Source of the DNA: a virus
Direction: 5' to 3' (one strand)
DNA length: 35,429 nt
Virus record (IMG/VR): IMGVR_UViG_3300031673_000238
Location: 1-35,429 of that record
Position 1 is the stretch's first letter. Every line of letters begins with the position of its first letter. A program made the translations under genes and the position numbers. The notes under the pieces are model-generated. The model saw only the letters and a program-made list of their open reading frames with translations, did not search any database and had not been told where the DNA came from. Of the stretch, positions 1 through 35,429 are shown one piece after another.

Positions 1-2
1 GT

Positions 3-380
3 CTACCGATTCAAAGCTATAGAAAAATTACTCCCCATACCCTCACGAGCCGATTTTGCGTTACTATGTACATCGCAGAGCGACTGCCAGTTAGTGCGAT
101 CCCAAAAGAGAACGGGATCGCCGCGGTGCGGAATGATATGATCCACATCGGTCGCCGGAGTCAACTTCCCTGTGCTCTGGCATTCGACGCAAAGCGGATG
201 TTCGTGGAGCCACACCTCGCGAGCCTTGCGCCATCGAGCGTCATACCCTCGCTGACTGGCGTTGCCGCGGTTACGGTCGATTCGTTTATACATCGCTCGG
301 CGGTGCGCGGCGCAGTATCCTTCGTTGGTGAGCGTCACGCATCCCGGCTGTCTGCATGGTCGTTTCGGCCTTCTCGGCAT
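3..380 (-). CDS. HNH endonuclease, terminase-associated type
   Basis: A 125-residue HNH nuclease of the kind that sits beside terminase genes in HK97-like phages, where it assists DNA cleavage during packaging. Visible motifs are two paired Cys/His knuckles at the N-terminus (C9, C14, C23, H26), then HPLCVEC (61-67), the DVDHIIPH core (78-85), N97 and the CDVH ending (102-105). The last three form the beta-beta-alpha metal fold with the catalytic His at about 81. The ATG at 380 has GGAGG four bases upstream. The gene ends two bases from the window edge, so the terminase genes probably follow just outside; that placement is inference from other phages. Confidence 0.93.
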   Translation of the reverse strand: MPRRPKRPCRQPGCVTLTNEGYCAAHRRAMYKRIDRNRGNASQRGYDARWRKAREVWLHEHPLCVECQSTGKLTPATDVDHIIPHRGDPVLFWDRTNWQSLCDVHSNAKSAREGMGSNFSIALNR

Positions 381-502
381 CCATCCTCCTTGTTTGTGCC
401 GAGCCGCCAGTCGCCTGACGGCCCGGTCAGCCGCTGCACGTGGAAGTTGTGGGAGGTTTTATTGCAGCTACTATAATATACAACCTGTCAAGCGGTATTT
501 CG

Positions 503-520
503 GGGGGCAATCTTGCCCCC
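503..520. other. GC-rich hairpin between HNH and upstream gene
   Basis: The stem GGGGGCAA pairs with TTGCCCCC in the roughly 150-base gap before the HNH gene. It could pause or terminate minus-strand transcription, but no T-run follows on that side, so it is not a standard intrinsic terminator. The rest of the gap holds a TTGACA-like hexamer without a well-spaced -10 box; I see no convincing promoter. Confidence 0.3.
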
Positions 521-530
521 ACAAACGATT

Positions 531-839
531 TCACCGTTTCTTCTTAATTACATCTTTTATATGAGCATACGACAGGTCGTGTTGTACCGACAGATCACAC
601 ACCGCTTGGTCATGCTTCTCGCCGCTCTCTCGTTTTGTGTGATACTCCGCGCGGATGATGGTGTTCCTCACCTGCACCGGGTTGATCATCGCCTCACCGA
701 TCATGTTCTCCGATGATATCCCCATCTCATCGAGCCTGTCGGCCGTCGCCTGGCGGAGCTGCTGCATGACGAGAAACAATTCGAAGTGCTCCACCGGCGG
801 TACCTTCACTGCTGCGCCTGCTGTTCCAGCCATTCCCAT
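531..839 (-). CDS. Small late-early phage protein with HTH-like C-terminus
   Basis: A 102-residue protein I do not recognise. The N-terminal half (residues 15-55) is mostly helical by eye. The C-terminal part, from about residue 65 to the basic end KKKR, reads like a helix-turn-helix (EKHDQAVCDLSVQHDLSYAH), loosely reminiscent of Mor-type or small-terminase DNA-binding ends. The ATG at 839 was chosen because AGGAAGG lies six bases upstream; further in-frame starts run deep into the methyltransferase gene. It overlaps that gene by 34 bases. Lying between methyltransferase and HNH, it could be a late-gene activator or a small terminase subunit, but neither role is shown. Confidence 0.75.
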   Translation of the reverse strand: MGMAGTAGAAVKVPPVEHFELFLVMQQLRQATADRLDEMGISSENMIGEAMINPVQVRNTIIRAEYHTKRESGEKHDQAVCDLSVQHDLSYAHIKDVIKKKR

Positions 840-1744
840 AGTATCCTTCCTATCGCTTCCACTACCTGCGGTACTACCGCGTTGCCTAAACATTTAAGTC
901 TATGTACCCTATCGGAAACCCCATCATCCACTCGACAAAGGCGGGTTGCAACTTCAACCCAGTCCTGTTCCCAACTCTCCGGGGCAACAAACTGTTCTCT
1001 GGTACCTTGTCGTAACTGTCTCCGTCTTTCCAGTCCCGGCTTGATGCTGTCGGTAGCATCTTCATCACATCGTGCAACTGCGCTCCGTGGCTCACGCCCT
1101 GCTTGCTCACCCGCTTGTATCCCGTTGCCGTTGGTATCGCTTCCACGGCTCCTCCCGATACATCTTTTGTGCTGGGTGTCGGGAGCATCGCTATCTGCTC
1201 GTTGAGCATGAAGTAGGGGCTGGATGAGTTCACTCTTTTGGCACTTCTGTAGTCTCTCGCTTGTGGTGTCGCAAGCGACGATCCACACCCTGTCCCGTCT
1301 GTGCGGGGCGTTGACGGCGCAAGCTGGAATAACAAGTGTTGTTGTTTCGTAGCCTTCACCTTCCAGGTCAGAAAGCACTTTGTCGAGTTCCATCGGGACG
1401 ATTCCAGGAACATTTTCGCCAATGACCCAAACAGGCTTGACTTCGGAAATGACTCTGACCATTTCCGGCCAGAGGTAACGGTCATCCGCTGTGCCTTTTC
1501 GCTTCCCGGCAACACTAAAAGGTTGGCAAGGGAATCCCCCGCAAATAAGGTCAACTGGTTCGAGGTTGTGTTTCCCGACATCGCGTATATCCCTGTATCT
1601 CGTTACGTCCGGCCAGTGTTTCGCCAGAATCCTGTTGCAAAAATCATCTATCTCAACCTGCCATTTCACCGGCCCGAAACCTGCCCGTTCAAGACCGAGT
1701 TCAAAACCACCGATGCCGCTGAACAGGCTGCCGATGGTAATCAT
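806..1744 (-). CDS. DNA (cytosine-5) methyltransferase
   Basis: Transfers methyl from S-adenosylmethionine to cytosine C5, probably to protect phage DNA from host restriction. Motifs from the chosen start (312 residues): motif I LFSGIGGFELGLERAGFG (7-24), motif IV with the catalytic cysteine GGFPCQPFSVAG (69-80), motif VI GENVPGI (109-115), motif VIII HRRDRVWIVA (148-157) and motif X LGNAVVPQV near 285. The target-recognition stretch between VIII and X is polar and looks poorly ordered, and it coincides with a second coding frame. The ATG at 1744 overlaps the stop of the ASCH gene and has GGTGGAGGG before it; longer in-frame starts precede motif I and lie inside the ASCH gene. Confidence 0.95.
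   Translation of the reverse strand: MITIGSLFSGIGGFELGLERAGFGPVKWQVEIDDFCNRILAKHWPDVTRYRDIRDVGKHNLEPVDLICGGFPCQPFSVAGKRKGTADDRYLWPEMVRVISEVKPVWVIGENVPGIVPMELDKVLSDLEGEGYETTTLVIPACAVNAPHRRDRVWIVACDTTSERLQKCQKSELIQPLLHAQRADSDAPDTQHKRCIGRSRGSDTNGNGIQAGEQAGREPRSAVARCDEDATDSIKPGLERRRQLRQGTREQFVAPESWEQDWVEVATRLCRVDDGVSDRVHRLKCLGNAVVPQVVEAIGRILWEWLEQQAQQ
886..1581 (-). CDS. Overlapping alternate-frame protein inside the C5 methyltransferase
   Basis: A 231-residue frame lies fully inside the methyltransferase gene, same strand, shifted by one. It is not a featureless shadow. It contains QLTLFAG (9-15), KCFLTWKVKATK (68-79), FQLAPSTPRT (85-94), three spaced PTP/PTA-x-RD-like units (TPQARD 105-110, PTPSTKD 134-140, PTASSRD 177-183) and the ending FVEWMMGFPIGY (215-226). 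I know this pattern from many phage proteins of unknown function found near cytosine methylase genes; that recall is from memory and unverified. ATG at 1581 has AGGG nine bases upstream. The alternative is a conserved shadow created by constraint on the methyltransferase frame. Confidence 0.55.
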   Translation of the reverse strand: MSGNTTSNQLTLFAGDSLANLLVLPGSEKAQRMTVTSGRKWSESFPKSSLFGSLAKMFLESSRWNSTKCFLTWKVKATKQQHLLFQLAPSTPRTDGTGCGSSLATPQARDYRSAKRVNSSSPYFMLNEQIAMLPTPSTKDVSGGAVEAIPTATGYKRVSKQGVSHGAQLHDVMKMLPTASSRDWKDGDSYDKVPENSLLPRRVGNRTGLKLQPAFVEWMMGFPIGYIDLNV

Positions 1745-2367
1745 CCCTCCACCTTCGTAACTGCGGGCTTTATCATCTTGAATGAAGTTTTCCACACCCA
1801 CGGGTTGGATTTCCATGCCTTCGGGTTGTCGATTCCGTGAATTGATTCCCACAGGGTAGCGAAACTCATTTGGGCGCTATCCTGTGTGAGTTCGCAGATG
1901 CCATTTTTTATATGTTGGTAATCCGGCCAGCCCCCGTTCATCTGGAATCCATATCCTACACCTTCGGCAACCGCATCTTCTTCTGTTATGTCCTGTAATC
2001 GTTCAATTCTAACGCCGGTATTTTCAAGTGTAATACACGACATCCATCGCGGTATGAAAATAGATGGTCGCCACAAAAGTCCGCTCGGCCCCGGTTCCAG
2101 AGAACGGTAATGAATAGGGACACCCTTCGGTATATCACGCGGGGCATGGCCGTCAAATCGGTGTTCCGCCGCCCATGTTTCTCGCACCCAAAGATGATCA
2201 CCTGTATAACCATAAGGACAAGGAAAATTAGGCGGTCTATCTTTGTTAAGTTGCAGTTCTGCCCCAACTCTGCGCGGGTCTTTTATCACCCGTCGCGTCA
2301 GTGTTTTCTCGCGAGCGCGAATTGCGTTCACCATATCGCCTCTGAATATAATCGGGTATTCTTTCAT
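1741..2367 (-). CDS. ASCH-domain phage protein
   Basis: A 208-residue protein matching the ASCH (PUA-like beta-barrel) pattern common in phages. It starts with PIIFRGDMVNAI plus KTLTRRVI, has GDHLWVRETWA near residue 57, WRPSIFIPRWMSCITLE near 100, RIERLQDITEEDAVAEGV near 120 and an ending of W..NPWVW. ASCH proteins are thought to bind RNA or modified nucleotides; the function here is not known. ATG at 2367 overlaps the SSB stop (ATGA) and the stop overlaps the methyltransferase start, so the three genes are translationally coupled. Confidence 0.88.
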   Translation of the reverse strand: MKEYPIIFRGDMVNAIRAREKTLTRRVIKDPRRVGAELQLNKDRPPNFPCPYGYTGDHLWVRETWAAEHRFDGHAPRDIPKGVPIHYRSLEPGPSGLLWRPSIFIPRWMSCITLENTGVRIERLQDITEEDAVAEGVGYGFQMNGGWPDYQHIKNGICELTQDSAQMSFATLWESIHGIDNPKAWKSNPWVWKTSFKMIKPAVTKVEG

Positions 2368-2723
2368 CCCTCCACCTTCTCCACCACATCGGCGATAACA
2401 TCGGTTATGAAGCGCGGCCCGGCATTATCCCTGTACAGAAAACTCGTTTTCATCTGCCCCCCGACATCGAGACGGTCTCCTGCGCTCACTTCATCGGACA
2501 CCCACATCGCCAGCGGACCAAAGACCACCACATAGTGACGGACCACCTCGAACTGTGTCTCGCCGTTATCCTGCTGCCGCGGCGTGGTGGTTACAAGCTC
2601 GAACCGTGTCACCGGCAGATCGGACGGCGTGAATCGAAGTATCGGCTTCTCATGGACCGTACCAAGCACATGCGCAGCGTTGATATCGGTTTTCTTCACA
2701 GTCTCTTCCATTGTGCTTTCCAT
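2364..2723 (-). CDS. ssb: Single-stranded DNA-binding protein
   Basis: A 119-residue OB-fold protein. Strands are recognisable as HVLGTVHEKPILRFTP (18-33), PVTRFELVTTT (37-47), RHYVVVFGPLAMWV (62-75) and GDRLDVGGQMKTSFLYRD (82-99), as in bacterial and phage SSBs. It lacks the long acidic C-terminal tail of Escherichia coli SSB. It coats single-stranded DNA during phage replication and lies next to the primase-helicase. ATG 2723 was chosen over an upstream in-frame ATG because GGAGG sits just before it. Confidence 0.88.
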   Translation of the reverse strand: MESTMEETVKKTDINAAHVLGTVHEKPILRFTPSDLPVTRFELVTTTPRQQDNGETQFEVVRHYVVVFGPLAMWVSDEVSAGDRLDVGGQMKTSFLYRDNAGPRFITDVIADVVEKVEG

Positions 2724-2992
2724 GTCGCCTCCTATCAACCTAACTAAAGTTAACTTTAAAGAATAAATAGTTAGGTTCGTGTTTTGATGTATCCTGCTGT
2801 TTTTTCATATCGTTATCGCCTAAAAGTTAAGTAAGTTAAGTAATACTACTGTTGACTACGCGACCCCTATTTATCAGCTACCCCACAGGGAATTTAGCTA
2901 ACTTACTTAACTTATACCATCTATCATGTTGTAATACTGAATGTTACAGTTTTTTATAAACCTAACTTTACCTAACTAATAGTTAGGTTCGT
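2724..2992. repeat. Repeat-rich intergenic region, candidate replication origin
   Basis: An AT-rich gap between primase-helicase and SSB carries several ordered repeats. A perfect 15-base inverted repeat AAGTTAAGTAAGTTA lies at 2824-2838 and, inverted, at 2899-2913, built from AAGTTA/AAGTAA units. A perfect 15-base direct repeat AATAGTTAGGTTCGT lies at 2766-2780 and 2978-2992. A 17-base palindrome CCTAACTA-A-TAGTTAGG at 2971-2987 runs over the primase stop codon. Iteron-like repeats beside a P4-type primase-helicase suggest an origin; an operator array is the alternative. Confidence 0.5.
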
Positions 2993-5468
2993 TGTCGTGA
3001 ATTTGTAACTCCGCTTCGGTTGTATGCGCTATTCCCTTAACGAACGTTTTGTTTGCCGTGCCGGACGAAACGTCAAAACCGAGCTCCCGAAGTTTCGAGT
3101 TGAAACGACGGCTTGACATGGCATGTTCGCCGTTATTACGACACCAGCCGTTGTAAACTTGCCAAAATTTCGTTGCGAGAACGGAGGCGCTGTTGCTAAT
3201 AAAACAGCATTCATTAATAAAGCGACCAACAATATCCATTTCTACACGGTATTCATCGGTCGCGAGGGTCACCGCCAACGTCTCATTAAGGCCTTTCTCC
3301 CGGTACGACATATAGCCTTCCAGCGCCCAGTTGAGAATACCGGACATCTCCGCCGTAAATTCGGCGATCATATCGACCATTGGACGCTTCCGCTCGTCAG
3401 GGATGGTCACAATGAACGGGATCACCCGGACCCGTCGCCAGATACCTATATCGGTGCCGTAAATATTCGGCTTATGATTTCCGTACATCCAGAGCTTATG
3501 TGTTGGTTTGAAATCAAAATAATTTTCTCTCATACGGCGCGCTTTCAAAAAATTATCAGCACCCGTTAAGTCTTTTATACGCTGCTCATCCATTCTACGG
3601 TTGTCTGCTAATTCGCTGCAAACTACAAGGCGTTTGCCTTTTAAATCAGCAATATCGGTCGGCACCTGCGAAAACTGCTGCTGCATTATCATATCAGTCG
3701 GCGCTTTTCCCCAGTAATCGCCCAATAAAAGCCCCAATGTATTAAAAAACACCGATTTCCCATTCTGCCCAGTCCCGTAAGCGAAGAAAAAGCACTGTTC
3801 GCTGGTGTCGCCGGTCAGCGAATACCCGACCGCGCGCTGAATGAACTGCACCAGGTCGAGGTCGTTGTCAAAAATATCGAGCAGAAACGCCTCCCAGCGC
3901 GGACAATCGGCGCCCGGATCGTACTCGACATCAGCGAGCTTCGTGATATAATCGGCCTGACGGTGTTCCCTCTGCACCGGCTCGCCGCTGGTCAGGTCGA
4001 TAGTGCAGTTGCGCACATTCAATAGGTAATTGTCGCGGTCGAGATCATCAGCGAGAATGACGATATCCTGAAGGGTCTCGGCTTTCGCCACCATCTGTCT
4101 TTGACGTCTCATTTCTTCCATTTTAAACCCCCACTTTCCGAGTGCCTTACGTTGGTCGTTGTCGGACGAATCCGACGCTTCTTTGTAGATGTCGGCGACC
4201 ACACGGTCGACGTAGTAGTATATCCGGTTGGTCTTATCCTCGCGCCAGCGGACATCGTCCCATATAAACCACTTCCCGAACGGATCGTCGTTGTACCTGA
4301 CCCGGTTGCCGTAATAATGCACCAGGCGGCGGGCGTTGCCGGTGTCGGTGAAGTGAAATCGCGGAGCGGGCGCGGCAAAATCGCCCTCTGGGCCGCTTCC
4401 ATTGCCATTTCCACCATCGTCATGGTCGTTGGAAGCCGTTTTTGCGTCGCCCACATCTGGCGTTTCCATTCGCTTCTCGTCCCGCGCCACCTCGTGCGCC
4501 CTTCGACACTCCTCCTCACTCATCATGTTGCCGCGAATGTGGCTCCGGAGCATTGCCGCTGTCCAGCCCTCATCAACCGCATCGGCGATATCCCAGCCCT
4601 TCGGCTTGCTGTCTGGGGGACGGACGATCACGACCGAATGAGCTGTGCCCCTGATCGCCTCATAGACATCGAGCATGGCAAGGCAGCCTGCACGGTCGCG
4701 GTCCGGCCAGAGGTAGACATCGCGCCCCTCGAGGGGAGTGAAATCGACCTTTTTGACCGCTTTCGATCCACCGGGCCACGATATAACCGCCATTTCGACA
4801 AGGTAAGCGTCGCCCCAATCGGCGCACTTTTCGCCCTCGACCACGAGCACCAGCGCGCCCGGCTTCGCATCCAACCTGTCGAGCCCGTAGAGCGGACGCG
4901 GTACCGTGAACGACCGCCACTGCCATTCCTGCTTTCCGTCGCGGCCCCGGCACCAGGTAAGCGGAATGACCACCTTGTCATCATCGGCGCGGTCGAACCG
5001 GCAGACACCGCCGATGACACGGCTGGCAGCGTCATGATACCACCATACCTTCGACCAGCGCCCATAGTGATAGTGCGCTTTCGGCGGCTCCGACGCATCG
5101 TCCGGGACCGGCATCACCGGAGTCCATTTCTGACGCTTGCTCTCTGTTTTCTGCGCCGGCTTTGGCCTGCTTTCGCGAGCGCCCCCACAGTAGCGATCAC
5201 GGAGCGCCTCGGCCGCCTCCTTTTGCCCGACGCCGTGAAGATAGGCGTAGAGAGAGATCATATCGCCGCCGCTTTCCCCGGTGGCGAAGTCGGACCACAC
5301 ACCGGTGCGAATATTGACCTTGAACGAGCCGGACCGGGAATCAGCCCTCGTCGGGTTGAGCGCCACCCACTCGCCGCCCTGGCGCTTACCGCCGGGGAGC
5401 TCATCGGCGACGATGCTCTCAATGTATGGCACCAAGCGCGCAGAGATGTCGGCGAAGTCTATTGGCAT
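2976..5468 (-). CDS. P4-alpha-type primase-helicase (TOPRIM plus SF3 helicase)
   Basis: An 830-residue replication protein that should prime and unwind DNA at the phage origin. Residues 1-100 form an N-terminal primase-associated region. A TOPRIM-like centre has LVLVVEGEKCAD (206-217) and the metal-binding WPDRDRAG (254-261). A low-complexity Asp/Gly/Asn linker covers about 345-365. A D5-type N-domain (about 370-545) precedes the SF3 helicase with Walker A GTGQNGKS (565-572), Walker B-like RLVVCSEL (613-620), sensor YGNHKPN (662-668) and arginine motif GIWRRVRVIPF (675-685). The tail (740-830) resembles a winged-helix DNA-binding domain. Start ATG 5468 has only a weak GGGGAT. Confidence 0.95.
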   Translation of the reverse strand: MPIDFADISARLVPYIESIVADELPGGKRQGGEWVALNPTRADSRSGSFKVNIRTGVWSDFATGESGGDMISLYAYLHGVGQKEAAEALRDRYCGGARESRPKPAQKTESKRQKWTPVMPVPDDASEPPKAHYHYGRWSKVWWYHDAASRVIGGVCRFDRADDDKVVIPLTWCRGRDGKQEWQWRSFTVPRPLYGLDRLDAKPGALVLVVEGEKCADWGDAYLVEMAVISWPGGSKAVKKVDFTPLEGRDVYLWPDRDRAGCLAMLDVYEAIRGTAHSVVIVRPPDSKPKGWDIADAVDEGWTAAMLRSHIRGNMMSEEECRRAHEVARDEKRMETPDVGDAKTASNDHDDGGNGNGSGPEGDFAAPAPRFHFTDTGNARRLVHYYGNRVRYNDDPFGKWFIWDDVRWREDKTNRIYYYVDRVVADIYKEASDSSDNDQRKALGKWGFKMEEMRRQRQMVAKAETLQDIVILADDLDRDNYLLNVRNCTIDLTSGEPVQREHRQADYITKLADVEYDPGADCPRWEAFLLDIFDNDLDLVQFIQRAVGYSLTGDTSEQCFFFAYGTGQNGKSVFFNTLGLLLGDYWGKAPTDMIMQQQFSQVPTDIADLKGKRLVVCSELADNRRMDEQRIKDLTGADNFLKARRMRENYFDFKPTHKLWMYGNHKPNIYGTDIGIWRRVRVIPFIVTIPDERKRPMVDMIAEFTAEMSGILNWALEGYMSYREKGLNETLAVTLATDEYRVEMDIVGRFINECCFISNSASVLATKFWQVYNGWCRNNGEHAMSSRRFNSKLRELGFDVSSGTANKTFVKGIAHTTEAELQIHDNEPNY

Positions 5469-5501
5469 TTATATCCCCAGCAGCAGCGGATTCAAACCTG
5501 G

Positions 5502-6428
5502 TCAGGTCTTGTTCTGATCCCACACACGCCCGTCAAGCAGGCGACCGGCTGCTTTTTTGCCGACCTCCACCAAATACGCCTCGCCGGTATCAGGGTCAAT
5601 ATCTCGACCGTTCCAGCCGGTATGTCCTTCAAACCAAGTTCCGTCGGGAGAAAGTACTCCGAAACTTTTTGTTTTTGCGCCTTCAGGCTTTTGACTTTTA
5701 AGTATATATTCTCCCCACTGTTTAAAGTAAAATGGCACCCCCGCTTCGATACACTGGTCACGGAGCGAGCGCACCCAGTCGGGATGACAGGGACGGGCGT
5801 TCGGGCCGGATTCGCCGCCACAGACGACCCAATCAATAGGTGTCTTACCAGAAGATGTTTTGAACATAGGGTCTTCACAGCCACCAGGATAGTCTTTACA
5901 GTCATCACACCATCCACATCCACCCAATCTTAAATTCATCAATCCAAGCATCGGTTCAACACTCAAACCGAGTACCGGCCAGTCGCCGTATTTACGGAGT
6001 TTGAGCAGCTCCGGGATGCGCTTGTCCGCCATTTCCTGATTTTCAACCGAGGCGAGAAACCACCAATTCGGCATCCAATAGTTGCTGCCATAGAGACATT
6101 CGATAATGCGCTCTGGTCGTTTCGTCGGGATAATGAACGTATGACGCTGGCATCGCGCCATAATTTCAAGAGCCTCTTTGCGCCATTTATCCGCTGCCTC
6201 ATGGAAGAAATCGGTAATCGAGCCGACGATTATCCGCTTCGGTTCTTTCCAGTGGAGCGGGGCATTGAAGGTCGCGTCTTTCGCCCGCCTGACTTCGCCG
6301 GGTTTCAGACCCAGCCGTTTCCAGAATTGTTTTGCATAGCAGTACTTGCAACCGGGCGACACCGGATCGCAACCCATCCACGGATTCCAGGAGGCGTCCG
6401 CCCATTCGATGTTCGTCGATTCAGCCAT
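5502..6428 (-). CDS. DUF5131 / phage Gp37-Gp68 family protein, radical-SAM-like
   Basis: A 308-residue member of the phage Gp37/Gp68 family (DUF5131). The N-terminus has the family signature NPWMGCDPVSPGCKYCYA with cysteines C20, C27 and C30, resembling a radical-SAM iron-sulfur site with a wider first spacing. Later motifs are IIVGSITDFFHE, TKRPERI, LGLSVEPML and DWVVCGGESGPNARPCH, all typical of the family. A second cysteine group C..C..C follows LRLGGCGWCDDCKD. Function is unknown; radical chemistry on nucleic acid or nucleotide is inference. ATG 6428 shares a base with the preceding stop (TGATG), so it is coupled to the upstream gene. Confidence 0.9.
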   Translation of the reverse strand: MAESTNIEWADASWNPWMGCDPVSPGCKYCYAKQFWKRLGLKPGEVRRAKDATFNAPLHWKEPKRIIVGSITDFFHEAADKWRKEALEIMARCQRHTFIIPTKRPERIIECLYGSNYWMPNWWFLASVENQEMADKRIPELLKLRKYGDWPVLGLSVEPMLGLMNLRLGGCGWCDDCKDYPGGCEDPMFKTSSGKTPIDWVVCGGESGPNARPCHPDWVRSLRDQCIEAGVPFYFKQWGEYILKSQKPEGAKTKSFGVLSPDGTWFEGHTGWNGRDIDPDTGEAYLVEVGKKAAGRLLDGRVWDQNKT

Positions 6429-6715
6429 CAGTTCCCCCGCTCGATCGCCTTTGCCATTATGGCGCGCGTGAAGATGTGGCCGAGGTGGTCCTCGCTGGTG
6501 TCGCCGTCCATATACAGGTCAATGTGACGTTGTATGCGGTCGAGGTGGTACAGTATCCCTTTGTCGCGCCAGCCGGTGAACCCCTTGTCGTGGCCCTCCT
6601 CCATCACATCCTGCAGCACCTGTATCGTTCTCCACGGCACCAAGTCGTAACAATCCTCGATGAACCGAACCCAGATCATCATCCAACCATCGCGTCTGCC
6701 CTCAATCTGAGCCAT
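6428..6715 (-). CDS. DUF5664-like (dATP/dGTP diphosphohydrolase N-terminal type) protein
   Basis: A 95-residue helical protein whose second half (HLDRIQRHIDLYMDGDT, then DHLGHIFTRAIMA) follows the pattern of the DUF5664 / MazG-like pyrophosphohydrolase domain, where paired helices carry acidic residues for metal-bound nucleotides. It might adjust nucleotide pools during replication. The match is by pattern only and the acidic active site is incomplete by eye, so hydrolase activity is uncertain. ATG 6715 has GGGGAGG seven bases upstream and overlaps the upstream gene by 14 bases. Confidence 0.7.
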   Translation of the reverse strand: MAQIEGRRDGWMMIWVRFIEDCYDLVPWRTIQVLQDVMEEGHDKGFTGWRDKGILYHLDRIQRHIDLYMDGDTSEDHLGHIFTRAIMAKAIERGN

Positions 6716-6986
6716 GTGTTCCTCCCCTCTTCTGTCCGGTAACCATGAGAGAGAATTTCCCGTTTGGTATAAATCGTGGCTCTTCGTCTCCCAACGCTGT
6801 TATCTCATCCATACCGAGATGTATCTCCGCCTGGTGTATTTTTGCCCGCTCGAGTATTTTTATAATTTTCGCTTTGATTTTATCGGCGTTTTTTTGGGTG
6901 GTGTGCAGATAGTCGTCATACGGCTGTCCGTGTCCTGCGGCGTTTCCTTCTGTGTATTGAATTACTTTCGTATCATTCATGTTCAT
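6702..6986 (-). CDS. Hypothetical early phage protein
   Basis: A 94-residue protein I do not recognise. It has a mostly helical middle (KNADKIKAKIIKILERAKIH, about 33-52) and a beta-rich end with ITALGDEEPRFIPNGKF. There is no signal peptide, membrane segment or cysteine pair. ATG 6986 was chosen because GAGGAG lies seven bases upstream; an in-frame ATG 24 bases earlier lacks this. It is part of the early operon and overlaps its neighbours at both ends by 14-18 bases. Confidence 0.75.
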   Translation of the reverse strand: MNMNDTKVIQYTEGNAAGHGQPYDDYLHTTQKNADKIKAKIIKILERAKIHQAEIHLGMDEITALGDEEPRFIPNGKFSLMVTGQKRGGTHGSD

Positions 6987-7003
6987 CAGTGTCTCCTCTT
7001 CTT

Positions 7004-7204
7004 TTACCACTCCCTTACACCCTTCGTTTTTCTTGGTTGTCGCCTGCTATAATGGCGGAGCCCATTCTTATCCATCCAACTAAATATCTTTATCGTTATA
7101 TCAGGGCTCGTCGACAAGTCCATCCCGATATAAAGCGGTTCAATAGGTGGTTTTGGTTTACATCGTATCGGCGGTGGTACTGGATTTGACGCTTTCTTCC
7201 CCAT
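7004..7204 (-). CDS. Small basic hypothetical phage protein
   Basis: A 66-residue protein with a proline- and lysine-rich start (SNPVPPPIRCKPKPP) and a basic end (RHYSRRQPRKTKG). Residues 23-45 (EPLYIGMDLSTSPDITIKIF) look like a short beta region. It is not recognised. ATG 7204 follows a strong AAGGAGGTGA, and the gene overlaps the next one by 18 bases. A short nucleic-acid-binding role is possible from its charge only. Confidence 0.65.
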   Translation of the reverse strand: MGKKASNPVPPPIRCKPKPPIEPLYIGMDLSTSPDITIKIFSWMDKNGLRHYSRRQPRKTKGVREW

Positions 7205-7210
7205 ATCATT

Positions 7211-7381
7211 TCACCTCCTTAATTCCCGTCGCACTTCCCCGGTCATGTCCGCCGGGAAGATCACCCGTTTCCCTACGATGCGGATCCCGGGCAGGCTTTC
7301 GAGACGGCTCCTCTTGCGTGTGCTGTTCGCCCGCAGGGTTGTCCGGCAGAGGCCGCGCCCGATGTTGACTATTTCGGTCAC
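7211..7381 (-). CDS. Small winged-helix/AlpA-like protein, GTG start
   Basis: A 56-residue frame that begins at a GTG overlapping the previous stop (GTGA) and ends in AGGAGGTGA, so its last codons form the ribosome site of the next gene. It has an alternation typical of short phage DNA-binding proteins: TLRANSTRKRSRLESLPGI then RIVGKRVIFPADMTGEV, resembling the turn and wing of AlpA/excisionase-like folds. A 72-residue frame overlaps it (7206-7424) but is almost all polar and basic, so I prefer this one. Function as an excisionase or regulator is inference. Confidence 0.55.
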   Translation of the reverse strand: MTEIVNIGRGLCRTTLRANSTRKRSRLESLPGIRIVGKRVIFPADMTGEVRRELRR

Positions 7382-7641
7382 TGTTTCGATGAGCTAATTG
7401 ACGGGTCTTTTTGCGGACCGCCACTGGTAGCGCTGCTGTCCCTGCTCACCTTCGGCGCCTCTTCCTCGACAACCTCGACACGCTGTTCATCGAACCATTG
7501 AGGGTCAACAGGCTTTCCTTCGGTCAGTGTGGCGGCCTCAATGGCGACCCTTGCACATCCATACTGATACTCTGTCCTCGCAACAGCAACCCCTGCATAC
7601 CCGGTAAGTGTATCACGAACCTTCGATCCAAGTTTGATCAC
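7378..7641 (-). CDS. Conserved small phage protein (TGYAGVAVARTEY type)
   Basis: An 87-residue protein of a type seen in many phages: MIKLGSKVRDTLTGYAGVAV followed by a strand RVAIEAATL and KPVDPQWFDEQRVEVV, with a disordered Ser/Lys tail. It looks like a small SH3-like barrel. Function is unknown. The start is GTG at 7641, overlapping the stop of the upstream regulator (GTGA) with GGAGG six bases before it. Confidence 0.8.
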   Translation of the reverse strand: MIKLGSKVRDTLTGYAGVAVARTEYQYGCARVAIEAATLTEGKPVDPQWFDEQRVEVVEEEAPKVSRDSSATSGGPQKDPSISSSKQ

Positions 7642-8099
7642 TTCATACCTCCATGTGAGTGTGTCAGCTCCGCTTCAATGGTGTCCGCCTCGTCGCGGAG
7701 CTGCTGAACAATATCGAGCAGGCGGATCATCTCCAATTCATCAACCTTCCCGTCCTTCCGGGCCTTACGGTACTCACCGAACAGCGCGTTCACCCTGTCG
7801 AGCGCCCCCTCGAGGTTGTCGTAAACATCGCCGTCGAGCTCGCCCGGCGCCGCATCGCGGAGGGTCAGCCCCTTGACCCGCTGGGTGAACCACTCGACGA
7901 ACCGCCGCTCGCCGGTGATATTGGCGAACAGCACAATGTCGTCGGGGATGAGGTTGACTGTGCCGTCGATGACGCTGTACAGCCAGCGCTCGCTCTTACC
8001 CATCGCCTCGGCGACCTCCTTTAAATTCTTCCCGAACAGCTCGCGCTCGCGCATCAGGAACACCCGGTACTCGCTGTCGTCCCGCCATCTATCGCTCAT
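7638..8099 (-). CDS. CII-like phage regulatory protein
   Basis: A 153-residue DNA-binding regulator. Residues 23-47 (GKNLKEVAEAMGKSERWLYS) form a helix-turn-helix, followed by IPDDIVLFANITGERRFVEWF, which matches the phage regulatory CII family (PF06892 type) layout. The C-terminal half is helical and possibly coiled-coil (EYRKARKDGKVDELEMIRLL). It probably controls early or lysogeny transcription. ATG 8099 was chosen because GGGAGGG lies eight bases upstream; an ATG 27 bases earlier has no such site. Confidence 0.75.
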   Translation of the reverse strand: MSDRWRDDSEYRVFLMRERELFGKNLKEVAEAMGKSERWLYSVIDGTVNLIPDDIVLFANITGERRFVEWFTQRVKGLTLRDAAPGELDGDVYDNLEGALDRVNALFGEYRKARKDGKVDELEMIRLLDIVQQLRDEADTIEAELTHSHGGMK

Positions 8100-8187
8100 G
8101 TCCACTGCCCTCCCACTTTGCATCAACGGTGATACATTTGAATTGTGTGATGTTTCTTTTATGCTATATTATACTCACGAGGCCAGG

Positions 8188-8451
8188 TTACCTCCTCCTG
8201 AGTTCGAGGTCGCGTTCGCGCATGAACGCCTCCTGCTCCTCGGCAGTTCTTACGGCCTGCGAAACCGGTGTAGGCGGCGACGCAGGCCTGCCGAGAACCG
8301 ACGCTGTGTGTTCTGGTATCAGCCAGAGCCGGCCGTACCGACGGGCTCCGGGAAACGCCGACGATCCCTGCTCGCGGAGACGGCGCCTGATACTTTCGGC
8401 GGAAAACGGCGTCAGTTCAGCGAACTGCGCCGGCGACAGCATTCGGTTCAT
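8188..8451 (-). CDS. MerR/AlpA-type helix-turn-helix protein
   Basis: An 87-residue protein with a clear N-terminal winged helix: LSPAQFAELTPFSAESIRRR, then ARRYGRLWLIPEHTA as wing and exit strand. The C-terminus is basic and acidic helix (EEQEAFMRERDLELRRR). Its place just after the Cro-like gene fits an excisionase or accessory early regulator. The start ATG 8451 has AAAGGT upstream. The roughly 90 bases after it (8100-8187) hold only the ribosome site of the next gene. Confidence 0.75.
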   Translation of the reverse strand: MNRMLSPAQFAELTPFSAESIRRRLREQGSSAFPGARRYGRLWLIPEHTASVLGRPASPPTPVSQAVRTAEEQEAFMRERDLELRRR

Positions 8452-8500
8452 CGGTTGACCTTTCTACAAGCGGCCCGCTGCAGGTAAAGGAGGAAAGGAG

Positions 8501-8599
8501 ATGAAAGCTCCGTCAGCAAACCCCGCAGCAGGCCGCCGAGATTATTATATTTGGGAGGCTGCGAATCCGACCGCTGGCTCGCCAGCTCAGCGTCTCTGA
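8501..8599 (+). CDS. Tiny plus-strand frame with a very strong ribosome site
   Basis: In the gap 8452-8625, which has no minus-strand gene, a 32-codon frame begins at ATG 8501 directly behind the purine run AAAGGAGGAAAGGAG. The peptide (MKAPSANPAAGRRDYYIWEA and 12 more) has no recognisable domain. It lies antisense to the early operon and no plus-strand promoter is evident, so it may be chance. The same gap holds a short GCTGGC/GCCAGC hairpin near 8573-8586. Confidence 0.2.
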   Translation: MKAPSANPAAGRRDYYIWEAANPTAGSPAQRL

Positions 8600-8625
8600 T
8601 TATAGGCGATCAGCCCCCCAAACTA

Positions 8626-8850
8626 TTATACCTCTACCGCTTCGCCGAACAGCTCCTCGACCGTGGAGTCGAGCGCGTCAGCCCAGCAGCGCTTATTCTC
8701 GTCACTTATCGAATGCTCGCCGAGCACGATATACGACACCGAAGACTGCGAACACCCCACAACCTTCGCGAACGCATCCTGCGACCGGTACTTCTGATGG
8801 ATCGCGCGGAAGAGAACGGCGTTGAAATTCGGATAGTACAGTGGTTCCAT
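8626..8850 (-). CDS. Cro-like XRE-family repressor
   Basis: A 74-residue helix-turn-helix protein, first gene of the minus-strand early operon. The recognition unit is DAFAKVVGCSQSSVSYIVLG (25-44), followed by helices to the acidic end. The size fits Cro-like proteins, which act as dimers on operators shared with the divergent repressor. ATG 8850 has AAAGGAG upstream. A near-consensus promoter lies 30-60 bases ahead. Confidence 0.85.
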   Translation of the reverse strand: MEPLYYPNFNAVLFRAIHQKYRSQDAFAKVVGCSQSSVSYIVLGEHSISDENKRCWADALDSTVEELFGEAVEV

Positions 8851-8870
8851 TGACTGCTCCTTTCATAAGT

Positions 8871-8932
8871 ATTATTAGTGGGAATTTATACTATGTATGG
8901 GTGTTTGTCAAGCAAAATATTCCACTATTAAT
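8871..8932. promoter_or_regulatory. Candidate operator pair of the lysogeny switch
   Basis: Two similar sequences in opposite orientation flank the early promoter: ATTATTAGTGGGAAT at 8871-8885 and the reverse complement of ATTAATAGTGGAAT at 8919-8932. They differ by one substitution and one inserted base. Their place over the -10 and just upstream of the -35 fits repressor and Cro binding sites. This is inferred from position and symmetry only. Confidence 0.45.
8883..8911 (-). promoter_or_regulatory. Early promoter (PR-like) for the minus-strand operon
   Basis: -35 TTGACA (8906-8911) and -10 TAAATT (8883-8888) are separated by 17 bases, reading toward the Cro-like gene. The -35 is consensus. 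It should drive the whole early region down to the replication genes and be shut off by the divergent repressor. Confidence 0.7.
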
Positions 8933-8973
8933 GAGATATATAAACCAATGGAGATATAATGATATGTTTTTGC

Positions 8974-9001
8974 TTGATTTATTGATTGAAAAATATTTAT
9001 T
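8974..9001 (+). promoter_or_regulatory. Candidate repressor promoter, possibly giving a leaderless mRNA
   Basis: TTGATT (8974-8979) and TTTATT (8996-9001) are 16 bases apart and would place the transcript start at or near the repressor ATG at 9008. No Shine-Dalgarno sequence precedes that ATG. This is the situation known for lambda cI transcribed from PRM. Match to consensus is only moderate. Confidence 0.4.
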
Positions 9002-9007
9002 AATATT

Positions 9008-9532
9008 ATGAGTTTATCTGAAAATTTACGCCGCCTAAGAAAAGCAGGGCGTCTTAACCAGGCGCAACTTGCAAAAAAAATCGGTATAAGTATTAATACG
9101 ATTGGAAGAATGGAGCGCGGCGAATGGAGCGGCCCGCTCGACCGCATTCTCAACCTTGCTGACTTCTTTGGTGTGAAACCCTGGGAGCTCGATGAGAACC
9201 TCGAGCGGTTTCAACCAGCAGAAATATCTGTGCCAGATTTGAGCGACTTCACGGCTTCTGGCACATTTCAATTAATACAAGATGAACCTAAAAAGAAGAC
9301 TATAGCACGTTTCAGTAATCATCTTGACCGATTAATTTCTGTTCACAGAAATCATATAAAATTGGATGCAGGGAGCGCCCATGGGCAGCGCAATGAAGTG
9401 AACGATATATCATTAAAACGTACAAAAATATTCGAACGGCTCTGCGAGATAGAGGACGCGGATTTGCTGAACGAGATCGTGGAGTTTATTGATTTCAAAC
9501 TCAGTAAGGCGGTAAAACATGGCGCTGATTGA
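9008..9532 (+). CDS. CI-like lysogeny repressor (XRE family)
   Basis: A 174-residue protein with a canonical N-terminal helix-turn-helix (LRRLRKAGRLNQAQLAKKIG, then ISINTIGRMERGEWSGP; residues 6-45) and a helical extension to about residue 65. The C-terminal part shows no S24/LexA-type peptidase motif, so RecA-driven self-cleavage is not expected. It should hold the prophage silent by binding the divergent operator region. It is the first gene of the plus-strand lysogeny operon and overlaps the next gene by 14 bases. No ribosome site is visible. Confidence 0.87.
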   Translation: MSLSENLRRLRKAGRLNQAQLAKKIGISINTIGRMERGEWSGPLDRILNLADFFGVKPWELDENLERFQPAEISVPDLSDFTASGTFQLIQDEPKKKTIARFSNHLDRLISVHRNHIKLDAGSAHGQRNEVNDISLKRTKIFERLCEIEDADLLNEIVEFIDFKLSKAVKHGAD

Positions 9533-9800
9533 ATGTTCTGAATGCAGCAAAGAAGTGAGCGATAAGGCGGGTTCCTGTCCTCATTGCGGAGCACCCATTT
9601 CAACATCCGATGTAACATTGGTATTATGCTGGAGTTGTAAAAAAGAGTATCCAGAGAATCTTGATGCCTGTCCTTATTGTAAAAAAGGCAGATATGTAGG
9701 GGTTGACTTATTCAAAAGCATTGGATCGCTCCTTAAAAACGGCGGCATCCTTGTTATCGTGATCATCCTTTTTATTGCTTATTACAAGGGTTGCATGTAG
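9519..9800 (+). CDS. Zinc-ribbon membrane-anchored protein of the lysogeny operon
   Basis: A 93-residue protein with two zinc-ribbon knuckle pairs (C6/C9 with C20/C23, and C37/C40 with C51/C54) followed by one membrane helix (GGILVIVIILFIAYY, 75-89) near the C-terminus. It is translated from inside the end of the repressor gene and its stop shares a base with the integrase start, so it is expressed in lysogens. A membrane protein made during lysogeny might exclude superinfecting phages; that is inference from position and topology. Confidence 0.75.
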   Translation: MALIECSECSKEVSDKAGSCPHCGAPISTSDVTLVLCWSCKKEYPENLDACPYCKKGRYVGVDLFKSIGSLLKNGGILVIVIILFIAYYKGCM

Positions 9801-10846
9801 TGCCCGCGCCGACAGTCTACAAACGAAAGAACTCCCGTTGGTGGTGGATCAGTCGCATCTCGGTCGACGCCGACGGGACCCGCCGCCGTGTCCTGCTCTC
9901 CGGCAAAAAGCTCGGCGTCGATGTGGTCAACCACACCCGCGAACAGGCCCTCGATGTTGTCGCCCATCACTACGGCCTGACCGGCAACGCCGCAGTCACA
10001 GACCAGACGCCCGGCGCCGAAACCCTCGCCTGGTTCACCGCGGAAACCCTGCGCCGCGTCGCCCACGAAGGAAAGAGCGACGGCACCGCAAAGGAATACC
10101 GTATCGCGCTCGCACACCTGTCATCCACCTTCGGCGCCGACACGCCCTTCCGCGAGCTCACCCGGAACGCAGTCGGCATCCTGCAGGACGCCCTTCTCCG
10201 GTCCGGCGATTGCCCGGTGACGGTCAATAAGGTGTGCCGTCACATCCGCGCCGCGCTCAATCGCCTAATTGACGACGGCCTCATCGAGCGCAACCCGTTC
10301 CAGCGGTTCAAGGCCCTCGCCGAACACCACCCGGAACACCGTCACCTGTCCCTCGACGATATCGGTCGCTTCCTTGCCGCCGCCGAATCGTCAGGCAATG
10401 AGCCGGGTTTCCGCATCGCCCGCATGTATCTCTACACCGGCCTGCGCCGTCGCGAGCTTCTCGAGCTGCGCCGCGACGCAGTCGACCTTGACCGTCGCCG
10501 TATCCGTGTCCCGAATATCAAACACCACAGCCACCGCGAGCGATGGATCATACTCCCGACGCCGGCGCTCGACGATCTGCGCTGGTTTCTCGCCCGCAGC
10601 GACAGCGACTGTCCGCTCCATGTCTGCCAGCCGGACACCTTGACTCACTGGATCAAGGGCTACCTTCGCGCCGCCGGTCTCCCGGAATCGTTGCACCTGC
10701 ACAGCCTGCGCCATACCTTCGTGACCCACGCGCTGCTCTCCGGCGAGTCCCCCTGGAAGATCAAGGACCACCTCGATCACAGCTCGATCACGGTCACCGA
10801 GGGATACGCCCACACCGAGCCGGAAGAAGTGCACATAAGGTATTGA
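9800..10846 (+). CDS. int: Tyrosine integrase
   Basis: Site-specific recombinase that joins attP to the host tRNA-Leu gene. From the chosen GTG (348 residues): a GC-rich arm-binding N-terminus, a core-binding SAM-like domain (about 75-170) and a catalytic domain with Arg in TGLRRREL (about 216), Lys in NIKHH (241), HSLRHTF giving His 301 and Arg 304, His in LDHSS (327) and the nucleophile Tyr in GYAHT (336). GTG 9800 overlaps the preceding TAG by one base and has AAGGG nine bases upstream; a TTG at 9791 is the alternative. Third gene of the lysogeny operon, ending just before attP. Confidence 0.95.
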   Translation: MPAPTVYKRKNSRWWWISRISVDADGTRRRVLLSGKKLGVDVVNHTREQALDVVAHHYGLTGNAAVTDQTPGAETLAWFTAETLRRVAHEGKSDGTAKEYRIALAHLSSTFGADTPFRELTRNAVGILQDALLRSGDCPVTVNKVCRHIRAALNRLIDDGLIERNPFQRFKALAEHHPEHRHLSLDDIGRFLAAAESSGNEPGFRIARMYLYTGLRRRELLELRRDAVDLDRRRIRVPNIKHHSHRERWIILPTPALDDLRWFLARSDSDCPLHVCQPDTLTHWIKGYLRAAGLPESLHLHSLRHTFVTHALLSGESPWKIKDHLDHSSITVTEGYAHTEPEEVHIRY

Positions 10847-10919
10847 TTTTAGTAGAGTGTAGCAGATTTATGTAGCAATAAAAATTATAAGCTATTATAA
10901 TATATAGTCTTATCGGAGT

Positions 10920-10975
10920 ACTCAAAATCCGCCGTACGCAAGTACATGGGGGTTCGATTCCCCCCTTCGGCACCA
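10920..10975 (+). tRNA. 3' fragment of tRNA-Leu(CAA), the attP core
   Basis: Not a complete tRNA. The sequence begins in the anticodon loop (CTCAAAA, anticodon CAA), continues through the 3' anticodon strand, a long variable arm with stem GTAC-GCAA-GTAC, a T arm GGGGG-TTCGATT-CCCCC, the acceptor strand CTTCGGC, discriminator A and an encoded CCA. The 5' half is missing and what precedes 10920 does not pair. After integration this fragment would complete the interrupted host tRNA gene. Confidence 0.85.
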
Positions 10976-10978
10976 AGT

Positions 10979-11024
10979 AAAATCAGGCACTTACAGTAAT
11001 TTGAGTTCAAGTGCCTGATTTTTT
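10979..11024. terminator. Strong intrinsic terminator behind the tRNA fragment
   Basis: A 14-base-pair stem (10979-10992 with 11009-11022; left arm AAAATCAGGCACTT) has a 16-base loop and a T-run on the plus strand. It starts four bases after the tRNA CCA. In the free phage it stops transcription of the integrase operon; on the minus strand its four U residues could also end the accessory unit. Confidence 0.8.
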
Positions 11025-11093
11025 ATTGCTACATTTTATACCTGTTTATACCTGCACATACATAGTGAACATTCACCGATCTGCTACATTCTG

Positions 11094-11264
11094 CTACACT
11101 TTCTTTTTCGGTTTTGGCCCCGGCTCGTTCCCCGTGCGCGGTCGATCCCACGCCGCCGAATGACAGTTGGGACAGGTTCAGGGATGATCGACTCGGAAAA
11201 CCCAGGGCTTTTGGGGATCTGATCCAAAACCGCACCGTCTACAAAAATCCGTTTTTAATTTCAC
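11094..11264 (-). pseudogene. Zinc-ribbon gene interrupted by an in-frame TGA
   Basis: A 57-codon frame starts at GTG 11264 with GGAGG eight bases upstream. It reads KLKTDFCRRCGFG, then PWVFRVDHP, a TGA at 11180-11178, then TCPNCHSAAWDRPRTG and a lysine-rich end. The two CxxC pairs and the WDRPR ending make one complete small zinc ribbon of a kind found in other phage and bacterial proteins. The TGA lies between the pairs. Since other genes here use TGA as stop, a nonsense mutation is the simplest reading; read-through or a base-call error are alternatives. Its stop codon lies in an attP arm repeat. Confidence 0.6.
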
Positions 11265-11293
11265 TCAACAATCCTCCAGTTTAGCGACGAAGG

Positions 11294-11695
11294 TTATTCA
11301 GGTCTTTCATATTTGTGATCTGTTTCGCCGCATTTCGGACAATACCAGCGATACGACTTGCCCGTCCATTCATGCTTACATGCGGCGCGTTTTGCTTTGA
11401 TAATTTCATGTTCAGCTTCAAATTTATCGGACTCGATGTTATCGGTATAATCGGGATTGCCGTGGAGAATCATATCGATGGCGCGTTTCGTATCATAATA
11501 TTTAGCCGCATTATAAAACTTCGATGTATGATGGAATTCTTTCGTTCCGAGTTCAATGAGCACCCGACGAGCCTCTTTTATCGTGATCCCGGTCGCCTTC
11601 GCCACGATCCGCGCAGCCTTCGTCATCGGGTAACGCCCTTTGCTTTCCGCATCGACCGCGTTGTTCGATCTCGAGTACCCGTCATATCCTGCCAT
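11294..11695 (-). CDS. Conserved phage protein with C-terminal zinc knuckle
   Basis: A 133-residue protein beginning MAGYDGYSRSNNAVDAE, a start I associate with small phage proteins of unknown function. A helical region (TKAARIVAKATGITIKEARR) resembles a helix-turn-helix, and the end has CKHEW then WYCPKCGETDHKYE, a likely zinc site with residues C107, H108, C119 and C122. It belongs to the accessory unit beside attP. ATG 11695 has AGGAGACGGAG upstream, a leader repeated before the gene at 12333. Function is unknown. Confidence 0.75.
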   Translation of the reverse strand: MAGYDGYSRSNNAVDAESKGRYPMTKAARIVAKATGITIKEARRVLIELGTKEFHHTSKFYNAAKYYDTKRAIDMILHGNPDYTDNIESDKFEAEHEIIKAKRAACKHEWTGKSYRWYCPKCGETDHKYERPE

Positions 11696-11739
11696 CTCCG
11701 TCTCCTGGTGCCGGATACCCGCCGGCCCGGTGATAGAGT

Positions 11740-12021
11740 TTATTGTACGATATGCCCCTTGATTACTATCTTGACGCCTGTTTGCTCAAATCCGTCATGC
11801 AATGCGGCACGTACACGGGTGTCATTATCCATCAAATCGTTGTATTCGTCGCCCGGTGCTCCGGTAACATGCAGGACGCGGAGCGCCTCAGACGTAATAT
11901 GATATATACGACCACAGACACCGCCTTGCTCAAGACAACCCTGCCGTACTGCGGTACTCTTGACATACCAACTGCCGTCAGGCATTACTCTTGTCTCATT
12001 ACAACCAAGTTTGATTCTCAT
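11740..12021 (-). CDS. Hypothetical protein of the attP-side accessory unit
   Basis: A 93-residue protein, unrecognised. It has four cysteines (positions 7, 29, 36 and nearby), a helix with a short beta section (EALRVLHVTGAPGDEYNDL) and a final hydrophobic strand (VKIVIKGHIVQ). ATG 12021 has GGGAGGG upstream. Second gene behind the promoter at 12.4 kb. Confidence 0.7.
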   Translation of the reverse strand: MRIKLGCNETRVMPDGSWYVKSTAVRQGCLEQGGVCGRIYHITSEALRVLHVTGAPGDEYNDLMDNDTRVRAALHDGFEQTGVKIVIKGHIVQ

Positions 12022-12042
12022 CTTGCCCTCCCTTGTTTTTTA

Positions 12043-12333
12043 TTACTCGCTGTATCCACCATTGAGGCGGTCAATCATTCGTTCCGTCGTTTCATTACCA
12101 AATGTTTTAACTACTTTTTCGCGCGTCATTGTAATTTCTCTTTCCTGTTCATCGGTTTTGACAAGGTCGATAATCGGCTGTATGTCCTTTTCCCATGTGT
12201 ATCCAGCCTGCTCCCAGTCATAACCTATTATTTTAATTTCACTATAATGCTCATCAACTACCACAACCTCATCATATCTCTTGTCGATTGTGACCCTCAG
12301 AGTATTTTTGATTGTTTTGTTTTCAGTTTCCAT
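12043..12333 (-). CDS. Hypothetical protein, first gene of the accessory unit
   Basis: A 96-residue acidic protein, unrecognised, with beta strands LRVTIDKRYDEVVVVDEHY and a helical end MTREKVVKTFGNETTERMID. ATG 12333 was chosen over an upstream in-frame start because AGGAGACGGAG sits directly before it, and because the longer form would cover the promoter at 12376-12404. No membrane segment or signal peptide is seen. Confidence 0.7.
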   Translation of the reverse strand: METENKTIKNTLRVTIDKRYDEVVVVDEHYSEIKIIGYDWEQAGYTWEKDIQPIIDLVKTDEQEREITMTREKVVKTFGNETTERMIDRLNGGYSE

Positions 12334-12375
12334 CTCCGTCTCCTGGTTGGTGGTTCCTTCTTCTTTGTACTTGCT

Positions 12376-12404
12376 AATATATACTATAAAACGTGTTATG
12401 TCAA
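12376..12404 (-). promoter_or_regulatory. Near-consensus sigma-70 promoter of the accessory unit
   Basis: -35 TTGACA (12399-12404) and -10 TATATT (12376-12381) with a 17-base spacer, reading into the gene at 12333. It lies directly downstream of the late-operon terminator, so genes between here and attP can be transcribed independently of the lytic programme, as expected for genes expressed in a lysogen. Confidence 0.75.
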
Positions 12405-12440
12405 GTATTATTTTCACTTTTTATCAATTATTTTTCACAA

Positions 12441-12466
12441 TAAAAAAAGGAGGCTCATCGCCTCCT
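12441..12466 (-). terminator. Terminator of the late operon
   Basis: The stem AGGAGGC-GATGA-GCCTCCT (12448-12466) is followed on the minus strand by a run of seven T residues (12442-12448). It lies 28 bases after the stop of the metallophosphoesterase gene and ends the long tail-lysis operon. Confidence 0.85.
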
Positions 12467-12493
12467 CGATCACCGTCCCATTTATCGCCGCCA

Positions 12494-13843
12494 TCACTCC
12501 CTTATGTTCGTCGAAAAGTGCCCGGTGTAGCCATGGCCCCTGCTCCAGAGGTAGGCCTCGGCGACCTTGCGCGTCTTGACATACCCCTTGCTGTAGTGCC
12601 AGGCGTCCGTCCCGGAAAGGCTCGGGATCACACGGACCCCGACTGCGCCGAAGGTATCGCTTGCGCTGTACCGCGTCTCCTTCTGCTTATGGAAATGCCC
12701 GACGTGCCACTCGCAGCAGCTCACCTCGCTCCAGATGTCGCGGCGTTCCCCGGCCATGATCGTCGGCAGGTCGCGGTGAGGCTCCTCGTTGCCGTGGGTG
12801 AAGCCGATGAGGTTGACACCATAGTGCTTGTACTTACGGTGCGTTGGCGAGACATCGACCGTGACATGACCACAGCTGCGGTAGTAGGCCTGGAGATACT
12901 TGCAGAGGAAGAACGAGGTCTCGGTGTCGTGGTTGCCTGGGACCCAGAGAATCTCTACCGGCGCCACCGTCAGGCACAGGTCGACCGCATCGATCACCGC
13001 GTTGTGCCCGGTCGCGAATATCTTTGGCAGGCGGCTGTCTGTATCCTGATGCGTTCCCTTCTGTGTGGTGAACTCTGCGTTGTTGATATGGAAGAAATCC
13101 TGCCCCACCACAAGCAGTATCTCCTCGATCGGGAAGCCGGTGGTCTTGCTGATCAGGTCCTCGATAGCGGAATGGTAGAGCCCCTCCGCGATCTTGAGGT
13201 CGTAATCCTGCCCGGTCTCCGCCTGCCAGGCGAGCATCCCAATATGGGTGTCGTAGAGCGAGAGCTCGAGGAGGTGCGGATCCCGCTGTACTTTTCGGGG
13301 ACGGTTCGGGAACTTCGGCGGTTTCTCCCGGAGCATCACAGCGAGCTCGTCGAATATGAGCTGCTGCAGCGTCGGCGTCTTGCGCTTGAGCCAGACCTTC
13401 ACCTGGTAGAGCGGCTCGACCTTCAGATAGTCCTTGCCCGCTTCGTCCGGGATCTTCGCGCCTACCTCCCATTTGTTGATGACATACCGGTCGACCTCCC
13501 AGATTTCAAGGTCGACATCGGCGCAGGCCAGCGCATCGGCGAGCGATTTGATACGGGTCGAGTTGGTCTCGATGCTGCCCTTGTCGCCGCTGAAATCGGT
13601 GGTAAACTTCTCAGCTGTCTCATCGGAAGGCGGCCGCGCCACACCTTTCGATGGATCGATCCCCGCGCGCTCGATGGCGAGACGTTTCGGCTCCGCCCAT
13701 GATCCAAAGCGATGGTGATAGGTTGCAACTGGCGGCGTCAATCTGTGTCGCCGGTAAAGATGCGTCCCGAGAACACCGTACTTTTTGAAGTGTCCGGCGA
13801 GGACATCGATCATCTGGTCGTTGGTCATATCCCGTGCAGTCAT
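12494..13843 (-). CDS. Phage metallophosphoesterase with N-terminal homing-endonuclease-associated repeat
   Basis: A 449-residue calcineurin-like phosphoesterase. Residues 1-65 contain HRLTPPVATYHHRFGSWAEP, the pattern of the DNA-binding repeat found beside homing endonucleases. The catalytic part (about 195-420) has the metal ligands in LYDTHIGM, GQDFFHINN, VPGNHD, GFTHGNE and WHVGHFH. The second motif reads GQD where GD is usual. Substrate is unknown; phages use such enzymes on nucleic acids or nucleotides. It is the last gene of the late operon. ATG 13843 has AGGAGG only three bases before it, which is tight. Confidence 0.88.
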   Translation of the reverse strand: MTARDMTNDQMIDVLAGHFKKYGVLGTHLYRRHRLTPPVATYHHRFGSWAEPKRLAIERAGIDPSKGVARPPSDETAEKFTTDFSGDKGSIETNSTRIKSLADALACADVDLEIWEVDRYVINKWEVGAKIPDEAGKDYLKVEPLYQVKVWLKRKTPTLQQLIFDELAVMLREKPPKFPNRPRKVQRDPHLLELSLYDTHIGMLAWQAETGQDYDLKIAEGLYHSAIEDLISKTTGFPIEEILLVVGQDFFHINNAEFTTQKGTHQDTDSRLPKIFATGHNAVIDAVDLCLTVAPVEILWVPGNHDTETSFFLCKYLQAYYRSCGHVTVDVSPTHRKYKHYGVNLIGFTHGNEEPHRDLPTIMAGERRDIWSEVSCCEWHVGHFHKQKETRYSASDTFGAVGVRVIPSLSGTDAWHYSKGYVKTRKVAEAYLWSRGHGYTGHFSTNIRE

Positions 13844-13881
13844 AAACCTCCTATTCAGTACGCCGTCTTTATCGGACCAGC

Positions 13882-14070
13882 TTATTTTTTTGTCACCCTA
13901 TCGGCAACCCCGTATCCAGCAAGCAGTGTACCGGCAACCTTCACTATCGGAGCGAACGGCATGGTGACCGGAAAGTATATCATGCCCTCTCCGACAGCGT
14001 ACAGTATGAGCCCCCAGTTGGTTTTCTTTTTCCACCAGGGACGGTTTACTTTTTTTTCCTCGTCAGCCAT
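13882..14070 (-). CDS. Small membrane protein, holin candidate
   Basis: A 62-residue protein with a charged N-terminus (MADEEKKVNRPWWKKKTNWG) and two short hydrophobic stretches (ILYAVGEGMIYFP and IVKVAGTLLAGYGVA), ending in KK. The size, charge pattern and position in the lysis region fit a holin or an accessory membrane protein. ATG 14070 overlaps the stop of the preceding gene. Confidence 0.65.
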   Translation of the reverse strand: MADEEKKVNRPWWKKKTNWGLILYAVGEGMIYFPVTMPFAPIVKVAGTLLAGYGVADRVTKK

Positions 14071-14383
14071 TGTCGCCTGCTTTCGGCGGTCTCAACAGCA
14101 GCCTGACCGCCTTGAGGTTTTCCTTCGCCTCCTTGAGCTCGTCGACAGTAACCTTCCCGTCGGCCAGCGCGAGCCCGATGCCGGTGATGAGCGCCCCCAC
14201 CGCGATGAGAAATTTCGACAGCCATGGCGTGTACTTCCCGATCACACCGAGCGCGAGCAATCCGCTCAGGATGAACGCCGCCGCAGTCCATGAGAACCAG
14301 CCTTTGACGGCTTCCATCGGCCCGGCAAACGCTGTCGCCGCGACCAGCAGAAACATGAGCGTAAACAGTAGAAACTTTTTCAC
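14063..14383 (-). CDS. Membrane protein with signal-like N-terminus, holin candidate
   Basis: A 106-residue protein. The N-terminus KKFLLFTLMFLLVAATAFAG looks like a signal peptide or first membrane helix. Two further helices follow (WTAAAFILSGLLALGVIG and KFLIAVGALITGIGLALA), then a charged tail (DGKVTVDELKEAKENLKAVR). Start is GTG 14383 with GGAGG six bases upstream, overlapping the preceding stop. Three hydrophobic segments plus a charged tail fit a class I-type holin, but the assignment is not certain. Confidence 0.65.
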   Translation of the reverse strand: MKKFLLFTLMFLLVAATAFAGPMEAVKGWFSWTAAAFILSGLLALGVIGKYTPWLSKFLIAVGALITGIGLALADGKVTVDELKEAKENLKAVRLLLRPPKAGDNG

Positions 14384-14835
14384 AGCACACCTCCAATTAA
14401 AAGTGTAATTCCTGCCACTATCCGCAGGGCATGGACGATATATACCCATCGCCCGGTTACCTTGCGGTCGAAGAAAAGAAAATAGACATGCTCGTACGGC
14501 GTTCCCCGGCTCCGGAATATCACGCGGCCGCCGCGAGCCATGGCATAGCCGATCTCTGCGAGCTCCCAGCAGCCAAAGACGATGCCGGGAAGTACCCGCG
14601 CGATCCCAATAAAGCCGACAAACAGCATGGTCGCCGCGAGAGAGAAGCCAAGCAGGATAAACAGCATGTCCCGCCCCGGCGACAGCACATGATACAAGTC
14701 GATCCAATCGTGCCCGCGAACGCCTGGATACGCGAAGTTGTGCATGAGGTCGCAATCCTGCGTCATGATCATGCCCTCATGGATGCCGTGGAAATAAGCG
14801 GCTATGAGACATACGATTATAAAGAAGATGGTCAT
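14380..14835 (-). CDS. Polytopic membrane protein of the lysis region
   Basis: A 151-residue protein with about four hydrophobic segments: MTIFFIIVCLIAAYF at the start, DMLFILLGFSLAATMLFVGF, VLPGIVFGCWELAEIGYAM, and ALRIVAGITLLIGGVL at the end. It is not recognised. ATG 14835 overlaps the endolysin stop (ATGA), so it is translated together with it. It could take part in lysis or superinfection exclusion. Confidence 0.7.
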   Translation of the reverse strand: MTIFFIIVCLIAAYFHGIHEGMIMTQDCDLMHNFAYPGVRGHDWIDLYHVLSPGRDMLFILLGFSLAATMLFVGFIGIARVLPGIVFGCWELAEIGYAMARGGRVIFRSRGTPYEHVYFLFFDRKVTGRWVYIVHALRIVAGITLLIGGVL

Positions 14836-15287
14836 ACTTCCACCCCAAATATCTGCTTGGCCTCTGCCAAGCTATGATCGTTCTCGCTCGCATCTCTCCA
14901 CCATGTAGCGATGCGGTTTATTGTCGGCCGACTATCGCAGTGAATCCCAGGTGTGATCCAGAACGGATACGCGCCGATGCCGCCCCAGGGATACTTTCGA
15001 GCGAACTCGTACTGCTCCCAGACGCTCACATCGCCCGGCATTTTCTTGTAGAAATAGCCGTCAACCGCCTTACCTTCTGGGTGCATCCCGGTTGAGCCTT
15101 CACGCCATGTACTGTTGATGTTAAATAGCCAGTTCTTTTGCCATTCGGCTTCCCGGCACATTGTATTTAGGAGATCAAGAGTACCCCTATCCATTTTGTC
15201 GATGCACGGTTCGCCATGACGTTCGATCTGGTCGAGACGGATATGCGGCCAAAGTTTAACCATCTGCGTGTCAGTGACTTTTACCAT
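14832..15287 (-). CDS. Endolysin, peptidase M15-like
   Basis: A 151-residue peptidoglycan peptidase of the M15 (VanY/L-Ala-D-Glu endopeptidase) type. Zinc ligands are visible in TGMHPEGKAVD (His 69, Asp 76) and PGIHCDSR (His 116, Asp 118), with WREGSTGMH leading in. It should cleave cell-wall stem peptides at lysis. There is no signal peptide, so release would need one of the membrane proteins next to it. The following gene overlaps by four bases. Confidence 0.88.
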   Translation of the reverse strand: MVKVTDTQMVKLWPHIRLDQIERHGEPCIDKMDRGTLDLLNTMCREAEWQKNWLFNINSTWREGSTGMHPEGKAVDGYFYKKMPGDVSVWEQYEFARKYPWGGIGAYPFWITPGIHCDSRPTINRIATWWRDASENDHSLAEAKQIFGVEV

Positions 15288-15298
15288 GACTCACTACC

Positions 15299-15532
15299 TC
15301 ACACCGCCGCGCCGTTAAGCCCTGTTTTTCGTTCAAGTGTCCTGAGCCGCCTGCCGATTTCATCATGGCGTTCTCCACAGGTATCGCCCCAGGTGATATT
15401 CTCCTTCACATTGTTCAATTCCTTGCGCATCTGGTGTATCATGAACGACTGATAGACATTGAGCACGATGAGCGCGAACAGTATCACCGGCGTCCCGTAC
15501 TGAACAAGCATTGCCAGACTCATATATTCCAT
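15299..15532 (-). CDS. Small single-pass membrane protein, lysis accessory
   Basis: A 77-residue protein with one N-terminal membrane helix (LVQYGTPVILFALIVLNVY, 9-27) and a charged helical remainder (HQMRKELNNVKENITWGD, then DEIGRRLRTLERKTG) resembling a coiled coil. This shape fits hemolysin XhlA-type or spanin-like lysis proteins. ATG 15532 was chosen for the GGAGG five bases upstream. Confidence 0.7.
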   Translation of the reverse strand: MEYMSLAMLVQYGTPVILFALIVLNVYQSFMIHQMRKELNNVKENITWGDTCGERHDEIGRRLRTLERKTGLNGAAV

Positions 15533-15540
15533 GCCGCCTC

Positions 15541-18500
15541 CTATTGCCCCGATTTTGCGAACACCTTGCCGGTGAAAGTTCGTCCTGGCTCGACCGTAAA
15601 CGTTGTCCCTGTCGTGCTGCCATGTGCGACGTAGGTCCCCCAATGGTGGCTATCATCTATCAAAGAATTGAGCGAGTCTGCGTTGACAAAGAACGGATTG
15701 AACACCTGGAGGCTGTCGCCGCTATAATCGGCTGCATAGGTGTCCCCGGCAGCCGTATATAACATGAGCAGATATTTCGTATAGGACGGGTTCCCGGTCC
15801 CGGTCGTGTCGATAACCGCCTTGAGCGTCGTGTTCGTTGGATTCGATACTGTCGGCGCCCCGGTGATCACCGGCAGAGTGTAACCGGAGTCGGCGTCCGA
15901 TACTTCAAAGTCCGATGCGCCGCGGATAACCTGCACCCGAAAGCGATAGAGAGTATTTACATCGAGTCCGGTCAATACCTTGTAGGTCGAATCGGCGTCC
16001 GCAGAATCCATATAAGCATAGGTGAACGGGTCGATGATCCTAAACCCATCCTCGTCATCAGTGTTGTCCGTCCATGTCAGGATCAATCTCGTCGAACTTT
16101 CCGGATCGATAGTAAAGTTCGACGGTTTTGTAAGCGCGTAGGAAAGATCTAAAAACGGTTCTTTGCCCGATTCCGTCGCGGTGTAAAACATTATATTTTC
16201 CGCCCCAGTCGGCGCCGTTGCATCAAAATCGTTTTTGGAAATGAGAGCAAGGGCAAGACTGTCCCCCGAAGCGGCTTCAAGCGAATCGATACCATCGCTG
16301 TTGAGCGTGATTGTGACCCACCCGGCTGTCCACGACGAACTGCTCCAAGTATCATTGAGTAATGTACTGGTATGTGGTGTATTTAATGTCTGCCGCCCGT
16401 GAAATCGTATGAAATCTGCCGTTGTTAATGTGGGTCGATATGCGTTCGCACCTACAACGTAAATCTCGAAATCTGTCGCGGATGAATCAGCATATCCGTA
16501 GAGTTTTAGTGTGGCTGTTGTCACCGAAGTCATACCAGCAGGCATCGGAAATGTCATGAACGAACGGTCGATTACATCCCGTGATACAGACAGGCTATCC
16601 TGCCCAACTTTCAACGTATCAATAACCGTTCCGGTCGCTACATTGCGGGAATAGGCGTATGGGTTGTAGTAAACCTGCATATAGCAATAGTCCACATCGA
16701 GCGTAACATATTGGTCGCTTGACGGAGGCAAGCCCGCCCTATCCATTTCTGTCAGCAAAAACATTTCAGTATAGCCGGTCTTGTTAACGATAGCCAAACC
16801 TGCGGCGTTAAATTTGTAATAGATGTTCGTGGAATCCCCGTTTGACAGCGAATATAGGCTTTCCCCTGGAGCCAGTTTTGTTAAATTGGCAGTAGGATAA
16901 GCCCCGGACGGATACCATGTATAAAATCGAGAAAACCACTGTTTTTTATCTACTGGGGTAAAACCGGAAGACCTTAACAAGTACAATGAGTCGCCGCTCG
17001 ATATAGACTTCTTGTCTGTTAATTTGAATTTTACTTTTACAGAGTCGATAATTGCATCATCCGGTATTGATTCAGTGTTAAATCTAACATAACTTCGATA
17101 CGTGTAGTATGTTCCACTGGTAAGATGTTCACCTACGGTAAAAGAAGCTTGCCCCGTATACTCGGAAAATTGATAATTTCGAGATGCGTAAGAGGTTGAA
17201 TCTGTCCAACCATACCACGGATCAACTGTATTGAACAGAGCGTAATTCGATGTCTGCGGGATACTGACCAGGCCCCCATCTTCAATAGCCTGAATAGTAG
17301 TCGTGAGCGCCCCAGTTGTGACCGTTCCCCAGAGATAGGTGGTTTCAATATCATCGTAGTTCTTCGCCACAACTCCCAATAGGTATTGCTGGTCATACAT
17401 CAATCCAGTGAGGGTGATTGCTTCCCACTGTGCTTCGGTGCGCCATGTCTTTGTCCCGATAGGGACGCCCGCCGCGTCAATCCACACATGCCGGAGCGAG
17501 TCCCGGATCGCATACTGCGTCCCAGCGGGATTACTGCCACCGCTGAAAGACGGCGTGAGTTCAAGTGGGGAATCCTCGGTGAAATCCCATGCTATCGGCG
17601 GCGCAGCAAGTGTGTAGAGTGAATCGGCGTTGGAATCGCCCTTTGTCCCGGCAGAGTCCGCACGGATAAAGAACGTATAGAGCGTATTCGGCGTGAGTCC
17701 ACCGACAGTCGTATCCTCTTTCGCCACAGATACATATTGTACAGCGGTGTTCTCCGGGCTATTCATTATCAACAGCGAATCGACATGCACTCCGTCTAAA
17801 GTCCATGCGGCATCGATAGATGTCGTATCGGGATTACTCAGGGCAAATGACGTACATGGCGGGTACTTATAGACATCAAGCGTGCCAGTAATCTCCGCCG
17901 TGTTGACGTTGTCCCCGTTCCGCGCCATGACCGAATAGCGGATAGTCCCCGTTGTGCCGGGCTCGGTTATCGTTACCGCGTCCCAGACCGCATAGGTCGC
18001 CCAGGCAATGGTTTCCCCACGGGTTCCATCGGTTTGTATCCATTTCTGACCGGTCGAATCCCTGACAGCGTATTCGGTTGTCGCCGGGTTGCCGTTTTCC
18101 CCGAATCCAACATCGACCGTTCCGGTTGCCCCGATGTTCGTGAAATCCCACAGTTCCGGCGGGTTGGCGAGGGTATAGGTGACGACTGAATCGGACGGCG
18201 TTGACCAGCCATCGGCATTGAAAGCAAAGACCCGGAGACCATGCCGGGTATTGACTCCCAATCCTTCAACAGTACCGACTTCTGCTTCGGCATCATACGT
18301 ACCAACAGTAACCGTATCCCCGCCAGCATTCTTTATCTTAAATCCGAGTTCATCACCCGAATTGTCCGTCCATGAGTAGGAAAGTGTCATCGTTGTCGCG
18401 GATGTATTGGCAAAGTTGGTAGGTGCATTTGGCACTAATAAAAACGTTATCGATAAATACGGTTCTTTATCAGCAGTAGCAGAAGTTTCAAAAGTAACAT

Positions 18501-19779
18501 ATTCATTAGCTACCGGCGCGGAACTATTATAATCCTCTTCGGAAATTGCCACTATTTTGAATATATCATTTTTCTTTGCAAAAATAGCAGCAAGTCCATC
18601 ATTATTGAATATATATTCATTCCACTCCGGTGAAAAGTCCGCCGAACTCCATGCGTCGGTCAAAGGAGTGCCATTGTATGCCCCACTCGCTTGATGTCCG
18701 TCAAATAAGTCAAAATCCTCTTTTACAAGCGGAGTACTTTGAGTTGCAGCATGGATATAAATCTCAAAATCGGTGGTTGAATTGTCTGAATTACCTTCCA
18801 AAAACAAAGAAGCAGAGGTCAAAGTAGTCATATCGGGGATTGCAAATGAGAAAAAATTTCTCATCACAGTAAAATCCGTTATTTGACCTACACCCAGGAT
18901 CGTAGTGTATACAGCATCTCCAGTAACCGCATCCCGCGCAGTTACATACGTGCCATTAGTTACATATATATAAGCATCATTCGTTGTTATCACAGTTGTC
19001 GGGTCAATCGTCACTGGAAACACCACATCTTCGGATATCACCGCTACATAGATAAGCGTATCCCCAGAAATTGTTGCGGTCACCGGAATAAAAACATGGT
19101 TCGCATCCCAGGCGGTCGGCGCAGGCATGATGAACTGAAGACTGTAGTCGTCACTGTAGAAATTGAACCCGCCGTCGGGTCTTTTCTGCTTGATGGTGTT
19201 CGACGACATCAGCCATTTCAGGTCTTGAACGCTCTCCACATCCGCAAACGTGTAGGTCTGCTTGACCCCGACAGTGCTGAACTTGGTCGTGACCGGTACA
19301 TCGATGGTATCGAACAGCGCCGTGTAGGAAATGAACGAGTTCTCGCGGTAGAACGATACATCGTGCCGTTTGTTCTTTTTCCAACCTGCGCGGAAGTTCC
19401 CGGCATTGATATATTTGTCGAACTTTCTGAGCGGATCGTCCTTTGCGAGATCGGACACATCCTTGACTGCCAGATCGATCGGTTTATACACACTGTCGGC
19501 GTCGTCGAGATAGTTCTGCGGTGCACTGGTAATCCTGGCGTTGAATTTATTACTACCAACTTTGGTTATCCGCGCCGTCTTGGTACGCAGGGACACGATC
19601 TCATCGCCGATCTTTGCTTCGCGGATTTCTTTAGCGACGACAGAATCCTTCTGCGCCCGGTTCATGTGGTTCAGTCTCACCGGCGGCTCCGGGGTTTCCC
19701 CCATCTGGGAGAGGATCACCACCATGACCGTTCCTATCGCAGCAGCCGCCGACCAGGCTTTTTTCTCTTTCGTTGTCAT
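15541..19779 (-). CDS. Giant fibronectin-type-III surface/tail protein
   Basis: A 1412-residue mosaic protein. Residues 8-25 (AWSAAAAIGTVMVVILSQ) form a membrane helix, odd for a tail fibre. Residues 30-290 resemble secreted surface proteins. A beta-sandwich DNRLRE-like module (about 295-450) follows, then several FN3 domains with SYSWTDNSGDELGF- and TWTDNTDDEDGFR-type strands, another DNRLRE-like stretch, a copy of the first module (about 1040-1215) and a final FN3 region. It may be a host-binding tail fibre or a protein displayed on the lysogen; context favours the tail, the membrane helix favours display. Start overlaps the 39-residue gene (ATGA). Confidence 0.85.
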   Translation of the reverse strand: MTTKEKKAWSAAAAIGTVMVVILSQMGETPEPPVRLNHMNRAQKDSVVAKEIREAKIGDEIVSLRTKTARITKVGSNKFNARITSAPQNYLDDADSVYKPIDLAVKDVSDLAKDDPLRKFDKYINAGNFRAGWKKNKRHDVSFYRENSFISYTALFDTIDVPVTTKFSTVGVKQTYTFADVESVQDLKWLMSSNTIKQKRPDGGFNFYSDDYSLQFIMPAPTAWDANHVFIPVTATISGDTLIYVAVISEDVVFPVTIDPTTVITTNDAYIYVTNGTYVTARDAVTGDAVYTTILGVGQITDFTVMRNFFSFAIPDMTTLTSASLFLEGNSDNSTTDFEIYIHAATQSTPLVKEDFDLFDGHQASGAYNGTPLTDAWSSADFSPEWNEYIFNNDGLAAIFAKKNDIFKIVAISEEDYNSSAPVANEYVTFETSATADKEPYLSITFLLVPNAPTNFANTSATTMTLSYSWTDNSGDELGFKIKNAGGDTVTVGTYDAEAEVGTVEGLGVNTRHGLRVFAFNADGWSTPSDSVVTYTLANPPELWDFTNIGATGTVDVGFGENGNPATTEYAVRDSTGQKWIQTDGTRGETIAWATYAVWDAVTITEPGTTGTIRYSVMARNGDNVNTAEITGTLDVYKYPPCTSFALSNPDTTSIDAAWTLDGVHVDSLLIMNSPENTAVQYVSVAKEDTTVGGLTPNTLYTFFIRADSAGTKGDSNADSLYTLAAPPIAWDFTEDSPLELTPSFSGGSNPAGTQYAIRDSLRHVWIDAAGVPIGTKTWRTEAQWEAITLTGLMYDQQYLLGVVAKNYDDIETTYLWGTVTTGALTTTIQAIEDGGLVSIPQTSNYALFNTVDPWYGWTDSTSYASRNYQFSEYTGQASFTVGEHLTSGTYYTYRSYVRFNTESIPDDAIIDSVKVKFKLTDKKSISSGDSLYLLRSSGFTPVDKKQWFSRFYTWYPSGAYPTANLTKLAPGESLYSLSNGDSTNIYYKFNAAGLAIVNKTGYTEMFLLTEMDRAGLPPSSDQYVTLDVDYCYMQVYYNPYAYSRNVATGTVIDTLKVGQDSLSVSRDVIDRSFMTFPMPAGMTSVTTATLKLYGYADSSATDFEIYVVGANAYRPTLTTADFIRFHGRQTLNTPHTSTLLNDTWSSSSWTAGWVTITLNSDGIDSLEAASGDSLALALISKNDFDATAPTGAENIMFYTATESGKEPFLDLSYALTKPSNFTIDPESSTRLILTWTDNTDDEDGFRIIDPFTYAYMDSADADSTYKVLTGLDVNTLYRFRVQVIRGASDFEVSDADSGYTLPVITGAPTVSNPTNTTLKAVIDTTGTGNPSYTKYLLMLYTAAGDTYAADYSGDSLQVFNPFFVNADSLNSLIDDSHHWGTYVAHGSTTGTTFTVEPGRTFTGKVFAKSGQ

Positions 19780-19895
19780 TTTAAAAATATCCCCTGGTTA
19801 ATACAGACCAGTATAAATATCGCCACCACCATAATCGCGAGGGCGAGAAAGAGTTCGACCGGAAGGTCGTTGAATTTCTGTCCGATTTTACCCAC
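19776..19895 (-). CDS. 39-residue membrane peptide
   Basis: A short frame between the two FN3 genes: GKIGQKFNDLPVELFL, then a single membrane helix (ALAIMVVAIFILVCI) and QGIFLK. The GTG start at 19895 overlaps the preceding stop and uses the GGAGG inside the end of that gene; its stop overlaps the next ATG. Perfect packing between both neighbours argues that it is real. It could be a holin-like or anchoring partner of the FN3 protein; function unknown. Confidence 0.65.
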   Translation of the reverse strand: MGKIGQKFNDLPVELFLALAIMVVAIFILVCINQGIFLK

Positions 19896-21108
19896 GGTCC
19901 TGTACCTCCCCCATATAGCCGTTGATGATGTAATCCGTCGAGCCGTCGTCGACGCTCAGCGCGTCCGCAGCCTGCACCGTATACCGCATTCTATTCGTAC
20001 CGTCGATCACCGTGTCCGGGATCCCGGCAACCGTGAGCGAGTTCCAGCTGTCCGTGTCGTCCTCATACTCCCATCCATCGATCGCCCATACCGACCGTCG
20101 CTCCATCACCAGCGAGGTCCCGTCCGACTCGTAGACGCTCAATGTCGGGTACCCTTTCGTCCCGGCGCGCAGGTAGGGAATCGTCGCGATAAAGGCCGGC
20201 GTCGTATCCTTGCTGAAAGTTCTGCCGTCCGCGTTCGCCCAGGTGATCTTGCCGGGACGGTTATTGACTGCAAAGGCGTCCGATGCCACAGCGTTCGCGG
20301 CGTCGCCCCCCGTCGGCGATGCGTCGTACGGCGTGATGCGCAGGTACACTGCTACATCGAGCTCCGACTTCCCTGAATCCTCGTAGGAATCCCACACATA
20401 GGTATGGCTCTTCCCCGCCGCCGAGGTGTTCAGCCCGGTGAGACCGTCGCCTCCCGATCCTTCTGTCGCTGTGTACCAATCGCCCGTTTCATCGTCCGGG
20501 TCGTAGTTCTCGGAGTACTCCACCACCACGCGGCTCTCGGTGCTATCATCGTTGATAAGTCTATAGGTGACTGTGATGTCCCCGTAGTACTCCGGGAGCT
20601 CGCTCTGCGTCTCCTCGCCCGATGGCACCTCTGTTCCGCTGATGACAAGCCCTTCATCCTCATCGACGATGGTGTCGCCGCCGGTGGCCGTCCTGTCGAG
20701 GTTGTTCGACTGCACCCCGTAGTCGATGCCCGGATCGGTGCACATGGTCACGGAGAGAGCGCTGTAGTCGACCGGGTTATCCGCCTCGTCGCGGGCCCGT
20801 ACCTTGAACTTGTACGGTGTATCCACCGTGAGGCCGGTTACCTCAACGCTCGCTCCCCAGACAGCGAAGGTCTGCCATATCTCGCCGGAGTCGACCGTGC
20901 CGTCCGCCTGGACATATCCGGCAGGGCTGCCGTCCTCCTCGACGTAGATCAGGTAATCACAGACATCGGAGTTGCTGTTCTCATCCCAGGTGATGGCGAT
21001 CGCCCCGGTGTCGTGGCTGACAAAGGTCGGAGTTCCGGCGATATTCGCCGCTGCTGTTGTCGACGCTCCCTCGCTTGGCCCGACAAACTGTCCTGATTTT
21101 TTAGCCAT
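19888..21108 (-). CDS. FN3-domain tail fibre-like protein
   Basis: A 406-residue acidic beta protein. Residues 25-130 are one FN3 domain (AIAITWDENSNSDVCDYLIY, GASVEVTGLTVDTPYKFKVR). A region with DITVTYRLINDDS and YVWDSYEDSGKSELDVAVYL follows, typical of Ig-like phage tail proteins, and a C-terminal domain carries WANADGRTFSKDTTPAF. It lies downstream of the tail hub and probably belongs to the tail tip or fibre. Start overlaps the preceding small gene. Confidence 0.8.
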   Translation of the reverse strand: MAKKSGQFVGPSEGASTTAAANIAGTPTFVSHDTGAIAITWDENSNSDVCDYLIYVEEDGSPAGYVQADGTVDSGEIWQTFAVWGASVEVTGLTVDTPYKFKVRARDEADNPVDYSALSVTMCTDPGIDYGVQSNNLDRTATGGDTIVDEDEGLVISGTEVPSGEETQSELPEYYGDITVTYRLINDDSTESRVVVEYSENYDPDDETGDWYTATEGSGGDGLTGLNTSAAGKSHTYVWDSYEDSGKSELDVAVYLRITPYDASPTGGDAANAVASDAFAVNNRPGKITWANADGRTFSKDTTPAFIATIPYLRAGTKGYPTLSVYESDGTSLVMERRSVWAIDGWEYEDDTDSWNSLTVAGIPDTVIDGTNRMRYTVQAADALSVDDGSTDYIINGYMGEVQDRG

Positions 21109-21325
21109 CGATCCTTCTTAGTGAACCGTCGTTTTGCACCCGGTATTTTTTCTTGCCGAAGATCACAATCCCGTCGGCGTTCCGCGCGTGTCTCTTGTCA
21201 CGAACCAGCCTTTTGCCCGAGCGCTTCACCGGAAATGAAGGCCGATATATCTTCACCGTGTGTTCGACGAGCAGGTTCCGCTTATAGAGCGGCGTCGCCG
21301 GTGTGCCTGGTGTCGTTTCGTTCAT
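21101..21325 (-). CDS. Small basic hypothetical tail-region protein
   Basis: A 74-residue protein rich in Arg and Lys (KRSGKRLVRDKRHARNADGI) with a beta-hairpin-like end (VIFGKKKYRVQNDGSLRRI). It is not recognised. Start and stop both overlap neighbours (ATGA with the methylase, seven bases with the FN3 protein), so it is a working part of the operon. It might be a minor tail component. Confidence 0.7.
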   Translation of the reverse strand: MNETTPGTPATPLYKRNLLVEHTVKIYRPSFPVKRSGKRLVRDKRHARNADGIVIFGKKKYRVQNDGSLRRIDG

Positions 21326-22464
21326 ACCGCCACCTCTGTGTTATGGAACAGGTTGAGCTGCTGGAGTTCAAGGGCAATGCGCTTCGTTGACAGCTTGTAA
21401 TAGTCGGGCGACAACTCTATCCCGATAAACCGTTTCCCTTGCTTTATCGCTTCCGATGCTACCGTACCCATGCCAGAAAACGGGTCGAGTACAATTCCAT
21501 CAGGTGGGCATCCGGCATCGATCATCGGCTCGACCAGTGCTTGAGGGAACATTGCAAAGTGCGGCTCACTCGACGGCTCGGTAGGAATGTCCCAGATACA
21601 ACGGCGGTTGCGACCATTGAGATTAGGGCGCATATTTCTTTCTCTTGCTAAACTATTTGCACAAGCCATTTCTGATGGGTCTAATTTTTCTTGTATTGGT
21701 TTTATCTTATAATCTCCACCCCATCTGTCAAGGTCATAGATATAAGGTTCTCTCTGTTGTTTAAACCAATAATCCCCCTGCTTCACAAAGAAATAAACGG
21801 GCTCAAAGTCCACCGTGAAGCGGTCGCTTGCCGATGAGGGCATACAGTTCCGCTTATACCAGATAATGGTATTGCGCCGTATCATGCCAAGGTCATCTGT
21901 CATGCGGATGGCGAAGCGTTCGGGGATACCGACGAGGGATTTGGCGGGGATTCCGGACATGCCTCGCTTTGGATAGCCCGCGCCACCCAAATTCCTTTTC
22001 CCGATAGTTGGGTCTCCACCACCAGCTTGATTCGGATTACTATAACTATCCCCGATATTCACGAACATCGTGCCCGTATCCTTCAGCACCCGCCTGCACT
22101 CCGCCATTATCTGCATGAGATGGTCGATGTAGAGCTGGAATGTCGGCTCGAGTCCGAGCGATCCACGCCATGCGCCGCAGAGGGAACAAAAAGCTGAGTC
22201 ATTTGGAGGAACTGGCCGGTAAGTACATCCATCTGGATTTTCATTCTTCTTCCCCTGATTCTGCCCACCAGTTAAACCAGAACTATGCTTTAATATCCAC
22301 AGGTGTTGGCATCCCTCTTTCGCATCCCAAACTATCGGCTCAAGACCGTAATCACGGAGTCCCCAGTATGGCGGACTCGTCACCACGCAGTCCACAAAGC
22401 CGTCCGGCGCCGGCTTTAACAAGTCGAGGGTGTGTCCCAGGTATATGTTGTCAGGTTCAAGCAT
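21322..22464 (-). CDS. DNA methylase, N4/N6 (beta-class) type
   Basis: A 380-residue amino-methyltransferase acting on adenine N6 or cytosine N4. It has motif IV TSPPYWG (29-35) near the N-terminus and motif I DPFSGMGTV (327-335) near the C-terminus, the order of the beta class. The target region between them carries CQH and CSLCGAW, a possible zinc site. RRNTIIWYKRN and CIWDIPTEP are usual in this family. It probably protects phage DNA from restriction. Placement between tail hub and fibre genes is unusual. ATG 22464 has GAGG seven bases upstream. The middle is AT-richer than its surroundings. Confidence 0.92.
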   Translation of the reverse strand: MLEPDNIYLGHTLDLLKPAPDGFVDCVVTSPPYWGLRDYGLEPIVWDAKEGCQHLWILKHSSGLTGGQNQGKKNENPDGCTYRPVPPNDSAFCSLCGAWRGSLGLEPTFQLYIDHLMQIMAECRRVLKDTGTMFVNIGDSYSNPNQAGGGDPTIGKRNLGGAGYPKRGMSGIPAKSLVGIPERFAIRMTDDLGMIRRNTIIWYKRNCMPSSASDRFTVDFEPVYFFVKQGDYWFKQQREPYIYDLDRWGGDYKIKPIQEKLDPSEMACANSLARERNMRPNLNGRNRRCIWDIPTEPSSEPHFAMFPQALVEPMIDAGCPPDGIVLDPFSGMGTVASEAIKQGKRFIGIELSPDYYKLSTKRIALELQQLNLFHNTEVAV

Positions 22465-22466
22465 CC

Positions 22467-25322
22467 CTATACCTCTATCGCCGTTACCGTTATCTCGCAG
22501 GAGTCCTGGTTCGTATCGAGCCCGATGATCTCCCATTTCTTGTAGTACGCTGTCGCCGCGCCGAACAGGTCGTCGACACGGTCGTCGCGGATGTTGATGA
22601 TGTCCCCGAGCTCATGGCTGACCGCGGTGAATAGTGTCTGTATGGTCGCCGTATACCACCGTTGAGAGGTTCGCTCAATGAGGTACTGCAGGAGCTTCGA
22701 CGCGGTCGCCTCGTCGCGGATGTGGGTCGCCTCATAGGTGAGCGTCCTGGTCGACCCGAAGGTCGTGTAGCTATCAGCGCAGAGGGTCGCGAGTTCGGTG
22801 AGCGTCCAGCTGCACTCGAGGTTCGCCTCGTCGAGGTTGGTCGCCACGCTCCCGGCGGTCCCGAGCCCGTTGTCCATGTAGAGCACATCGTCGAAGTTCC
22901 CCGAGGCGTAGTTCTTCCGGTAGCGCAGGATGAAGTCATTGAACACATCGTCGAGACTCACCCGCCCGATGCGCAGGCTGTTCGGCAGGATCGGGTTGGT
23001 GGTGAACGAACCGCCCGATGGCGATCCGGTAGCGTCGAAGATATCCAGCCCGGAGGGAACGTCGGTCCCGCTGACCGAGAAGTTGGCTGTAGCGGAGAAG
23101 GTCACCATCTTGAGAGTATCGCTGTAATCCCAGAACACGCGGCTCCTGCACTGCTGCGCGAGCGCATCGAGGTGACTGTGCGCTTTATTGCGGTCGAGGA
23201 TCTGGAAGGCGTACTCCCACGCTCCCAGCGCGACCGCCGCGGTGTCGAACGATGTGGTGTTGATGTCCGCCGCGGCAAGATTCATTTCGTCGCGCGCGAA
23301 GGATTCGATGACATGGGACGGGCATTCGATGAGCGATGAGGGTGTGCCTGTGACAGTCCCGGAGACGTCATCAGCCTTGCCTTGTCCGAGAGCATAAATT
23401 TTATTGACGAGTCCTGCGCTAAACCCGCGTACGATACAGACATTCCTGAATTTGATTGGGTAATTCGGATCAAACCCATCAAGAAAATCACCCTCTTGCC
23501 ACTGCTGACCGTATATTCCTATGATAGTGTTTACTTTTGAATTTGGGATTTCAGCATGATCCAGAACATAGACATGCTGGCCATTCGACGTAATATGTTC
23601 CTCCACAATCTGAAGTTCAGTGTTGTCATCTTTCCAAACGCCATGTCTGAATTTTATACAATTACTATCACCATATCCGTTTAGCGCAAAAGTTTCGATC
23701 ACGAAGGCCATGGTATCAAACATACCGGAGACGCCCCATGACATATCGAAGGAATTTAAAATTAAATAATCACTATGTGAATTAATTGTCGCCCAATCAG
23801 ATGGATCGTTATTTTGGGAGTTAGTATAATCTATTATACCATCAGTTCCGCCCATATAGGGTATCTTTACAATGATTGGGTTAATGGCAGGGTTTGGATA
23901 ATCTTCAGTAGTCATATAATAGGGAAAGTCTGCATCATCGGTTCCTTTTGATATTCCATATTTTCCCGTAGATATATTTGTAACTATACATGGGATAATG
24001 GTATAGGTTTCAAGCCCCCCATCCCATAACATCATAAAATCAGCTATTTCTTTCAACGCGTGAGAAGCGAAAAGAAAATAATTGTATACAGTATCTACAA
24101 GGAGACCGCGGAAACATTCGCCTCCGCTACATATAGTATCATTTGTTTCTTCTGTAAAATATCCAGCATGTTCCCTGAATTCTTTTACTGACGTAAAATC
24201 TCCATAAAGAATCGGTATGGGTTTACCAATATTTTCTGATGAACAATAGGGGTAATCTTCTTTCGTTACTATATCTCGAGGAATCTCCGGGTCATGCTTG
24301 AAGTTATTATCCTTGATCACCAGGTCGAGGGTACTGTCGGTCACCGCGTAATCGTCGATAATGAACTTCCTGATGAGCTGCATCCCGGTGTAGGTCGTGG
24401 CAACAGGCTCGTAGTCGAGGTAAATCTCTACCTCTTTATTATCGAGTTTCTTTGAGTTATACCGCAGGGTCAGTGTGGCGCTAATCGCATCGAACTGCAC
24501 ATACTCGTTGCCCGATGGATCAGCGGAGTTCGCGTAATCCTTTTTCGACAGGAGGATGAACTTCACCGAGCCGCCGCTGTTTGCCACTATCAGGTTGCGC
24601 CCGGCCTCGTTCAGGCGGATGTAGTTCGTCCCGCTCTGGAATTCGGAGCTCTCCCAAGGCTCATTGAGTATCTCGGCCGTGTAGGCGCCGCTCGAAGCCC
24701 AGCCGTCGAAATCATTGAAGGTCCCGGTGTCGAGGCTCGACCAGTTCCCCTCGATCAGATAGAGCTCGAAGTCGGTCGCAGAAGCGTCGCCGTTGCCAGG
24801 CAGCGGGATCACCGCCTCCTCGCAGGTCGTTATCCCGGCAGGCACATCGAAGTGGAGGAAGCCACGGTAGTTCGTGAAGATTTCGCTTCCGGGGCTGTAG
24901 GTCCGCCCAACAACAATGAGCACTGTGGAGAAGCTCGACGCTGTCGTGGCATTGCGCACATCGAGATATGTGTCGCCGTAAGCCCCGGCCTTCACCAGCC
25001 TGCCCGCGCCGAGGATGGTCTGCCCGCTCTGGACGGTATACTTCGGCGACCGTTCCGCTTCGGTGGCGAGGGTCAGCCGCTGGCCGAGAACAAGGTTCGA
25101 CATGTCAAGCCCGGACACCGAGCTCATGCCGCCGAGACGGTCGATGCGCTCGCTGATGGTCCCGAGACGTTCGATGGTGTCGACGAAGGCTTCGGCGCTC
25201 CCGCTGTCGGTCTGCGCCTTTGTGGCGAGGAACAGGTCAGCGTCGGGGATCCGCACGAAGAAGCGCGGACGAGAGCCCTGCTTTTTCGAGCCGGTGGAAA
25301 CGTTGGTGGTCAGGGTCTTCAT
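22467..25322 (-). CDS. Tail hub / tip protein
   Basis: A 951-residue tail tip protein. Residues 1-110 form the start of the hub. A DNRLRE-like carbohydrate-binding-type module (about 115-290) is inserted, containing ASATDFELYLIEG and FILLSKKDYANS. The hub resumes with GKPIPILYGDFTSV (about 360-375) and later SHVIESFARDEMN, and ends with HELGDIINIRDD and a final beta strand, as in many siphovirus baseplate hubs. A stretch at about 23.4-24.3 kb is distinctly AT-richer, suggesting segment exchange. ATG 25322 overlaps the stop of the upstream membrane gene. Confidence 0.85.
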   Translation of the reverse strand: MKTLTTNVSTGSKKQGSRPRFFVRIPDADLFLATKAQTDSGSAEAFVDTIERLGTISERIDRLGGMSSVSGLDMSNLVLGQRLTLATEAERSPKYTVQSGQTILGAGRLVKAGAYGDTYLDVRNATTASSFSTVLIVVGRTYSPGSEIFTNYRGFLHFDVPAGITTCEEAVIPLPGNGDASATDFELYLIEGNWSSLDTGTFNDFDGWASSGAYTAEILNEPWESSEFQSGTNYIRLNEAGRNLIVANSGGSVKFILLSKKDYANSADPSGNEYVQFDAISATLTLRYNSKKLDNKEVEIYLDYEPVATTYTGMQLIRKFIIDDYAVTDSTLDLVIKDNNFKHDPEIPRDIVTKEDYPYCSSENIGKPIPILYGDFTSVKEFREHAGYFTEETNDTICSGGECFRGLLVDTVYNYFLFASHALKEIADFMMLWDGGLETYTIIPCIVTNISTGKYGISKGTDDADFPYYMTTEDYPNPAINPIIVKIPYMGGTDGIIDYTNSQNNDPSDWATINSHSDYLILNSFDMSWGVSGMFDTMAFVIETFALNGYGDSNCIKFRHGVWKDDNTELQIVEEHITSNGQHVYVLDHAEIPNSKVNTIIGIYGQQWQEGDFLDGFDPNYPIKFRNVCIVRGFSAGLVNKIYALGQGKADDVSGTVTGTPSSLIECPSHVIESFARDEMNLAAADINTTSFDTAAVALGAWEYAFQILDRNKAHSHLDALAQQCRSRVFWDYSDTLKMVTFSATANFSVSGTDVPSGLDIFDATGSPSGGSFTTNPILPNSLRIGRVSLDDVFNDFILRYRKNYASGNFDDVLYMDNGLGTAGSVATNLDEANLECSWTLTELATLCADSYTTFGSTRTLTYEATHIRDEATASKLLQYLIERTSQRWYTATIQTLFTAVSHELGDIINIRDDRVDDLFGAATAYYKKWEIIGLDTNQDSCEITVTAIEV

Positions 25323-26107
25323 ATCCCCTCGACTCCGGCGATTGCTATCATAATATCCCTGCTGTACTGTTTGCCGGTTATATATTTTAACGCTATATTA
25401 TGAAGTGCATGATTGTATACGAGGTTCCCGTCGACGATGTTGAACGTATCCGCGATGTACGCCGGTCGTTTGTCCGCGATCACACCATCGCTGTTTTCGC
25501 CATTCCGGTAGGCGGTCAGTATATCGGGCGAGGTCAACCCAACAAGGTCGATGAACCTGCAATCCTTTGCACGGTAGGCTATCGCGCCGATGTCGTTGCT
25601 GATTATCCACTCCTCCTTTGCGACATTCGCCTGCAGCCAGTCGCCCATCTCGCAGCGAATCACCTGGCATGGTGCGAGCCTCGCCGCCTGATACCGCATC
25701 CACTGCACCGATCCGTAACCCTGCCACAGCAGGACGGCGCAGACGATCGCCGCCACAGAGCGTCTTTTCAGCGCGGGGATCCCGGCGATGAGCATGAGCG
25801 GAAACAGGTGGACCGTGTAACGCACCCAATCGGAGTTCGGCCCCGCGAGACAGGACGCGACGGAAAGCAGGATATACACCCCGAGCCAGCGCAGACGGCG
25901 GTCGATGACAATCCCGGCGACCGCTATCAACGGGGCCGCGAGCGCGAACCTGTACCATGTCATGAGTATATTCAGCGGCTGCGAGTGGTAGTATGCCAGC
26001 AGGTTTTTCGCGTAGACCGAATGGGGGAGGAGAGTGCCATAGTACAGGTATCGCGTCGCGTAATAAAGAGCGATTAAAATGAATACTATCAGGTGTCTGG
26101 GTTTCAT
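25319..26107 (-). CDS. C-terminal half of a split GT-C-like membrane glycosyltransferase
   Basis: A 262-residue polytopic membrane protein. It begins KPRHLIVFILIALYYATRYL, directly followed by YYGTLLPHSVYAKNL, the lumenal motif that normally comes right after the membrane helix next to the REG/FEG motif in arabinosyl/mannosyltransferase-like proteins. Several more helices follow, then a soluble end (WIISNDIGAIAYRAKDCRFI, LVGLTSPDI). The matching first half lies 833 bases upstream, beyond the transglutaminase gene. ATG 26107 was chosen because homology starts there; an ATG at 26158 would overlap the upstream gene. Confidence 0.8.
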   Translation of the reverse strand: MKPRHLIVFILIALYYATRYLYYGTLLPHSVYAKNLLAYYHSQPLNILMTWYRFALAAPLIAVAGIVIDRRLRWLGVYILLSVASCLAGPNSDWVRYTVHLFPLMLIAGIPALKRRSVAAIVCAVLLWQGYGSVQWMRYQAARLAPCQVIRCEMGDWLQANVAKEEWIISNDIGAIAYRAKDCRFIDLVGLTSPDILTAYRNGENSDGVIADKRPAYIADTFNIVDGNLVYNHALHNIALKYITGKQYSRDIMIAIAGVEGI

Positions 26108-26108
26108 A

Positions 26109-26939
26109 TCAATTCCAGTGATATAAATATCTATAAATTCCTTCAAAATTTCGTACATCTCTTTTCCCTATATCATCATAGGTTATTGAGCCATCCCACG
26201 TCGAGGGAAACAATTCCATCGGGTAGTACAGTTTCTTGTTGCCCACCCATATTACGCTCGGATGAATAACCATATAACTCATAAAATCAATAGGTTTAAC
26301 GGGATAATTACCAATGGCTCTTTCGGGATAAACGGGGAACCCATTTGATACTACATCATAAGGTATATTGTTTATCACTAATATGTATAATTCTGAATAT
26401 GATAAATACTCTCCTTTATACAGATACATTACATTGAAAGTCGGGTCGGAAGCGTACCATTTGTCTTTATACCAGAATTCGATGGTAGCGTGGGAATCGT
26501 ATGGTTGTTTGTTATCGGTAAAGTAACCGACATAACGTGCGGGAATCCCTTGTGTTTCAAGGGCTGTGGCATAGAGCGCAACTAAACCACCACAGTAATG
26601 ACCGACCGATTCATCTCGTATTGAGCACGTGTACGAATTATCGAAATCTAAATAGTTAAACCCATCAGGCGTTCTTTTCAAGGGTACATTTTGGTAGATA
26701 TGGTTTCGTATGTTTATTGCCTTGAGGAAATTATCGTCGGTATTATTAACTGTGTTTTTAATGATCCATGCTAATTTTAACATTTTAATAGTATTTGTGC
26801 TATTATCTTCAACTTTTAATATCCTCTTTTCAGCCTCAGAAAAACGCTCCATAACTCGATCTTTAGCCCTATATGCTTGTTTCAGACTAAATGATGAAAT
26901 CAATATTGACAACAGTATAAGCAGTCGAATTTTATTCAT
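26109..26939 (-). CDS. Transglutaminase-like cysteine protease-fold protein
   Basis: A 276-residue protein with an N-terminal signal anchor (LLILLSILISSFSL, 6-19) and a transglutaminase-like core. The catalytic Cys is in GHYCGGLVALYATALETQG (Cys 116), His in SHATIEFWYKDKWY (His 150) and Asp in SDPTFNV (Asp 165). It should act outside the cytoplasmic membrane; whether it cross-links, hydrolyses or transfers is unknown. The gene is much AT-richer than its neighbours and sits with one-base gaps exactly between the two halves of a membrane glycosyltransferase, so it appears to be a late insertion. Confidence 0.9.
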   Translation of the reverse strand: MNKIRLLILLSILISSFSLKQAYRAKDRVMERFSEAEKRILKVEDNSTNTIKMLKLAWIIKNTVNNTDDNFLKAINIRNHIYQNVPLKRTPDGFNYLDFDNSYTCSIRDESVGHYCGGLVALYATALETQGIPARYVGYFTDNKQPYDSHATIEFWYKDKWYASDPTFNVMYLYKGEYLSYSELYILVINNIPYDVVSNGFPVYPERAIGNYPVKPIDFMSYMVIHPSVIWVGNKKLYYPMELFPSTWDGSITYDDIGKRDVRNFEGIYRYLYHWN

Positions 26940-26940
26940 G

Positions 26941-27504
26941 TCACACCCGATGGTGTCTGATCGTCATGTACCAGACTGGCAACACCAGCATCCCCTCGAA
27001 CCGCATAAGCACCACGAGGACGGTGAGCACCGCCGAGAATACCATCCGTTTATCGATGAATGTCCAGTACGTCCACATCACTAACAGCGCCGCGAAGGGC
27101 ACCGTGTCCATGCCGAGCGCAGACCAGCCCGATATGAAACCGTGCAGTGAAGCGATGAGACCGAGCAGGATCGCCGCCGGCTGCCACAGACCGAGATGGA
27201 CAGCCGAGAGGAACACGAACGCCGCTATCGCTCCCACAGCCGCCATATTCAGGATGAATGACACCAGCTCCAGATTGTGAAAACCGATCCGATAAAATCC
27301 GGCGAGCACCACTGTGAACAGCCATGAGCTCGCGGCGTCGGCGCGTTCGCCCTCATTGAACACCAGCCCGCGTCCTTCGGCGAGATTGACCGCATACCGG
27401 TAGGTGATGTAGCTGTCGTCGTACTGGTTGCGCCAGAGGGAACCTGTCCCGGCATACAGCGCTGCGATGAGTATTATAGCAATAATGGGAAGCAGATATT
27501 TCAC
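26941..27504 (-). CDS. N-terminal half of a split GT-C-like membrane glycosyltransferase
   Basis: A 187-residue membrane protein. After a first helix (YLLPIIAIILIAALYAG) it carries the catalytic-loop pattern of GT-C enzymes: YDDSYITYRYAVNLAEGRG with the Asp-Asp pair, then FNEGERADAASSWLF. Further helices lead to LMRFEGMLVLPVWYM, and the frame stops at RHHRV. Family members continue here into another helix and a YYG-LLP-YAK motif; that part lies in the separate gene at 25319-26107. ATG 27504 overlaps the stop of the distal tail gene, so it is stitched into the tail operon. Confidence 0.82.
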   Translation of the reverse strand: MKYLLPIIAIILIAALYAGTGSLWRNQYDDSYITYRYAVNLAEGRGLVFNEGERADAASSWLFTVVLAGFYRIGFHNLELVSFILNMAAVGAIAAFVFLSAVHLGLWQPAAILLGLIASLHGFISGWSALGMDTVPFAALLVMWTYWTFIDKRMVFSAVLTVLVVLMRFEGMLVLPVWYMTIRHHRV

Positions 27505-27896
27505 TGCACCTCCAGTGTCATCTCACAACGAACAAGGTCGCTTGAAAGCTTACGAAAGGTTATCGACCCGTCAACGATGCACACCACACGGTCGACCTCG
27601 CTCTCATCGCGCCAGGTGAAGTATTCGACCGCGCCAAGCACCGTATCGAGAAAGCTGATCATATCGGCCCTATCGGCCAGCGATTCTGAGCTTTCCCGCA
27701 CGATGGCTCCGAACTGCCAGAGCTGCTTGCTTGCGCCGAAGCTGGTAGCGTACCGCGTTCCGCCTTTCGAGCGCCTGGTAATCTGGTTGAACTCGACCGT
27801 CTCATCGGACCCGTCTAACAGGTGACCCTTGGTGTTGAACTCCAGCGTGGTCGTCGGAGTGGTCGCGTCCGGATAGTAAAAGAAGTTGTTCGCCAT
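27501..27896 (-). CDS. Distal tail / minor tail protein
   Basis: A 131-residue beta protein following the tape measure: FFYYPDATTPTTTLEFN at the start, GGTRYATSFGASKQLWQFG in the middle and FTWRDESEVDRVVCIVDG, typical of small distal tail (lambda gpM/L-like) proteins that join tape measure and hub. ATG 27896 shares a base with the tape measure stop; a GTG three bases earlier is possible. Confidence 0.78.
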   Translation of the reverse strand: MANNFFYYPDATTPTTTLEFNTKGHLLDGSDETVEFNQITRRSKGGTRYATSFGASKQLWQFGAIVRESSESLADRADMISFLDTVLGAVEYFTWRDESEVDRVVCIVDGSITFRKLSSDLVRCEMTLEVQ

Positions 27897-29974
27897 CACC
27901 CAACCGCCTTGAGGAGACGTTCGAATTCGGCGCTCTTGCGGGTACGGATGACATCGTCCACCGCCCTCGCTATCTCGTTCGTGTTCATGCCGCGAGCCCC
28001 TTCGCCGATGGAAATAGTGAGGCTCGATTGATCGGTGTACACCGCGCTCTTCCCGCGGGACCCTGACGGCAGGCTCGGCATACCGACTGCGGCGGTCGCT
28101 GCGGCTTTCGCTCCGACTGGCCCGCCGAGGATGTAGCCGATGAATCCGGCAACCGCCGCCCGGATCACCATCTTCTTTATCATCTGGTCAAACATGCGCG
28201 CGATGTTGGCGAACGAATTCCCCGACTGCTCGACCACTGACACCAGCGCGTTACTCCAGTATACCGCGAAGTTCGTGGCGCTCTGAATCATCTGCTGCGT
28301 TTCCGACTGCGCGATGATCTGCATGTTGAGTCTGTGCTTTTCGCGCGCGAGCTCGATGAGCTTGGTCTGCTTATTGTAACTTTCCACCTCCTCGCTGTAG
28401 CGCTTCACCTCGAGCTGACGCTGCTGTTCGAAGCCGGTGGTGGTGAGTATGATCTGTTGCTCTTTCACCTCACGCTTGAGGGAGATTATGTTGTCGCTGT
28501 ACTCCTGTGCATCATCTAACAACTTCTGATACCCCGCGTCGTTCTGATTAATCTGCGCCTGCGGTATCCGCGTGAAATCGGAGAACTCCATGGCCATGAC
28601 ATTCGCCGGCTTTTCAGGGGCCGCACCGGCGCGAGTGCTACGAGGTAATTGCATTTTTAAACCCATAGCATTTTGTGCCGAAGGTAAATCAACATTAAAT
28701 GCTGGCACATTTAATCGACCAATGCCTGCCCCACCAAACAACATTTTTAATCCACCCGGCAATTCATCCCTGAATGGTAAATCCATCTTCGGTAGATTTC
28801 GTCGACCTCCTTGCCCTGGATACATCCCCATCGGCATCGCCATACCATAAGGGCCGCCAGCGCCAACAGGTATCATTTTGCCTTTTGCAGCCATTTTACC
28901 CTGGCCATATCCGCCTACAACAATACCGGCGCCCGCGAGAAGCGCCCCCCCAAAAGGCGTTGCACCGATTACTGCAAGCGCCTTTCCGATAGTGACTAAT
29001 GCACTTGAAATCAAAACTAATTTGTTTATCGCAAATCCAGCGACAAACACACCTATTGCCGTCTGCAGCGCATCCTTGTGCTGGTAGATGTACTTCATCG
29101 CATCACCGATTTTATTGAGAGCCACATCGGCCTTCTGCTGTATCATTTTTTCGTTGGCTTTCACCCAGTCGTTCGCCATTTGAATGGCGCTGGTGAAATT
29201 AGGAAGGAGCGAGTTGCCGATGCTTTCAGATAGGTTGGTGATGTTCGCCCGCATGCGCTTGACCTGGTTGGCGTAGGAGTCGCCCGTACGGATAGCGTCG
29301 CCCTGAGCGTCGGCGGTCCCGGCGAGGATGAGGTTGTAGCGGAGTTGCGCCTTCTCGTTCTCCTTGAGCTGCAGCCAGTTCTTGGTGTACCCGTTACGGA
29401 GCGCTTCCTGCTTGAGCGCCGCTTCGGTGATGACAATGCCGTACTTCCGCACCGTCTCGTGATTGCCGACCAGCGCCGATGTGAAGTCGCGCAGGACATC
29501 GTCATCGACGGCGTTGTTGAACGAGGCGACATCGACCGCAAGGGTAACCAGCGCCTTTGACAGCTCGAAGCCCCGGTCGCGCGCGTATCCCAGCGGAACG
29601 AAGGTGTCCTGGAGGGTTGCCATCCATTTCTTAACATCCTGGTTGGCGCGCCCGACGCTTTTCCCGAACTCCTGCGCCCACCGGTTAGCGTCGCTGCTCA
29701 GATCCTTGAACACCACACCGAACTTGGAGTTGATCTCTTCGGCGTCTGATGCCACTTTGACGAGGCGGACCGAGAGGTACGCCGCCGATGTCGCGGCTGC
29801 CATTATCCCTATCGCGATTTTTTTGAACGGGATCTCGCGGTTCAGGTCTTTGAAACCCCCGCGCAGATCCCGGACCGTCTTGTTCGCCGCCTTGTTCGCC
29901 GCCGACAGGCCTTTGGTGTAGCCGCTCGACTGCAGCGACAGACGCACGAACAGATTCCCTACCGATTTCGCCAT
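27896..29974 (-). CDS. Tape measure protein
   Basis: A 692-residue protein that sets tail length and is carried inside the tail tube. Its start NLFVRLSLQSSGYTKGLSAA is typical. A helical region with FGKSVGRANQDVKKWMATLQ follows, then hydrophobic segments (FVAGFAINKLVLISSALVTI, GGALLAGAGIVVGG), a coiled-coil stretch (ISLKREVKEQQIIL to KLIELAREKHRLNM) and a C-terminal hydrophobic patch (VIRAAVAGFIGYILGG). Bases 28640-29010 (about residues 320-445, Gly/Met/Pro-rich) are AT-richer than the rest, suggesting a replaced segment. ATG 29974 has GAGG upstream. Confidence 0.92.
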   Translation of the reverse strand: MAKSVGNLFVRLSLQSSGYTKGLSAANKAANKTVRDLRGGFKDLNREIPFKKIAIGIMAAATSAAYLSVRLVKVASDAEEINSKFGVVFKDLSSDANRWAQEFGKSVGRANQDVKKWMATLQDTFVPLGYARDRGFELSKALVTLAVDVASFNNAVDDDVLRDFTSALVGNHETVRKYGIVITEAALKQEALRNGYTKNWLQLKENEKAQLRYNLILAGTADAQGDAIRTGDSYANQVKRMRANITNLSESIGNSLLPNFTSAIQMANDWVKANEKMIQQKADVALNKIGDAMKYIYQHKDALQTAIGVFVAGFAINKLVLISSALVTIGKALAVIGATPFGGALLAGAGIVVGGYGQGKMAAKGKMIPVGAGGPYGMAMPMGMYPGQGGRRNLPKMDLPFRDELPGGLKMLFGGAGIGRLNVPAFNVDLPSAQNAMGLKMQLPRSTRAGAAPEKPANVMAMEFSDFTRIPQAQINQNDAGYQKLLDDAQEYSDNIISLKREVKEQQIILTTTGFEQQRQLEVKRYSEEVESYNKQTKLIELAREKHRLNMQIIAQSETQQMIQSATNFAVYWSNALVSVVEQSGNSFANIARMFDQMIKKMVIRAAVAGFIGYILGGPVGAKAAATAAVGMPSLPSGSRGKSAVYTDQSSLTISIGEGARGMNTNEIARAVDDVIRTRKSAEFERLLKAVG

Positions 29975-29992
29975 GTATCGTTCCTCGTGTAG

Positions 29993-30172
29993 TTACCGCG
30001 CTGTGTTGGATCGCGCCTCGGCGTTTTTCATTTCGGCGTTTTCGAGTTCAAAAAACGCTTTCCATTCGGTCAGCTCGCGGCTGCTGATTTTTGAGAGCAA
30101 TTCCTTGACGGTCATCCCCAGTTCCCGCGCCAGCGCGAAATAGAACCGCCGCTCGGGATGACCGAACTTCAT
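29993..30172 (-). CDS. Tail assembly chaperone, DUF4035-type second frame
   Basis: A 59-residue frame matching DUF4035 phage proteins: ERRFYFALARELGMTVKELL, then SRELTEWKAFFELE and a disordered end. It lies between the first chaperone and the tape measure, the place of the lambda gpT part of gpG-T. Its ATG (30172) overlaps the upstream stop (ATGA) and lies in the -1 frame relative to it, directly after a run of eight A residues. It may be made by restart, by -1 frameshift fusion, or both. Confidence 0.85.
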   Translation of the reverse strand: MKFGHPERRFYFALARELGMTVKELLSKISSRELTEWKAFFELENAEMKNAEARSNTAR

Positions 30173-30546
30173 TTTTTTTCAGCGGCCTCAACCTCGTCAA
30201 TAGTCAGGCCGTTGATTTTCATCGCCACCCGGGCGAGACTGTCGAGCGCCATACCGTTCTTTGTTTTCAGGATGTCGTAATCGTCTACAGTAAACACCGG
30301 CTGACCGGTCTTTGGATCGCAGACCGCCATAATGATGCTCATGTGGAATAGTTTACTGGAGTTGATTTTACCTTCTTCGTCGGTGCACAATTCCCAAAAC
30401 TGGCTGCGCTCCTCGCCGTTGAAACTTTTGACGAGGAACTTGCGCCCGCTCCACTGCTTGACGGTGACCATCCGGGTCTCGATGTCATCGCAACCGAGGA
30501 TCTCCTCACGGAGCGTCTTTGTGATGTCAACTTCCTTCGCCTTCAT
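30169..30546 (-). CDS. Tail assembly chaperone (gpG-like)
   Basis: A 125-residue protein with the fold pattern of tail assembly chaperones: MVTVKQWSGRKFLVKSFNGE, ERSQFWELC and a conserved helical end ALDSLARVAMKINGLTIDEV. These proteins bind tape measure and tail tube subunits during assembly and are not in the mature virion. It ends in the A8 run overlapping the second chaperone frame. ATG 30546 follows AAGGGGGGGG. Confidence 0.85.
   Translation of the reverse strand: MKAKEVDITKTLREEILGCDDIETRMVTVKQWSGRKFLVKSFNGEERSQFWELCTDEEGKINSSKLFHMSIIMAVCDPKTGQPVFTVDDYDILKTKNGMALDSLARVAMKINGLTIDEVEAAEKK
30170..30179 (-). promoter_or_regulatory. A8 slippery run at the chaperone overlap
   Basis: The coding strand reads GCT GAA AAA AAA TGA at the end of the first chaperone. 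A -1 slip on the A8 run changes the next codon from TGA to ATG and continues into the DUF4035 frame, giving a fused protein. Programmed -1 frameshifting at this gene pair is established for lambda and many long-tailed phages; its use here is inferred from sequence. Confidence 0.6.
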
Positions 30547-30558
30547 ACCCCCCCCTTG

Positions 30559-30975
30559 TTAAGCGTCGGATTCGGTCCGCGCCATCGGGACACCGTCCGA
30601 ACCCTTGATGGTTATCGTTGTTTCGCTCATAGCACCAACCAGCCCACCCACCGGGTAGTCGAAGAAGATGCCGTTTCCGGTGTACTTAGGGTTGGCCGCC
30701 GAGGTTGTCGGCCCGACGAATTTCGCAACAATCGCGGTCTGTACGCCGAGTGCAGCGAACAGGATATCATCGATCGAAGCGTCCGCGAAGTCGTTGGCTA
30801 AAGTTACCTTGATCTCCCAGTCAGCCAGGCCCGCGAGACGTTCGCGCGCGCCGGTTGTGTTCGATGTGGTCGAATCGAGCTCCTCATACGACGGGTTCGC
30901 GATCATATCCTTCACGAAGGCGCTGACATCGCTGCCGATCGACAGGTAGAAGTTGTACCCCACTGCTTTTGCCAT
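30559..30975 (-). CDS. Tail tube-like protein
   Basis: A 138-residue protein matching small tail tube subunits: AVGYNFYLSIGSDVSAFVKD at the start, ERLAGLADWEIKVTLANDF, DILFAALGVQTAIVAKF and the end MSETTITIKGSDGVPMAR. It comes directly before the chaperones. ATG 30975 fits the GGTGG ribosome site better than the ATG three bases earlier. With a second tube-like protein upstream, either may be the main tube subunit. Confidence 0.8.
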   Translation of the reverse strand: MAKAVGYNFYLSIGSDVSAFVKDMIANPSYEELDSTTSNTTGARERLAGLADWEIKVTLANDFADASIDDILFAALGVQTAIVAKFVGPTTSAANPKYTGNGIFFDYPVGGLVGAMSETTITIKGSDGVPMARTESDA

Positions 30976-31022
30976 CATTCACCACCTTGTTATTTGTTTG
31001 TGTTTTGGTTTCTCATACAAAC

Positions 31023-31070
31023 GAAAGAGGGCAGATGTAGATGGTGTAGGCACCTACACTGCCCTCTTTC
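31023..31070. terminator. Strong hairpin between the two tail tube-like genes
   Basis: A perfect 12-base-pair outer stem (31023-31034, GAAAGAGGGCAG, with 31059-31070) encloses a second short stem, GTGTAGG with CCTACAC. It lies in the 134-base gap before the gene at 30975. Little of a U-run follows on the minus strand, so partial termination, pausing or mRNA protection are all possible. Confidence 0.5.
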
Positions 31071-31112
31071 TTCTGCAGCGGTGATCGGCCGCCGCAGTTT
31101 ATCGATGTTGTC

Positions 31113-31853
31113 TTACTGAATCGCCATGATCACATGGATCGTGAAACTCTCCGCTCCCGTGCCGGTCATTGTATAAACAGTCCGCCACCATGTATCGGTG
31201 ATCTCCCCGGCAACCGGAGTCGCCCACTGCGCAGTCACCGCCGTGGTAACTGTGGTGAAGGTGATACGGTCGGTCGGCGAGGGGAAATTCTCGGCAGTGT
31301 CGCTCTGGATTTTCACAATGAGCGTCTGATCGCCCTGACCGGTTGCGGTCGTCACATGCAGTATTCCATAGAGATTCTGTAATGCGCTGACAACCCCGAG
31401 TTCATAGGCGGTCCCGCTGGCGGTTGCCGACTTGAGCCCGGTGGCGAGCTTTGACCCGCGCACTACCAGAACGCCGCTGCCGCGTACCGCCGAGTTGAAT
31501 GTCAGCATTCCGCCGATGGGCGCCCCAAAACCACACCCGAACCGCAGCCCCTTCGACGAATAGCATATCGCCGCAACCGCGCCCCCCAGTGGAGAGATCG
31601 ACGCCACCTGAGCGGTGCTGCCGATCTGCGCGTCCATGACATCATCAGGCTCGTCGGTCCCGTCGGAAGCCCAGTAGCCGGTGTGCTCCAAGTTGAAGGT
31701 CTTGAGCCCGGCGATCCTCGCCTTTGAGGTATCCTTGAACGTCGGACACACCTTCTCTTCGGCCTGGATGTTCATTTTCAGATCGTAGTGGTCGGTGCTC
31801 AGATCGTAGCCGCCCACCAGGTATTCCATGCTTGTCAATACATGCTTGGCCAT
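31113..31853 (-). CDS. Tail tube or tail-associated structural protein
   Basis: A 246-residue beta-rich protein. Its start (HVLTSMEYLVGGYDLSTDHY) and KTFNLEHTGYW resemble tail tube proteins of HK97-like phages. A central part with SISPLGGAVAAICYSSKGL and VLVVRGSKLATGLKS follows, ending in AESFTIHVIMAIQ. Position after the tail terminator protein supports a tail tube role. ATG 31853 has GAGGTGA upstream. Confidence 0.75.
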   Translation of the reverse strand: MAKHVLTSMEYLVGGYDLSTDHYDLKMNIQAEEKVCPTFKDTSKARIAGLKTFNLEHTGYWASDGTDEPDDVMDAQIGSTAQVASISPLGGAVAAICYSSKGLRFGCGFGAPIGGMLTFNSAVRGSGVLVVRGSKLATGLKSATASGTAYELGVVSALQNLYGILHVTTATGQGDQTLIVKIQSDTAENFPSPTDRITFTTVTTAVTAQWATPVAGEITDTWWRTVYTMTGTGAESFTIHVIMAIQ

Positions 31854-31869
31854 AGTATCACCTCACCCC

Positions 31870-32268
31870 TCATTCGTGCCATATTATAAAGTCAAGCGCC
31901 TTCGCTTTTAATTTCGTCGTTTCATCCAATAGTTCATTTTCATCTTCAAGGAAGGCTCGCTGCAGGGTGACACCGCTCTCGCCGCCGATCTGCCCTGTTT
32001 TATCTTTAAGCGCCGCTCGTAATTGTACCGCTACAATGCAACTTTCATTGTATGTTCTACCCCAACAGTTGAATTGATACCGTGGGCGATAGGGGCCGTC
32101 ATCGGTGCCCGATGTATGTATTTGTGGATTGTCGATCTCCTGATAGGTAATATATGGTGAAGGTGTACCATGAGGCACCTCGACGGCAGGATATACCCGG
32201 TCGCCCACCAGCGCGGTCAGGCCGGAGTAGGTCGACAGGTATGCATAGAGCGCCTCGTTCAGTTCCAT
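31870..32268 (-). CDS. Tail completion/terminator protein (DUF3168)
   Basis: A 132-residue protein that caps the head-proximal end of the tail tube. It shows the family pattern: NEALYAYLSTYSGLTALVGD, RVYPAVEVPHGTPSPYITYQ, then PRYQFNCWGRTYNESC and a helix VAVQLRAALKD. ATG 32268 overlaps the stop of the gp10-like gene by one base. Confidence 0.9.
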   Translation of the reverse strand: MELNEALYAYLSTYSGLTALVGDRVYPAVEVPHGTPSPYITYQEIDNPQIHTSGTDDGPYRPRYQFNCWGRTYNESCIVAVQLRAALKDKTGQIGGESGVTLQRAFLEDENELLDETTKLKAKALDFIIWHE

Positions 32269-32678
32269 TACCGGCTCACTCCCTCTATAAGGCTTTGCAG
32301 TTTTTGCGCAACCGCCTGCTCGACCTCGCTTCCGTTCGTTTCGAACTCATCGACCACCGGCCGGAAGAACCCGTGCGCCGGCGCAGGTTGTGGACCGCCA
32401 TGACCAAATTCGACAAGATGCGCATGGGGAGCTTTACGGCGGTCGACTGCCACAAACGCGGCAGGCTGCCCCTTGATTTTATAGCGGAACTTCTTCGCCA
32501 CAATGGCTTTTCCCAACGCGCCGGTTTTCTTCTTCACTTTTGACCTCATCCGGTCGCGCATTTTCCGGCACCCGGCGAGGAAGCCGTCCTCGAGATCCCG
32601 GTCGTCCAGAATCATTTCGAGCTTGCCGTACTGTTTCTCAAGGTCTTTCATCCCGAGTATCTGCGCCGCATCAGACAT
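32268..32678 (-). CDS. HK97 gp10-like neck/tail protein
   Basis: A 136-residue basic protein of the HK97 gp10 family that joins head completion to the tail. It carries KMRDRMRSKVKKKTGALGKA, FVAVDRRKAPHAHLVEFGHG and PAHGFFRPVVDEF, the typical order of motifs. ATG 32678 overlaps the head closure gene by eight bases. Confidence 0.9.
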   Translation of the reverse strand: MSDAAQILGMKDLEKQYGKLEMILDDRDLEDGFLAGCRKMRDRMRSKVKKKTGALGKAIVAKKFRYKIKGQPAAFVAVDRRKAPHAHLVEFGHGGPQPAPAHGFFRPVVDEFETNGSEVEQAVAQKLQSLIEGVSR

Positions 32679-33000
32679 TTTTCTGTTTCCTCAGCATGAG
32701 GTTCAATTCCCGGTGCTTGCTGTCTACATCGATCGCCGCCACGATGTCGTAGTATTTACCGCCGTATTTCACCCGGCAGGTTTCGTCTACCCCCCGGTGG
32801 TAGTGCATCTCGACCCGGATATCAACATCGGCGAACTCCTGCTGCGCCGCGTAGTACTCGCGCCCGGTCAGTTGTATGAAGGCGCACGGTACCGATGAGA
32901 TGAGCGTATACCAGCTGTCCGTCTCGCCGCCGCGGCTATCGCGGGTGACCCGTGTTTTCTCGATGTCGATCCTGTTCCGCAGCCGTCCCGCTCTCAGCAT
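32671..33000 (-). CDS. Head closure / head-tail adaptor (SPP1 gp16 type)
   Basis: A 109-residue protein: AGRLRNRIDIEKTRVTRDS, GGETDSWYTLISSVPCAFIQ, GREYYAAQQEF and YDIVAAIDVDSKHRELNL, the signature of SPP1 gp16/HK97 head-tail stoppers. It closes the head after DNA packaging. It overlaps both neighbours by seven to eight bases. Confidence 0.92.
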   Translation of the reverse strand: MLRAGRLRNRIDIEKTRVTRDSRGGETDSWYTLISSVPCAFIQLTGREYYAAQQEFADVDIRVEMHYHRGVDETCRVKYGGKYYDIVAAIDVDSKHRELNLMLRKQKNV

Positions 33001-33935
33001 ATCGTCACCCGATATGGTTCAATCAAGCCCTCGACGAACTTCAGCGCGCTCGTGATCGTCCCAGTCACTTCCTTTTCCCGGTGCGCGAACATGGTCGCCG
33101 TGAGTATTGAGATATATTGACGAATCGGCTTTGGCACATTTGTCGCCGCATCGCCATAACCTGCAATAAAACGGACCCGCACCGGCAGCATGGGACGGAG
33201 CGTTGTCGACGGCCAGCTCTTATTGTACCCGAGTTTTACCTGCCCCGGCTCATCGATGATGTTCACATCGTAGTTGGTCGCCGCGAAAGTGTTCTCCTTG
33301 CCGGTGCTGTCGGTGTAGTATACCGTAGTAACCGATTGCAGCGGTGAGGCCGGTAATTCGAGGTAATCGTCCTCCGATGGAAACCTGTCGAAATAGGCGT
33401 CCCAGGTCTGTGTTATCAGCGCACGGCCGAGGAAACTTTCAACATGCTCGCGCGCCGCGCCGATGAGCAGAGTCAGGAGATCGTCCTCCGCCGTATACAC
33501 CGACCCCTCGACGACAGTCACCCCGAAGTCGCAGGTTGCAACCCCAACGGTGGCAACCGCGCGGAGATACTGCTTGCGCCCGGTGTAGAGGATCTCATAG
33601 GACGTGTTGTCGTTCGCGGTGGTAACCTGAGTGAATGACCCGCTCGCCACATCGGCCCAGGTTGTCCCGTTCGAGGAGTCCTGCACTTTAATATCGACCG
33701 TGCCGCCCGTGCCGTTGGTCCCGGATTCGAAAACCACCATGGCATCGTTGCCGCTGATATCCACCGAGCTTCCCTCGAGGCTGTAAGTCGCCGCGATCAC
33801 ATGCGCGCCCGGAGCGATCGACTGCGTCGTCGAGATCATCTCGTCGAACGCCACCGAGCCGAGCGACAACTGACGCTTGATTTCAAGCAGGCTTACCGGC
33901 TCGACAGTCGGCGCCGTATACAGTTTCGATTTCAC
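32994..33935 (-). CDS. Head-tail connector (HK97 gp6-like) with inserted beta domain
   Basis: A 313-residue protein. Residues 1-26 (PTVEPVSLLEIKRQL) and 149 to the end (TLLIGAAREHVESFLGRALI, WDAYFDRFPS, VRVRFIAGYGD) make an ordinary gp6-type connector, which forms a ring under the portal. Residues 27-148 are an extra beta-rich domain (VIAATYSLEGSSVDISG, GTVDIKVQDSSNGTTWADV, YLRAVATVG) placed in the loop between the first two helices. Usual gp6 proteins have about 110 to 200 residues. The start is GTG 33935, overlapping the next gene upstream. Confidence 0.9.
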   Translation of the reverse strand: MKSKLYTAPTVEPVSLLEIKRQLSLGSVAFDEMISTTQSIAPGAHVIAATYSLEGSSVDISGNDAMVVFESGTNGTGGTVDIKVQDSSNGTTWADVASGSFTQVTTANDNTSYEILYTGRKQYLRAVATVGVATCDFGVTVVEGSVYTAEDDLLTLLIGAAREHVESFLGRALITQTWDAYFDRFPSEDDYLELPASPLQSVTTVYYTDSTGKENTFAATNYDVNIIDEPGQVKLGYNKSWPSTTLRPMLPVRVRFIAGYGDAATNVPKPIRQYISILTATMFAHREKEVTGTITSALKFVEGLIEPYRVTIC

Positions 33936-34195
33936 CCGTCGTCACCCTCGCCGATTTCTTCATCAGGCTCGACCGGAGCAGCCACCCGCGGTTGCGCCGC
34001 TGGAATCACCGCGCGTTCCGCAGGCCTGAACGCCGCCAGTTCGCGGCCCGATACCTCTGTGGCATACCCGCCCCTGATCAGCAGCGCAGCCTCTTTGGCG
34101 TCGACCTCGATTGTATTGCCTGATGTACAGTTGCCGGCGGGACCCGCGTAGGTTGTCCGCATCCGTACCGTTTTCGTTCCTGAAAATTTCCTCAT
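33932..34195 (-). CDS. Small conserved neck-region protein
   Basis: An 87-residue protein with a beta core (RTTYAGPAGNCTSGNTIEVD, then EAALLIRGGYATEV) seen in short phage proteins placed next to head-tail genes, and an Ala/Pro/Glu-rich tail that looks disordered. Function is unknown. ATG 34195 is five bases from GGAGG; an ATG three bases earlier and a longer in-frame start (34234) also exist. Confidence 0.7.
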   Translation of the reverse strand: MRKFSGTKTVRMRTTYAGPAGNCTSGNTIEVDAKEAALLIRGGYATEVSGRELAAFRPAERAVIPAAQPRVAAPVEPDEEIGEGDDG

Positions 34196-34221
34196 CATAT
34201 CCTCCATAGAGGTTATCGGTG

Positions 34222-34599
34222 TCAACCTACCCATACATGGAAGGCCCCGGTTTTTGTGGCGCCGCCGCTCGACAGCACCACCTTGATGCGTTCCCCGCTG
34301 ATCGGGATCGGCGCGTTGACCGCCTCATCGCTCTCATCGTTGTACCATTCCGCGGTCGCGCTTATATCGCAGGTCGCCATCTGTGGACACTGTGTCGCCG
34401 AGGCATTCATCGCCGCCCAAGTCAGGATGGCGATTCCGCTCGTTTCACCGGTGAATATCGCCTGAACTCCGTCGGAATAGGATCCCGATCCGGCTTTGAC
34501 ATACCGTATCCCCCTGATGTATCCCGATTGTGTCGGGCTGAAATACGCGGTCGCCGCCCCATCCCCGTCGGTCGTGACTGTCGCTGTCAAACGTTCCAA
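34222..34599 (-). CDS. Structural protein of the head/neck region
   Basis: A 125-residue beta-sandwich-like protein: TATVTTDGDGAATAYFSPTQ, YIRGIRYVKAGSGSYSDGVQ, IFTGETSGIAILTW and the ending ERIKVVLSSGGATKTGAFHV. I know such proteins from phage structural regions, where they may decorate capsid or neck. The start appears to be TTG 34599 with GGGGTGATGG upstream. Confidence 0.65.
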   Translation of the reverse strand: MERLTATVTTDGDGAATAYFSPTQSGYIRGIRYVKAGSGSYSDGVQAIFTGETSGIAILTWAAMNASATQCPQMATCDISATAEWYNDESDEAVNAPIPISGERIKVVLSSGGATKTGAFHVWVG

Positions 34600-34615
34600 T
34601 CCATCACCCCCAATC

Positions 34616-35429
34616 TTACTCTACTCCGTGATCCTGTGTCCATGTACCGAGAGTGTTTACCATTACCCACCGTACCGAGTCCATGGCGAGTAACTTAACC
34701 GTCCCGGCAACACTGCCTATGGCTCGATCTGCAACCCCGGCCGATGTAATTATCGAATCTCCGGAGGCCGCGATAATCCGTAGCGAATCGGCGTCGGCAA
34801 CAAAGAACGTGTAATTTAATCCGACCGCAGCAGTCGGAAGGGTCTTTACCCTTTTTGCGGTCAGCGGTCGTGACACGTACGTTGTTCCGGACAATGCGGT
34901 GTCTAATGTCTCATTAGTGTCATTTATTACAACACTTTCAAGATACGTTAGAGCACCAGAAAACGTACCGGTCGTAAACGCACCGCTGCTCGCTCCGCCT
35001 GCTCCGATGGTTGTATTGGCGATGTCCGTACCGTCTATCACGGCGTCAAACAGATACCCGCCGCTCGCTCCGGTGAATGAAGCCGCATCAGCGGTTGTAA
35101 TCGTCATCCGGTAGGTATCCCCATTGGAGCCGAAGAAGTCGATAACCGGGACGCCGGACACCATCTTGATCTGGAAAGAACTGTCCGTGCCGGCAGGAAC
35201 ATGCTCCATCGTCACAAGTACACCGGCCGTCAACCCATCCCCGATCGTCACTGTATTCGTCAAAGGAGCGGTCTCGCCGAATCCCGCAAGGGCGTCGAAG
35301 GTATACCCGCCTGATGCGCCGGTGAAGTTCATGGCGTCTGATGTGTCGAGATCAACATTACCAGTGGTTGTTCCTTCCTCCAGCGTGAACGAGGGCATCG
35401 TTACCGCATCATCGATATCCACCGTGCTC
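34616..35429 (-). CDS. Structural protein with repeated beta motifs (cut by window edge)
   Basis: The C-terminal 270 residues or so of a protein that continues past the window end; no stop or convincing ribosome site is seen upstream. It repeats FTGASGGYTFDA and FTGASGGYLFDAVID, then NTTIGAGGASSGAFTTGTFS, a pattern of beta-solenoid or fibre-like phage proteins. The last 100 residues (RPLTAKRVKTLPTAAVGLNY, SLRIIAASGDSII) resemble head-fibre or decoration endings. A head fibre or spike is the best guess. Confidence 0.7.
   Translation of the reverse strand, partial: STVDIDDAVTMPSFTLEEGTTTGNVDLDTSDAMNFTGASGGYTFDALAGFGETAPLTNTVTIGDGLTAGVLVTMEHVPAGTDSSFQIKMVSGVPVIDFFGSNGDTYRMTITTADAASFTGASGGYLFDAVIDGTDIANTTIGAGGASSGAFTTGTFSGALTYLESVVINDTNETLDTALSGTTYVSRPLTAKRVKTLPTAAVGLNYTFFVADADSLRIIAASGDSIITSAGVADRAIGSVAGTVKLLAMDSVRWVMVNTLGTWTQDHGVE

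Follow-up and report, generated by a model that had tools for sequence, protein, structure and literature searches.

A GT-C glycosyltransferase gene split by a transglutaminase-like gene in the tail operon of a temperate siphovirus-like phage

The Gtr glucosyltransferases of Shigella and Salmonella (gtrABC) are GT-C enzymes of temperate phages that serve serotype conversion. The locus described here is like the phage Gtr systems in that a temperate phage carries a GT-C enzyme whose expected target is a surface glycan. It differs from them in its location within a tail operon and in its division between two ORFs, and neither gtrA nor gtrB was recognised among the ORFs scanned. It may also be compared with the morons of tail operons, which are additional genes between otherwise adjacent, coupled structural genes, but here one accessory gene is nested within another. 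Phage-borne GT-C accessory genes are known already, and the present case is a variant of them, split and with a nested gene; no documented case of an accessory gene nested inside a GT-C accessory gene was found in the literature searched.

In structure, the best match of an intact phage relative of the enzyme is among the AftB/decaprenyl-phosphate-arabinofuranose transferases (GT-CA; 9dlf, PMC12041299). The activity of AftB requires the Asp of the DD motif, and the role of D62 has been described (PMC12041299). Like AftB, the phage enzyme has a DD motif after TM1, two juxtamembrane helices, and a C-terminal periplasmic domain. In contrast to AftB, the enzyme studied here is phage-encoded and made as two ORFs; identity to AftB in the structural alignment is about 18%, and the scores fall far below the cut-off of the AftB model. 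Pentofuranose-adding systems of three components (GT136) have also been described, one of them in a Caudoviricetes phage (PMC11127046). These may be likened to the present case by gene neighbourhood, namely that of the nearest cellular homologue of the enzyme (L018), beside which both a phosphoribosyltransferase and a flippase are encoded. Beside the phage GT-C gene, in contrast, neither was recognised among the ORFs scanned, and the phage would rely on a donor made by the host.

The tail operon and its interrupted gene

The window, i.e., the whole stretch of DNA analysed, is a viral contig of 35,429 bases, with the gene content of a siphovirus-like phage. The phage is considered temperate because a tyrosine integrase gene is present; a Cro/C1-type regulator is also encoded, and the other genes include those for a primase, an exonuclease, a major tail protein, a tail assembly chaperone, a tape measure, and a connector. 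The tail operon on the minus strand runs from the tape measure through a small tail gene and three ORFs, designated A, T, and B, to a large hub-like gene, and every neighbouring pair from the tape measure to the hub either overlaps or is 1 base apart. The features are:

9791–10846, plus strand: tyrosine integrase (Pfam PF00589, E = 4.9e-16)
27896–29974, minus strand: tape measure protein gene (PHROG 1535, tail length tape measure, E = 1.3e-20)
27501–27899, minus strand: small tail gene upstream of A, with a GTGA overlap with A
26941–27504, minus strand: A, N-terminal part of an AftB-like GT-C glycosyltransferase (187 aa, GTG start; TM1–TM6 by homology to the model)
26109–26939, minus strand: T, transglutaminase-like protein with an N-terminal signal or anchor helix (276 aa; Pfam PF01841, Transglut_core)
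25319–26107, minus strand: B, C-terminal part of the same GT-C glycosyltransferase (262 aa; TM7 onward and the C-terminal periplasmic domain)
22467–25322, minus strand: large hub-like tail gene downstream of B, with an ATGA overlap with B

The three ORFs lie where the original prediction had placed them, all on the minus strand. The two junctions read TGA-C-ATGAA and TGA-T-ATGAA, and both thus have the form TGA, one base, and ATGAA that had been described. ATGA overlaps had been reported at both outer ends; this holds for B and the hub gene, but the overlap of A with the small tail gene is GTGA. The longest ORF for B starts at an ATG at 26158, and the homology to the intact relative starts at residue 4 counted from the 26107 start. 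The Shine-Dalgarno-like sequences of T and B are weak, and, judged from these, translation of T and B would depend on re-initiation. A scan for promoters and terminators gave no result relevant to the split.

The same A-T-B arrangement is found, ungapped, in a second contig (L002), which is the same genotype in another record. The two contigs have zero differences across A, T, and B, and 1 substitution outside a chimeric-looking end of L002. Near that end, 27 of the 28 differences, including a stop codon, are packed into 64 bases (window 35069–35132), and this cluster is probably an assembly artefact of the contig end.

Related tail operons were retrieved by a profile scan with the hub gene. 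In L058, L059, L061, and L062, hub homologues of 37–45% identity follow the small tail gene, either immediately or after a short distance. The small tail and hub genes overlap by 1 base in L058 and in the L013 phage (G002; the same tail is present in L060 and L061). In L059 and L062, the two genes either adjoin or are separated by about 190 bases. Neither the GT-C gene nor T is present at the small tail/hub junction of L058, L060/L061, L059, and L062/L063, which represent four related phage lineages. Since related operons lack the A-T-B cassette at this site, it is an insertion between two coupled tail genes.

Some other features of these operons may be mentioned. In L062, ORFs of 306, 99, and 144 aa (5856–7226) lie directly upstream of the small tail gene, where the tape measure adjoins in related operons. 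The hub-like gene of the window (22467–25322) has an AT-rich middle at codons about 377–628 (GC 0.36–0.42). The two ends are 41–45% identical to the hub genes of L060, L061, and L062, but the middle has no match in them, which marks it as a swapped domain that may be receptor-related. The part of the window that separates the hub gene from the fn3 gene contains two genes (21101–22536), a small one and one for a DNA methyltransferase (N6_N4_Mtase). Because the hub and fn3 genes are adjacent in G002 and L059, these two genes look like a further accessory insertion in the same tail operon.

A and B as parts of one enzyme

A profile scan of viral contigs yielded the gene in uninterrupted form, as a single 456-aa ORF in L051 and its twin L050. 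By BLASTP, A matches residues 5–190 of the intact L051 protein (61% identity, E = 6e-74), and B matches residues 190–453 (49% identity, E = 2e-84). The matched stretches are adjacent and non-overlapping; taken together, A and B therefore account for the intact protein with zero loss. Joined A+B also matches unsplit bacterial proteins of about 480–550 aa, whose annotation is hypothetical or, in Legionella, glycosyltransferase family 39. Searched separately, A and B match the N- and C-terminal halves, respectively, of each of five bacterial proteins. On this sequence evidence, which far exceeds chance, A and B together make up one GT-C glycosyltransferase, A being its N-terminal and B its C-terminal part. 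The proposal that a transglutaminase-like gene splits a single GT-C gene is thereby borne out: the halves do not come from unrelated families, and no relative was found in which one half occurs alone as a complete gene.

The L051 phage is related to that of the window (35% identity in the connector, 36% in the next small gene, and 51% in an ORF near the contig start). Its GT-C gene also lies in the structural operon, directly upstream of the connector gene and not beside a hub gene. An ORF of 134 aa with a signal-like N-terminus (261–665) is found directly upstream of the intact GT-C gene, with a 1-base overlap. A more distant unsplit GT-C gene (4902–6386) follows apparent tail genes in another viral contig (L015), and GT-C accessory genes may be found beside tail genes in more than one case.

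A second split GT-C gene is present in L013, in which an ORF of 102 aa is followed by one of 71 aa and one of 321 aa. All three are open, and each has a purine-rich, ribosome-binding-like sequence. Once joined, the two parts of the L013 enzyme align with joined A+B from one end to the other at 37% identity (E = 3e-74). The break, at about residue 104 of A, differs from the A/B junction. The gene sits elsewhere in its genome, not at the small tail/hub junction. The 71-aa insert resembles a small membrane protein, for which neither relatives nor families were found. By eye, a hairpin followed by a T run may be seen after the second GT-C part (6580–6640), and the L013 cassette may carry its own terminator.

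Thus two ORFs make up the enzyme in the window and in L013, whereas GT-CA enzymes are single polypeptides, and one GT-C ORF is present in L050, L051, and every sampled cellular copy (about 20 homologues, all unsplit). In 297 genomes of the phylum of L018, each GT-C match lies in an uninterrupted open frame; these are 478–738 aa long, apart from one of 273 aa at a contig end.

The fold was assessed on the intact L051 protein. Its AlphaFold2 model (pLDDT 85.6, pTM 0.88) has the N-terminal helices and the large periplasmic loop 1 with juxtamembrane helices that characterise the GT-CA fold. In a Foldseek search AftB ranks first (9dlf, E = 7.5e-7), ahead of PglB and ArnT, and all 10 PDB matches with E < 0.001, including these three, are GT-C enzymes. 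The catalytic aspartate expected in periplasmic loop 1 is found in the DD motif D29–D30, located in A; both residues are invariant across the phage and Syntrophaceae set, and the second D is at least 90% conserved in 26 rows. Either half of the split enzyme should be inactive by itself. The NCBIfam AftB model NF041481 matches the N-terminal half (E = 1.8e-7), but the scores of A and joined A+B (27–30 bits) and of the L018 homologue (20 bits) are far from its cut-off of 1050 bits, and the L051 protein has no match to it.

In the L051 model, helices end at 109 and 186 and restart at 112 and 189, respectively. The turns between them (110–111 and 187–188) are about 2–3 residues from the split of L013 (108/109) and that of the window (189–191), in agreement with the prediction that the insertion falls in a loop between helices. 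If the enzyme is oriented in the membrane as GT-C proteins usually are, with the N-terminus inside and the DD motif outside, both turns would be cytoplasmic. The protein termini on either side of the breaks contain several Lys, Arg, and His residues. A terminates with FEGMLVLPVWYMTIRHHRV-stop, and B contains YYGTLLPHSVYAK. The T insert is flanked by an 8-bp direct repeat:

26952–26959, minus strand: CAGACACC, left copy, within the end of A
26092–26099, minus strand: CAGACACC, right copy, within the start of B

The two copies are in the same codon register, and the repeat could be chance, microhomology, or a target duplication.

So clean an insert, with a sharp change in composition, might point to an intron, an intein, or an assembly artefact hiding a normal contiguous gene. 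This is very hard to reconcile with the anatomy, since A has its own stop, the frame of B differs from that of A, and T is separated from the stop of A and from the start of B by only 1 untranslated base each. Moreover, no Rfam family reaches E = 1 at the insert of the window or of L013, the folding is ordinary (z = -0.33), and the same structure is present in a second contig. The single bases and the lack of an RNA family match rule out an intron for practical purposes.

The nested gene

T matches PF01841 with 43.1 bits (cut-off 23; E = 5.7e-11) over residues 62–166. The catalytic triad is found by sequence as Cys116, His150, and Asp165, in the motifs YCGG, SHAT, and SDPT, and a hydrophobic segment is present at the N-terminus. 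Single-sequence AlphaFold2 prediction gave no usable structural model of T (pLDDT 36).

The GC3 of T is 0.357, against 0.734 in A and 0.719 in B. The tape measure, small tail, and major tail genes have GC3 of 0.70–0.74. With its foreign composition, T therefore looks like a newcomer, while A and B look like long-term residents. Composition thus suggests that the insertion of T is probably recent.

Relatives of T are scarce. There were none in plasmids and only the sister contig among viral contigs, and in the 297 genomes of the L018 phylum there was one weak match (E = 6e-5). Neither the L013 record nor the ORF lists of the short L051 and L050 contigs contain a relative. Among 50,697 phage records, there were zero matches to window DNA 20000–30000, joined A+B, or T. 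Scans with one protein at a time (A, T, or the hub) recovered only the near-identical sister contig, whereas L013, L050, and L051 were reachable only with alignment-based searches.

The original prediction had also joined the GT-C enzyme and the transglutaminase, as a possibility, into one surface-modifying system. In such a single complex, the nested gene (T here, the small membrane ORF in L013) would be a dedicated partner made in equal amounts, as the strict interleaving and the stop-start coupling might suggest; the hydrophobic N-terminal segment and the expected Cys-His-Asp set of T would also fit. In the records examined, however, T accompanies neither the intact GT-C gene of L051 and L050 nor the split one of L013, which is divided by a different and unrelated ORF, and its composition is unlike that of its neighbours. 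The single complex is therefore improbable, and T would rather be an independent secreted or membrane-anchored transglutaminase-like protein.

State and role of the split enzyme

In the maximum-likelihood tree, the proteins of the window, L051/L050, and L013 form one clade (99/95), within which those of the window and L051 are sisters (100/99); the nearest outside row is the Syntrophaceae protein L018 (100/100). The splits in the window and in L013 are independent, because an intact copy lies within the clade, the break points differ, and the nested genes differ. With this recurrence, the anatomical claim is stronger than originally stated.

Relative-rate tests on the whole protein, split against intact, gave 40 vs 39 changes (χ2 = 0.01) and 50 vs 44 changes (χ2 = 0.38). 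The split copies thus show no acceleration relative to the intact copy, and in the tree the branch of the window protein (0.30) is shorter than that of the intact one (0.52). No strains differing in the sequence of A or B were found, the sister contig being identical there; third-position divergence from L051 also counts the time preceding the split.

These results bear on whether the insertion of T destroyed the GT-C gene, leaving T under selection and A and B as a young pseudogene of still-open fragments. The foreign, unameliorated composition of T (insertion probably recent) and the missing strong ribosome-binding sites for T and B speak for such a history. Against it, no residue was lost at the junction, start and stop codons are kept in both parts, the insert is at a helix turn that is probably cytoplasmic, the L013 gene is independently split at another helix turn with three ORFs open, and neither split copy is accelerated. 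The pseudogene is thus a possible but less likely outcome. Since the composition of T suggests a late arrival, the lack of decay may only reflect a young split.

A two-chain enzyme, on the other hand, is plausible because the rate of evolution is no higher in the split copies than in the intact copy. Clean breaks at helix turns on two occasions, the full sequence kept, start and stop codons at each break, and unraised rates favour a live enzyme, and a working two-chain enzyme is accordingly predicted with some confidence. Whether GT-C enzymes in this phage lineage were repeatedly made two-chain by unrelated genes inserted at cytoplasmic helix turns, such breaks being safe landing sites for accessory genes and the split enzymes active, is evenly balanced.

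The nature of the glycan modification may be approached through cellular homologues. L018 is encoded in a polysaccharide locus, where its neighbours include a decaprenyl-phosphate phosphoribosyltransferase (259.8 bits against an NCBIfam cut-off of 234) and a protein of the GtrA family (166 bits against a cut-off of 50), and the Legionella homologue also adjoins a decaprenyl-phosphate phosphoribosyltransferase. Among the window ORFs scanned, which leave out some small ORFs of a contig that is itself a fragment, there was no match to UbiA or GtrA, and no donor-synthesis gene was seen. By analogy, the best guess is that the GT-C enzyme transfers a pentofuranose from a donor made by the host to a glycan on the host surface. 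The locus is most likely a phage gene of the seroconversion type that sits in a tail operon and holds a second accessory gene within it.

The course of events that seems somewhat the best supported is as follows. A moron gene of a temperate siphovirus, for a GT-CA enzyme of the AftB-like pentofuranosyltransferase kind, would have entered between two translationally coupled tail genes. Its product would decorate the surface glycan of the lysogen or infected host with a sugar from a polyprenyl-phosphate donor of the host, and might serve seroconversion or superinfection exclusion. Later, the foreign gene T would have landed at the cytoplasmic TM6/TM7 turn, with the whole enzyme sequence kept and each part given its own start and stop. 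A and B would be made from one mRNA via stop-start re-initiation and would assemble in the membrane as a two-chain enzyme, to which A would contribute the catalytic Asp-Asp loop, and B the remaining helices and the periplasmic domain.

The cut elsewhere, by a different gene, in a related phage suggests that phages may repeatedly run this enzyme as two chains. If the halves are active, they would be natural split GT-C glycosyltransferases, cut at two helix turns and with an intact homologue as control, in which the assembly of polytopic GT-C enzymes from fragments would be directly testable. It would also follow that phage accessory genes can nest without destroying the first gene, and AftB-like enzymes would join the means by which temperate phages may change the surface glycans of their hosts.
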